Below, in pieces: positions 1-64,000 of a stretch of DNA of 64,000 nucleotides (position 1 is its first letter; the number at the start of each line of letters is the position of its first letter). Below the pieces are notes generated by a model. It worked only from the letters and a program-made list of their open reading frames with translations, had not been told where the DNA came from and ran no database searches. The DNA is taken from positions 120,623,199-120,687,198 of the forward strand of contig OZ038380.1 in NCBI GenBank assembly GCA_964036045.1, in the 5' to 3' direction. Position numbers and translations under genes: made by a program. The DNA is from Eutreptiella sp. 'Long Island Sound 2002'. Its lineage: Eukaryota > Euglenozoa > Euglenophyceae > Eutreptiales > Eutreptiaceae.

Positions 1-178
1 TGATGCCGGGGTACATGGGGCAGGGGAGGCGAACGGGCCGGGCCTCCATCCCCCGGCTCAAGTGGAACCCCGGCTCTCCCTCCACCGGCCGGATATCCGG
101 GTTGACCACCGCCAGCCAGGCCGCAGCCATGGGGTGATGTAGGAACATGGTCCAGGCCTGCACTGCCACGGGCTCACA
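1..178 (-). pseudogene. Edge fragment of an unknown protein, possibly an element-2-type gene
   Basis: A minus-strand frame opens before the ATG at 148-146 and runs off the window edge (reads MFLHHPMAAAWLAVV, then EGEPGFHLSRGMEA). The pattern of short hydrophobic and proline-rich segments resembles the C-terminal parts of the gene C and C' copies at 17450-18270 and 45491-46186, but the match is weak. The shared 22-base string at 1953-1974 and 46619-46640 independently links this end of the window to the 44-49 kb region. Only the truncated end is visible, so no function is assigned. Confidence 0.25.
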
Positions 179-2357
179 GGGCGGCTGTGGACAAGCCGCC
201 ACGGAGCCACCAACCCTGGCCCCGCTCGGCGCCTCGTCCCACCACAGTGTCCAAGAAACACTTAGTGGAGGTAGCCATGACAAGTACGTTACCACGGCCC
301 CAGCTTGCCATCGCTGCGGGTCCATGCCCGCAGTGGGGGGGGGGGGGGTGCCCGCTGCACACCCACCCTAGAGTCGCCTCTTGGAGGGGCACCATGTCCC
401 CTGTCGGCACAAAATCAAGCCACCACAAAGCGAGGGTGCACGCCGTGGGCTGGAACCCCGGTGGGGACCAGCAAAACGGCGGTTGGCCTTTTGCCGCCAC
501 CCCCCCCCCTCGTGGCAAGGCCACCGAAAACAGCCCCCCCCCCACACCCCGCCGAGCCCCCGCCTCCCTCCCCCCTCCACTGCCCTCTTGCCCTGTAGGC
601 CTTAAGACCGTTCAGCCGGCCAACCTCCGGTGGCGAATTTTGGTAACAGGGCCCGGTGACCCCTCTCCCCGCACCCGCTTCCTCCACAAGCTGACCGCTA
701 TCGGATGCGCAGCAGTCAACAGAGGTAGGGGTGTTCTCCGTGAACCGACGGGCGCGCATCGGAGGCAGGGACGGCGTGGCCTGCACGCCTCACAACTCGC
801 CCACCACCGCGCGGGCAGCCTTACCGCGAGGCGCCGCCCAAGACAGCAGTTGGGTGGCGGGTACAGCAACCCGGCCGGTGCACCTCAACCCCCCCCCCCC
901 CTGCCAAACACCCCGAGCGCCACAGCCGGTGTAGGGTCCAGAGCCCACAGCTACGACGCCACTCCGCCAGGACGATGGCACCTACCTCGCGCTGCCGGAC
1001 ACCCCCTCCCCCCCCCCCCCGGCTGACTGAACTTGTGTGTTGTGCCCTGTGCCGGGCGGAACCGTCCAGGGAACGGGCGGGGGGGGGGCACAACCCTCCC
1101 GGAATGGGCGGCGTGGCCCCGCTGGTGGAGCCGTTCAAGGCCACGCTGTCCTTGCGCGGCTTGAAGGAGACTAAGCTGGAACCGGGATTCGGAGAACCAA
1201 TTGATGTGTTGCTTAGGTAAATGTATTATTTCGGTAAAATTTTGATGCATGGCCCTTGTGGGCACTCGCCCGGTTGGACACCCCGATAAAGGTAACCACC
1301 ATCCTTTCAGTACGGAAAAGGTATAAGGCCCCCCGGCCACCAACCCAGCGCCCACAGCAGGGAGGGCATCCGGGAGGGGTAACAGCCTCCGATCCCCCAA
1401 CGGCAGCCCCAATGGTGAGCGCAGCAACAGAGGGGCCATGTTTGCGAGGTAAAAGGTGTGCATACTTAAGAACGCAATAAATGGTGCCTACTGCCATAAA
1501 TAATGCTTAGAGGGTTTAAGGGCCTCCCCAGGGTCCGGTTGCACCCCCCCTAGAGCCGGACTCAAACGGGTGCGTCGAGGCGAGCCCGGAGTCGGGGTAT
1601 GGCAGGCGAGACGTAAGTGCTGGTAGTCACGCCTCTTCGCATCCCCGCGGGCTGAAAGCTGCCCGAGGAGGCCCTAAGGACCGTACAGTTCGGGAGTTAA
1701 GCCCCGGCGGGCCTTACGGTTCTGGTGAAGAGCACTCACGTTGAGTCCTTGCTAATGTTACCCCGGGTTACGGTCCCCGGTACTGCCTGCTTACTACGCC
1801 TGCTTCTGCTTAGTGTGCCTAGAGGGAGCAGAGGGCACCCCCATCATACCGCTAGCGGAGGCGGGGCGTTAGTACCGTCTTCGGGCCAGGGGACCCCGCC
1901 TGGAGCTCTACGGATGCAGGTGCCTAATGCTGGGTAGCGTTGTAGGTCGTATCTCAGCAACGGCCGCCGGCAGGGCGGGGCCCATGACCCCCCCTCCCTT
2001 GGTAGGACCGCGCCGCTGCAGACTATCGCCCCTTGCAAACACCTCCCTAGAGACCCACGTTAAATCCAATATGTTAAATTTTGAAATTTGATTTCTGAAA
2101 GGTGTTAAATGTTAAACCGATAAATTTTAACCTGTTCAACGAGAAAATGTAGTATTTTCTAGATTTTAAACTATCTGTGGGGTTAATTGCATGCGTATGG
2201 TACGATCTTGAGGCGGTTTAATGTGGTAGAATGTTGCCCACTGGCTTTGTAGATATGTTGGATTGCCTAAGGGTTGGGTGTCCAACCCTTGATGTTCTTC
2301 CTTGTGCCCACCGCCAACCCCACTCCATGCCCCCCTTTCTCTTGTGTAGCACTTGTT
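179..2357. other. GC-rich non-coding filler with C/G homopolymers
   Basis: No convincing gene. Open frames here, such as a plus-strand frame at 187-1026, are proline/histidine-rich consequences of poly-C tracts and overlap equally open frames on the other strand. Notable contents are several C or G runs of 8-11, a 22-base string at 1953-1974 repeated exactly at 46619-46640, and a motif around 1855-1885 (GGAGGCGGGGCGTTAGTAC) echoed at about 44420-44445 and loosely at 46748-46760. These shared strings suggest that 1500-2050 is part of a dispersed repeat also present at 44.4 and 46.6 kb. Confidence 0.5.
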
Positions 2358-3090
2358 ATGCCTTTCCCTCGAGACACTATTCTCGAGCTTGGCATGACGC
2401 TTGTGCGTTTGAGTGGAGCCAAGAGTTTGCGGGACCCTTTGGTCTCCCAACTCCTTGGTGAGTGGGTGTCTTCATCTCCCTTGGCCCGGGCTCGATGGTC
2501 CGAGGCCACGGATGCTTGCTACCCCTCCCTTATTCGTACCAAGCAAGTGAAGGGGGCGAAACAATACGCCTCCGTCCTTTTTCCCGCACCCCATTTATTG
2601 GGCTCCTCATGGTCCTCAATATCACAAAGACGGGGTTCGCCACCTCTCCAAGTTCATGACCCGTCGAGGAATTGACTATACGGCCGCTACGGGCCGAACT
2701 TTCCCGCGACCCATCCGAATGCGGCAAGCGTTTTTGGACACATGGAAGGATATGGCTAAGCAGCTAGAGTTGCGGCTCCCCGTGAACGTGGACAACCCGG
2801 CCGCTAGTGGCTGCAGTTGGCCCGTGCACTCATGGACCCGGTACATTCGATCGCGCGCACCACTAGTGGACACCATTGATTGGGACCGGCCCCTCCTGTT
2901 TATTGTGCGCGAGGATGCCTACCCGTGTGCCGGTCGGAGTCGGACCCAATTGTCTATTGGGCACCTCAACCAACGCGCGCCTACTTGTGGGTCATTGGGA
3001 TGGCCGTGTGCGGCGACAAAGACATGGCCCCTTTGGCCACTATTTTGCCCGAGTTCCTTCAGGTACTTGGCGCTTTTGTGTCACATTGAA
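2358..3090 (+). pseudogene. Decayed ORF of unknown function
   Basis: An ATG at 2358 follows a plausible acceptor (TTGTGTAG). The first block is protein-like (MPFPRDTILELGMTL, then TKQVKGAKQYASVLF), but the frame must shift near 2600-2650. A second block (TRRGIDYTAATGRTF onward) runs to about 2890 in one frame, and the end (AYLWVIGMAVCGDKD at about 2970-3030) lies in another. The segments read in order on one strand with no overlap, which is typical of one gene that has collected indels. It lies directly upstream of the CCGGGTTATA repeats that appear to bound the recombinase element, so it may be host or the remnant of an older element. Family not recognised. Confidence 0.4.
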
Positions 3091-3124
3091 TTCGGGCTCG
3101 CTTTGTTTCAATGTTCCTGGTTTA

Positions 3125-3245
3125 AGTCCAGGTTATAGACCCTGGAACTCAGACGCGGGTCCGGCTTATACAACCCGGAATTCGGGTGTCCCAAGTTGTG
3201 GGTTATGTAACCCGGACTTGGGTCTAAGTTCCGGGTTATAGGGGT
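3125..3245. repeat. Palindromic CCGGGTTATA cluster, left copy
   Basis: Four to five imperfect units of the type CCGGGTTATA / TATAACCCGG in both orientations. A matching cluster occurs at 19856-19990. The two clusters bracket the split recombinase gene (3325-3936 and 18614-19339) and everything inserted into it. They may be the terminal or subterminal recognition repeats of that element, by inference from position only. Confidence 0.6.
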
Positions 3246-3324
3246 ATAGGATACTAATGGAAAAGGATTGTATAGCTGGAACTACAAATATGGTACTTAT
3301 TGCATTGTGCTTTGATAGGGTGGT

Positions 3325-3936
3325 CTTTCAAAAAAGTACGGCAAGCAATTGGCAGAGATGTTCGCCGCCCAGCAACCCCAACCACCCTCTATTGAAGAGT
3401 TTTTGAAGATTGTTCAAGATGCGCAGAAGCAGCACGGGAAAGGTGAAATCAATGATCCATTGTATGGGGACATGTTTGCTGGGGTATCGGGCAAACCAAC
3501 AATTAGACTGAATGTTCAACGTGGGGCAACGAAGCTTGCACTTGAATTGGCCCCAGCGTGTACAACCAACAATGCCGTGTATGGTAATCTTGATGAGTGG
3601 TTTGTTGCTCTTGCGAAGTTTGTCTTAATTCCGGAGGTACTAGAAGATGACAAGGAGAAGCAACGTGCAATTGTTGAGCGGGGCGAGAGAATGAGGCCGA
3701 AAAGGATTCAGCAGCGGAACCTGCAGACGCAGTCTCTGACAACCGTGATGAACGCCCTTGCTGCACTAGTAAGCCATTCTAGCACGGGCCACGCTTGTTG
3801 ATATGTCGTAAGACACAGTTTCCTAAATACAACGATTGTTTGCAAGGTTTCATTGATCGTAACAAGGTTCTTCAAGCTGTTTCCGAGGCAGGCAAGGAGG
3901 ATATTGACATTGTGCAAGATGAAGAGGTGTTGAAAA
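3325..3936 (+). pseudogene. 5' part of a tyrosine-recombinase gene, cut by element 1
   Basis: An open frame follows a plausible acceptor (GCTTTGATAG). It reads GGLSKKYGKQLAEMF at its start and continues to a TGA at 3799-3801 as a mixed, protein-like sequence (SIEEFLKIVQDAQKQ; NLDEWFVALAKFVLI). A further open stretch at 3809-3936 reads CRKTQFPKYNDC and GKEDIDIVQDEEVLK, so an intron of about 78 bases (GTAAGC to GCAAG, 3771-3848) or a frameshift may separate the two. The reading ends exactly at the TATA (3937-3940) flanking element 1. It resumes on the far side at 18618 with recombinase-like sequence. The two halves together would make a protein of about 400 residues, a normal size for a Crypton-type recombinase. 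The N-terminal half has no recognised domain. Confidence 0.5.
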
Positions 3937-3940
3937 TATA
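3937..3940. repeat. TATA target-site duplication, left flank of element 1 (copy L)
   Basis: TATA directly abuts the terminal repeat TTCCATTGTCTAC. The same four bases occur at 18614-18617 after the other terminus. Confidence 0.7.
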
Positions 3941-3959
3941 TTCCATTGTCTACAGAGGG

Positions 3960-4336
3960 GACGTTTTTGTCTAGAAGCGCTCCGCGCGGCACAATACGTG
4001 CTACGCGTGTTGCTTCATTACACGCAGCACGTGCACAACGCAAACAACACACGCAAAACGCGCAGAACGCGCAAAACGCGCAGCACAGCGTTCTACATGC
4101 AGACTTAGAAGCACACTTCCGGCACGCGCAAAACACGTAGCACGCGGAACACGTAGCTATTGCACACGCGCGCACTTTTGGAGGGGCGCGTCCTCACAGT
4201 TTGGGTATCCAGCCTAGGCGGTTGTCCCCCAGGGTTCGCACTGGTCCCATGGGTAGGGATGGCAGAGGCTTGGCGGCCATGAAGTCCACGATTGCACCAC
4301 GCCCGTCCTCCACCACCTTCTCCTTCCTAATGTTCG
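3960..4336 (-). other. 3' non-coding end of element 1, copy L
   Basis: Holds the terminal intron-like sequence (about 4020-4140, rich in GCGTTCTGCGCG on the minus strand) and a block at about 4193-4275 that is almost base-for-base identical to 57925-58007 in copy R. That block is better conserved than the transposase itself. Both copies therefore share transposase, conserved block, intron-like repeat and terminus in the same order. Confidence 0.6.
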
Positions 4337-5805
4337 TCATCCTCCGTGTCCTCGTCTTCTTCCCCTGTCACTTTCCTCCTCCTCCTCACTCTCTTCCTCC
4401 TCATCCTCCTCCCCCTCCTCCTCACTCTCCTCCTCCGTGTCATCCTCACTCTCGTCCCTCTCCTTTCCATCCTCCTCGGCCTCTTCGCTCTCCTCCTCCA
4501 CATCCGCCTCCACCACCCCGGTCGCGCCGTGTGCCACGGCAAAGCATCCCACATGGTACCACTTGCCGCACCCTCAACAAACGTAGTGGGTCTTGCCCCG
4601 GTTGCAATGGGTGCACACCCGGCGGCCCAGCATCCACACCGGCACGTGGATGGGCTTGGCCACTGCCACTTTACAAAAGCGGCGCCGGATAAGGTCCCAC
4701 TGCCAGTCAAACATGGTACCTGTGTGGGCCCCCCCGAGGGACCGGCAAGTCGCGTATGCGTTGACCAGGGCGTACCGGAGGACAAACGCACGCAGCACAT
4801 GCGACCAGGTCATCCGACGCCCCATCTGGCGCATTTGGAGGGCCATCTGGTTGACGCCATCCACCGCACGCGATAACTGGCGGTGGCTGGCGACCACCGG
4901 GTTCACCTCCTTCCCGCTGCGGCGATGCAAGGGCCCGGCTTGTCGCAAGTGGACGTTCGTGAGCATTGGCACTACGCGGGGCGGCTTGTGACCCACCTTT
5001 GGGTTCTTGAAGACCACCATGGCGTACCTCGCAGTGCACGTGGCGGTTTTCCCTTGTGCTAGAAGTTCTCCTGCCCTGTCCACCCCGTACGTGGAGCGCT
5101 TCGTCATCACCAAGAAGGCGTGCCTCTCCGCAGCGAGGCCACGCGCTAGTTCGTGCGATCCAAAAAAGGCATCCACACAAAGGATGGTCCCGGAAGGGAG
5201 GAGACCTGCCCACATGGTCATGATCTGCTGGGCACTGAAGTTGCCCGCATTGTTGCCAAACCGCCGCAGGTGCCCGCGTCTACCCGTGTATACGTATATG
5301 TCCACCACGTACCCACTAGTGGCATCAGCAAGGCAATAGAGCTTGATGCCGGTTGAGTGGGGCTTGCGGGCGATGAACGTCCGTAGTGGGCCGGAACGTA
5401 TGCCTTTGTGCGGCACCACAGACTCATCCCCACAAGCCGCGCCACCCAACCGCCAGGCACCAGCCCACTGCCCGTTGCACTCCTCCAGTAGCTCAACAAC
5501 GTCGGGCCGGATGTTACGGCGCAAGACGTAGTACTCCTTGCGGCTTAGCAATCGTGCCATGAAGGGGTTGTATAGTAACCCTTCCCGTTCGCAGATACCA
5601 TCTACTTCTTACCATGCCTAGTAGGAGGATGAAGGCGTTCTACCTACGGAAATGGGAGCCACCGCTAGAATCGATTGGGGCAAATACTACAATCCATTGG
5701 GCCAACCGCTAGAATCAAGTGGGACACACCTTGGTACTAGGGGGATCAAGTGGGAGAGGTTCGCCTTTCGGAGGGATGCCCGCTGTAATTCCTGGATGGG
5801 AGCCA

Positions 5806-5809
5806 ACAT
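5806..5809. repeat. ACAT target-site duplication of element 3 (left)
   Basis: ACAT here and at 7404-7407 flanks element 3. Collapsing the pair restores the transposase codons GHMLAP, matching DHIMAP in copy R. Confidence 0.75.
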
Positions 5810-7403
5810 GTACCCTTCGTGAACCGGCCGTTTGAATCCGAGATTCACGGTACCGTGAATTTCACCCAATTTTGCTGTGTTTTGCTCGTAACTTGGTGCT
5901 ATTGTGTGCTTTTGTCGTGCTACCTTCGCCCAAAGTAAGATGCAACAAATAGGTGCAATTTAGAGTTTTAAAGTCCCCGCATGGTTTAACACATTTGGTG
6001 AGATTCGCGTGAATGTGAAATTCACGCACCTAAATTCACGCAGAAATTCACGCTAGATTCACGGATTCACGAGAATATGAAATTCGCACGAATTTCGTAC
6101 GAATTCGTACGAAATTCGTACGAATTTCGTACGAATTTACCCTCCTTTCCACTCTTTCGCTTTGTTACAGCTCTCAAAGCCCTCGCGTTCTTTTCTTTTA
6201 ACATTGTCGCAGCAGACTATGTCTCAACTCGCAAGCCTGGCCTCGCGCCCCGACCCCTCAGCCGACACCCTCGCCCACTACCAAGCCCTCCCCGTTGCCC
6301 ACCATCCATTGGAGGAGGCAACGTACGAGTCGGAGGCACTGGAGGTGGATGACATCGTGGGCTGGGCAGCCTCCCTCGACCCCTCCCCCGATGTCATCCA
6401 CATCGACATGCGCAGCCCCACCCGCAACAGCTACCTCGGGGGGAGGGGATGGGCCACAACCCTGTGGAGGGAATTGCGCCACCAACTCCCCACCCTCAAA
6501 TTTCTCCATCTAACCCCTCCCCCCTCCAGTGTTGACCAGCTCCTCAACTCGATGAGGAATAACCCTGTGGGGAAGCCTAAGGACGCCCACGTCCAGGTGT
6601 ACCCCACCACTAACCTCGTCCACACCCCCCCCCCACTGCGATATGGTGTGCCTGCAGGATCTTGCTGCAGGTGCACCAGCAGACCACTCTTTTTTCCCCT
6701 TTTCTTGGCATCTTGCCAACCCCCGGTGGTGGGATGATTTGGGCGTCGCCCCTTTCCATCCCACCATCCCCCCTCAGGTGCACGTCCCCGACGTCACCCA
6801 CCCCACCTTCTATAGCACAACTTCTTTGCAATGGTACCGTGGTGCCTCATGCGCCCCCCCCTTCATTTCGAGTGAACCCCCCCTCCGCACCGAACCCCTT
6901 CCCGACCCCCCTCATGGGGTGACGGGCAGCCCTGACCCCGCCCCCGACAGGGTTGGCCCCTCTCAGCCGCCCCTCAACTTTGTTGATGGGAACGGCTACA
7001 TTGTGCTTCGGGGGCTTGTGGAGGCACGGGATTGTGAGGTGGGGTGGAACAAGGTGATGAAGGCGTGGGGCAGCGGCGACGAAAAAGTCGTCGCAATTCG
7101 TACGAAATTCGTACGAATTTGGTACGAATTCACGTGAATTCACGGCTGTGAATCGGCTACAGGCTTGCCGGCTTCCGGCACCTCTGGTTTTGGGCATGGT
7201 GCGGTCATGATGCATGCTTTTGGGGCGGGACTTTCATTGGATGATGCGTAACAAAGCTAGGGGAGGAATTTTGGCCCCTCAAAGCCCGTGAAATGAACCA
7301 AGAATATGGCATTTCCCCCCCAAAACCTCAAAATTTGGGTAAATTCACGTGAAATTCACGCAATTATTCAAACGGCCACTTAACGGCCGTTCACGAAGGG
7401 TAC
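5810..7403 (+). mobile_element. Element 3: 1.6-kb transposon inside the copy L transposase
   Basis: Terminal inverted repeats begin GTACCCTTCGTGAACCGGCC at 5810 and, on the other strand from 7403, GTACCCTTCGTGAACGGCCG, so they match over about 20 bases with one indel. The 4-bp duplication is ACAT. Subterminal regions on both sides (about 6000-6145 and 7090-7345) are packed with TTCACGTGAATTCACG-like and CGTACGAATTTCGTACG-like palindromes, mirror-arranged. The interior carries one candidate gene (6219-7137) but no transposase motif I recognise, so this looks like a non-autonomous element or one that has captured a host sequence. Confidence 0.75.
6219..7137 (+). CDS. Hypothetical protein carried by element 3
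   Basis: The ATG at 6219 follows a subterminal promoter-like AT stretch. One frame runs to about 6640 (LEVDDIVGWAASLDP; IDMRSPTRNSYLGGRG; LWRELRHQLPTLKFLHL). A second frame continues to 7137 (HLANPRWWDDLGVAP; FVDGNGYIVLRGLVEA; GWNKVMKAWGSGDEK). The change of frame at about 6640-6700 could be an intron (GGTGTGCCTGCAGG region) or an indel in one of the poly-C tracts. The composition is protein-like and unrelated to the surrounding transposase. It ends inside the right subterminal repeat, whose CGTACGAATT units supply the last codons. No family recognised; possible captured gene. Confidence 0.4.
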
Positions 7404-7407
7404 ACAT
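7404..7407. repeat. ACAT target-site duplication of element 3 (right)
   Basis: Partner of 5806-5809. Confidence 0.75.
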
Positions 7408-7561
7408 GTGGCCCCACACCTCATCCTCGGTGTACGCGACTAGTTCAATTTGGCCTGGCCGGACTCCATGCATGATATTTGCTGCACAATATCCTCCAAG
7501 GGGAGTGCACCCGCATAGAGTTTCGTGGGAAATGGCATTTTCGAAGAGCGGTGTGTCTGCA

Positions 7562-8156
7562 TAAAACGGAACGCGTACATTCAAACTCCACAGGTAGTAC
7601 CGGAGGCAGCGCCGAGAACGCGCAACACGCGCAGAACGCGCCACACGCAGTCCAGAGGCATAGTCAAAGGCAACACGCAGCACACGTAGCACAGGGCAGT
7701 GTCTATGTTTTTTTCTGGGGGGGGGGGGTTTGAGCCTCAATTCCCCCACCACATAGCAATCTGCAGCGGAGGGGGGGGGGTTCAACCTCGATTCCCCGAC
7801 CATAGAGCAATTGGCAACAGGTGTGGTATCTTTTTTTGCGGGACGCCACTAGTTCGCTTGTGCTTGGCGCGAACCGGGCACTACATGTTGGATGGCCATA
7901 ATGCTCCATTAGCGCACAGCCAAGAAACCGGTATTTCTACCACATATTGCGACGCCACTAGTCCGGCGCCTGTTGAGAAAAAGAGACTGTCTGCGCTGAA
8001 ACTTCCCCAGGGGGAACCCGCAAAGCGGGCTGCGAACTCTGACGCGCCCGGGACTCGTCGGGGTCCGGCCATTCCGTACTCGGTTCCCCAAGCGGGGAAA
8101 AAACCCTCTGACCCCTCACCCTCCCACCCGTCCTCCCCCCCAGCCCTCCCACCCCT
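7562..8156 (-). other. Spacer between gene A and transposase, copy L
   Basis: No gene. Contains an intron-family sequence (about 7580-7690, GCGTTCTGCGCGTGTTGCG on the minus strand) just upstream of the transposase, equivalent to 56095-56280 in copy R. Two G runs (7719-7729, 7770-7779) lie next to it. The remaining part to 8156 holds an open minus frame after the gene A stop that has no counterpart in copy R. Confidence 0.4.
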
Positions 8157-11100
8157 CTACAATTCTTGGATGTCACCGTCCGTCATCTTGCCCTCGGCGG
8201 CCGTCTCCGTATCTGGAGCCCCTTCTTGTTCGGCACGGCGTTCCGGGGAGTCGGGGGGCTCCTCCTGCACTCGCACAGGCGTCTGCAGAACACGGAAAAC
8301 GGGTCTGCTATCCTCCAGAGGAGGGCCAGAATCGAGACACATGTAACACGTAACACGCGCAGAACGCTCAACACACGCCGGGGTGGATTCCAGAGGCACA
8401 ACGGAACCATACGGGCATGACGGGCAAACGGCAGTGGCACCACAACGCGCACCTGCTCACCTGCCGGACCACCATCGCCCCCTACTGAGACCTCCGCACC
8501 CGCTACAGCGCCTTCTGCGGCGCCTTCTGCGGCCTCCTGGGGCCCTTGTTTGGCCTCCTCACCTTTGGTCTCTGGGGGAAGCTTCTGCAGAACGCGAACA
8601 ACGTGATGTCTCTCCTCCAAAGGCAACGCGGAGGCACGACATGTAGCACGCGCAGGACGCGCAACACGGGCAACACAGAGCGCAGCGGACTCTGGAGGTG
8701 ACAAAGAAGCACAGGTGGAGAACACTCAGTAAAACGACCTGCCGCTCCTCCATGGCACCGGCGCTAGATCCTTCTACTCTGATGCTCTGGGGCTCATCGT
8801 CCCGCGTCTCGCCGGTCTCCCGCGGATCCTGTGGAAACACAAGGGGGGCCACCGAGGTGCAAAACATTGGGCAGACGAGACTGGGGGTCCACATACATGT
8901 GACTCACGGCTCCGTACAAACCACGCGTTGAAAACCGCAACGGAGGAAGTACAATCGGGTTGGTTCCGCAGCCGCCCAAGCAACTTCTTGATCTGTGCCA
9001 CATCTGTGAACGGGCCAAGTAGCGCCTTCGGTTGAAGCTCGGGCGGCTCGGACGTTCCGAAGGGGGGTGCGCCATAGGGCGGGGAAGGCGGGGGCCCCGC
9101 GGCGGCACGTCATGCGGCGGAGGCGGCGGGAGGGCCAGCAGCAGCGGCGGATAGGGGTGCCACTGCGGGTCTTGGTGGTACGATTGCTGGGGTTGACGGT
9201 GGGCATGAGGCGGCGGGTACTGTGGTGGCGGGGGGGGGGAAGGTGCGGGTACCCGCTCATGTGAGGGGGCTCACAATCCCAAGCGGCAATCTGCACAACG
9301 CGTAACACGGAGAGTCCCCCTCCAGAAGCGTACGTGGAATCATACGTGCAACACGCGTAAAACGCGCATCACGCTATCATGGGCCTCCAGAGACGCGGCG
9401 GAGGGAACAGCAAGCACGCCACCGACACCACAAAGCACACAAATACCCGCGGTTTCTTCGCCGCCACCTCTCGGGTGCGCACCAACGACCATGCTCCAGA
9501 CGCCGGCAGTTCGAGGTTCCGTTCCTCTTCCAATTCGTACGCCATCAGGCCGGCCATCTCGACAAACCGGACGAACTTCTCCTACAAAACGCGGAAAACG
9601 GGAATTTTCCTCCAGAGGCAGGCTAGAAGCAAACGCGCAGAACGCGCGGAACGCGCATGACGCGCGGCACGACTAAGCAGAAACAAAACAGAAGCGGTGC
9701 GCAACACCAGCAAAACATCCATTTCCATGTCAACAATGTCTTTGATGCCGATTGCGCTCACCCGATCGGCCCCGCCACCTGCACGACCACCTCACAGGCC
9801 CTCCATCTTCAGCTTGGCTAGACGGATACCCTCCGATGGCGGGCTCAGGTCCACCGGCCGTTGCGGTGCGGCGGCGCAACGCGTACAAACCGAAAGGCCC
9901 TTCAAAATCCCCTTTGCCACTTGCCGCGGGCTACTCGAGGGATACCGCTTTTCGAAATACTCACGGGCTGCTGCACCCGACTGGGCGTTCTTGGTCCCGC
10001 ATCTCAGCACGCTTTGCACGCTCAGGGCCCGGACACTGGTGTGCAGCAGAACTGCCAAACCAATCTCTTGCTTGGACTTGGGTTCCTCCGACAAGCAGTC
10101 CTTGTAGTGCATCTCCAATCTGCCCAGAGCCGCATTGAAGTCCGTCTCCAAGATTCTCTCATTGTGTCCAGATCACGGTTGTACCCACCTTCATGCTGGA
10201 ACCTCCGTGCTCTTGTCAGTGCGGCGCTGATGCTCTTCTGCGGGCCCTTCCCGCCAATCGCAAAGGACACGTGACCACGGGCCGGCTTGTCCTTGTCCTT
10301 CTTTTTCTTGGGCATCTCCGCCTCGGACTTCTTCGGTGGCACCTTGGGCGGGCTCCGCTCCTCCGACTTCCGCTTCTTCTTCTCTGCCATTGTCTGCGGC
10401 TCCTTCTTGACCTCCAGCATGGTGGACCGTGCTGCCTTGGCGGAAGAAGAAGAGTGTTTCTCCGGCACAACGGGGTCCTCTGGCTCGTCGTCAGAATGCT
10501 CCTTCGGTGCGCCTCGGGCCTGCTTTTTGCCTTGGGCTGGCTCGTCCTCCTCTTTCTCCTCAGTCTCCTCTTCCTCCTCCTCGTCTCCGTCGTACGCTGA
10601 TGCCTCCTCCTCCTCTTCCTCCTCACTGGTTTCTTCTTCGCCCTCCAACTAGGTCCACAACCGTTTCGCTTGGATCTGCAGAACGCACAGCACGTGTAGC
10701 ACGATGGCGGCGCCCCCCAGAGGCGGAACGAGCGGCACATCACCGGAACGCGCAGAACACGCAACACGCGCAACACGCGTATGACACGGGGCAGAATCAC
10801 CTACAGATGCAACACGCAGCACGCGTAGTACAACCTTTGTGTACTCGAACCATCCATCCGGCTTGGCGCGGCAATCTTGGACTTTCGCGGGATCGCGCGG
10901 CTTTCCTTTTTTCGTCTTAATCTGCAGGCAGTTGGTGGGTTAAGCAGCTTATTGAAAATGGGCACTGGGGATTGTCACGGTGCGACCATACAAAACAACA
11001 TGGCACGTGTCATGCATGGATACTTGATATGCGGTCACGTTGGTGAGGAAATTCTCGTCCTCTTTGCGATCCTTGCTGCCGACCTTCTTGCGGTTCACCC

Positions 11101-11709
11101 AGGCTGCGTGCCACCTGGATGTGAAGAAATGTGTGGCACGGCCCAGAAGCAGAAACAAAAAGGCGAAACGAACGGCATCGACGTGGGAGACATCAAAAGA
11201 CACCACACCCGTACTCCAGCCCATTGAACAATCACATACATGTCTGCTGTTTGATCTGGAACACGATGAACGCGTTGTGCTTCAACGTGGCCGCGGTCCC
11301 CCAACTACCCAGGTGGCCCCCCTTGGCAACCCGCTGCTTGTGGCTATCCGGGAAAAGGGGTGCGGGCGTGAAGAAAGGGCTGAGGTACATGAGGACGCGT
11401 AGCTCGCACAAAGCGTGGGTTCCGGCCTCCAGAAGCATGGTGTTCGTTACGCGCGGCACGCGCAACACACCTTGCACGGATATGCAACACCTGTTATTCG
11501 GTTTCCAGAGGCACACCTAGAATCGAACGCTTAGAACACGTAACACGCGCGGCACACGGAGCACGAAAGCCAAGGTAGAGGCAAAGGCACGATACGCTTC
11601 TCACATGGAAAACGGTGGAAATGAACAAAACGGATGCTTCCACGACTTCCGGCACGTTCGAGAACCCCCCGGAACAACAAAACTTTATGGATTCATTTTT
11701 GACGAACAA
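8157..11709 (-). pseudogene. Accessory gene A of element 1, copy L (broken)
   Basis: At least ten exon-like blocks on the minus strand, alignable one by one with gene A of copy R (52249-55643). In order they are: SNVPEVVEASVLF (about 11650-11600); LKHNAFIVFQIKQ (about 11240-11340); WHAAWVNRKKVGSKDRK (about 11040-11110); KTKKGKPRDPAKVQD (about 10850-10920); acidic then Lys-rich (about 10660-10260); GHVSFAIGG, RCGTKNAQSGAAAREYF and CTRC (about 10270-9700); MAGLMAYELEEERNLEL (about 9590-9450); a Pro/His-rich block (about 9290-9020); two blocks without clear partner (about 9005-8750); Glu-rich exons (about 8590-8460 and 8290-8157) ending GDIQEL and TAG. Breaks are a frameshift near 10145, a TGA near 9790 and a TAG near 10650. 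Function unknown. Confidence 0.7.
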
Positions 11710-11736
11710 AAATCATTGATTCCGTTCTGCGCGTGG

Positions 11737-11738
11737 TA
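11737..11738. repeat. TA duplication, left flank of element 2
   Basis: TA precedes TGGGGTGCAGCC here and follows the other terminus at 18602-18603. In the uninterrupted copy R the same position reads GTGGTAGTCAAAGG with a single TA. Confidence 0.8.
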
Positions 11739-11929
11739 TGGGGTGCAGCCAAGGAAGGATGGCCTAGGCACCCCCCCCCCCTTCCTAGGGTTTTTCTACT
11801 CCTACACGTTACAACGGCATCCGAAGACTTTGAACACAAACACCGCACCTTCAATAGGCCTATTTTGGGTGACATTGGGTCCCGGGTTGGTGATGCCCAA
11901 TTTTTGGGTGTTTTTGGAAACCCCGTTTT

Positions 11930-12075
11930 GGGCAACAACCCCCCAGGGAACCCCCCTTCCTAGCCAGGAAGGGGGGTTCCTAGGGAGGTTCCTGGGCAGA
12001 AACCCCCCCCTTCCTAGACCCCTTCCTGGGTAGGAACCCCCCTTCCTAGACCCTTCCTATGACCCTTCCTGTCCA
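11930..12075. repeat. AGGAACCCCCCTTCCT palindromic cluster 1
   Basis: Seven or so copies of AGGAACCCCCCTTCCT in both orientations between the left terminus of element 2 and the end of gene B. The preceding stretch 11777-11930 contains no gene. Confidence 0.8.
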
Positions 12076-12089
12076 GAGGCAATGGCACA

Positions 12090-13800
12090 GAAATCCGTTC
12101 GCTGGGGCTTGAATCGCATTGTGCCACCGCATTGATGTCGTCACTGGTCCACATGCCGCTTGCGTCGCTGACAACGGCCGCACCGCGGCCTTGCCGCGCC
12201 TCGTACAATTGCAAACCGACGCTCAGCGCGTCGGTGGGCACCACGTGCCTCATTCCGAGGCGTGTGATGCGGGGTCGCCGAAGACACCAACCGCGCATCG
12301 AGGTATTGAGATGCCGCTTGAACGGTGGGTTTCTGTATTCTATCGGATTACTGCTAAACATTTACAAACTCCCAAAGCGACGCGCAAAACATGCGCTGTG
12401 AACACATGCCCAATGTACCCAAGGGGTTACACCGCATTGCAATTTACCCCAACACTCCCCTAAGCGGTCACTCGCGGACTCCAATTCCTTGAGTTCAGCC
12501 TGTGTTAGCCAATCCCTTTTGCGCCATAGTGCGTGCATTCGATGCATGGATAATAACACATGCTTCATCAATAGGAAAAATTTAACGCCACCAAAGGCCA
12601 CGTCGAGTAGGTTGTCCCGCAATACGGCCACAACTCGGCCATATAATGCACTGTTCTCAAAAAACATTTTGCCACCTGTTATATCAAATTTTCCGGCCTT
12701 GGTTGGCCGGGGAGCCAACCGCTCAGCATGCGGAACATTTTTCACCTCATCCAAAAGCTTGTGAAGCTCCAAAACAAAAGCCTTCCCTGCGTCCCTTGCG
12801 TCACGGGCAACGTCGGGTGCACCGTTTTCAATCAAATCTTTCAATGTTTCATTGACTTGCTTAACAATTGCGTTCGCAATACGACATGAGCCATGCTCCA
12901 CGTCACCAACACGGTTGCATGGTCCAATTGCCTGCAAAAATGAGCCCCACCTGCATTGGGCCGGTACAGAATTGGCACGTGCCAAGGAATCAATGCAATG
13001 GCAGCCTACCCAACATTTCCCCTTGTGATAATTGGCCGAAAGCATGGCTTTGCCATCTCTTGTCAACGCACGTACACTCGGGATGCGATTCCCCAAGTGC
13101 CAAACATCCACAATGGACAAAACATCCAAAACATCCTGATTAAGGTTTGCCTTAATGTCAATGGCCCGGAGACAATGCGTGCCATCCGGTCCGTCAAGCG
13201 CCCACCACGTCGCCTAGCGTCGCACGTCGCCTGCAGCTGCTACACCCTCTGACCAAACGGTCACGTGGACGTCGCACGTGGTGGCCGAGGTCTGCCACAG
13301 CGGTGTGGCATCTGCGCAAATGATAATCAAAAGCCGGTCTTGACGAGGGATGTTAAAGGTACCGCACGCCCTACTCAACGTCAGCTGGCTTTGCACTACT
13401 TCAAGCAGTGGACCCCGATGAAACCTCTAGGGCCGTTGCGACATATGGCAGCACTTGGCTGCGCCCCTCCATTAATTCCCTTCGTGTACAATTGCGCTCC
13501 AATTTTAACATGTTGCGCGTGGAGAGGCTCGTTTGGTGTGCCGTTTGCAAAACTTTGATCACTTCCTCGGAGACATGCTGTTCGCGCACCTCGTGGTTGT
13601 TGGACTCCATCAGTATACCGTTGCCGGTTGTGCGCACAACGATGTCGTCATCTCCAAGCAGAGTGCCCACAACGTCGCGAATGTATTTTCGTTTCTGTCG
13701 CCGTGCATCAACCTCCAAATCCCAATACGGGGTCACTCGAACGACACTGCCAAGGAAATTTGAAACGGCCTTTTGTATTACATTTAAAATGGAAGCCTGC
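12090..13800 (-). pseudogene. Gene B of element 2: candidate transposase of unrecognised family
   Basis: Blocks read in order on the minus strand: KAVSNFLGSVVRVTPYWDLE to about 13400; RLLIIICADATPLWQTSAT (about 13350-13280); LSIVDVWHLGNRIPSVRA (about 13125-13060); a long helical region; WVHWACVHSACFARRFGSL; TAA near 12361; FSSNPIEYRNPPFK and SMRGWCLRRPRITR (about 12355-12260). Asp in ADATPL, Asp in VDVWH and Glu in NPIEYR could form a DDE triad, and a DVWH motif occurs in some eukaryotic transposases (for example Kolobok/THAP-type), but this assignment is inference. A diverged copy at 44850-45441 conserves SMRG-CLRRPR. The TAA falls where that copy has a Tyr codon, so it is a genuine nonsense change. 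Further frame changes at about 13400 and 13210 mark it as decayed or intron-containing. Confidence 0.5.
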
Positions 13801-13819
13801 CAAGAACTGTGAGGGCACC

Positions 13820-14060
13820 ATGTGCACAGGAAGTACCACAGGAACCCCACAGGAACCCCCTTCCTACACAGGAACCCCCCCCCTTTCCGGCCAGGAACTG
13901 TCCCAGGAACCCCACAGGAACCCCCTTCCTGTACAGGAAGACCCTTCCTGGACCCTTCCTGGGTCCCTTCCTGCACAGGAACCCCCCCTTCCTGCACAAG
14001 AACCCCCTTCCTGTACCCCTTCCTAGACACTTTCGGCACAGCAACCCCCCCCCTTCCTAA
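13820..14060. repeat. AGGAACCCCCCTTCCT palindromic cluster 2
   Basis: About a dozen copies of AGGAACCCC and CCTTCCTG units upstream of gene B. Similar clusters lie at every gap between coding blocks of element 2, which suggests intron or spacer minisatellites. Confidence 0.85.
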
Positions 14061-14630
14061 ACCTGGTGTTTCGGTGTACTGCCCCATCGGTTGCCCCGAT
14101 CCTTACACCGCTGTTACAACGGGGCATTGCAACCACACATGCCATGCAACTGCGTCCATGCTTGGAGAGCTTGGGAATCTCGGTGGTACCTCCAAGGGTG
14201 AAGCTATGTGAAGCACCCCGCTCGTGGCACCACCTTACGCGCCCTGCGCACGACGTGACTACTATCCTGCGCGATTGTCGCGCACAAAATAAGATAAGGG
14301 TTAGATATGCGTTAGGGTTACGCCAAAAAGGATTATGGGTTATAAGGGTTATGGGTTAAGGTGTGTATTTTTTTGCGCACCGCGTCGCACAACCCTTGGC
14401 GGGTTTGCACAGCCATGCATGCATGCGTGCAATCTTTGGAGTGGCCTTGTCACAAAACACGTGTGCTGCAACCAACGGGACGCAACTCCCTCGCAATGTG
14501 CCACCAAGGGTTGTCTCTCCACGTCTCATGCCCACACAGGTTGGCAGAACCCGAGCACCCCTCAACAGCCACCAGGCCAGAGGGACACTTGGGATCCTTG
14601 CGCTCTCATCGCCACCGTGCCTCGCCACTC
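14061..14630. other. Non-coding spacer in element 2
   Basis: No gene supported. A short stretch at 14285-14360 contains degenerate GGGTTA-type strings (GTTAGGGTTACG, TATAAGGGTTATGGG). Small open frames on both strands have no block-like conservation with the 44-49 kb homologous region. Confidence 0.4.
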
Positions 14631-14634
14631 CTCA

Positions 14635-15765
14635 TCACTTGCTGGGGCTGGGGCCCTGGCCGTACGTCCGGTCGAGGATGCTCACCGCCCGGTCACATTC
14701 CGCAGCTTTCTCCCGCAGCAGAGACTCGGCCTTGACCCTGCCTGCCTGCGCCTCGCGCGCTGCATCCTCAGCAGCCTCCAACCGGTCTTCTGGGGCAATC
14801 AGTCGTGCCTGCATACTTGCAATGGTTGCCCTCGTGCTTGACAACCTGTTCCCGTGCTTCGCGCTCCTTCTTGGTTGCCTGCTCCGTGGCCCCCTCTGCG
14901 CGGGTCTTGCCGCCACTTGCCATCGCCTTCTCAACGGCATCAGGCAACACCTCCTTCAACGCCGTGCGCGGGACCTCCTGCAACCCAGGTGCCAGCTGCG
15001 TGATCACTGTCCCCGTGGCCATTGCCATGGGACTTGCCAGCCCTGGACCGCCTGGTACGCGCCGCTTGGAGGGGGAGTCGGTGATGACGGTCCTATGGGC
15101 ACGACGCTTCACGGAACCTGCGCTGCCCTGTCTGATTGCTCGGGCTTGACCTCGGCCCCAGGTTGCTGCCACAGTGGTTGTGTATCTGCCTCCCTGCCGG
15201 GCTTCTTCTTCACGTGTGAGCGTCCACCCAATTGACCCTGTTCTTGCCGCTTGCGATACTTCTCCAGCCACTCGTCAACCGCGTTGTGCACCTAAATGGG
15301 GACAACGTCATCCAAACCCGTCAGCCTTGCCAGACTCTTCAGCGTCTTGAAGCTGGTCTGCTCGCTGTACACCAAGAAAGACCATGTGTTGCTGGCCTTG
15401 GCATGGCCAACAAGGCACAAGTACTGCGCAACGTAGTACGTCTTGCCATGTCCTGCATGCCCCTGGGGCAGCTCGGCGAGATTGTCCGTACATGCCACTG
15501 GCAACCGCAGTTGCAGGGCCGTGGCCGCCTTCCCCTTCCGGACGGTCAGTGTGCAGTCGCGATATCAGAACGTGCCCGCTTGCAGGGTCACAGGACTGTG
15601 CATGTCTGCCATGGTCAGCCTTGATTGCAACACCCATGTCGGAGGGTCTTGAAGACTTGGTGCTCGCCCATCCACGGTCCGCGCAGCCTCCGATGGTGCC
15701 ACTGGCAGTGGGGCTGCCCGTTCCTCCTCATCGACGGACTTCAAGACCAGCCGTGGGTACACGTC
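14635..15765 (-). pseudogene. Gene D of element 2: coiled-coil protein, frame-disrupted
   Basis: Minus-strand blocks: YPRLVLKSVDEEERAAPL to AGTF then TGA (about 15565); YRDCTLTVRKGK; GHGKTYYVAQYLCLVGHA; TWSFLVYSEQTSFKTLKSLA; PI then TAG (15292-15294, where CCCATTTAG could instead be an acceptor); AVDEWLEKYRKRQEQGQLGG; a Ser/Arg/Lys-rich part (SVKRRAHRT, SPSKRR); and a coiled coil near 14830-14650 (RLEAAEDAAREAQAGRV, LLREKAAECDRA). The D' region at 47790-48990 has the same order: a beta-rich first half, a Q/R/K helix ending LGKVGG, a basic linker and a terminal coiled coil. Function unknown; the basic linker and coiled coil would fit a DNA-associated accessory protein. Confidence 0.45.
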
Positions 15766-15819
15766 GACATCCGCCTGAAGAGAAGTACGGGAAACACCAT
15801 CGACGAAAGGGGACAGGAA

Positions 15820-16075
15820 TTGGTCCAGGAAGGGAGTTCCTGCGCAGAAAGGGGGGAGGGTTCCTGTGCAGGAAGGGTCCAGGAAGGGTCTAGGAAGGGG
15901 TCGAGGAAGGGGGGTTCCTGTGCAGGAAGGTGGGGGGGGTTCCTGTGCACGAAGGGGGTTCCTGGGGGGTTCCTGGGATGGTTCTTGTGCAGGAAGGGGG
16001 GGGGTTCCTGTGCAGGATGGGGGTTCCTAGGGGGTTCCTGGGACAGTTCCTGTGCAGGAAGGGGGGGGGGGTGCG
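15820..16075. repeat. AGGAACCCCCCTTCCT palindromic cluster 3
   Basis: Mostly in the GGTTCCT-AGGAAGG orientation, 12 or more units, between gene D and the exon block ending at 16258. Confidence 0.85.
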
Positions 16076-16255
16076 TGAGTGGCATGCACATGCCACAGCC
16101 CACACACGGTGCCTAGTTGAAGCCCTCAAACATCCCTCCCCTTGCATTGCCACTGCCGCTCACCCTTGGCAAGCAGTACTGACCATACATTTGCCCCATT
16201 GCATTGTGAACCCCTCCAACCAAAGGCCGTGCGATTCAAAGGGGACAGAGTGTCA

Positions 16256-16900
16256 ACCTACTGGCATGCACACCAAAAGGATTGCTCTTGTGCCACCTTG
16301 GTGTTGCGAACGATCGCTCCGGCGGCCATCAACAAGCTCGGGTCCACGGGTCTGGGCTCGGCTGGTGCTTTCTCCATCCCGTATACCAAAATGTCACTGC
16401 TCTCCTCGGTACCCCGGGTGAATCCTCCAAAGTGGCCGTTCACCACCACCAGCATGCTCCCAGGCGGCGTAACCAACAAGGCGTGGTGTTCCGATCTCGG
16501 CCAGGGCAGCCAGTCGCGCTCGTGTGCATGCCCCACCAGTGGGCGGTCCTCCGCCTTGGGGTTGTGTCATCGGGAATCACATGTGGTGCGGGCGCTGCCT
16601 CGTAATGCCCGGTGTAAAGCGTCGTCCCATCCGACGGAATCAAACAAGTCACCATGTGCTGCAGGGCAAGGACACGACTCGGATCAGCGGCCTCGGCATT
16701 CCCCGGATCGGATGTTGTTGCTGCTACTGCTTTAGTGTCGCACTTTCTGCACTCGATCCCAGTGTGATTGCGGCAAAGGACTTGCACTCCACACCCAAAG
16801 CACTTCTCACTTGTCGGCTTCCGGCGGCATCCGTGGACTCCACAACTGACAGCGACCTTGTGCGCCCAGAACGGAGGCGTGATGGCGTGGGTGGTGGCGT
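16256..16900 (-). CDS. Cys/His-rich (zinc-binding-like) part of gene E, element 2
   Basis: A minus-strand block reads VSCGVHGCRRKPTSEKCF, then CGVQVLCRNHTGIECRKCD. The Cys/His pairs at regular spacing fit a small cross-brace zinc module, B-box or RING-like. A following block (about 16536-16258) reads HALLVTPPGSMLVVVNGHFGG and DILVYGMEKAP and ends in a stop after SFWCACQ. The blocks lie in different frames from each other and from the oxygenase-like block upstream, so introns or frameshifts must separate them. They probably belong to the same protein as 16724-17401. The function of the zinc module is inferred from spacing only. Confidence 0.4.
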
Positions 16901-17401
16901 AGGACACGGTGTGCGTCGACAACGCACAGAACCCAATAATACGACGCGACCCGGGTTCGCAGCCAATGGCAGGCCGCCTCCTTCATGCACCACCGTCGAG
17001 AAGATCACCCACAGGGAACCCCTTCTCATCGCCATAGGGTGGATGATCCAAGGCCGAGGGAAGGCACGGGCAGATATGGCGACGAACTGCGCACAATTCT
17101 CATCATCAAGGATTTCCATCGAGAGAGCACAGAACAGTGAGAGGGCAATGCCATCTACAGGAAGTGACGCTGCTGGGAAATCTCGGTGCGGCAGTTGGCG
17201 AACGTGGGTGATGGACTCGATGTACCCTTGCGTTATGACGTGCAGCGTCTTGCCCAAGATCGCCTCCAACTTGGCCTTCACCCGCGTCACCATGGCCGAC
17301 GGGCGCGGCAGGTCCCAAAGCTGGATGTGTTCCTCCCCATCCGGATGTTTGGACATGTCCTCCGGCTTCCCCCACACCATCTTACGGTCCGGCGGCACCT
17401 G
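16750..17401 (-). CDS. 2-oxoglutarate/Fe(II) oxygenase-like domain of gene E, element 2
   Basis: A frame preceded by the acceptor GCCGAGCTCAG reads VPPDRKMVWGKPED and then an oxygenase-like core: HVRQLPHRDFP (HxD), DGIALSLFCALSME, CAQFVAISARAF, MRRGSLWVIFSTVVHEGGG (distal His) and GRVVLLGSV (Arg 13 residues after the His). The order HxD, about 80 residues, His, 10-14 residues, Arg with the G-S-L-W-V-F strand is characteristic of the double-stranded beta-helix 2OG-Fe(II) superfamily. Some eukaryotic transposons (KDZ elements carrying TET/JBP genes) are known to encode such enzymes on nucleic-acid substrates. Whether this one acts on DNA is not shown. No clear homologue is visible in the 44-49 kb region. 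Confidence 0.55.
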
Positions 17402-17449
17402 AGCTCGGCCAGCAACTGGGCGGTTGTGGTTGAAGATCCGGGCCCAACG

Positions 17450-18270
17450 CTACTCGGCGATCGCCACTGCCTCCTTGTGCGCCTCATCCACCTCATACTC
17501 CGCAAAAAAACTCCGGATGAACAAGTGCTGCAGGCTGGCAAGGTGACCGGGGTCGTTGGTCACGGCAGTGGTGCAGTCACTCGGCAGCTCCAAGAGCGGA
17601 TCATCGTGCACGACAAACAGCGGTGTGGAGGTGACGGGGAGGGCAAGTAGCCCGCTGCCCGCATACGCACTCGGCACGGTGAGCCCGGGGCCGTCGCTGT
17701 CCCTTTCCCACGCTGAGCGATTGGAGAGCGAGTAGATGGGCAGGGTCTCCTCACCGGATTGCCGTGGGTCGAAGAGGAAGAGCTTCCGCCTGGCTGCCTC
17801 CTTGTGCCACCCCTCCTTGGCGAAAGTGGCAGGCTTGCGCTTCGTGGAAGCGAAGCGGAGGGTGGTGGGCGGCTCGGCATCCACAGGGTGGGCAGCCATG
17901 TAATGGCTGTTGATCCGGGCGTGGTCGTGGGGCAGGCGGGTGGACAGGGACTCCAGCAAGCAGGAGTAGTCCGCTCCGCTATGCCGCACGTGGAAAGCGG
18001 TGATCTCCGGGTTGCAGCGCGACGTCACTGCAATGAGGTTTGAGAGGGCACAGGGGTCCCTGTCGCGGAGGATGGACTTGGTGATGCGCACCCGGCCGAT
18101 GCTCGTGCCCGGCGGCCAAGTCACGGGGGAGTTGGTTGCGATGGCCGTGTTGTGGAACGTCTGCCCCTCCGGAAGGGAGCAACCACGTGTACCGGCCGGG
18201 CCTGTGACGGCCGTCATCCAATCCCAAGCGAACGGATAGGCAGATATCGCAAAAACCAGGCTGCCTTTGA
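17450..18270 (-). CDS. Gene C of element 2: conserved unknown protein
   Basis: Open on the minus strand from about 18270 (AISAYPFAWDWMTAV, GPAGTRGCSLPEG, PPGTSIGRVRITKSI, CALSNLIAVTSRCNPE, SRLNSHY-type region) to YEVDEAHKEAVAIAE and a TAG at 17450. A diverged copy at 45491-46186 shares GTRG, PPGT-I-R-R-I, CAL and NPE at the same spacing, so the frame is real. After the TAG the same frame stays open (RWARIFNHNRPVAG) into the oxygenase-like block. Either the TAG is spanned by a 70-80-base intron (donor near 17475, acceptor 17402), or C and E form one gene with a nonsense codon. No family recognised. Confidence 0.5.
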
Positions 18271-18430
18271 GGGGCAGGAAGGGCCATAGGAAGGGGGGTT
18301 CCTGGCCGGGAAGGGGGGGGTTCCTGGCCAGGAAGGGGTCTAGGAAGGGTCTAGGAAGGGGGGTTCCTACCAGGTTGGGGTCCAAGAAGGGTGCAGGAAG
18401 GGTCCAGGAAGGGGTTCCTAGGGGGGTTAG
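18265..18430. repeat. AGGAACCCCCCTTCCT palindromic cluster 4
   Basis: Upstream of gene C and extending to the right terminus region. The equivalent position upstream of the diverged gene C' (46200-46370) is also filled with a GGAACCCC minisatellite, but a different one. 18431-18560 holds no gene. Confidence 0.8.
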
Positions 18431-18601
18431 TGCCCGAAAAAAGTTGACTCCCTTGGTCCGACACCGGGGTCGTGATAGTTCCTATACGCTGGTTTTTGAC
18501 CCCCCAAACACCCCCCATAAGTGTGGTCCGTTACTTTAGCGGTGCACTACCATGTCATTTGGAGGGGGGTTCCTAGGCCACCCTTCCTTGGCTACACCCC
18601 A

Positions 18602-18603
18602 TA
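18602..18603. repeat. TA duplication, right flank of element 2
   Basis: Partner of 11737-11738. Confidence 0.8.
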
Positions 18604-18613
18604 GACAAAGGAA

Positions 18614-18617
18614 TATA
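18614..18617. repeat. TATA target-site duplication, right flank of element 1 (copy L)
   Basis: Partner of 3937-3940, immediately after AGACAAAGGAA. Confidence 0.7.
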
Positions 18618-19339
18618 GTGCCAGCAATTTTGCAAATACGTTTGAAACTCAAACGTTCAATATTCTTATCATTGCACACCGCACTGGGTTGCGGGCCGAT
18701 ACATTATCCAAATTGAGGCGAGATTCATTCAAGGTAGGGGTTTTGAGCGACGGTCAAAACTTCATGGAACCCATCATGGGCACCATGAAAAATCTGCCAG
18801 CGACCCTGGATAATGTTACAAAGGCCCTCTTCCGACAACAAGTTATTGAGTGCATTGATCCTCGGGTGTGTGCAATTGCATCATTTGAGCGGCAATGCAA
18901 GCTTCTTGATTTGGCACCCTCATGTGACAAGAATATGTTGTTTCGGACAGCACGATATACTATGCCCACCCTTGGTATGAAGGGGACACGTGATGATACC
19001 TACCGCGGGGTTTACACATGGGTGAGTAGAATCGTCTCCCGACTGGTAACATTCAAAGATATTGCCAGACGGGTGGTGATGACGAAATTGCCTAATGACG
19101 CTACGATTAGCAATGCGGATGTTGCCAAGTACGTAGCAGTGAAGGAAGCGTGCCTTGCTGTCTACCACCGGACCAATAAAGCCAAGGTAGCACACACGGC
19201 CGCCTCCATTCTTAGTAAAGTGGATTGTCCACAACCTCGTGCACAGCCAGCCCTCAAAGCGGGCAATGAGAAAGATGATGCCAAGGCGGAACAAATGAAG
19301 GCCAATCATGTGAAAAATGGAGGAAATGAGTCAACCTAA
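18618..19339 (+). pseudogene. 3' part of a tyrosine recombinase (Crypton-like), cut by element 1
   Basis: Open from the element 1 boundary to the TAA at 19337-19339. SNFANTFETQTFNILIIAHR and TGLRADTLSKLRRDSF match the box I region of tyrosine recombinases (catalytic Arg in TGLR). TFKDIARRVVMTKL, ISNADVAKYVAVKEA and LAVYHRTN match box II and the Tyr nucleophile region of Crypton-type enzymes, with Y in VYHRTN as candidate nucleophile. The canonical HxxR of box II looks altered (KDIARR). Other features are a Lys-rich tail (NEKDDAKAEQMKANHVK) and flanking CCGGGTTATA repeats at 19856-19990. Collapsing the TATA duplication joins it to 3325-3936 with a one-base frame difference, so the gene was damaged in addition to being split. 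Confidence 0.6.
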
Positions 19340-19855
19340 GGTGGAAATAAGGAACAGAGTTGGAGCAGGAAATCTCTGTCATCTCAGAGGTCTTGTTGAA
19401 TGTATCTACTGATGTTCTTGAGGTTCTTGATAGCTCCGAAGAGGATGATTGGCCGTGGACCCAACTTAGTGAGAGGGCTCCTAGCCATCGTACGCCAGAA
19501 GGTAGGGAAGGTCTAACTCATCCACCGCGGTTTGGGTCGTGGGCATGTGATGGATGCAATAAGGCCATGTAGGCCCAGTGTGTTGCAACATTCTTTGGCA
19601 ATTGCCTGGATTCTTCGCTATTTTTTCGATTTCGGCTGAAAGAGACCGGTACCATACTTTGTTTGCAAGCGTAAAAGAGAGTGGCACCAAAGCATGGAAC
19701 GTACCTTACTACCAATGGCACATGATTTGCTGTTGTTGTGTTGATGTTGCACATGGGCGCGATCAAAAGGCCCATCCCGAGGGTGTCAGGGTGGAGACAA
19801 CAAGGGATGGGCAAGGGGGCAAGAATCGGAAACAATAGCAAGCTCTCCGTGGATA
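19340..19855. other. 3' region of the recombinase element
   Basis: A short plus frame (about 19357-19572, STDVLEVLDSSEEDDWPW) may be a small acidic protein or a tail exon. The rest shows no gene. Confidence 0.3.
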
Positions 19856-19990
19856 CATAACCCGGACTCTTAGGTATGAGTTTCCGGGTCTCCATAACCC
19901 GGACTTAGAAACCGAGTGTTATAACCCGGAACTCCGACCGCGTTCGGGTTATATAACCCGGAGCTTGGTCCGAGTTCCGGGTTACACACC
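19856..19990. repeat. Palindromic CCGGGTTATA cluster, right copy
   Basis: Six or so units (ATAACCCGGACT, TCCGGGTTAT, GTTCGGGTTATATAACCC) in both orientations. Partner of 3125-3245. Confidence 0.65.
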
Positions 19991-20879
19991 CCGTTAATAT
20001 ATAAAAAGCGAAAGATGCTTCAAGTGGAAGCCGAACGAAATTTGAAGCTAAAATTTAAACGAATAAGTGATGCCCGGAGATCAATGCACACACTCTTTTG
20101 TAGGTGTTGCAGTCGATTCGTGACCAGCTATGTGTATAGCGACCTAGTCGGCTATGAGACATCAGACATCAGACTTTTATGGACCATCACCCCTAACCCC
20201 CCCCCCCCCCCCACCCCAACACCCTTTCTACCCCCCCCCCCCCCGTGTCAGACTTCGCCCCCCCCCGTGTCCCCCCCAATATCACACTTGTCCCATTGTC
20301 ACCACACCCTTGAGGTGTAGAAGTGGGTTGTGGTCTGGACCCTAGCGTCTGAAACCCAACCAGTGCTTGCAACCCCTTCAATGATGGTACGTGCCCCCCC
20401 CCCCCCCCACCCCAGCCCACCCCGTCCCATCTCTCTGACTCAAACCGATCGGGGGGCTCATATGTGACTGAAGACAAGTGGGAAAAGAATCCTGATGTCT
20501 GGCCCAAGCAACCTCACCTGAGCTAATCGGGTCAGTTTTGCTGGTGGGGTGGGTGGGTGGGGGTTCATCGGGTTGGGCCGGAACTGTGGAGAGGGGGGGT
20601 AGTGGGTTTCGAGCACGGCACAGCACAACACGGCACAACACAGCACATCACAGCACATCACGGCACACCACAGCACAGCACAACATACGGCATAGCACAG
20701 CATATTACAGCACAACACAGCACAACACAGCCCCTACGGCCGCCCAAGAGAGCCTCCCTCCCTCCCTCCCTCCTTCCCTCCCCTCCCTCCCTCCCTCCCA
20801 CCCTGTCATTTCCCTGCTTGTATGGTTGAGGTTAGGGAGGGTATGCCTATTTTTCTTTTTCAGGTTTTTTTTTTCTAGT
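19991..20879. other. Simple-repeat-rich region upstream of the ketosynthase exon
   Basis: No supported exon. Contains TTGCAGTC and GCTATGTGTATA around 20106-20138 and GACATCAGACATCAGACTTT at about 20158-20178, both recurring at 42270-42330; C runs at 20196-20245 and 20396-20409; a CACAGCACAA-type tandem repeat (about 20617-20735); and CCCT-rich sequence (20755-20815). The last part, with a poly-T tract and CTAG at 20875-20878, is most likely an intron end. Confidence 0.5.
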
Positions 20880-21180
20880 TGGTTGGCGTATGTGTTTGGG
20901 TTGGTGGGACCCTCTATGACGATTGACACTGCATGTTCATCCTCGTTGGTGGCAACGGATGCTGCATGCAAGGCCATGTATGCGCATGACTGTGAGGTGG
21001 CCGTGGCGGTGGGAGTAAACCTGCTCTTCAATTTCGAGGTGTTCATCAGCTTTCGTGCAGCCGGGATGCTATCCAGGAAAGGCCGATGTGCGACATTCTC
21101 GGATGATGCGGATGGGTATTTGCGCGAAGAGGGGTGTGGTGCGGTGTTGCTAAAGCCACTATCGAGTGCTGTGGGGGTCT
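20880..21180 (+). pseudogene. Ketosynthase exon fragment of a type I polyketide synthase
   Basis: After the acceptor TTTTCTAG the frame reads WLAYVFGLVGPSMTIDTACS, with the nucleophilic Cys in DTACSSS, then AVAVGVNLLFNFEVFISF, GMLSRKGRCATFSDDADGY and REEGCGAVLLKPLSSA. These are standard consecutive KS motifs for elongation of enzyme-bound acyl chains by Claisen condensation. About 100 residues are visible, against roughly 420 for a full KS domain. The catalytic His residues that lie further downstream are missing. The frame passes directly into satellite (VGVYSPQIFDG) and stops, so the gene is truncated by the array or its next exons lie beyond it. Confidence 0.8.
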
Positions 21181-21466
21181 ACAGCCCCCAAATATTTGAC
21201 GGACATACATCAGTCAAATATTTTGGGGGTCTACACCCCCCAAATAACTGACGCATGGGCATGTGTCAAATATTTGACGGACATACATCCGTCAAATATT
21301 TTGGGGGTGTAGACCCCCCAAATATTTGACGGAACCCCATCCGTGAAATATTTTGGGGGTGTAGACCCCCCAGATAACTGACGCATGGGCATGCGTCAAA
21401 TATTTGACGGACATACATCCGTCAAATGTTTTGGGGGTGTAGACCCCCCAAATCTTTGACGGACAC
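21181..21466. repeat. 52-bp palindromic satellite, leading block
   Basis: About five units of the CAAATATTTGACGG type, interleaved with a variant spacer containing AACTGACGCATGGGCATG. The array starts inside the ketosynthase reading frame. Confidence 0.9.
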
Positions 21467-21889
21467 ACAGTCCTTCAATCTTTCTGGAAATTCTGTGGGA
21501 GAGAGTGGGGCACAGGCGCTTGCAGCACTGAAGGATGCCGCCTCACTGCATACCCTGTCCCTCGATCTTCGTGGAAATTTCGTGGGAGACAGTGGGGCAC
21601 AGGCGCTTGCAGCGCTGAAGGATGCTGCCTCACTGCATACCCTGTCCCTCAATCTTTGTGGAAATTCCGTGGGAGACGGTGGGGCACAGGCGCTTGCAGC
21701 GCTTATGGATGCCGCCTCACTGCATACCCTGTCCCTCAATCTTCGTGGAAATTCAGTGGGAGACAGTGGGGCACAGGCGCTTGCGGCGCTGAAGGATGCC
21801 GCCTCACTGCATACCCCGTCCCTCAATCTTTGTGGAAATTCTGTGGGAGAGAGTGAGGCACAGGAGCTTGCAGCGCCGAAGGAGACATC
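21467..21889 (+). pseudogene. Island of five LRR (ribonuclease-inhibitor type) repeats inside the satellite
   Basis: Five tandem 84-bp repeats, each encoding 28 residues of the form LSLNLCGNSVGDGGAQALA followed by ALKDAASLHT. This is the RI-like leucine-rich repeat pattern (LxLxxNxVGxxGAxALA). There is no start, stop or flanking domain; the frame enters and leaves through satellite units. The repeats are nearly identical to each other, so they amplified recently. The same tract is open on the minus strand as a by-product of its regularity. It is probably a captured piece of a host LRR gene. Confidence 0.75.
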
Positions 21890-24800
21890 CGTCAAATATT
21901 TCGGGGGTCTACACCCCCCAGATAACTGACGCATGGGTTTGCGTCAAATATTTGACGGACATGCATCCGTCAAATATTTTGGGGGTGTGGACCCCCCAAA
22001 TATTTGACGGACACACATCCGTCAAATATTTGGGGGGTCTACACCCCCCAGGTAACTAACACATGGGCATGCGTCAAATATTTGACGGACATACATCCGT
22101 CAAATATTTTGGGGGTGTAGACCCCCCAAATATTTGACGGAACCCCATCCGTGAAATATTTGGGGGCTGTAGACCCCCCAAATATTTGACGGAACCCCAT
22201 CCGTGAAATATTTTGGGGGTGTAGACCCCCCAAATATTTGACGGATGTGGTTCCGTGAAATATCTGGGGGCTGTAGACCCCCAAAATATTTGACGGATGG
22301 GGTTCCGTGAAATATTTGGGGGCTGTAGACCCCCCAAATATTTGACGGAACCCCATTCCTGAAATATTTGGGGGCTGTAGACCCCCCAAATATTTCACGG
22401 AACCCCATCCGTCAAATTTTTTGGGGGTGTACAGCCCCCAAATATTTGACGGAACCCCATCCGTGAAATTTTTTGGGGGTGTAGACCCCCCAAATATTTG
22501 ACGGAACCCCATCCGTCAAATATTGTGGGGGTGTACAGCCCCCAAATATTTCACGGAACCCCATCCGTCAAATATTTTGGGGGTCTATAGCCCCCAAATA
22601 TTTCACGGAACCACATCCGTGAAATATTTTGGGGGTGTACACCCCCAAAATATTTGACGGATGGGGTTCCGTGAAATATTCGGGGGCCGTAGACCCCCCA
22701 AATATTTCACGGAACCCCATCCGTGAAATATTTGGGGGCTGTAGACCCCCCAAATATTTGACGGAACCCCATCCGTCAAATATTTTGGGGGTGTACAGCC
22801 CCCAAATATTTGACGGATGGGGTTCCCTGAAATATTTTGGGGGTGTAGACCCCCCAAATATTTGACGGAACCCCATCTGTGAAATATTTGGGGGCTGTAG
22901 ACCCCCCAAATATTTGACGGAACCCCATCCGTGAAATTTTTTGGGGGTCTACAGCCCCCAAATATTTGACGGAACCCCATCCGTGTAATATTTGGGGGCT
23001 GTAGACCCCCCAAATATTTGACGGAACCCCATCCGTCAAATATTTTGGGGGTGTACAGCCCCCAAATATATTACGGAACCCCATCCGTGAAATATTTTGG
23101 GGGTCTACACACCCAACATATTTCACCGATGTGGTTCCGTGAAATATTTGGGGGCTGTAGACCCCCAAAATATTTGACGGATGGGGTTCCGTGAAATATT
23201 TGGGGGCTCCAGACCCCCAAATATTTGACGGAACCCCATTCGTGAAATCTTTGGGGGCTCTAGACCCCCCAAATATTTGACGGAACCCCATCCGTGAAAT
23301 ATTTTGGGGTTGTAGACCCCCCAAATATTTGACGGATGTGGTTCCGTGAAATATTTGGGGGCTGTACACCCCCAAAATATTTGACGGATGGGGTTCCGTG
23401 AAATATTTGGGGGTTGTAGACCCCCCAAATATTTGACGGAACCCCATCGGTGAAAAATTTCGGGGCTGTAGACCCCCCAAATATTTGACGGAACCCCATC
23501 CGTCAAATATTTTGGGGGTGTACAGCCCCCAAATATTTGCCGGAACCCCATGCGTGAAATATTTTGGGGGTGTAGACCCCCCAAATATTTGACGGAACGC
23601 CATCCGTGATATATTTGGGGGCTGTAGACCCCCCAAATATTTGACGAAACCCCATCCGTCAAATATTTTGGGGGTGTACAGCCCCCAAATATTTGATGGA
23701 ACCCCATCCGTGAAATATTTGGGGGGTCTACACCCCCAAAATATTTGACGGATGGGGTTCCGTGAAATATTTGGGGGCAGTAGACCCCCCAAAAATTTAA
23801 CGGAACCCCATCCGTGAAATATTTGGGGGATGTAGACCCCCCAAATATTTGACGGAACCCCATCCGTCAAATATTTTGGGGGTGTACAGCCCCCAAATAT
23901 ATGACGGAACCCCATCCGTGAAATTTTTTGGGGGTCTACACCCCCAAAATATTTCACGGATGTGGTTCCGTGAAATATTTGGGGACTGTAGACCCCCAAA
24001 ATATTTGACGAAACCCCATCCGTGAAATATTTGGGGGCTGTAGACCCCCCAAATATTTGACGGAACCCCATCCGTGAAATATTTGGGGGCTCTAGACACC
24101 CCAAAGATTTGACGGAACCCCATCGGTGAAATATTTTGGGGGTGTAGACCCCCCAGATATTTGACAGATGTGGTTCCGTGAAATATTTGGGGGTTGTAGA
24201 CCCCCCAAATATTTGACGAAACCCCATCCGTGAAATATTTGGGGGCTGTAGACCCCCCAAATATTTGACGGAACCCCATCCGTCAAATATTTTGGGGGTG
24301 TACAGCCCCCAAATATTTGACGGAACCCCATCCGTCAAATATTTTGGGGGTGTACAGCCCCCAAATATTTGACGGAACCCCATATGTGAAATATTTTGGG
24401 GGTCTACAACTGCAAAATATTTCACGGATGTGGTTGCGTGAAATATTTGGGGGCTGTAGACCTCCAAAATATTTGACGGATGGGGTTCCGTAAAATATTT
24501 GGGGGCTGTAGACCCCCCAAATATTTGACGGAACCCGCAGCGCCGAAGGATACATCCGTCAAATATTTCGGGGGTCTACACCCCCCAGAAAACTGACGCA
24601 TGGGTTTGCGTCAAATATTTGACGGACATGCATCCGTCAAATATTTTGGGGGTGTGGACCCCCCAAATATTTGACGGACACACATCCGTCAAATATTTGG
24701 GGGGTCTACACCCCCCAGGTAACTAACGCATGGGCATGCGTCAAATATTTGACGGACATACATCTGTCAAATATTTTGGGGGTGTACAGCCCCCAAATAT

Positions 24801-27200
24801 TTGACGGAACCCCATCCGTGAAATATTTGGGGGCTGTAGACCCCCCAAATATTTGACGGAACCCCATCCGTGAAATATTTTGGGGGTGTAGACCCCCCAA
24901 ATATTTGACGGATGTGGTTCCGTGAAATATCTAGGGGCTGTAGACCCCCAAAATATTTGACGGATGGGGTTCCGTGAAATATTTGGGAGCTGTAGACCCC
25001 CCAAATATTTAACGGAACCCCATCCGTGAAATATTTGGGGGATGTAGACCCCCCAAATATTTCACGGAACCCCATCCGTCAAATATTTTGGGGGTGTACA
25101 GCCCCCAAATATTTGACCGAACCCCATCCGTGAAATATTTTGGGGATGTAGACCCCCCAAATATTTGACGGATGGGGTTCCGTGAAATATTCGGGGGCTG
25201 TAGACCCCCCAAATATTTGACGGAACCCCATCCGTGAAATATTTGGGGGCTGTAGACCCCCCAAATATTTGACGGAACCCCATCCGTCAAATATTTTGGG
25301 GGTGTACAGCCCCCATATATCTGACGGATGGGGTTCCCAGAAATATTTTGGGGGTGTAGACCCCCCAAATATTTGACGGAACCCCATCCGAGAAATATTT
25401 GGGGGATGTAGACCCCCCAAATATTTGACGGAACCCCATCCGTGAAATATTTTGGGGGTGTACAGCCCCCAAATATTTGACGGAACCCCATCCGTGTAAT
25501 ATTTCGGGGCTGTAGACCCCCCAAATATTTGACGGAACCCCATCCGTCAAATATTTTGGGGGTGTACAGCCCCCTAATATATGACGGAACCCCATCCGTG
25601 AAATATTTTGGGGGTGTAGACCCCCCAAATATTTGACGGATGGGGTTCCGTGAAATATTTGGGGGCTCCAGACCCCCAAAATATTTGACGGATGGGGTTC
25701 CGTGAAATATTTGGGGGCTCCAGACCCCCAAATATTTGACGGAACCCCATCCGTGAAATCTTTGGGGGATCTAGACCCCCCAAATATTTGACGGAACCCC
25801 ATCCGTGAAATATTTTCGGGGTGTAGACCCCCCAAATATTTGACGGATGTGGTTCCGTGAAATATTTGGGGGCTGTACACCCCCAAAATATTTGACGGAT
25901 GGGGTTCCGTGAAATATTTGGGGGTTGTAGACCCCCCAAATATTGGACGGAACCACATCCGTGAAATATTTGGGGGCTGTAGACCCCCCAAATATTTGAC
26001 GGAACCCCATCCGTGAAATACTTTGGGGGTGTACAGCCCCCAAATATTTGACGGAACCCCATGCGTGAAATATTTTGGGGTTGTAGACCCCCCAAATATT
26101 TGACGGAACCCCATCCGTGAAATATTAGGGGGCTGTAGACCCCCCAAATATTTGACGAAACCCCATCCGTCAAATATTTTGGGGGTGTACAGCCCCCAAA
26201 TATTTGACGGAACCCCATCCGTGAAATATTTGGGGGGTCTACGGCCCCAAAATATTTGACGGATGGGGTTCCGTGAAATATTTGGGGGCTGTAGACCCCC
26301 CAAATATTGGACGGAACCCCATCCGTGAAATATTTGGGGGATGTAGACCCCCCAAATATTTGACGGAACCCCATCCGTCAAATATTTTGGGGGTGTACAG
26401 CCCCCGAATATATGACGGAACCCCATCCGTGAAATATTTCGGGGGTCTACACACCCAAAATATTTCACGGATGTGGTTCCGTGAAATATTAGGGGACTGT
26501 AGACCCCCAAAATATTTGACGAAACCCCATCCGTGAAATATTTGGGGGCTGTAGACCCCCCAAATATTTGACGGAACCCCATCTGTGAAATATTTGGGGG
26601 CTCTAGACACCCCAAATATTTGACGGAACCCCATCCGCGAAATATTTTGGGGGTGTAGACCCCCCAAATATTTGACAGATGTGGTTCTGTGAAATATTTG
26701 GGGGTTGTAGACCCCCAAAATATTTGACGGATGGGGTTCCCCGAAATATTTGGGGGCTGTAGACCCCCCAAATATTTGACGAAACCCCATCCGTGAAATA
26801 TTTGGGGGCTGTAGACCCCCCAAATATTTCACGGAACCCCATCCGTCAAATATTTTGGGGGTGTACAGCCCCCAAATATTTGACCGAACCCCATCCGTGA
26901 AATATTTTGGGGGTGTAGACCCCCCAAATATTTGACGGAACCCCATCTGTCAAATGTTTTGGGGTTGTACAGCCCCCAAATATTTGACGGAACCCCATCC
27001 GTCAAATATTTTGGGGGTGTACAGCCCCCAAATATTTGACGGAACCCCATATGTGAAATATTTTGGGGGTCTACACCCCCAAAATATTTCACGGATGTGG
27101 TTGCGTGAAATATTTGGGGGCTGTAGACCCCCAAAATATTTGACGGATGGGGCTCCGTGAAATATTTGGGGGCTGTAGACCCCCCAAATATTAGACGGAA
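21875..27200. repeat. Tandem segmental duplication of about 2.67 kb within the array
   Basis: The junction of LRR tail and satellite (AGCGCCGAAGGA followed by satellite and an ACTGACGCATGGGTTTGCG spacer) occurs at about 21875 and again at about 24540. Downstream unit patterns repeat at an offset of 2667 bp. A further, looser match continues with an offset of about 2.5 kb near 24.1 versus 26.6 kb. Confidence 0.7.
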
Positions 27201-27209
27201 CCCCATCCG

Positions 27210-29026
27210 TCAAATATTTTGGGGGTGTACAGCCCCCAAATATTTGACGGAACCCCATCCGTGAAATATATTCGGGCCGTAGACCCCCCAAATATTTGAC
27301 GGAACCCCATCCGTGAAATATTTTCGGGGTGTAGACCCCCCAAATATTTGACGGAACCCCATCCGTGAAATATTTTGGGGGTCTACACCCCTAGAATATT
27401 TGACGGATGGGGTTCCGTGAAATATTTGGGGGCTGTAGACCCCCCAAATATTTGACGGAACCCCATCCGTGAAATATTTGGGGGCTGTAGACTTCCCAAA
27501 TATTTGACGGAACCCCATCCGTCAAATATTTTCGGGGTGTACAGCCCCCAAATATTTGACGGAACCCCATCCGTGAAATATTTTGGGGGTGTAGACCCCA
27601 CAAATATTTGACGGAACCCCATCCGTGAAATATTTGGGGGCTGTAGACCCCCCAAATATTTGACGGAACCCCATGCGTCAAATATTTTGGGGGTGTACAG
27701 CCCCCAAATTTTTGACGGATGTGGTTCCGTGAAATATTTGGGGGCTGTAGACCCCCCGAATATTTGACGGAACCCCATCCGTGAAATATTTGGTGGCTGT
27801 AGACCCCCCGAATATTTGACGGAACCCCATCCGTGAAATATTTAGGGGCTGTAGACCCCCCAAATATTTGACGGAACCCCATCCGTCAAATATTTTGGGG
27901 CTGTAGACCCCCCAAATATTTGACGGAACCCCATCTGTGAAATATTTGGGGGCTGGAGACCCCCCAAATATTTGACGGAACCCCATGCGTGAAATATTTG
28001 GGGGCTGTAGACCCCCCAAATATTTGACGGAACCCCATCGGTCAAATATTTTGGGGGTGTACAGCCCCCAAATATTTGACGGAACCCCATCCGTGAAATA
28101 TTTGGGGGCTGTAGACCCCCCAAATATTTGACGGAACCCCATATGTGAAATATTTTGGGGGTCTACACCCCCAAAATATTTCACGGATGTGGTTGCGTGA
28201 AATATTTGGGGGCTGTAGACCCCCAAAATATTTGACGGATGGGGCTCCGTGAAATATTTGGGGGCTGTAGACCCCCCAAATATTTGACGGAACCCCATAC
28301 GTGAAATACTTGGGGGCTGTAGACCCCCCAAATATTTGACGGAACCCCATCCGTCAAATATTTTGGGGGTGTACAGCCCCCAAATATTTGACGGAACCCC
28401 ATCCGTGAAATATATTCGGGCCGTAGACCCCCCAAATATTTGACGGAACCCCATCCGTGAAATATTTTCGGGGTGTAGACCCCCCAAATATTTGACGGAA
28501 CCCCATCCGTGAGATATTTTGGGGGTCTACACCCCTAGAATATTTGACGGATGGGGTTCCGTGAAATATTTGGGGGCTGTAGACCCCCCAAATATTTGAC
28601 GGAACCCCATCCGTGAAATATTTGGGGGCTGTAGACTTCCCAAATATTTGACGGAACCCCATCCGTCAAATATTTTCGGCGTGTACAGCCCCCAAATATT
28701 TGACGGAACCCCATCCGTGAAATATTTTGGGGGTGTAGACCCCACAAATATTTGACGGAACCCCATCCGTGAAATATTTGGGGGCTGTAGACCCCCCAAA
28801 TATTTGACGGAACCCCATGCGTCAAATATTTTGGGGGTGTACAGCCCCCAAATTTTTGACGGATGTGGTTCCGTGAAATATTTGGGGGCTGTAGACCCCC
28901 CGAATATTTGACGGAACCCCATCCGTGAAATATTTGGTGGCTGTAGACCCCCCGAATATTTGACGGAACCCCATCCGTGAAATATTTAGGGGCTGTAGAC
29001 CCCCCAAATATTTGACGGAACCCCAT
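27210..29026. repeat. 1144-bp higher-order repeat (22 x 52 bp)
   Basis: The interval 27210-27882 recurs at 28354-29026 with the same ordered variants, an offset of 1144 bp, exactly 22 units. Confidence 0.8.
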
Positions 29027-29341
29027 TCGTCAAATATTTTGGGGGTGTAGACCCCCCAAATATTTGACGGAACCCCATCTGTGAAATATTTGGGGGCTGG
29101 AGACCCCCCAAATATTTGACGGAACCCCATGCGTGAAATATTTGGGGGCTGTAGACCCGCCAAATATTTGACGGAACCCCGTCGGTCAAATATTTTGGGG
29201 GTGTACAGCCCCCAAATATTTGACGGAACCCCATCCGTGAAATATTTGGGGGCTGTAGACCCCCCAAATATTTGACGGAACCCCATCCGTGAAATATTTG
29301 GGGGCTGTAGACCCCCCAAATATTTGACGGAACCCCATCCG

Positions 29342-31192
29342 TCAAATATTTTGGGGGTGTACAGCCCCCAAATATTTGACGGATGTGGTTCCGTGAAATA
29401 TTTGGGGGCTGTAGACCCCCCAAATATTTGACGGAACCCCATCCGTGAAATATTTGGGGGCTGTAGACCCCCCAAATATATGACGGAACCCCATCCGTGA
29501 AATATTTGGGGGCTGTAGACCCCCCAAAAAATTTGACGGCACCCCATCCGTCAAATATTTTGGGGGTGTACAGCCCCCAAATATTTGACGGAACCCCATC
29601 CGTGAAGTATTTGGGGAATGTAGACCCCCCAAATATTTGACGGAACCCCATCCGTGAAATATTTGGGGGCTGTAGACCCCCCAAATATTTGACGGAACGC
29701 CATCGGTCAAATATTTTGGGGGTGTACAGCCCCCAAATATTTGATGGAACCCCATCCGTGAAATATTTTGGGGGTGTAGACCCCCCAAATATTTGACGGA
29801 ACCCCATCCGTGAAATATTTGGGGGCTGTAGACCCCCCAAATATTTGACGGAACCCCATCCGTCAAATATTTTGGGGGTGTACAGCCCCCAAATATTTGA
29901 CGGATGTGGTTCCGTGAAATATTTGGGGGCTGTAGACCCCCCAAATATTTGACGGAACCCCATCCATGAAATATTTCGGGGCTGTAGACCCCCCAAATAT
30001 TTGACGGAACCCCATCCGTGAAATATTTTGGGGGTGTAGACCCCCCAAATATTTGACGGAACCCCATCCGTCAAATATTTTGGGGGTGTACAGCCCCCAA
30101 ATATTTCACGGAACCCCATCCGTGAAATATTTGGGGGCTGTAGACCCCCCAAATATTTGACGGAACCCCATCCGTCAAATATTTTCGGGGTGTACAGCCC
30201 CCAAATATTTGACGGATGTGGTTCCGTGAAATATTTGGGGGCTGTAGACCCCCCAAATATTTGACGGAACCCCATCCGTTTAATATTTGGGGGCTGTAGA
30301 CCCCCCAAATATATGACGGAACCCCATCCGTGAAATATTTGGGGGCTGTAGACCCCCCAAATATTTGCCGAACCCCATCCGTCAAATATTTTGGGGGTGT
30401 AAAGCCCCCAAATATTTGACGGATGTGGTTCCGTGAAATATTTGGGGGCTGTAGACCCCCCAAATATTTGACGGAACCCCATCCGTGAAATATTTGGGGG
30501 CTGTAGACCCCCCAAATATATGACGGAACCCCATCCGTGAAATATTTGGGGGCTGTAGACCCCCCAAAATATTTGACGGCACCCCATCCGTCAAATATTT
30601 TGGGGGTGTACAGCCCCCAAATATTTGACGGAACCCCATCCCTGAAATATTTGGGGACTGTAGACCCCCCAAATATTTGACGGAACCCCATCCGTGAAAT
30701 ATTTGGGGGCTGTAGACCCCCCAAATATTTGACGGAACGCCATCCGTCAAATATTTTGGGGGTGTACAGCCCCCAAATATTTGATGGAACCCCATCCGTG
30801 AAATATTTTGGGGGTGTAGACCCCCCAAATATTTGACGGAACCCCATCCGTGAAATATTTGGGGGCTGTAGACCCCCCAAATATTTGACGGAACCCCATC
30901 CGTCAAATATTTTGGGGCTGTACAGCCCCCAAATATTTGACGGATGTGGTTCCGTGAAATATTTGGGGGCTGTAGACCCCCCAAATATTTGACGGAACCT
31001 CATCCATGAAATATTTCGGGGCTGTAGACCCCCCAAATATTTGACGGAACCCCATCCGTGAAATATTTTGGGGGTGTAGACCCCCCAAATATTTGACGGA
31101 ACCCCATCCGTCAAATATTTTGGGGGTGTACAGCCCCCAAATATTTCACGGAACCCCATCCGTGAAATATTTGGGGGCTGTAGACCCCCCAA
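29342..31192. repeat. 1040-bp higher-order repeat (20 x 52 bp)
   Basis: The interval starting at 29863 recurs at 30903 (offset 1040, 20 units) with matching variant order. A 312-bp (6-unit) repeat follows at 32151 versus 32463. Confidence 0.7.
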
Positions 31193-34100
31193 ATATTTGA
31201 CGGAACCCCATCCGTCAAATATTTTCGGGGTGTACAGCCCCCAAATATTTGACGGATGTGGTTCCGTGAAATATTTGGGGGCTGTAGACCCCCCGAATAT
31301 TTGACGGAACCCCGTCCGTGAAATATTTGGTGGCTGTAGACCCCCCGAATATTTGACGGAACCCCATCCGTGAAATATTTAGGGGCTGTAGACCCCCCAA
31401 ATATTTGACGGAACTCCATCCGTGAATTATTTTGGGGGTGTAGACCCCCCAAATATTTGACGGAACCCCATCCGTGAAATATTTGGGGGCTGGAGACCCC
31501 CCAAATATTTGACGGAACCCCATCTGTGCAATATTTGGGGGCTGTAGACCCCCCAAATATTTGACGGAACCCCATCCGTCAAATATTTTGGGGGTGTACA
31601 GCCCCCAAATATTTCACGGAACCCCATCCGTGAAATATTTGGGGGCTGTAGACCCCCCAAATATTTGACGGAACCCCATCCGTCAAATATTTTCGGGGTG
31701 TACAGCCCCCAAATATTTGACGGATGTGGTTCCGTGAAATATTTGGGGGCTGTAGACCCCCCGAATATTTGACGGAACCCCATCCGTGAAATATTTGGTG
31801 GCTGTAGACCCCCCGAATATTTGACGGAACCCCATCCGTGAAATATTTAGGGGCTGTAGACCCTTCAAATATTTGACGGAACCCCATCCGTCAAATATTT
31901 TGGGGGTGTAGACCCCCCAAATATTTGACGGAACCCCATCCGTGAAATATTTGGGGGCTGGAGACCCCCCAAATATTTGACGGAACCCCATCCGTGAAAT
32001 ATTTGGGGGCTGTAGACCCCCCAAATATTTGACGGAACCCCATCGGTCAAATATTTTGGGGGTGTACAGCCCCCAAATATTTGACGGAACCCCATCCGTG
32101 AAATATTTGGGGGCTGTAGACCCCCCAAATATTTGACGGAACCCCATCCGTCAAATATTTTGGGGGTGTACAGCCCCCAAATATTTGACGGATGTGGTTC
32201 CGTGAAATATTTGGGGGCTATAGACCCCCCAAATATTTGACGGAACCCCATCCGTGAAATATTTGGGGGCTGTAGACCCCCCAAATATTTGACGGAACCC
32301 CATCCGTGAAATATTTTGGGGGTGTACAGCCCCCAAATATTTGACGGAACCCCATCCGTGAAATATTTGGGGACTGTAGACCCCCCAAATATTTGACGGA
32401 ACCCCATCCGTGAAATTTTTGGGGGCTGTAGACCCCCCAAATATTTGACGGAACCCCATCCGTCAAATATTTTGGGGGTGTACAGCCCCCAAATATTTGA
32501 CGGAACCCCATCCGTCAAATATTTTGGGGGTGTAGACCCCCCAAATATTTGACGGAACCCCATCCGTGAAATATTTGGGGGCTGTAGACCCCCCAAATAT
32601 TTGACGGAACCCCATCCGTGAAATATTTTGGGGGTGTACAGCCCCCAAATATTTGACGGAACCCCATCCGTGAAATATTTGGGGACTGTAGACCCCCCAA
32701 ATATTTGACGGAACCCCATCCGTGAAATATTTGGGGGCTGTAGACCCCCCAAATATTTGACGGAACCCCATCCGTCAAATATTTTGGGGGTGTACAGCCC
32801 CCAAATATTTGACGGAACCCCATCCGTCAAATATTTTGGGGGTGTAGACCCCCCAAATATTTGACGGAACCCCATCCGTGAAATATTTGGGGGCTGTAGA
32901 CCCCCCAAATATATGACGGAACCCCATCCGTCAAATATTTTGGGGGTGTAGACCCCCCAAATATTTGACGGAACCCCATCCGTGAAATATTTGGGGGCTG
33001 GAGACCCCCCAAATATTTGACGGAACCCCATCCGTGAAATATTTGGGGGCTGTAGACCCCCCAAATATTTGACGGAACCCCATCGGTCAAATATTTTGGG
33101 GGTGTACAGCCCCCAAATATTTGACGGAACCCCATCCGTGAAATATTTGGGGGCTGTAGACCCCCCAAATGTTTGACCGAACCCCATCCGTGAAATATTT
33201 GGGGGCTGTAGACCCCCCAAATATTTGACGGAACCCCATCCGTCAAATATTTTGGGGGTGTAGACCCCCCAAATATTTGACGGAACACCATCCGTGAAAT
33301 ATTTGGGGGCTGGAGACCCCCCAAATATTTGACGGAACCCCATCCGTGAAATATTTGGGGGCTGTAGACCCCCAAAATATTTGACGGCACCCCATCCGTC
33401 AAATATTTTGGGGGTGTACAGCCCCCAAATATTTGACGGAACCCCATCCGTGAAATATTTGGGGACTGTAGACCCCCCAAATATTTGACGGAACCCCATC
33501 CGTGAAATATTTGGGGGCTGTAGACCCCCCAAATATTTGACGGAACCCCATCCGTCAAATATTTTGGGGGTGTACAGCCCCCAAATATTTGACGGAACCC
33601 CATCCGTCAAATATTTTGGGGGTGTAGACCCCCCAAATATTTGACGGAACCCCATCCGTGAAATATTTGGGGGCTGTAGACCCCCAAATATTTGACGGAA
33701 CCCCATCCGTCAAATATTTTGGGGGTGTACAGCCCCCAAATATTTGACGGATGTGGTTCCGTGAAATATTTGGGGGCTGTAGACCCCCAAATATTTGACG
33801 GAACCCCATCCGTCAAATATTTTGGGGGTGTACAGCCCCCAAAATATTTGACGGCACCCCATCCGTCAAATATTTGGGGGCTGTAGACCCCCCAAATATT
33901 TGACGGAACCCCATCCATGAAATATTTCGGGGCTGTAGCCCCCCCAAATATTTGACGGAACCCCATCCGTGAAATATTTTGGGGGTGTAGACCCCCCAAA
34001 TATTTGACGGAACCCCATCCGTCAAATATTTTGGGGGTGTACAGCCCCCAAATATTTGACGGAACCCCATCCGTCAAATATTTTGGGGGTGTAAAGCCCC

Positions 34101-37100
34101 CAAATATTTCACGGAACCCCATCCGTGAAATATTTGGGGGCAGTAGACCCCCCAAATATTTGACGGACCCCCATCCGTCAAATATTTTCGGGGTGTACAG
34201 CCCCCGAATATTTCACGGAACCCCATCCGTGAAATATTTGGGGGCTATAGACCCCCCAAATATTTGACGGAACCCCATCCGTAAAAATATTTGGGGGCTG
34301 TAGACCCCCCAAATATTTGACGGAACGCCATTCGTCAAATATTTTGGGGGTGTACAGCCCCCAAATATTTGATGGAACCCCATCCGTGAAATATTTTGGG
34401 GGTATAGACCCCCCAAATATTTGACGGAACCCCATCCGTGAAATATTTGGGGGCTGTAGACCCCCCAAATATTTGACGGAACCCCATCCGTCAAATATTT
34501 TGGGGGTGTACAGCCCCCAAAAATTTGACGGATGTGGTTCCGTGAAATATTTGGGGGCTGTAGACCCCCCAAATATTTGACGGAACCCCGTCCGTGAAAT
34601 ATTTGGGGGTGTAGACCCCCCAAATATTTGACGGAACGCCATCCGTCAAATATTTTGGCGGTGTACAGCCCCCAAATATTTGATGGAACCCCATCCGTGA
34701 AATATTTTGGGGGTATAGACCCCCCAAATATTTGACGGAACCCCATCCGTGAAATATTTGGGGGCTGTAGACCCCCCAAATATTTGACGGAACCCCATCC
34801 GTCAAATATTTTGGGGGTGTACAGCCCCCAAATATTTGACGGAACCCCATCCGTTAAATATTTGGGGGCTGTAGACCCCCCAAATATTTGACGGAACCCC
34901 ATCCATGAAATATTTCGGGGCTGTAGATCCCCCAAATATTTGACGGAACCCCATCCGTCAAATATTTTGGGGGTGTACAGCCCCCAAATATTTGACGGAA
35001 CCCCATCCGTCAAATATTTTGGGGGTGTACAGCCCCCAAATATTTGACGGAACCCCATCTGTGAAATATTTGGGGGCTGTAGACCCCCCAAATATTTGAC
35101 GGAACCCCATCCATGAAATATTTCGGGGCTGTAGATCCCCCAAATATTTGACGGAACCCCATCCGTCAAATATTTTGGGGGTGTACAGCCCCCAAATATT
35201 TGACGGAACCCCATCCGTCAAATATTTTGGGGGTGTACAGCCCCCAAATATTTCACGGAACCCCATCCGTCAAATAATATGGGGGTCTACAGCCCCCAAA
35301 TATTTCACGGAACCCCATCCGTGAAATATTTTGGGGGTCTACACCCCCAAAATATTTGACGGACGGGGTTCCGTGAAATATTCGGGGGCTGTAGACCCCC
35401 CAAAGATTTGACGGAACCCCATCCGTGAAATATTTGGTGGCTGTAGACCCCCCAAATATTTGACGGAACCCCATCCATGAAATATTTCGGGGCTGTAGAT
35501 CCCCCAAATATTTGACGGAACCCCATCCGTGAAATATTTTGGGGGTGTAGACCCCCCAAATATTTGACGGAACCCCATCCGTCAAATATTTTGGGGGTGT
35601 ACAGCCCCCAAATATTTCACGGAACCCCATCCGTCAAATATTTTGGGGGCTGTAGACGCCCAAAATATTTGACGGATGGGGTTCCGTGAAATATTTGGGG
35701 GCTGCAGACCCCCCAAATATTTGACGGAACCCCATCCGTGAAATATTTGGGGGCTGTAGACCCCCCAAATATTTCACGGAACCCCATCCGTCAATTATTT
35801 TGGGGGTGTACAGCCCCCAAATATTTGACGGAACCCCATCCGTGAAATATTTTGGGGCTGTAGACCCCCCAAATATTTGACGGAACCCCATCCGTGAAAT
35901 ATTTGGGGGCTGTAGACCCCCCAAATATTTGACGGAACCCCATCCGTCAAATATTTTGGGGGTGTACAGCCCCCAAATATTTGACGGAACCCCATCCGTG
36001 AAATATTTTAGGGGTCTACACCCCTAGAATATTTGACGGATGGGGTTCCGTGAAATATTTGGGGGCTGTAGCCCCCCCAAATATTTGACGGAACCCCATC
36101 CGTGAAATATTAGGGGGCTGTAGACCCCCCAAATATTTGACGAAACCCCATCCGTCAAATATTTTGGGGGTGTACAGCCCCAAAATATTTGACGGAACCC
36201 CATCCGTGAAATATTTTGGGGGTGTAGACCCCCCAAATATTTGACGGAACCCCATCCGTGAAATATTTGGGGGCTGTAGACCCCCCAAATATTTGACGGA
36301 ACCCCATCCGTCAAATATTTTGGGGGTGTACAGCCCCCAAATATTTGACTGATGTGGTTCCGTGAAATATTTGGGGGCTATAGACCCCCCAAATATTTGA
36401 CGGAACCCCATTACTGAAATATTTGGGGGCTGTAGACCCCCCAAATATTTGACGGAACCCCATCCGTGAAATATTTGGGGGCTGTAGACCCCCCAAATAT
36501 TTGACGGAACCCCATCCGTCAAATATCTTGGGGGTGTACAGCCCCCAAATATTTGACGGAACCCCATCCATGAAATATTTTGGGGGTCTACACCCCCAAA
36601 ATATTTCACGGATGTGGTTCCGTCAAATATTTGGGGGCTGTAGACCCCCAAAATATTTGACGGATGGGGTTCCGTGAAATATTTGGGGGCTGTAGACCCC
36701 CCAAATATTTCACGGAACCTCATCCGTGAAATATTTTGGGGGTGTACAGCCCCCAAATATTTGACGGAACCCCATGCGTGAAATATTTTGGGGACGTAGA
36801 CCCCCCAAAATTTGACGGAACCCCATCCGTCAAATATTTTCGGGGTGTACAGCCCCCAAATATTTGACGGAACCCCATCCGTGAAATATTTTTGGGGTCT
36901 ACACCCCCAAAATATTTCACGGATGTGGTTCCGTGAAATATTTGGGGGCTGTAGACCCCCAAAATATTTGACGGATGTGGTTCCGTGAAATATTTGGGGG
37001 CTGTAGAGCCCCAAAATATTTGACGGATGGGGTTCCGTGAAATATTTGGGGGCTGTGGACCCCCCAAATATTTGACGGAACCCCATCCGTGAAATATTTG

Positions 37101-38760
37101 GGGGCTGTAGACCCCCCAAATATTTCACGGAACCCCTTCCGTTATATATTTTGGGGGTGTACAGCCCCCATACATTTGACGGAACTCCATCCGTGAAATA
37201 TTTGGGGGCTGTAGACCCCCCAAATATTTCACGGAACCCCATCCGTCAAATATTTTGGGGGTGTACAAACCCCAAATATTTGACGGAACCCCATCCGTGA
37301 AATATTTTGGGGGTGTAGACCCCCCAAATATTTGACGGAACCCCATCCGTCAAATATTTGTGGGCTGTAGACCCCCAAAATATTTGACGGAACCCCATCC
37401 GTTAAATATTTTGGGGGTCTACACCCCCAAAATATTTCACGGATGTGGTTCCGTGAAATATTTGGGGGCTGTAGACCCCCAAAATATTTGACGGATGGGG
37501 TTCCGTGAAATATTTGGGGGCTGTAGACCCCCCAAATATTTGACGGAACCCCATCCGTGAAATATTTGGGGGCTGTAGACCCCCCAAATATTTGACGGAA
37601 CCCCATCCGCCAAGTATTTTGGGGGTGTACAGCCCCCAAATATTTGACAGAACCCCATCCGTTAAATATTTTGGGGGTCTACACCCCTAGAATATTTGAC
37701 GGATGCGGTTCCGTGAAATATTCGGGGGCTGTAGACCCCCCCAATTTTTGACGGAACCCCATCCGTGAAATATTTGGGGGCCGTAGACCCCCCAAATATT
37801 TGACGGAACCCCATCCGTCAAATATTTTGGGGGTGTACAGCCCCCAAATATTTGACGGAACCACATCCGTGAAATATTTGGGGGCTGTAGACCCCCCAAA
37901 TATTTGACGGAACCCCATCCGTGAAATATTTGGGGGCTATAGACCCCCCAAATATCTGACGGAACCCCATCCGTCAAATATTTTGGGGGTGTACAGCCCC
38001 CAAATATTTGACGGATGCGGTCCGTGAAATATTCGGGGGCTGTAGACCCCCCAAATATTTGACGGAACCCCATCCGTGAAATATTTTGGGGGTGTACAGC
38101 CCCCAAATATTTGACGGAACCCCATCCGTGAAATATTTTGGGGGTCTACACCCCCCAAATGTTTCACGGATGTGGTTCCGTGAAATATTTGGGGGCTGTA
38201 GACCCCCAAAATATTTGACGGATGGGGTTCCGTGAAATATCCGGGGGCTGTAGACCCCCCAAATATTTGACGGATGGGGTTCCGTGAAATATTTGGGGGC
38301 TGTAGACCCCCCAAATATTTGACGGAACCCCATCCGTGAAATATTTGGGGGCTGTAGACCCCCCAAATATTTCAAGGAACCCCATCCGTCAAATATTTTG
38401 GGGGTGTACAGCCCCCAAATATTTGACGGAACCCCATCCGTGAAAATTTTTGGGGGTGTAGACCCGCCAAATATTTGACGGAACCCCATCTGTCAAATAT
38501 TTTGGGGGTGTAGACCCCCCAAATATTTGAGGGACACACGTACGTCAAATACTTTGGGGGTGTAGACCCCCCAAATGTTTGACGGACATACATCCGTCAA
38601 ATATTTTGGGGGTCTACACCCCCCACGTAACTCACGCATGGACATGTGTCAAATATTTGATGGACATACATCCGTCAAATATTTTGGAGGTGTAGACCCC
38701 CCAAATATTTGACGGCCACACATCCGTCAAATATTTTGGGGGTGTAGACCCCCCAAAAAT

Positions 38761-41700
38761 TGTGGGGGCCTATGGGGGCTTGTGGGGACCTATGGGGACC
38801 TATGGGGGCCTATGGGGCTCTATGGGGACCTATGGGGGTCTATGGGGGCCTATGAGGGCCTATGGGGACCTATGGGGACCTATGGGGCTCTATGGGGACC
38901 TATGGGGGCCTATGGGGACTTATGGGGACCTCTGGGGGCCTATGGGGGCCTATGGGGCCATATGGGGACCTACAGGGGCCTATAGGGGCCTATGGGGACC
39001 TTTGGGGGCCTATGGGGGCCTATGGGGGCCTGTGGGGGCCTATGGGGGCCCATTGGCACCTTTGGGGGCCTATGGGGACCTATGGGGACCTATGGGGGCC
39101 TATGGGGGCCTATGGGGGCCTATGGGGACCTATGGGGGCTTGTGGGGGTCTATGGGGACCTATGGGCACCTATTGTGGCCTATGGGGAGCTATGGGGGCC
39201 TATGGGGACCTATGGGGGCCTATGAGGGCCTATGGGGGCCTATGGGGGTCTATGGGGACCTATGGGGGCCTATGGGGGCCTATGGGGACCTTCGGGGACC
39301 TATAGGGGCCTATAGGGGCCTATGGGGACCTTTAGGGGCCTATGGTGGCCTATGGGGGCCTATGGGGGCCTATGGGGGCCTATTGGAACCTTTGGGGACC
39401 TGTGGGGGCCTATGGGGACCTATGGGGGCCTATGGGGGCCTGTGGGGGCCTATGGGGGCCTATGGGGGCCTATGGGGGCCTATGGGGGCCTATGGGGACC
39501 TATGGGGGCCTATGGGGGTCTATGGGGACCTATGGGCACCTATTGTGGCCTATGGGGGCCTATGGCGGCCTATGGGGACCTATGGGGCCCATGGGGGCCT
39601 ATGGGGGCCTATGGGGGTCTATGGGGACCCATGGGGGCCTATTGGCACCTTTGGGGACCTATGGAGATCTATGGGGGCCAATGGGGGCCCATGGGGGCCT
39701 ATTGGCACCTTTAGGGACCTATGGGGATCTATGGGGGCGTATGGGGGCCTACGGGGGCCTACGGGGCTCTATGGGGACCTATGGGGGCCTATGGGGACCT
39801 TAGGGGGCCCACGGGGGCCTATGGGGGCACGTGGGGACCTATGGGGACCTATGACGGCCTCTGGGGACCTATGGGGGTCTATGGGGACCTATGGGGGCCT
39901 ATGGGGGTCTATTGGGAACTATGGGGGCCTATTGGCACCTTTGGGGACCTATGGAGACCTATGGGGGCCAATGGGGGCCTATGAGGGCCTATTGGCACCT
40001 TTGGGGACCTATGGGGCCATATGGGGGCCTATGGGGGTCTATGGGGACCTATGGGGGCCTATGGGGGTCTATGGGGACCTTTGGGGTCCTATGGGCGCCT
40101 ATGGGGGCCTATGAGGGCCTACGGGGGCCTATTGGCACCTTTGGGGACCTATGGGCATCTTTGGGCACCTTTGCGGGTCTATGGGAACCTTTGGGGACCT
40201 TTGGGCACCTTTGGGGACCTATGGGGTACTATGGGGACCTACGGGGACCTATGGGGGTCTATGGGGACCTATGGGGCCCTATGGGGGCCTATGGGGGTCT
40301 ACGGGGACCTATGGGGACCTTTGGGCACCTTTGGGGACCTATGGGCACCTATGGGGATGGGGATCTATGGGCACCTATGGGGATGGGGGCCGATGGGCGA
40401 CTCATCGGCATCTAGGGGGGCCTATGGGGGCCTATGGGGGCCTATGGGGGCCTATGGGGGCCTATGGGGACCTTTGGGGGTCTATGGGGACCTATTGGGG
40501 CCTATGGGGGCCTATGGGCACCTTTGGGGGTCTATGGGGGCCTATTGGGGCCTATGGGGACCTATGGGGACCTATGGGGGCTTGGGGGGACCTTTGGGGG
40601 CCTATGGGGGCCATTGGGACCTATGGGGACCTATGGGGAGCTATGGGGGCCTATGGGGGCCTATGGGGGCCTATGGGCACCTTTCGGGACCTTTGGGGAC
40701 CTTTGGGGGCGTATGGGGTCCTTTAGGGACCTTTGGGGACCTATGGGGGTCTATGGGGACCTATGGGGGTCTATGGGGGTCGATGGGGACCTATGGGGGT
40801 CTATGGGGACCCATGGGGACCTATGGGGGCATATGGGGGCCCATGGGGGTCTACGGGGACCTTTGGGGACCTATGGGGACCTTTGGGCACCTTTGGGGAC
40901 CTATGGGCAGCTTTGGGGACCGATGGGCACCTATGGGGATGGGGGCCGATGGGGACTCATCGGCATCTAAGGGGGACCTATGGGGGCCTATGGGGGCCTG
41001 TGGCGGCCTATGGGGGCCTATGGGGACCTTTGGGGGTCTATGGGGACCTATTGGGGCCTATGGGGGCCTTTGGGCACCTTTGGGGGCCTATGGGGGCCTA
41101 TTGGGGCCTATGGGGGTCTATGGGGACCGATGGGGGCCTATTGGCACCATTGGGGACCTATGGGGGCCTATGGGGACCTTTGGGGGCCTATGGGCGCCTA
41201 TGGGGGCCTATGAGGGCCTATGGGGGCCTACGGGGTCCTATTGGCACCTTTGGGGACCTATGGGCATCTTTGGGCACCTTTGGGGGTCTATGGGGACCTT
41301 TGGGGACCTATGGGGACCTTTGGGCACCTTTGGGGACCTATGGGGTACTATGGGGACCTACGGGGGCGTATGGGGGTCTACGGGGACCTATGGGGACCTA
41401 TGGGGGCCTATGGGGGTCTACAGGGACCTTTGGGGACCTATGGGGACCTTTGGGCACCTTTGGGGACCTATGGGCACCTATGGGATGGGGACCTATGGGC
41501 ACGTATGGGGATGGGGGCCGATGGGCGACTCATCGGCATCTAGGGGGACCCAAGGGGGCCTATCGGGGCCTATGGGGGCCTATGGGGGGCCTATGGGGGC
41601 CTATGGGGACCTTTGGGGGTCTATGGGGACCTATTGGGGCCTATGGGGGCCTGTGGGCACCTTTGGGGTCTATGGGGGCCTATTGGGGTCTATGGGGACC

Positions 41701-41990
41701 TATGGGGACCTATGGGGGCTTGTGGAGGCCTATGGGGGCCTGTGGGGACCTATAGGGACCTATGGGCACCTTTGGGGACCTATGGGGACCTATGGGGGCT
41801 GATGGGGACTCATTGGCATCTAGGGGGACCTTTGGGGACCTATGGGCACCTCTGGGGACCCATGGGCACCTTTGGGGGCCTATGGGGGCCTATGGGGGCC
41901 TATGGGGACCTATTGGCACCTTTGGGGACCTATGGGCACCTTTGGGGGCCCATGGGGTCCTATGGGGGCCTATGGGCACCTTTTTGTTTG
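38761..41990. repeat. 10-bp satellite (GGGGCCTATG type)
   Basis: More than 300 units of about 10 bp (GGGGGCCTAT, GGGGACCTAT, GGGCACCTTT variants). Ten-base units give a ten-residue periodic frame (GAYGGLWGPM) without stops in all plus frames, so the long open frames are not evidence for a gene. A marker segment (GACTCATCGGCATCTAGGGG) recurs near 40390, 40950, 41520 and, changed, at 41800, showing a higher-order period of about 561-567 bp and a half-length last interval. Confidence 0.95.
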
Positions 41991-42345
41991 CCACTTTCCT
42001 TGCTCACACATTTTCCCCATTTTCCCATTTTGGTGTTCAAAGTCTTTTTTACTTTTGTACTGCCATGTTTCTGATTGTCCAAGGTGGTTCCCCAATGATT
42101 TTTCAATTGTGTCCTCCCTTTTTGTTTTTTTCATTTGGGGGGGGGGTTGATTTAGATTTAGGCACAGTTTCTCCCAATTTTCTCTGCTGGGCATTAGACC
42201 CCTAGACCCACCTCCAGTAGATAAGAATATCAGACATCTTCTTGGACAGACCGCACACGCAACATCCCTTATCAGACATCAGACATCAGACTTTATACAC
42301 ATAGCCGTTTGTGACTGCAAAATTTTTTGTTGGGCAATCAGTTGG
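41991..42345. other. Unique flank of the satellites
   Basis: No gene. Includes a T/C-rich stretch, a G run (42138-42146), TATCAGACATCAGACATCAGAC at 42270-42291, and TATACACATAGCC with GTGACTGCAA at 42293-42320, which is the inverted counterpart of sequence at 20106-20138. Confidence 0.5.
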
Positions 42346-43200
42346 GTGCCTGCTGCGCTAGTCCTTGGGGGTGCCCAGGTTTATTCGCCGCCTCATTGGG
42401 GTCTGCACATCACCCCAAGTGGGGTCTATTTACAATATGGGGGTGTGGGACCAGGCGACGGCGGCGTGGTTGCAGTGGACGTGCGCTGGACTTTGGACAA
42501 CGAGGCAGCGGCCCGAAACCAATATAAGGTGACGGCCCGGAGCTTGGATAATGGGGGGTGCATAGCGGATCCTCACATCGTGGCTGACCGCTGTTGGGTT
42601 TTCCTTTGCATCCTCCACTGTTGCATGGCCATTAGGCGGCTGCAGGTCGCTTTTGTTGAGGAGCGCCCGGAGTCACTCCCCAAGGAGAATGCAGAGGCCG
42701 TGCAACGGTTGTTGTACCCGGCACACACGTGGGTGAAGCTGGGTGGCACCGCCGCACCCGATGGGGAGGAGGCCAGGGCTCTGTTCTTTGCATGCGAGGA
42801 GATGGGCCCCCTACTGGCCTACGCGCCGGAGGACCCCCCATGGCAAGCCGTTGTTGCCATGAGGGATCTCCTTCGGGACTTGTAGAGCGACACACCCCTT
42901 CTCAATGACCTGGGGGCATCTGCTGTTGCGCGGCAGTACCGCGCACATTGCTGCAAAGCCGCCTGTCCGTCCAACTACCTCCTCTACCTTGAGGGCGATG
43001 TGAACACGGCGGGGGCTAAAGCGCCACGTTTGGGGGTCGGGATGGGGGCAGTGTGTGCGGATGTGGCAGAAAGCCCAAATGCAACTTTACAACGGGCCTA
43101 CAACCATCACACGGCCCGGGGGGGGGGGGGGGGGGGATGTCGGGGGCCACATCCCTAGAAAGGGAGGCGGAGGTAGTTTTGCAAGTATGGGAATGGTGGT
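42346..43200 (+). CDS. Hypothetical protein with an internal TAG
   Basis: The frame reads QVYSPPHWGLHITPSGVYLQ, GDGGVVAVDVRWTLDNEAA, DRCWVFLCILHCCMAIRRLQ, EERPESLPKENAEAVQRLLY and MRDLLRDL, then TAG at 42883-42885. The same frame then continues as coding-like sequence (TPLLNDLGASAVARQYRAHC; SNYLLYLEGDVNTAGAK; GVGMGAVCADVAESPN) to the G run at about 43117-43136. The TAG may be a nonsense mutation, an intron edge or recoded. No family recognised. It lies just outside the satellite block and could be part of a mobile element, as its neighbours are. Confidence 0.4.
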
Positions 43201-44003
43201 TACTGAAATTTGCTCTGACCCTTAGGACCCTAGGAACCCCCCATGTGCCCCCATGTACAATAGCCCCCCCCCCCCCCCCAAAAAAAAACAAGGGGAAAGC
43301 CCCCCAAAAAAAGCGGAAGCGGTTCGAGTCGGACTCGGACTCCGAGTCCAACAACCCCACCTGTTCCTCTTCGTCGTCCTCCGGCGAAGACACCCCCCCC
43401 CCCCCCCGAACAACAAACCCCCCAAAGTCAAAGGCCGTCCCCGCCCCAAAAGAGAAGGGGCGGGAGAAGAAGGCGGAGGGGGGTGGCAAAGAAACGGGGG
43501 TGGTGAAGAAGGAGGAAGGGGGGAGGGGGGCGATCCCCTCATGGGAACCCCCGCCCACGTCCCATACCAGGGGGGGGGGGGCAGAGGTGGGCACCGTCAC
43601 GGGTGTCCACACCCGCAAGAGCATGGTTGTTTGGGTGAGATACCCAAACGACCGCAACCTCTATGAGGTGGAGCGCCACCTCATCTTCGGCACGGCCGCA
43701 GCCGCGGAGGCGCACCTCCAAAAGGTGTGCACCGGCAAGACGCCCACGACGAACCCCCCCCCCCCACCCCAGCAACAAAGCCGGCTAACTCCCCGACTAA
43801 CCCCCAAGAAAACCTTCAATCCAACCCAAATACCCCCAGTAACCCACCTCACTCCCCAAGCGAAACCCAAGCTACCCTGGCACTATGGGACTCGGAAACG
43901 GGCTCCCGGGAGGTTTACCACGGCAACAATGGCCGGAATGGCCAAGCACATGAGCCGCGATGGCGAAAGGGTATATATTCTATGTGTTTTTGGGCTTGTG
44001 TAG
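43140..44003 (+). CDS. Hypothetical Ser/Lys/Pro-rich protein
   Basis: An open plus frame after the G run contains KKNKGKAPQKKRKRFESDSD (basic patch followed by an acidic Ser/Asp cluster), a low-complexity linker interrupted by several C and G runs, a more ordered block TRKSMVVWVRYPNDRNLYEV / ERHLIFGTAAAAEAHLQKV, another Pro/Gln linker and a basic end (LPWHYGTRKRAPGRFTT). The basic/acidic clusters suggest a nuclear, possibly chromatin-associated protein. Homopolymer runs make the frame fragile. It may be the C-terminal continuation of 42346-43200. Confidence 0.35.
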   Translation, partial: SGATSLEREAEVVLQVWEWWLLKFALTLRTLGTPHVPPCTIAPPPPPKKNKGKAPQKKRKRFESDSDSESNNPTCSSSSSSGEDTPPPPRTTNPPKSKAVPAPKEKGREKKAEGGGKETGVVKKEEGGRGAIPSWEPPPTSHTRGGGAEVGTVTGVHTRKSMVVWVRYPNDRNLYEVERHLIFGTAAAAEAHLQKVCTGKTPTTNPPPPPQQQSRLTPRLTPKKTFNPTQIPPVTHLTPQAKPKLPWHYGTRKRAPGRFTTATMAGMAKHMSRDGERVYILCVFGLV

Positions 44004-44650
44004 GGAGGTTTCATTTTTGGAAAGTTTGTTTCAATTTTGTTGGTTCAAATCTTAATGCCGGCGACGCATAATATTTAAAATTCACCAATAGTGAATCAAA
44101 AATTAATCTCCAAAATTTAAAGCTGAGAGCCATTTTAATATTTTTAGACATCAAGACGGCTGAACCCCCCCACCCCACCCCAAACCAAGGCGTAACATGG
44201 TTGACACACACACACACACACACACACAAGGCACCCCGCAAGGGTGAAAATTTTCCCAAGCGACGCCCCTAACCGCCCGCAAAAAGTGCATACTTTCGTT
44301 TAATCAATTAATTTTTGCCCAAAAATGAATATATTGGATTCAATTTGGGTCTCTAGGGCTACCACACCCGCCGCTGCGTGGAGCACCCACAAAATGCGGA
44401 GGGGCAGCCCACCCTATAGCTCGCGGAGGCGAGGCGTTAGTACGGTCGCCAGACCGGAGGACCCAGCCCTAGGGTGCATCGGTAGAAGGTGTGCGCAAGA
44501 ACCGCCACGCTCTAGCGCCCTTTTTGCATGTTTACCCAAGCCACACCACTTTGTGTGGTTGAAAAGTGGTTTTGGGGCCAATCCACCACATGTTCTACGC
44601 CAAATTTGGTGGCTGATTTTCACTTTTGTCTGAAACCGTCCATTTTCTCA
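44004..44650. other. Non-coding; CA repeat and dispersed motif
   Basis: (CA)n tract at 44203-44228. GCGAGGCGTTAGTACGGTC near 44427 echoes 1861 and 46749. The string around 44480-44502 (AGAAGGTGTGCGCAAGAACC) is inverted near 46532-46556, so it may be a terminal repeat of the region between. Confidence 0.45.
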
Positions 44651-44659
44651 GATTATCCA

Positions 44660-44835
44660 CGCCCCCCCCTCTTGCTGGAAGGGGGGTTCTAGCACCCTTT
44701 CTGCACCCTTTCTGCACCCTTTGTGCGCCCTTTGTGCACCCCCCCTTCTTGTGCTAGAACCCCCTTTCTGCACCCTTTCTCCACAGCCTTTGTGCGTTGG
44801 AACCCCCTTTATGCACCCTTTCTGCGGGGGGTCAA
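44660..44835. repeat. GGAACCCC/CTTTCTGCAC minisatellite
   Basis: Short units CACCCTTTCTG and TAGAACCCCC, placed downstream of gene B' exactly where cluster 1 sits relative to gene B, but with a different consensus. Confidence 0.75.
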
Positions 44836-44849
44836 ATTTCTGCGCCAAG

Positions 44850-45441
44850 GATTTTTGCAAGAACGGCACCAAATGCATCCACCGGGTTCAAATTTGGTTT
44901 TGCAAGCGTACATGCCGTGCCTTTTTCTTCGGTCCCTTGTGGCCTCGCCAAGGGCAAGCCTCTGCCGGGCCGCTCGGCGTCGTAACCCCACGTCAAGGGT
45001 CTCCACGTTCAATACATGAGTGAGACCACGTCGAGAAAGGCGTGGGCGGCGAAGGCACCCCCCACGCATGCTGTTTTTGACAGCAAGTTTGAAAGGCTTA
45101 TGCCTAAATTCAGCAGGTATACTGCGGAACACATAAAGGTTACGATATTTTTGGAGCACCGCTCCACAATGGGCCACTGTGCGGTGGACCTATTGGGTTG
45201 ACTTACAACCCAATCGGAGCCATGCCTCACCGATTTTACGGCAATGAGTCTTGGCCTCTTGCACCAGACCATTGGTCAATGGTGTCTTTTGGCTCCACAA
45301 GGCATATAGGCTACGCATATTGCGCAGCAACACTTCAAGAAGTGTCCACAAGAGGACACCACCTAACGTGGTGTTAAGAAAATGGTTCCTGAGGCCATGT
45401 ACAATTCCACGATGGTACTTGGGCTCTGTCAAGAACAACAT
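44850..45441 (-). pseudogene. Gene B', diverged copy of the element 2 gene B
   Basis: Minus-strand blocks: HRGIVHGLRNHFLN, LGGVLLWTLLEVLLRNMRSL, YALWSQKTPLTNGLVQEAK, IGEAWLRLGC, then after a frameshift near 45195 VAHCGAVLQKYRNLYVFRSI, PAEFRHKPFK and SMRGGCLRRPRLSRRGLTHV. Each aligns in order with gene B (GGVKFFLLMKHVLLSMHRMH; ALWRKRDWLTQAELKELESA; NPIEYRNPPFK; SMRGWCLRRPRITRLGMRHV). Conservation of P-x-E-[YF]-R-x-x-P-F-K and SMRG-CLRRPR points to a functional core, perhaps the third acidic residue of a nuclease. It is truncated relative to gene B: the ADATPL and DVWH blocks are not found upstream. Confidence 0.6.
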
Positions 45442-45490
45442 AGAGGTGCTGATATCAAAATTGCCCTGCCTTAGTGGTCCTTTGCCCCGT

Positions 45491-46186
45491 CTAACCCAAC
45501 TCCCAAAGTTCCTCGTTCACTTCCTGGAAGGTGTCCATCTGCTTCACTGGTTTGCTTGTCCTCATGAGGGGCAGGGCGTGGCACATGGGGAGGGGCAATA
45601 CCGCGTTCTCGCCCTCCATCAGCACCGGCATAGTCAACCTAGGGAGCTCCGGCTTCCAACGGTAGGGGGAGTGGCTGGTGAGGGAGTAGTTGGGCAGGGA
45701 CATGGCGGGCTTGCTGTCCCCCACTTAGCGGAGGTTGTCGAGGTGAGGATGCTTGAAGGGGTACTTGTCCTTCCCGGCCTTCTTGGTGGTGGGCTTGTGG
45801 GAGGCGGAGAAGAGCGTGGTGCCCTCCATCCCCACATGACGCCGTTGCGTCTTGCTGACGCTGGGGTTCGTCCGCCCGGAGCAGGCTTGGATGACATCAT
45901 CCACGTCGTCGGCGTGCAGCCGGACCTGCAGGATCGGCACCTCGGGGTTGACCCCGTGCAGCCAGTCGGTGAGGGCGCAAAGCTCCTTGTTGGCGGCGAG
46001 GAGGGGGCGGATGAGGCGGATGCGGGCAATGGTGGTGCCCGGGGGGATCACCGCCTTGGTGTCGGGGTGCGCAGCGAGGTCAGTGCAGCCCAACCCATCG
46101 GGGCCCGCATAGCCCCGAGTGCCCACGGCAGCACGGGCAGCCTTGGTCCAATCGACCAAGGCGGCCAAAGAAGGGATCTGGGCTGA
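45491..46186 (-). pseudogene. Gene C', diverged copy of element 2 gene C
   Basis: After the acceptor TTGCATTTCAG (about 46186) the frame reads LVDWTKAARAAVGTRGYAGP, PPGTTIARIRLIRPL, CALTDWLHGVNPEV and VRLHADDVDDVIQACSG, then TKKAGKDKYPFKHPHLDNLR and a stop at 45725. A further block continues in another frame (PYRWKPELPRLTMPVLMEGE; AVLPLPMCHALPLMRT) to 45491. The order matches gene C, including the spacing of GTRG, PPGT and NPE. It lies directly upstream of gene B' on the same strand, whereas in element 2 genes E and D lie between C and B. Confidence 0.55.
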
Positions 46187-46199
46187 AATGCAAGGGAAT

Positions 46200-46370
46200 A
46201 AACGGGAAAGATAGGTGCTAGAACCCGTGCCGGGACCCCTTGCTGGAACCCCTTTCTGCGCTGCAATGCTCTAGTGGAACCTTGCTGGAACCCCCTTTCT
46301 GCACCGGAACCCTTGTTGGAACCCTTGCTGAAACCCGCCTTTCTGCGCCGGAACCCCTGCTGGAACATAC
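46200..46370. repeat. GGAACCCCTTTCTGC minisatellite upstream of C'
   Basis: Units TTGCTGGAACCC and CTTTCTGCGC, at the same position relative to C' as cluster 4 is to C. Confidence 0.8.
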
Positions 46371-46940
46371 CTTTTGCGCTTTTGGTCATTTTTGGAAATT
46401 CAACATAGCGTGTGGCCCTTCGGAACCTAGGCTTGCTTTGGACTTAGGACACTTATGGAAACTCATACAGTGACTCTTAGGCATTGTAAACGCACGCACA
46501 TCGTGGTTCTAGTGGTACCCAAAAGGGGGGGGGGTTCTGCGCACACCTTCTAGCCGTGCCCCCCACCCGGGCTCAGCGGATGGCGAGCCTGACGCACATT
46601 AGCCCTGCAGGGCGTTTGTCAGCAACGGCCGCCGGCAGGGACGGGCCCGAGAGCCCCCATGACTACCGTGCACACGCCTACCGCGCTGCAGCAGCCTGGA
46701 GTGCTCAGGCAGTGCCGAGGGTCACTGCGACTGTGGCTCAAAGGAGCGAGGCGTTATTAGTGTCATTTGACCGGAGGACCCAACCGAAAGCCGCGCATAC
46801 GGGGGGCCTGACCCCGGGCAGCCCGGCAAGACGTATCTCGGCGTCGGCTACCGGCGGGGTGCAGCCCCAAACGCCAGCCAGCGGGCACGCAGGAGCAGTT
46901 TCGGACACCTCTGCACCTGTTCGATCTCCCTCTTGCCCTT
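46371..46940. other. Non-coding with dispersed repeat motifs
   Basis: No supported gene. Holds the 22-base string shared with 1953-1974 (here 46619-46640), a G run at 46526-46535 and the inverted motif pairing with about 44480-44502. Confidence 0.45.
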
Positions 46941-47735
46941 GCTGGCACAGCCCAGCTACAGCCGGGGCGACCCTGCAGCCAGGTAGCTTCTCCTCCGCCC
47001 CGGCTAGCGCAGAAAGGCCACAACCCGGGCGAGCTGACTTCCTGGTGTCCTCCCTCCCTCCCCGGCTGACGCGGAACAGCCGTAGCAGGGGCTTGCACCT
47101 CCCAGCCCGAGCTCCCTCCCGTCCCGGCTAACGGAGACCGGCGGCAGCCGGGGCGTCTTAGCTGCCAGGTAGCTTCTCCCCCGCCCCGGCTAGCGCACAA
47201 CGGCCAGAGCCGGGGTGTGGTGGCTGCCAAGTGTCCTTCCTCCCGCCTCGGCTAACGCACAACGGCCACAGCCGTGGCGTGCATGTTCCTTGCCCTCTCT
47301 GCCACCCGTCCTGGGCCACGCAGACGGGCTACAGCCGGGGCGTCCACACTGCCAAGTAGGATCTCCCCCGCCCTGGCTAGCGCAGAACGGCCACAGCCGG
47401 GGCGTGCATGTCCCTTTCCGCTCTCCCTCCCGGCTTGGCTCACGCAGATGGGCTACAGCCGGGGCGTCCAAACTGCCAAGTAGCTTCTCCCCCGCCCCGG
47501 CTAGCGCAGAACGGCCCTAGCCGGGGCGTGCATGTCTCTTGCCCTCACTGCCACCCGCCTCGGCTGACGCAGACGGGCTGCAGCCGAGGCGTCCAAACTA
47601 CCACGTTGCTTCTCCCCCGCCCCGGCTAGCGCAGAACGGCCACAGCTGGGGCGTGCTGACTGCGTGGTGTCCTCTCTCCCGCCTGTGCTAACGCAGATCG
47701 GCCACAGCCGGGCACTGCTGAGAGCTCCCCCTTCA
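46941..47735. repeat. GC-rich tandem repeat of about 62 bp (doubled to about 124 bp)
   Basis: Repeated core CGGCTAGCGCAGAACGGCCA followed by CAGCCGGGGCGTGCATG or CAGCCGGGGCGTCCAAAC. Alternating variants make a two-unit period. About 12-13 units. All small open frames here are repeat artefacts. Confidence 0.85.
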
Positions 47736-47789
47736 CCTTCTCTGCCTGGGACTTCCAGGCCTACCTCCCCGCCATGAGGTACTTCACCC

Positions 47790-48990
47790 CGTCGCTCACC
47801 CCCCCCCCCCCGGCCGTTGCCCCCCCCCCCCTCCGCTCGCCCAACCTCGTGCTGCTGCCCCGGCTTGGGCTTGGGCTTGCAGGCCTGCGCCCGCAACACG
47901 TCCCGCTCCCGCTCCGCTGCTGTTGCCCGCCGCTCCACCTCCTACGCCCGCTGCTCCGCCTCCTGGAGCTTGCCCCGCAGGTGGAGAACCTCCCCCTCCG
48001 CCGCCACCGCCCGCTTTTGGCACTCGGGCATGGTCCCCGCCTGCGCCGCCACCCACGCGTCCACGTGCGCTGCCGGCGGGAGCTGTGCAGCCGAGGGCTG
48101 GCCCCCCGACTTCGCGAGCAGTTTGGGGGCCTTGCGGGGCCGGCCCACCTTGCCCTTGGACCCGCCGCTCCTGGAGCTCCGCATGGAGGAGGCATCGTCC
48201 CCCTCCCCCTCCCCCTCCTCCGCATCCACGTCCACCACTCCCCCCACCTTCCCCAAATGCTGCCGCTGCTCCTCCTTTGCCCGGGTGAGCATTTGGAGCC
48301 ACGCGTAGCTCATGTGCTCCTCCACCCGGTCCCCCCATCCCCTCACCCCCGTCACCGCCAACGCCGCCAACCGCCTCAGCTGCCCCGCCGGCACCCCCGC
48401 CCTACCCTGCACGCATCAATCCATCCTCCAATGCCCTCCACGCAGCCGGTATGCGTAGAGGGCAATAACCCTCTCCCCCTCCTTCCAACCTCCCCCGGGG
48501 TGGGCGTGGGTGATGGCGCAGGGGAAGGAAATTTTGAGGGGCGGTTCCCGCGCCCCATCTTGCGTCTCCACCTCGATCTCCCACGTCGTCGCCACGAACT
48601 CCTCCCTTGCCCGCTTCCTCACTGGGAGGTCCAGCTTCCATGCGAACGGGGGCTGGGTCCGCAGCATGGAGAGGGTGGTGATGAAGGGGAGGTCCGACGG
48701 GTAGGCCGTGGCAGCGGTTCCTGCCACAGGGTTTGCGACGACCACGTCGGGGCACGGGGCTGGAGGGGGGGCCGCGGGAACGGTCGGCCGGATGTCAGCG
48801 GGCGGGGCGCCGGCCGAACTCGAGGGCATGTCGAAGGACACGTGGCCGCCCGTGCCCGTGCCCGTGCCCGTGCACGTGCCCGGCAGTGCAGGGGCACGGG
48901 TGTGCCCGGCCGGGCGGATTCGCTCCTGGGCGGCCACGGCCGCTCGGGGGTCCGGCAGCCAGCATCGGATGCTGCCACCGAGTGCGCTGG
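47790..48990 (-). CDS. Gene D', diverged homologue of element 2 gene D, with AT-hook-like motif
   Basis: The minus-strand frame reads DLPFITTLSMLRTQPPFAWK, LDLPVRKRAREEFVATTWEI, LKISFPCAITHAHPGGGWKE, GERVIALYAYRLRGGHWRMD and a TGA at about 48413 followed by acceptor-like GCGTGCAG. The frame then opens again (GQLRRLAALAVTGVRGWGD; HMSYAWLQMLTRAKEEQRQH; LGKVGG), an acidic tract, KGKVGRPRKAPKL (GRPRK, AT-hook-like) and a terminal coiled coil (AEGEVLHLRGKLQEAEQR; TAAERERDVLRAQ). The layout matches gene D. The upstream end is low-complexity TGTGTG. Role unknown; AT-hook and coiled coil fit DNA binding as an oligomer, by inference. Confidence 0.45.
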
Positions 48991-49003
48991 CTGATGTGGA
49001 GAT

Positions 49004-49858
49004 ATGGAAAAAATGCATTCAAGCGAAAGCATTAACCATACACCCAATGCAAGCACTCCAAATGCTCAAGGCAGCAAAACACAGTTAGCAACCCGCTGCA
49101 TACGGTATGTTACGTCACGATTGCTCACATACGTCAACACACAGACAGGATTGAAGCTGCCACAACAGCTAACCATCCGAGTGCCCTACTGCACGGAGAG
49201 ACTGTCAACGAAGCTGAAGAAGGCCTGGTCCTGCTTCCTCCACACCGTACCCTACCCCCGCTCAATCAGGCAGTATCTGACAGAGACCCTGCATATACCA
49301 CTGACCATTCCGAGAACCCTGAAGCAAGGTTTCACCGGGGATAGGGTGACGCCGTCTATGGCCACCATGAGTGACATCATTGCTAACCCCATGGCCCACT
49401 GTGCATGCCCGCATACTACCAATGTCCAAGTATGCACGCAACGGGTACACCATGACCCGTCCCGAAGGGCACAACTCGTCAGCCACGCACACAGGACAGT
49501 CCTTACGTCCATGTTGAATCAGACTCTCATCCCCTCCACGACCGTGATGCGGCGACACGTGCACACGGAACTATGTGCCGTGCGGCGGACTGTGCCTAAA
49601 AAAACACCCTTCAAATTCCAGAGGTTTGCTGCAGAGGTACACACAATGACACTGGATGAGTTGCGGACCATCAGACAGACATACCCCAATGGCCCAAAGG
49701 AAGGGCAGGTGAGGGCGTTCCAACGGGACCAACCAAACTGGGACCCGGTGCCGTTGCACAAAAACGCACACAACTATGCGCTCACATGCCGACGCACAAA
49801 ATACTGGTGTGGCACAATGTGTTCAGCGCTAGCCCCAATCACAAACACGTGGCTATGA
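49004..49858 (+). CDS. N-terminal ORF of the RT element
   Basis: Basic, His/Cys-containing protein of about 280 residues (TRLLTYV-type start, LPQQLTIRVPYCTERL, LIPSTTVMRRHVHTELCAVR, TLDELRTIRQTYPNGPKEGQ). CACPHTTNVQVC could be part of a metal site. The frame ends in TGA after NTWL. The RT core is in another frame, and a C-rich tract near 50095 marks a likely frameshift between them. Probably the upstream (thumb-distal or nucleic-acid-binding) part of the RT polyprotein, inferred from position. Confidence 0.45.
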   Translation: MEKMHSSESINHTPNASTPNAQGSKTQLATRCIRYVTSRLLTYVNTQTGLKLPQQLTIRVPYCTERLSTKLKKAWSCFLHTVPYPRSIRQYLTETLHIPLTIPRTLKQGFTGDRVTPSMATMSDIIANPMAHCACPHTTNVQVCTQRVHHDPSRRAQLVSHAHRTVLTSMLNQTLIPSTTVMRRHVHTELCAVRRTVPKKTPFKFQRFAAEVHTMTLDELRTIRQTYPNGPKEGQVRAFQRDQPNWDPVPLHKNAHNYALTCRRTKYWCGTMCSALAPITNTWL

Positions 49859-50250
49859 CGCATTCACCAAGGGAAGCCACCCTCGCTATTATGTTGTACA
49901 TGCTGTACTGTGCACGCACCCTGCCCACGTTGAGCACGCGCGCCCATGCAGCACACATCAGGCTGACAATCACCACAGAGTTCCCTGCACTGAAGGGCAT
50001 CAGAGTGCCCACACCGAAGGTGCTCAGTACATCAGCACCAAGCAAGCCCGACAGGCCCAGGGGAGTGCACCTCGGGGAACCTCCGCCGAACCGCCCCCCC
50101 CCCTCCCGCACACTGCAGGGCAGCATTTGAAGAAACGACACCTGCTGATCACGCAGGCCTGCAAACAAGCACACGAAATAGTCCAAGCTACGACGACGCT
50201 ACACATCCCACACGGAACACACGGCGGGCGGAAACGCGGAGTAAAGGCAC

Positions 50251-51312
50251 CAAGGGGAACGCGTCCTCTATAAAACAAAAGCCATGCCATTCAATACCAT
50301 CCCAAAGCTCAAGACACGAGAGGTTTTCACCCAAGCGGGACATGTGCTGCAAAGGGTGCTGAAACAGGTGGGAAGGGGAACCACGGTGTTGATCAAACAA
50401 TTCACTCAGCACTTCATCACGCCGGAAATCAATGATGAGATGCACATGATCAACGGGTGGCTAAAACCAGCACGCCAGTACTACCAACAACATGCCATCC
50501 CCATGGCGGCTTTCGAGCTGGACCTGGAAAGAATGTACCCAAGCATCCCACGACACAGGGTGAAACCGGCATGGAAGGCCCTATTGAGACGGTTCAACCA
50601 AATCCTCCTCATACATAGAAACAGCGAGCAGTGTTATGTCTCTGTGGCGAAGGGCAGGGACCGGCAGCTGGATTGCCTGGGCCGCTGGTCCGACAAGTAC
50701 TTTGATGTATACTCCTTTGCTGAAATTTTGGATGTTCTGGACTTTGATGTTTTTTACAACGATTTCTTTTGCATGGGTGAAGAGATCCGGGCCCAGGTGA
50801 CAGGCCTGGCGATCGGAGGTTATATATCAGCGCAGAACAACAGTGCTGTCCTCATGGAGGCGGAAAGTAATGTCCCCTGGGGGTCTGTGTTACCCCCACA
50901 AGTGAAACTCTGTAGATTGCGGGGCAACATCAATTGCCTTTGCCCTGCGGCTGATTTCCTCTACTGAATACACACACTCAGAGGCCTCCTCACAAACATA
51001 TACAATATACCGGTGACAGTGGAACATGCAGGTTTGAGCGTCACATTTTTGCAAGTCCAAATCCTGTGGCAGGGAACGGAGCTTAGGTGGGGGTTTAAGA
51101 ACAAGCTCATCAACAGCATGCTCACACCTGGATCAGCAATCACACGGTACCCAGACCCACACGAACCACACGCACGAAGGCTGGTGAACAGCATAGCCAC
51201 AGCCCTAGGCAACTCGGCGGTGCAGGTGGCAACGGACCAAGAGTTTATCACATCCAACCTATCACAGGCCATATGGGAGCTGGAGAGACGCCAATACCCG
51301 GCTGCATGGTGA
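50251..51312 (+). pseudogene. Reverse transcriptase core, stop-interrupted
   Basis: From GERVLYKTKAMPFN the frame shows RT motif A as AAFELDLERMYPSIP (catalytic Asp in ELDLE, residues 77-90 from ATG 50284). Motif B is GLAIGGYISAQNNSA (residues 174-188). The motif C position reads CRLRGNINC, where active enzymes carry [FY]xDD or [FY]xDN. A TGA at 50965-50967 follows, then the same frame continues with primer-grip-like sequence (NIYNIPVTVEHAGLSVTFLQ) to TGA at 51310. Loss of the motif C Asp plus stops suggests an inactive copy. The lineage is not clear; it does not look LTR-type. Confidence 0.6.
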
Positions 51313-51321
51313 TCAAACCAA

Positions 51322-51909
51322 TTGAAACGGCAAACGGTGCAAGACCCAAACACACAACCATGCTGGAAGGATGCCATGGAACGCAGACCATGGCAGAGCA
51401 TCATCCCGCCGGCGCATGTCCTCCTGCCCGAGCACACCCCCCTCCCATGCATTAACCTGCACGTTGACGTCGAACCACGCCTCCCTATCTACAAACAAAT
51501 GTATGGCACGTCCCTCTTGCCCCTCAAGCAGTTCTTGCAGGGCCCATGGCCATCCGTGTGCACTATGTCACGCCACGTGGGCATCAAAGCGTACAATTTG
51601 AGACACACCACACGTGCATTCGCGCATTTTATCCTTGCCGAGACACCGATATCCGGAATGAAGCCCACGTGTGTGAACATCTTGTCATTCTTGATACCCG
51701 TTGTACAGAAAAGCCAGGACATGCGCGCCACGCAACACATGCAACGTATGTTCCGCAGAAGAGGACGCCCCTCGCTGGCGCCCGACAGCGCACCGCACCG
51801 AGGTGAAGCCATTGGCCTCATCGGAGCACGCACACATGACGGACACATCATCACCGCCGGAAAGTACGCCATGACGAACGGAAACCCGCGACTCATCACA
51901 CGCTGGTGA
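51322..51909 (+). CDS. C-terminal part of the RT element polyprotein
   Basis: Same frame as the RT core after the second TGA. Reads MERRPWQSIIPPAHVL, LHVDVEPRLPIYKQMYGTSL, FILAETPISGMKPTCVNIL and MQRMFRRRGRPSLAPD (basic patch). No recognised endonuclease motif. Ends in TGA after LITRW. Confidence 0.4.
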   Translation: MKRQTVQDPNTQPCWKDAMERRPWQSIIPPAHVLLPEHTPLPCINLHVDVEPRLPIYKQMYGTSLLPLKQFLQGPWPSVCTMSRHVGIKAYNLRHTTRAFAHFILAETPISGMKPTCVNILSFLIPVVQKSQDMRATQHMQRMFRRRGRPSLAPDSAPHRGEAIGLIGARTHDGHIITAGKYAMTNGNPRLITRW

Positions 51910-52221
51910 GCCGTGCAATCAAACGGGAGGGGGGTTTTGGGAACCCGCGCAGACCCGGCTGGGCCCCAGGGGGCCCGCCGCCGGCTCTTCACAAATTCCC
52001 AAACAAACCACACACAGAAATCACGGACACTCAAATATAGGAAGCCATATACGGTAAAATAGGAAAGGAAAAAGAAATGAGTGTCACACTGTATTGCTGT
52101 ATATCTTGTTGTAGTGATGCAAGGTAGCTTTCCCTCCCTACGAATGCCCTCATGCTAACTATGTCCATCATACATACATGCTCAGGTATTCTGTTCCCAT
52201 GTCTTTTTGCATATTCTTTTG
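51910..52221. other. 3' flank of the RT element
   Basis: No gene. Moderately AT-rich with AAAATAGGAAAGGAAAAAG near 52055, possibly the 3' untranslated region. Confidence 0.35.
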
Positions 52222-52225
52222 TATA
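52222..52225. repeat. TATA target-site duplication, left flank of element 1 (copy R)
   Basis: Followed by TTCCTTTGACTACC. Partner at 58260-58263. Confidence 0.75.
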
Positions 52226-52248
52226 TTCCTTTGACTACCACGCGTAGA

Positions 52249-55200
52249 ATGCATATCAAGAAATTTTCTCGCGTTTTTGCTTTTATCATTGTTTTGTGCT
52301 TCCGAGGGTTTTCGAGGGTGCCCGACGCGATGGAACTATCCGTTTCGCCCAATTCAACCATTTTTGAGGAGAGAAGCACAATTGCCTCCTGCCTCTGCCT
52401 CCGCCTTGGTGCTACGCATGCTGCGTGTGTTCCGCGTCCTGCGCGTTTCGGTCCGGTGCCTCTTAGTCTGCCTCCGGAAGTCTTCCGACGCGTTCTACGC
52501 GTTCTGCAGGGGCTAATTGCTTCACACCTATCATCCAGCACCTGATTTTTGTTTTTTGGTGTTTTTTTGCCATGCTTGCAGCCGTGTACTCTGCCACACA
52601 CTTGCACTGGTTCCCAATGGAACTCAAACGTGCGTATTCAAATGACAATTGCCTCCTGCCTATGCCTTTGCCTTGGTGCTACACTGCCCACGTGTGTTGG
52701 GTGTTTTGCGTGTTGTCATTTTTCGCTTTTGACGTTGCCTATGGAGCCGTTGTACGCATGCTACGCGCTCTGCAGCATGCTTTTGCCACACCATTGTTAG
52801 GCTGCTCTGCTTTTATGGTGCAGGAGCCATGCCTGCAGCCCTATACCCCGCCACACATTCTCAATGGTTGCAGAAGGGTGGGAAGCTGGGAGAGTGGAAG
52901 CATCCGGAGAAACTGAAGCACGACGCCTTCATTGTATTTCAAATTAAACAAGCCACGAGTATGTGTTTGTGTCTTCGTTTTCGTCTCGCTTCCCGCCTTG
53001 CACCGTTGTCCTCCTCACCTCCTTGTGTCGAAGCGGGGTGGCATGCCGGATGGGTCCATCGGAAGAAGAAAGGGGCCAAGGACCGGCAAGACAAAGAATT
53101 TTGGTTGACGAACCTCACAACGTATTAGGTGTACCACGTTCACGGGTTTGCGGTCAGTTATTTCTTGTGCGCACTATTTCGCGCTGCCTTTTGTCCCCTA
53201 CCAATTACCCTTGCACCCTTTTACAGGTGAAGGCCCCGAAGGGCAAGCCACATGCGCCACATGTGGTGCAAGACGTCCGCAACACGAAGGATGGCTTCTT
53301 GAAATACAAAAAGGTGTTCTGTGCGTTCCGCGCGTTTTATTCGTTCCCTTTTTCGTTGCCTCTGGAGCTGCCTGTGGTTGTGTGCTACGCGTTTTGCGCG
53401 TTCCGGGAGTTTTGCGCGTTTCGTACAGTTGCCTCCGTTGTTGCCTCTGGGGTTGCCTCCATGTGTCTTACATGTTTTGCATGTTCTACAGATTCCGCGC
53501 GACCGGCTGTGGACGTTGATCCAAGATGACGCAACCACGTAGAGTTCCACCGAGGAGGAGTCGGAAGAGGAGTCGGAAGAGGAGGCAGCCGAGGAGGAGG
53601 AGGAGGACGAGGAGGACGAAGAGGGCAGTGATGCTGCCAGTGTGAAGGACGAGGACGAGCCCTCCCTCGCCCAACGGGCTTCTCCTCCACTTTCCCCTTG
53701 CCCTTGCTCTTCTTCTTGGGTGGACTCTTCGCCTTTTCTTTCTTCTTCTTGGACAGCTCCTCCGGCTCTGGCTTTGCCTCTGGCTTCGCCTTGACAGGGG
53801 TCCCCTTTGGTTGTGCTTGTGCGGCCATGCGGGCAACCTCCAGGTGGGTGCTGCGGGGGGCGCAAGCATGTGCCTTACGCAGTGGAAGGCGAACCGCACA
53901 GGAAGATGCCCACAGGTGCAACCCGAGGGGAGAAGTACCAAGCCGGGGCCGCCTGCGACAACGATGTGCACCTCATGCATCGCACCCTGGAGTCGGAATA
54001 CGAAGTGTCACTCGGACGAGTATGCCAACACTACAAAGTGTGTTTGGCCGAGGAAACACAAGCCCGCCGCGTATTGGTCCTGGCGCTGCTTCTGGTGACT
54101 GATGTGCGGGCGTACAGTGTGCAGATGGTCCTCCGATGTGGCACGAAGAATGCACAAAGCACGGCCGCTGCCAGAGAACTGTTTGAGGAGCGATACCGCA
54201 GCAGCTCACCCCACCAAGTCGCAACCGGGTTGATGAACGGGGTGTCCGTGTGCACAAACTGTGTCGGAGCCCCGGACTGGCCTACGGACTTTGGTGACCC
54301 CGCAGCTGCAAGCCTGACGTTGGCGAAATTGAAGGGGGAGCTCCTTTCGTCAGGATACCGACCACGGCGCAGCATGGACCAACTGAGTGTGTTTGGTGCG
54401 GAGGACATTGTCGACATGCCCACTGACGCTTTGTAGGTGTACTGCATGTGTTGCGTGTTCCCTCTCTAACGCCTCCGGTCCAGCGTGCAGCGCGTTTTCC
54501 GCGTTCTGCGCGTGCTACGTGTTCCCGATGTTGCGCCTCTTCGTTGCCTCTAGGGGTGCCTTCCCGTGTTACACGGGCCTTGCGTCGTCTGTACAGGAGA
54601 AACTGTCGCGCACGGTCCACATGGCTGGCCTCATGGCCTACACCCTAACGGAGGACAGAGGTGTCGACCTGCCCGACACAGGGGCATGGACACTCGTGAG
54701 GACGAAGGATGCAAAGAGGCAGCGGGTGTGCATTCCTGTGCTGGGCGTTATGGCACGGGTCTTTCCACTTGCCTCTGGAGTTGCCTCTTGTCTGCTTTGC
54801 GCGTCCTACGCGTTCTACGCGGTCTGCACGTTCGATTCTGTTCCTGCCTCTGGATTTGCCTTCCCGTGTTTTAGCTTTTTTGCGCGCGCTACATGTTCTG
54901 CAGACAAGCTGGGAGGAGTGGCCGCAACAATATGGGTATCAGTATGAGCCGCGGTACGAGTATGAGCCGCGGTACGAGTACCGGCCGATGAAGACGGATC
55001 CGGAAATGCCTTCGAGCTCCGGGAGCCTCCCGTATGGGTCCGACCCGTACAAGTACCAGCCCCCCACGTACCCGCCGCCACCCACGTATCCTCCACCGCA
55101 ACCCACGCTGCCGCCACCGCCACTGCCACTACTGCCATCAGCGCCACTACTCCCACCAGCGCCACTACCGCGGGGACCTCAGCCACCACCACCACCACCG

Positions 55201-55643
55201 TCAGAGTCTGGGGAGCAGCAAGGCAGGCCGGAGATGGGGCCGGAGATGGGACCCCCGCACACGGAAGGTGCACAGGTGCGCGTTGCACATTAGTACTATG
55301 CGTTCCAGGGGATTTGCACGTAGCCTCCGGTTGTGCCTTTGGATGTTAGGCCCCGTGTTCTCCGCGTTCTGCGCGTTCCACACGTGTTCGTTTTGCTGCC
55401 TCTCGGCTTGCCTCGGGAGGTGGGTTGCATGTGTCACGCGTTTTTCGTGTTCTGCAGCACCCAATCAAAAAGGAGCCGGAGGAGGAGTCAACCCCGCCAG
55501 TGGATCCACCGCAGGAGCCGGAGGCAGCCGAGAAAGAGAGCGCTGGGGCGGCGAAGAGCGATGCGGAGATGGGAGAACAACCCCCGGAGGAAGCCGCAGC
55601 GGCGGGAGAGGAGATGGAGAAGGACGAGATAGTGCAGATTTAG
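52249..55643 (+). CDS. Accessory gene A of element 1, copy R (8-exon model)
   Basis: Proposed exons: 52249-52372; about 52846-52958 (LKHDAFIVFQIKQ); about 53032-53128 (WHAGWVHRKKKGAKDRQD); 53227-53313 (KAPKGKPHAPHVVQDV); 53492-54436; 54597-54725 (MAGLMAYTLTEDRGVDLPD); 54904-55275 (Tyr/Pro-rich, QYEPRYEYEPRYEYRP); 55458-55643 (acidic, ending DEIVQI and TAG-TAA). Exons 4, 6 and 7 are multiples of three, so the introns around them are phase 0. The large exon holds an acidic tract, an inverted Lys-rich segment (see 53675-53865), then HVPYAVEGEP, LRCGTKNAQSTAAARELFEE and a VCTNC motif. In-frame TAGs sit at 53126-53128, 53540-53542 and 54434-54436. Conserved in copy L. No known family; charged tracts suggest a nuclear, chromatin- or DNA-associated partner of the transposase. 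Confidence 0.65.
52373..55457 (+). other. Intron family of gene A, copy R
   Basis: Best supported introns: 53129-53226 (98), 53314-53491 (178), 54437-54596 (160), 54726-54903 (178) and 55276-55457 (182), all GT-AG, mostly between AG or GG and GT. Less precise ones lie at 52373-52520 and 52959-53031. They share, in order, GTGYRY at the donor, GCGTTCTGCGCGTT-type units, TTGCCTCTGGAGTTGCCTC and an acceptor CGTGTTCTGCAG. The same family recurs at about 56095-56280 and 58035-58235, and at least seven times on the minus strand of copy L (for example about 4020-4140, 8580-8700, 9300-9370, 10680-10830). Confidence 0.8.
53675..53865 (-). other. Micro-inversion within gene A exon 5, copy R
   Basis: The plus strand becomes Ser/Pro-rich and hits TGA near 53795. 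The minus strand of just this interval reads MAAQAQPKGTPVKAKPEAK, PEELSKKKKEKAKSPPKKKS and KVEEKPVGR, which is the Lys-rich block expected from copy L (KKKRKSEERSPPK; KKKKDKDKPARGHVSF). Immediately after the interval the plus strand resumes with KHVPYAVEGEP, as in copy L. An inversion of about 190 bp explains all three observations. Breakpoints are approximate. Confidence 0.7.
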
Positions 55644-56292
55644 TAAATCGGTCCGACCTAAGTTGGTGCAGCCCAGTCAGCATATTTCCAAACACACGGT
55701 TTTCGGATGGGGATCGGGTTGGGGATGCGCATGGGGATGAGTGGCTCGACCCCGATGAGGTACGCGGCAGACAAACCTCACAACCCCTCTTCTTTTCAAG
55801 GCCATTGCCGTTGGCCCAGCAAGCGCACTCACAGCAAACCCCAAAGTGGTGGCATCGCCAGTCGGCGCTTCCATCGGGGCACCGCTGAAAACGGTTTTTT
55901 TCGACGCCTTTATTTATTGCGTTGTGAATACTTTTTCAACGTTCGGATGAATGGTGGCGGCTGCGACCGCTGCCTTGCGTGGACCATGCAGGGTGCACGG
56001 ACACCGTTTCAAGAAAGCAACAATCCAATTGTTCGTGCTGCCGCCACCATTGACCCATCCCCACGGCCCTTTGCCCAGCCCATGTTCCCGCAACGTGTAC
56101 TGTGTGTGTTTCGTGTTGTACGCGCTCTACGTGTCCACTTCTGCTTCTGCCTCTGGAGGTCGTGTTACGCGTTCTGCGTGTGCTGCGCGTTCTGCGCGTT
56201 CCGCCCATGCTGCCTCTGCTGTTGCCTCTGGAACTGCCACTGGTGTGTTGCGTGTTCTACGGAGTCCCATTTCTCAACAAGCTTATTTTGTG
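55644..56292 (+). other. Spacer between gene A and transposase, copy R
   Basis: No gene. About 56095-56280 is an intron-family sequence (GCGTTCTGCGCGTTCCGCCC, TTGCCTCTGGAACTGCC) immediately before the transposase ATG, so the transposase mRNA may have a spliced 5' leader. Confidence 0.5.
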
Positions 56293-57877
56293 ATGCCACC
56301 AAAATTTCAGCCACCGTTGTACGACCATAGGCTCCCACGGCAGGACTGTGCGGCCGATATCCAGTACGGTATCCGGCCAGGGGAGTCCTGGCTCATCGGC
56401 TATACTGAGGACGAGGTGTGGGACCATATCATGGCCCCCGTAGAGAATCTACAATGCCAAGCCCTACGGGACCACGGAAGGCCAGACCTGCTACCTCTAG
56501 TACCTAGGTACAATGCATTTCTAATTCTATTGGGGATGGTGCGACCCATGCAGGTGGACGGGGTTTGGGACCGCAAGGGCCTATTATACAATCCCTATAT
56601 GGCAAACATGCTGACGCGTCGCCAATATTACTTGCTGCAACGGTTGCTACGTACCGATGTGGTCTCACTACTAGAAGACTGCAATGGCCAATGGGCGGGA
56701 GCGTGGTGCATGGGGGGTGGGGCCTGCGGCGATGAGTCGGTGGTGCCCCACAAGGGGATGCTAGCGGGCCCCTTGAAAATGTTTATTGCCCGGAAACCGC
56801 ACCCAACCGGGATAAAGTTGTATTGCCTGGCGGACGCAACATGGGGGTATGTGGTGGACATGTATTTGTACACCGGTGTACGGGGCAGGCTACACCGCTA
56901 CGGCACTGCGGCGGGAAACTTTGATGCCAAAAACATCATGAAGTTGTGGGCATCATTGCTACCCGAGGGGACGGTGCTATGTGCCGACTCCTTTTTCGGG
57001 TCCCACGGCCTCGCAAAGGAATTGGCCGCCAACAAGCGGGCATTCCTCATGATGACGAAGAGGTCCACGTACGGCGTGACATGGGCCGGGGAGCAGGTGC
57101 AGGAGGGGCAGACGGCGGTGTGCACTGTTGCGGATTTGAAGTACAGTTTGTGCGTGTACAAGAATCCGAAGGTCGGGCACAAACCCCCCCCGCGTTGTGC
57201 CGATGTTGACGAATGTGTGGTTTGCCCGAAAGGGACCACCTCAGCGGCGAAGCGGGCGCGAAGTGCACTCCGTGGTGGCGGCGTACCGCACAGTGTCGCG
57301 CGGTGTCGATGGTGTGAACCAGATGGCCCTGCAGATGAGGCAGGTTGGCCGCCAGATGACATGGGCCCACGCGGTGCGTGCGTTCGTGCTCCAGTACGCG
57401 GTTGCGAATGCGTTCGCAACTTGCCGGCAATTGGGACTTTGCAAGGAGACCACTAGTATATGGGAGTGGCAATGGCAAGTGTTGCGGCGGCGGTACTTTG
57501 CCCACCCCCTCCGACAAGAGGTGCACGTGCCGGAGGCGACACAACGGCGGCGTGTGTGCCACTTTTGCAAGAGGGGAAGAACCGGTTATGAATGTACCGG
57601 TTGTGGAAAGGCGTTCCACGTGTTGTGCTTTGCACCGGGACATGGCTATGGAGGTGTGCAAGGCGCACGGGACATGGAGGTAGACGAGGAGGACGAGGAG
57701 GTGGGGGAGGAGGACGAAGAGGACGGGGAGGACGGGGAGGACGAGGAGGACGAGGAGGACGAGGAGGACGAGGAGGACGAGGAGGGTGAGGAGGATGAGG
57801 AGGATGAGGAGGATGAGGAGGATGAGGAGGATGAGGAGGACGAGGAGGATGAGGAGGATGAGGAAGATGAGGAGTAG
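56293..57877 (+). CDS. piggyBac-type DDE transposase, copy R (one homopolymer frameshift)
   Basis: Catalyses cut-and-paste transposition in the nucleus. The ATG at 56293 aligns with the copy L start. DDE_Tnp_1_7 motifs: GDESVVPHKG (Asp 147), RKPHPTGIKLYCLADATWGY, CADSFFGSHGL (Asp 232, 85 residues on; about 78 in piggyBac) and SRGVDGVNQMALQM (third Asp). A run of eight C at 57184-57191 shifts the frame after GHKP; copy L has the expected in-frame spacing, so seven C would restore it. The C-terminus has a Cys/His module (RVCHFCKRGRTGYECTGCGK, FHVLCFAPGH), the normal piggyBac Cys-rich DNA-binding domain, then an unusual 65-residue Asp/Glu tail from GAGGAC/GAGGAT repeats. Stop TAG at 57875. Confidence 0.9.
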
Positions 57878-57919
57878 TGTGGTGGAATCGGGGGCTTGAA
57901 CGAGACGGTCATGGAGGCG

Positions 57920-58259
57920 GAGCCTCTGCTATCCCTACCCATGGGACCAGTGCGAAGCCTGGGGGACAACCGCGTAGGCTGGATACCCAACTGTGAGGAC
58001 GCAGCCCCTCCTCGATGTGCGCCCGTGTGCAAACCGACGTGCTGCGCGTTCTGCGCATTCTACGCGTTCCGGTATTTCAATTCTGCACGTGCCTCTGGAG
58101 GCGTGTGTTCAGCGTGCTACGTGTTCTGTGCGTGTTACTTGGTTTGTGCGTGTTTCACGCGTTGTGCGCGCTCTACGCGTTTTCAAAACCTTATGTGCAA
58201 CACCGTTGGCCACAAAAGCGCGCCTCCGGCCAGAAACGTACAGATGGTAGACAAAGGAA
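57920..58259 (+). other. Conserved 3' block and terminal region, copy R
   Basis: 57938-58000 is nearly identical to about 4200-4262 of copy L (shared CCCTACCCATGGGACCAGTG, GGGGGACAACCGC, TAGGCTGGATACCCAA), with about four or five differences over 65 bases. In copy R it is in frame with the transposase beyond its TAG (SLPMGPVRSLGDNR). Intron-family sequence follows at about 58035-58235, then the terminus. It could be a coding extension reached by splicing or readthrough, or a cis site for transposase binding. Confidence 0.6.
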
Positions 58260-58263
58260 TATA
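58260..58263. repeat. TATA target-site duplication, right flank of element 1 (copy R)
   Basis: Follows AGACAAAGGAA. Partner of 52222-52225. Confidence 0.75.
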
Positions 58264-59172
58264 CTCTATTCCACACCTGCTGCTGCACCGGAGGCCTGAG
58301 CGTGTCTGCCTAGGTGTTCTGACTCGCCAGTGTTTCCCTGCTAATCACCTGTTCATCCCAGAAGACAGACACGACCAAACTGACACACAAAAACAGGCAC
58401 AGACACAAACCCACAGGCACACAGAGCACGCGCGACACACAGACGCCGCAGTCGCGCTGCGCCCGGCGCCGCGCAGACCCAGGATCTCCAGTTCTAATCT
58501 TCATTCCCAAATGCACCCACTCAACCCGGTTGCTATGAATTGCAAAATGAGTTGCATTTTACACACATAGTGAACCAAAATGTTAAGTAGCGACAGCATG
58601 TGAGCACACCGTCTGAAACCGTCGGTTCCAATGTACTGTAGCATACTGCAATCCCAACACAAGCACTGTGCTACACTACGCAGGTTGTGTACGCTTGAAA
58701 ATGCTTTGTGTCATACTGATGCACTTGCAGTAGTTACCGTTAGTATTGCCACGAGGAACACGGACAGGTACAACTCCAACAAGCTTTAGAGAGTGCTAGA
58801 AAGTCGGGGTGTGCAGGTACAGACGGCAATGCATACACGGTGATCAAAGGACGGCCATGTGTACGCCCATTGTGAGAACATATATGCCTGTGCCCTGTAC
58901 TGCTTGCACAGTCTCTTGAATGTTCAATTGAAAACGGTGCTCTTGGTGCTTCGTCCCGTATAGCTATTGCAGTAGGTGTCGGGACCGTATTAATTTGGTA
59001 CTTTTGTGTAGCTTATGCAAGGGCGGGCGGTACCTTCACTAGATTGTTCAAACAAATGAATGTTGTGTGACTGCTTTCTGTGGGCCGCACATTCTCCCAC
59101 GACCTGTCATGCATAGCTCTGACAATGTGTATTCCTCTCGTTGGTGCTGAACTTTGACTTTGGTTGAAGGCC
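58264..59172. other. Probable host intergenic region
   Basis: Composition becomes AT-balanced and free of C/G runs. No ORF with protein-like content. May hold the promoter of the T1/BTB gene, but no motif is distinctive. Confidence 0.4.
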
Positions 59173-60446
59173 ATGTCCCCTCATACCGAAATGGTGTGTG
59201 TGCGGGTTGCTTCCCAAGTGTTTTCTGTGCCGATCGATCACCTCAATCGACACATGGACAGTGCGCTCTACATGTCCTACATTAACGAAAAACATTTGGC
59301 AAAAAGTGAACCCTTTGACCGTGACCCTGACATCTTCATGGCTTGCGTCCTTCCATTCTTGTGTACCGATGTCATCAATGTTCCTCCGGTGTGTCATGCT
59401 CATCACAGCATCTGACATGCTACATATTGCAGCAGGTTTGTAGATTCGCCAATTGTTCTACCCCCCTCCACTCCCATTCCCCATCACCTTCGGGGACCCT
59501 CTGGGACTCCAAATTGGCAGCTGCAGTGAATTGGCGGCGGCCATTGGTCAGCTGGCAATGGTCGGTCACCCGACAACTGTGTCGGATTCAACATAGGATT
59601 GAAGGCTGTTGCCAACTGTTAGCAGCCACTGCAGGGCGGTTGGCGGTGAAAGGGTGGTTTGCATGCCAACATGTCGCATTCGAGCTTTGCCTATTGGGTC
59701 CTGTGGGTTCGCTTGGAGGCAGTGGTGCCAGTATGATGTGCCAACTGGATGGGGTCAACATTTATGTTTTACCACCAACTCTCTTCCTTTTGGTGTTGGG
59801 GACTGACAGGCAAGCTGTACTGCATGCGCAGGGGGCTGATGTGTATAACCGCATGGCTTGGGAAGTGCCTGCTCATTTTCACATCGGCGTCTAAAGAGAA
59901 AGTCTTCCTATGCCCCCCGGCAGATCTGGAAACTCAGAAAAGGAGGACCGATCCAATCGTCGAATGGGATATTTGGCTGAGGGGGTACCAGCGCATGCCA
60001 TTGTATTTTCATTCCGTCAGGGAGTACCCGTGCATGCCATAGCCGCTGAATTCGATTATTATTGTTTGGGATTCGACGAGGACAAGTTGAGTTTCTCTTC
60101 CTTGAAGGAAGGGCTGGAGTTTCGATTCTTCAAATTCGTTCGCGAGTGCTACATTGACTGCGTCAAACCTGTTTTTCGTCGGCATTTGCAGCTTCCGTTC
60201 CGGAACAGGATCCGGGTCAACTCAATTTTTTGGAAGTATCGAGACAAGCAAATTTCGCCAACCGTCCTGGCCAAAATCCTGGACTGCCTGCAGGAGTTTC
60301 CATACTCCTTTCAAATGTGCAAAACAGAATCTTCGAGCAGCAGCAGTTCTCTCATCAGCAAGTTTGATTCGCATGCGAAGCAATCAGGTGAAGCATGGAC
60401 CCCTTGTGTTTGTGTGTGTGTGTGTGTGTGTTTGCTGACACTGTAG
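59173..60446 (+). CDS. K+-channel-tetramerisation (T1/BTB) domain protein, two exons
   Basis: Exon 1 (59173-59388) reads MSPHTEMVCVRVASQVFSV, IDHLNRHMDSALYMSYI and SEPFDRDPDIFMACVLPFL. FDRDP-x-x-F followed by the LPFL helix is the hallmark of T1-type BTB domains, as in KCTD proteins, which act as oligomeric adaptors or channel tetramerisation domains. Intron GTGTGT to CCGTCAG (59389-60020), phase 0. Exon 2 (60021 on) continues GVPVHAIAAEFDYYCLGF, the expected start of the last T1 helices, then FFKFVRECYIDCVKPVF. No membrane segments are visible, so it is KCTD-like and not a channel. The ORF ends at 60446 after a GT repeat; a donor at 60388 could lead to more exons. Confidence 0.65.
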
Positions 60447-62552
60447 ACATCGCTGTACTTGCGTGGCCCTGGGGTTGGTGCGCGACCTGGTCTTTGGGTT
60501 GAGCTGCTGCGACATGAGACTTTGCTTGAACGTGAATTGGTGGGTCGGTGCACGGCAGAGTGCAGGGCACCATCATTTTCTGCAAGGGACCTTCGAATTG
60601 TGCACAGATCTGTAGTAGCACGCTCTCTGCCGCAAAAGGAGCCAAGGTCTTTTGAAAGAACGTTAGAAATGTTCTACCGGGCTTTGTGCGTACAGAGAGA
60701 CCCTGGTCAGTGCCAAGACGAATGGAGCGACACTGGCCATGACCAGAGGCCCCACCGCCTGTCTGCACATTCCGTAGAGCATATCGGTAAATTGGTCCAC
60801 AATATGCCTCTACTGCATGCAGCCGTCCTTCCGCTTTTTGGGCAATGGAAGGTCTCTTGACAGGCAGTCTCTCAAATCCACTTCCAAAGCCATGCCAGGC
60901 CACGCCAACACAAATCACAGCAAATACAAGATTGGATAACCAATTTCCACTGGAGTGGCATACATAGAGAGTGTCCTCTGCGGAAAGAATGAGCGGACTG
61001 CAGTGTCCGGGGGGTATGATTTGCGGCATGCTTAAAAGACACAGCAGCTGGTGCAACTCCCTGTCATGCCCGTTTGTAGCAGGACCAGAGGTCGACGACC
61101 GGCGACTTCTCTTGTATCCTTTTGTGGACAGCGCGCCGCCAGGATCTGAGGCTGCAGCATTGGCTGATGAGCTCGGACAAGGCGTTCGGGTATGCAGTGC
61201 ACCTCAGTGTCCCCATCCAGGGGAGCCGATGTGTATGGCCCCATGCTTATCATGCGTGCACAGGCAGATGCATGTGTACACAGCCGTGCAATTTGGAGTC
61301 CGCAGGAACGATGGTATAATCCCCCCAGCCCCCTGCGTCGAGTCTACATCGCACCGCAACATGGTTTAAACAGGATATTGTTTGAGGATGCAGTACACAG
61401 TCTTGTCTGCAGTAACAGCAAGTGATCTTACCGCCACACGACACAGGGCCCATGCGCATGTATTTCGCAGGGGTGGTACGAAAAGACTATTAAACTTCAA
61501 TGTCACGAGCGGGACCCCCGTGAGAGAGACCTCTTCAGCTACCGGTTTGTGCACTGCCCTCCATCGCGTGGGAGTGTTGCGTGACCCGACATCCGTAGTA
61601 GGCCTGGCCATTCCAGCGCTGTGCAATTGTCTGCCGTTAGCTATCATGTCTGGGTGCTGCGTCTTGTGTTGGTTCCCACATCTGTTGCACTGAGCGCGAG
61701 GGTGGAATAGGATTCAATGGTAGGAGGGGGGGGGATTGCTTGCAATGACAATGCAGTGGAAGGACACAGTGGAAGGACCCCGAGGGAGCGCCATGCAGCG
61801 TGACAGCCTTGACTACACCCAACTGGTGGGCTACCAATGAGGGGCTAAGACGTCATACACCCTCCCTCCCGCATGCACCCCGTCTCACTGGGCTTATACT
61901 ACATCCCTGACAGAGTCTATCGTAATTTCAAGCGCTCTCGCTCGAATATGAAATGCTGCGCAATCAGCAGTGGTCGCAGCGCTGGGTATCTAGAGGCTAC
62001 CAGAGGTCGCACCCCCACTCGCTCATAGGATGAAGAGCAGGAGCTGACAGTCCCCTGCAAGAAGGATCTCCGGTCTCCTCCCTTGCTCCCAGGACATAGA
62101 CATGCATAGCACAGCTCCTGGTGGTTTTTTATTATGGGGGTGGACAGATGCCAGGGTGTTTGTGGACGGCTGTCTTGATTTGCTCAATTATGCCCACAGG
62201 ACAACCCTGAATGAAAGCCCATCAACCATGAACAGCTGTCAACCGCCATTGACCGCCGTTCAATCATGGCAATCGTGGCTAAATCAATGGGTAACCCTGA
62301 AAACAAGTGCATTCCGCACACACTGACGAAACCCTGCGCCTTTCATCATCCAGCAATACAAAGGCATCCAAATTATTGGTAAATAAGCGTTGCAATCACC
62401 AACTGTCGACGTGCAGTATACCCTTTCTTTGATTTTATTGGCCATCTTGTTTGCATTCTGCCCCCAACACCCCCCAGACCAGCCTCTAGCGTCTCCATTG
62501 AGTGACAGCCTGGCATTGAGGGGGTCTTGAGGGGCCACTGGTGCTTTTTGAC
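60447..62552. other. Region without a firm gene downstream of the T1/BTB gene
   Basis: A plus frame at 60459-60860 (VELLRHETLLERELVGRC; HSVEHIGKLVHNMPLLHA) could be a third exon, starting after TGTAG near 60446, but it lacks a recognisable domain. 60861-62552 shows only short frames on both strands and one G run at 61726-61733. Confidence 0.3.
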
Positions 62553-62876
62553 AGACTTGGGCTCGGACCTGCAAAGCCCCAAGAGTTAGAGCCAGTGCTG
62601 GCGGAAGCCCTGCGGCAGCCGCCGTATGGCTTTCAGGCCAAAGTGTCGCAGAGCATTCAAATGTATGGCCTCCCTGCAGACTGGTCCCTTGAGCTTGTGG
62701 TGCCGGCAGACCCTCCCGCACACTCGGAAGCTGAGGCCCTGCTGCAGCAGATTCACGAAAGGACTGAGGTGGAAATTCGGCGTGTAGTGGCTGATCTACA
62801 GGTAACTCAAGCCCAGTCCACCTGCCGGGGCTTTGGGGTGAGGCTGCCTTTGCGCTTGGCTGGGGTTTGGAAGTAG
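62553..62876 (+). CDS. Possible small hypothetical protein or exon
   Basis: After an acceptor-like TTTTTGACAG the frame reads ELEPVLAEALRQPPYGFQA, YGLPADWSLELVVPADPPAH and LLQQIHERTEVEIRRVVADL, with a plausible amphipathic helix. TAG at 62874. There is no other support and the family is unknown. Confidence 0.3.
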   Translation, partial: RLGLGPAKPQELEPVLAEALRQPPYGFQAKVSQSIQMYGLPADWSLELVVPADPPAHSEAEALLQQIHERTEVEIRRVVADLQVTQAQSTCRGFGVRLPLRLAGVWK

Positions 62877-63660
62877 GGCTGGCGTTAGTTAGACTTCAGC
62901 ATGGACTTGGGCATGGGCTTGTGGTTGACGTCCGGTGTGCGTGACAATATTGTTAGCGTATGGTATGGGTTTTGATTTCTTTCATCCCTTTATCTGAGTT
63001 GTATGAGCACTGGTTTTCCTGCCGTTTTCTTGTGCCGTGTAGATCCCAGTGTAATCACCTCGCAGAGGTTGTTAGATCAAAGCCAGGCAGGCGTGTGTAG
63101 GGGAAAATGCCACATACCCCCCCATTTTGGCCTTTTTGGGCCTATTCGCGTACCCTACCCCATGGGGTTGAATTGTTAGTTTAACCCCTTGTAAAATCAT
63201 TATTTTGTCCAATAAACGCATCCCCCAATGAGTTTTTGGTCCGGAACCCCCCAGACCCCCCCCACTTGAAACCCACTTTTTTGAGGTTTTGAAGGGGGGG
63301 GTGGGGGGGGGGGGGTGGGGGGGGGTCAAAAATGTCGAAAAAAATGACCCCCCTTTTTTTGGGTCGAAAATCATGAATCTTTTGTTTTTTTCGATTTTGA
63401 CCCAAAAAAGTGTTTCGGGGTCCCGACTCTATGGGGTTTGTATGGTGCGGAGTGGGACGAGCGCTGGTTTTCAGCCATTTTTGGTATGTTTGCGGTTTTG
63501 GCGACCTCGGTGACCCCGTGGTACCCACTCTGAGGGGTGTGAGTGGGGATGTTGTGACAGTATATGCCTACTAGGATATGCAAGGACGTTTTTTGCAGTC
63601 TGTAGCTTTGCCGAGGGCCGGTCAAATGCCCGTGCCAACGACGCGAAGTGGCTGTTTCTA
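62877..63660. other. Non-coding with paired poly-G/poly-C and T/A tracts
   Basis: G run interrupted by T at 63293-63326 facing C runs at 63248-63263, plus several oppositely oriented TTTTTTGGGTCGAAAA / CGATTTTGACCCAAAAAA strings (about 63352-63408) that could pair. No gene. Confidence 0.45.
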
Positions 63661-64000
63661 AGCTATGTAAAGCATATTTTAGGCTGTATTTACATGTTTT
63701 TCACCCTATTTGGGTATTCGCCGCACGGGGGGGGGGGGGGGGCGCTCGCAAGGGTTTGGTGCACAACCTGCTTATGCAGATTTTCACTCTGGACAGCTCA
63801 AAAATGGAAGTTTTCGAAACTTATTTATTTCATATTGTCATCACCTTAAATTACCGTCCAAGCTATGTAAAGCAGTTTTTAGGCCGTATTTACATGTTTT
63901 GGACCCTATTTGGGTATTGGGTTGGGGGGGGGGGGGTCTCCCAAGGGATTGGTACACAACCTGCTTATGCAGCTTTTCACCCTGGACAGCTCAAAAATGG
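63661..64000. repeat. 200-bp tandem repeat, truncated by the window end
   Basis: AGCTATGTAAAGCA at 63661 recurs at 63861 and the following sequence repeats (GTATTTACATGTTTT, CCCTATTTGGGTATT, a G run, ACAACCTGCTTATGCAG, GGACAGCTCAAAAATGG). One full unit and about 0.7 of the next are visible. More copies may lie beyond the window. Confidence 0.85.

Follow-up and report, generated by a model that had tools for sequence, protein, structure and literature searches.

A piggyBac-type transposon family with ATAT target duplications and an accompanying second gene in Eutreptiella

A family of piggyBac-type transposons in the genome of Eutreptiella sp. 'Long Island Sound 2002' duplicates the tetranucleotide ATAT at its insertion sites and has inverted repeats that begin TCC, and a second gene (gene A) accompanies most copies of its transposase. 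Judging from sequence, these are very probably two-gene, cut-and-paste DNA transposons of the piggyBac superfamily that insert at ATAT and encode, in gene A, an element-specific accessory protein. We regard these ATAT-inserting two-gene elements as a new branch of that superfamily. Papers given by PMC number are cited for their excerpts.

Two copies in the window, their termini and the transposase

The window, by which we mean the whole 64-kb stretch of DNA that was analysed, contains two diverged copies of the element, as the first-pass annotation had recognized: their ends are alike, their genes stand in the same order and both encode a transposase of the piggyBac type (PF13843), with gene A and the transposase colinear between them by both protein and DNA similarity. 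Copy 2, delimited by its termini and its similarity to copy 1, is a 6.0-kb element on the forward strand (52227..58258). Its terminal inverted repeats lie on the left at 52227..52239 (TCCTTTGACTACC; forward strand) and on the right at 58246..58258 (reverse strand), flanked by strandless ATAT duplications at 52223..52226 and at 58259..58262, the identity of the duplication being fixed by the three empty sites described below. Copy 1 is inverted (3942..18612, reverse strand) and is split by two nested elements: an unrelated element of ~1.6 kb within its transposase (about 5813..7409, boundaries approximate and read by eye), and a 6.87-kb element in its terminus (11737..18603, a span that includes the flanking TA) with 43-nt inverted repeats that are 91% alike. 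It is likewise bordered by strandless ATATs, at one end within a recombinase-like gene (3938..3941) and at the other at 18613..18616.

The terminus has four matches in the window (3937 and 52222 on the forward strand, 18601 and 58247 on the reverse) as compared with 0.26 expected, and in the 2.28 Gb of host genome searched we counted 2,215 matches to TTCCWTTGWCTAC versus 164 for the reversed pattern, numbers that rule out a chance origin of the termini. All four window ends read TATATTCC; among 30 relatives of copy 2 that were sampled, the majority end in TCCTTTGGCTACC. The consensus originally proposed, TTCC[AT]TTG[AT]CTAC, describes the four window matches, but the repeat itself starts at TCC, and the pattern is too narrow for the relatives of copy 2; the inverted ends are 13 bp long and read TCC[T/A]TTGNCTACC. 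An 18-bp version of the terminus had 17 matches in bacterial genomes (~30 being expected by chance in 257 Gb, by a hand estimate) and three viral matches, and scans of viral contigs with 6, 2 and 2 short patterns confirmed no relatives of the transposase or of gene A. In the host genome, the core of the Euglena spliced leader was also found 3,569 times, against 0 for the control.

The transposase is damaged in both window copies. In copy 2 it comprises a Cys-rich domain and an acidic tail (56293..57877, forward strand) and carries a frameshift near 57190-57240, and in copy 1 a C-terminal part (4340..5608, reverse strand) and N-terminal parts (about 7405-7580 and 5690-5812) are recognizable. 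The DDE_Tnp_1_7 domain (PF13843) was found in both copies; matches to it scored 60.6, 76.7 and 52.2 bits, the cut-off being 22.4. The transposase open reading frame of locus L043 matches the solved Trichoplusia ni piggyBac structure 6x67 (E = 1.4e-5), with D268, D346 and D447 aligned, and all three catalytic motifs occur in a single open frame at 16/30 loci, 8 of which begin MPPKF. By eye, the Cys-rich C-terminal domain follows the pattern C-x2-C...C-x2-C...H-x2-C, its PHD-like Pfam matches falling below cut-off, and in three transposase lineages an acidic tail comes after it. Altogether four transposase lineages, 37-70% identical, were distinguished, all with ATAT ends. Blocks that are 99.9-100% identical within differing flanks (L044 and L046), as well as derivatives identical over 549 bp (L035 and L036), show that the family moved recently.

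Gene A and its possible roles

In the spliced model that we infer for copy 2, gene A is a multi-exon gene on the forward strand (52829..55643) whose exon edges, placed by eye from similarity and GT...AG, would delimit exons at about 52829-52957, 53033-53125, 53227-53313, 53492-53675, 53927-54433, 54597-54758, 54904-55274 and 55458-55643. The conserved exon of 169 aa (53927..54433, forward strand) served as the search query. Copy 2 also carries a 188-bp inversion in gene A (53676..53863, strandless), this stretch having the opposite orientation in all other copies that cover it (6/6). In copy 1, the exons of gene A span approximately 8160..11400 on the reverse strand.

Among the 150 transposase matches listed, 82 have a listed gene A match upstream (chance expectation, 0.05), and gene A was carried by 14/15 of those sampled from the other 68, which runs against the refuting observation named in the first-pass annotation, an absence of gene A from most transposase copies. 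The two match lists hold only three same-strand downstream pairs and four opposite-strand pairs in other arrangements, and three transposase copies (L039, L042 and L107) had no gene A in the stretch fetched. Gene A is clear in three of the four lineages, in which its position and strand are constant, as they probably are in the fourth, where the homologue is faint (exon A4, E = 0.0008; A2, 0.0047; A1, 0.18; A3, none; best reversed decoy, 0.32).

In all 28 estimable comparisons out of 34 made, the dN/dS of gene A was below 1 (0.14-0.65). Within the lineage of copy 1 the values for gene A (0.14-0.27) lie below those for the transposase (0.33-0.75, with one pair at 1.87), whereas between lineages, where dS is near saturation, gene A appears less constrained (0.24-0.65 versus 0.11-0.35). 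Gene A shows signs of retention by selection, and the uniformly low ratios strengthen the inference that it acts in transposition, a role proposed on the grounds of linkage and selection. A profile search assigned gene A to no Pfam family, comparison with solved structures yielded no convincing relative (best E = 0.12), and AlphaFold modelling of the conserved exon from the two window copies gave no reliable fold (pLDDT 37).

Two other roles for gene A have to be weighed. Its product could regulate the transcription of the element or counteract its silencing, acting outside the transposition complex, as might be expected from the acidic, Lys-rich and Pro-rich stretches visible by eye, from several VKxE-type motifs (also read by eye), which we take to resemble SUMO sites, and from some 30 strand-biased 9-bp repeats per element, which are possible binding sites. 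However, profile and structure searches recognized no DNA-binding fold, and the repeats, which lie mostly outside exons by the inferred gene model, may be mere intron composition, so that we consider such a regulator rather unlikely. Alternatively, gene A could be a passenger, either a captured host gene or an open reading frame under selection for a host function, with no part in transposition. The lack of a recognized domain, the few copies without gene A and its weaker constraint between lineages fit this possibility, as does the spread of short derivatives (~0.5 kb) that are too short for either gene, from which it follows that gene A is not needed in cis. Nevertheless, the constancy of its position and strand, the scarcity of other neighbour arrangements and the dN/dS values, which within the lineage of copy 1 are even lower than those of the transposase, make a passenger improbable.

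Target duplication and the target-contacting loop

The first-pass annotation had read the flanks as TATA and the ends as starting with TTCC, and this part of it has to be given up: three empty sites carry a single ATAT, and the base before the tetranucleotide varies. The identity of the duplication rests on three pairs of occupied and empty sites, involving copy 1, a short derivative and contig C14. At the site of copy 1, five intact paralogues of the recombinase-like gene are empty and can be aligned without gaps over 233/233 nt (92-96% identity), with one ATAT; a TATA duplication predicts an empty site shorter by two bases. When four joints were tried across the copy 1 junction, the recombinase frame was open with either zero or six retained bases, the latter being the ATAT case (TATATA). 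The second pair is a 0.5-kb derivative embedded within a transposase gene (GACC-ATAT-TCC...GGA-ATAT-CATGG); this stretch of the gene was present in 28/30 loci searched, none of them occupied and two with a changed base in ATAT. In the third pair, the insertion ends on contig C14 correspond to the uninterrupted window sequence TTCA-ATAT-TCTTATC.

We further tabulated the 3' ends of 30 transposase loci, relatives of copy 2 that were picked irrespective of their flanks. ATAT followed by TCC was found at 27 of the 30, the other three being TTAT, ATAA and one doubtful end, and none adjoined TTAA, the flank that the first-pass annotation had named as refuting its reading; the claim of a duplication other than TTAA in a piggyBac-type two-gene transposon stands. 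In the fourth transposase lineage, all 3' ends examined were ATAT (4/4). Since the base preceding ATAT is variable in the 30 loci (C 15, T 10, A 4, G 1), TATA is not the duplication; this reading agrees with all four window ends but not with the length of the copy 1 empty site or with the empty sites GACC-ATAT-CATGG and TTCA-ATAT-TCTTATC, which lack TATA, and we give it almost no credence. An ordinary TTAA element with eroded ends, its ATAT a rare off-target caught by chance, is just as hard to credit, because even though CsuPLE1 used ATAT at 2/21 sites (PMC4273485), Pokey uses TTAT, ATAA and CTAA in about 12% (PMC3849761), and the rare TTAT and ATAA seen here differ by a single base from TTAA, just as they do from ATAT, the count is 27/30 for ATAT against 0/30 for TTAA and the other lineages agree.

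ATAT, as seen at the three empty sites, keeps the 4-bp format of piggyBac with its central TA. In piggyBac, the omega-loop residues R275, Y283 and K290 contact the flank or target (excerpt of PMC7351741). With L043 aligned to 6x67 and the other loci read across by motif, R275 corresponds to K or T, Y283 to F or Y, and K290 to P, S or N, such that two of the three TTAA-contacting residues (R275 and K290) are replaced. These changes correlate with the ATAT preference and might underlie it, the link being one of correlation only.

Relation to known elements and implications

Canonical piggyBac elements normally have a single transposase gene, whereas most transposases of the present family are accompanied by gene A. 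The En/Spm (CACTA) elements encode a transposase plus an accessory protein, TnpA, and have repeats near their ends, but their duplications are of 3 bp, the transposases are unrelated and the analogy is functional only. With piggyBac (IFP2) of T. ni, the family shares a homologous catalytic core with its aligned DDD triad, a 4-bp palindromic duplication with central TA and ends of ~13 bp (PMC7351741, PMC12324416); it differs in its ATAT duplication, in the replaced R275 and K290, in the long acidic C-terminal tail of three lineages, in its second gene and in the introns of that gene. Its ends, which begin TCC[T/A]TTG, also do not match the canonical CC[C/T]T (PMC2872659). Pokey, a piggyBac superfamily element of Daphnia, resembles the family in its tetranucleotide target, short derivatives and insertion beside other copies, but uses TTAA in 88% of insertions, and ATAT is absent from the table in the excerpt (PMC3849761). 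For CsuPLE1 of Chilo suppressalis, its occasional ATAT duplications notwithstanding, TTAA is the rule and the ends are CCCAGATTAGCCT (PMC4273485). The PiggyMac/Tpb2 excisases of ciliates are piggyBac-derived and the segments excised are bounded by TA-containing repeats, but these are domesticated host genes rather than mobile elements (PMC9942856).

In the two-gene transposon that we favour, the transposase would work as piggyBac does, forming a hairpin on the 4-nt flank and then joining, with a stagger, to a 4-bp target that has TA at its centre, and remodelling of the target-contacting loop would lead to the use of ATAT in place of TTAA. The product of gene A would be a nuclear, element-specific accessory protein that aids propagation of the element, its likeliest mode of action being to bind either the DNA of the element or the complex formed by the transposase. 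That this is a genuinely two-component branch, with a loop rebuilt for ATAT and gene A as an obligatory partner, co-inherited since before the split of the four lineages, we propose tentatively, at somewhat less than even confidence.

piggyBac is one of the main gene-delivery tools, and the structural explanation given for its TTAA rule is that the outer T and A of the unpaired site are hydrogen-bonded to each other (excerpt of PMC7351741). A natural branch with A and T in those outer positions, together with identifiable loop changes, opens target reading by piggyBac to direct test and adds a specificity for another target. If a conserved partner protein is confirmed, it would represent a new mechanism for the piggyBac superfamily, and should the two-component reading be true, this would be, within the literature searched, the first piggyBac system to combine a naturally switched target with a partner protein of its own. 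For euglenids, among which the genome of Euglena gracilis consists mostly of repeats (58.84%; PMC11252322), a large and recently active class of elements can now be named.

Two diverged copies and a large family

Four occurrences of the terminus TATATTCCWTTGWCTAC lie in the window (≤3 mismatches; 0.26 expected), forming two facing pairs that bound copy 2 (52227-58258, forward strand) and copy 1 (3942-18612, in the opposite orientation). Copy 1 is split by two nested elements: one of ~1.6 kb, read by eye, which interrupts its transposase, and one of 6.87 kb (11737-18603) in its terminal repeat, with 43-nt inverted repeats (91%), TA flanks and internal GGAACCCCCCTTCC-type repeats. Without these, copy 1 has roughly the length of copy 2. 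Copy 2 peptides matched copy 1 colinearly across the transposase and gene A, the multi-exon gene upstream of it, and the Pfam domain DDE_Tnp_1_7 was found in both transposases, confirming the common layout of two diverged copies described in the first-pass annotation. Gene A of copy 2 carries a 188-bp inversion (53676-53863), the opposite orientation being found in 6/6 other copies spanning the region. Elsewhere in the window, two long repeat arrays were seen as self-matches (21946-38761, with weak, probably spurious Pfam matches within it, and 38763-41984), and a ketoacyl-synthase domain (20538-21251; PF00109, 1.9e-34) belongs to a gene for a polyketide or fatty-acid synthase.

A search of the genome (2.28 Gb, 2,205 contigs, the window lying on C3) for the 13-bp terminus, as the annotation had proposed, returned 2,215 matches as compared with 164 for the reversed control; pairs 538 bp apart were seen among the first 100 places. 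The Euglena spliced-leader core, used as another query, had 3,569 exact matches (reversed control, 0), from which the host was taken to be a Euglena. First-look candidates, as distinct from copy numbers, came to 2,531 with a 150-aa transposase query and to 1,104 with a gene A exon query, and 150 were scored in each case; the 150 scored transposase candidates, copy 2 itself included, were 88-100% identical to copy 2.

These elements have moved recently: in 8/30 sampled loci the transposase can be read without a break from MPPKF as far as the acidic tail, all three aspartate motifs included (502-537 aa), and two elements sited in different flanks share blocks that are 99.9-100% identical. Six short derivatives, which have the same ends without the two genes, are mutually 96.0-100% identical across 549 bp. 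As for earlier descriptions, the portions of the open-licence literature consulted gave no account of such piggyBac elements in Euglena, a description elsewhere (e.g., Repbase) being possible, and the relevant part of PMC8101967 names piggyBac only as a superfamily.

A four-base ATAT target duplication

The target duplication of the family is ATAT. In 20 stretches between facing ends, picked from the terminus matches (the search pattern requires the final T), ATAT preceded TCC at 38/42 ends, the others reading ATGT (2), ACAT (1) and ATCT (1); two of the stretches, L031 and L034, have common flanks. We also took 30 transposase loci chosen by protein score regardless of flank, copy 2 among them. 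The terminus was present in 30/30, 0.99-1.31 kb downstream of the match start (≤2 mismatches allowed, ≤1 seen), and the adjoining 4-mer was ATAT in 27, TTAT in 1, ATAA in 1 and TTTG in 1 (L071, a locus whose terminus is altered too). The canonical piggyBac duplication, TTAA, was sought among these 4-mers and occurred in none. The preceding base was C in 15 loci, T in 10, A in 4 and G in 1.

Occupied and unoccupied sites fix the register of the duplication. A 0.5-kb derivative within a transposase gene reads GACC-ATAT-TCC...GGA-ATAT-CATGG; this stretch was unoccupied in 28/30 loci searched and occupied in 0, with one ATAT base changed in the unoccupied stretches of L081 and L088. Copy 1 itself interrupts a gene (3500-3937 and 18613-19400) that we call tyrosine-recombinase-like from its look (Crypton-like by eye), a Pfam search having given no meaningful match. 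Its joined flanks had 16 genome matches, two being the window's own flanks. Five paralogues (92-96% identity) matched 233/233 bases, with exactly one ATAT at the copy 1 site, and a 90% identical partial copy (L058) also has a single ATAT there. Two 81% identical copies have a base changed within the site, one place on contig C17 (two overlapping loci) has a gap at it, a 68% match (L064) differs at it, and the remaining matches stop short of it. On contig C14 the same recombinase gene carries a second piggyBac-type insertion, known from its ends ~10 kb apart, which reads TTCA-ATAT-TCCTTTGGCTACC on one side and GGTAGCCAAAGGA-ATAT-TCTTATC on the other; the uninterrupted form in the window is TTCAATATTCTTATC. 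The TATA duplication of the first-pass annotation was not borne out, since neither the GACC-ATAT-CATGG site nor the TTCA-ATAT-TCTTATC site can be read as TATA.

Two arrangements of insertions were seen besides. L031 and L034 hold a short derivative in opposite orientations, as would follow from two insertions or from inversion between the ends, and in L090 and L091, as in L037, elements are inserted directly at the ATAT adjoining another copy's end.

Lineages and the transposase

Three lineages are clear: that of copy 2; copy 1 with L044 and L046-L048; and L043 with L045 and L037. Their transposases are 65-70% (copy 1 lineage) and 54% (L043 lineage) identical to copy 2's type. A genome profile search with PF13843 (1,654 candidates, 116 scored) had as its best matches a fourth lineage, with a ~440-aa transposase that lacks the acidic tail and is 37-44% identical to the others. 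Its 3' ends (TCCTTTATCTACC in L110, L111 and L112; TCCTTTGTCTACC in L113) adjoin ATAT in 4/4 cases; homology between L110, L111 and L112 ends at ATAT, and the other end of L110 is also ATAT-TCCTTTATCTACC.

Alignment of the L043 transposase to T. ni piggyBac (6x67) matched D268, D346 and D447. In this structure the omega loop touches the hairpin and its surroundings through R275, Y283 and K290, and the choice of target is ascribed to unpaired TTAA with a T0-A3 hydrogen bond (PMC7351741). The corresponding loop sequence is PHKG...MFIARKPHPTGIK in most of the copy 2 lineage, PHKG...MFIARKPHSTGIK in the copy 1 lineage, PHTG...MYIVRKPHNTGIK in L043, where it has two extra residues in the alignment, and PHKG...QYIPRKPHSTGIK in the fourth lineage. 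At these positions, R275 is thus K/T, Y283 is F/Y and K290 is P/S/N, positions beyond L043 being read across by motif. ATAT differs from TTAA in its two outer bases, which are swapped, and retains the TA at the centre. These elements may therefore be using the chemistry of piggyBac with an omega loop retuned for ATAT. In the parts of the literature consulted on piggyBac with non-TTAA sites or accessory genes, only minority use of other sites was described.

Gene A, a standing partner of the transposase

Gene A is the standing partner of the transposase. Among the 150 listed transposase matches, 82 had a listed gene A match on the same strand ≤10 kb upstream (0.05 expected by chance), with a spacing peak at 3.1-3.2 kb; conversely, 81 of the 150 listed gene A matches had a listed transposase downstream. 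Exceptions among the matches listed were three pairs with gene A downstream and four with it on the other strand. Because both lists stop at 150 matches, a 1-kb upstream piece was taken for 15 of the 68 transposases lacking a listed gene A, and 14 contained gene A exons (L107 did not); the first-pass annotation had named absence of gene A from most transposase copies as a refutation, and this was not seen. In 12 larger end-fetched stretches (L037-L048), both genes were present in 7; the transposase was seen without gene A in L039 and L042, L041 showed a single gene A exon, L038, a deletion derivative, retains pieces of both genes, and the ends chosen for L040 truncated it.

The fourth lineage likely carries a gene A homologue, to judge from faint matches upstream of its transposase. 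By profile, exons A1 (E 0.18), A2 (0.0047, L115) and A4 (0.0008, L114) were matched and A3 was not found, the best reversed decoy having E 0.32; by tblastn, A2 (8e-4), A4 (0.008) and A1 (0.012) were matched, their order and strand being those expected of gene A, and the sequence separating them has acidic and Lys-rich stretches.

Nei-Gojobori dN/dS for gene A was <1 in 28/28 estimable comparisons (34 made): 0.14-0.27 among members of the copy 1 lineage, 0.36-0.57 among those of the L043 lineage and 0.24-0.65 across lineages. The corresponding ranges for the transposase were 0.33-0.75 (copy 1 lineage; 1.87 for one nearly identical pair), 0.44-0.76 (L043 lineage) and 0.11-0.35 (across lineages); post-insertion decay raises all these values, and those between lineages are rough because dS is near saturation. 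Within the copy 1 lineage, gene A is therefore the more constrained of the two genes; between lineages, the transposase is.

The elements also carry 9-bp repeats, TRCGCGTTC (≤1 mismatch), ~30 per element and strand-biased (52226-58259; 3941-11736): by strand, 31 vs 0 in copy 2 and 29 vs 1 in copy 1, as against 3 in the other parts of the window that were checked; each of 8 short derivatives checked has 3-5.

In the exon model of gene A, exons A1-A3 form a short N-terminal part and A4-A5 a core that contains Cys; the model also has a linker that is acidic and rich in Lys, a Pro-rich stretch and a C-terminus that is acidic. Searches found no Pfam family and no convincing PDB relative. In the reading we prefer, gene A would be an accessory protein acting on the element DNA or on the transposase; a role in regulating expression or silencing is almost as probable.
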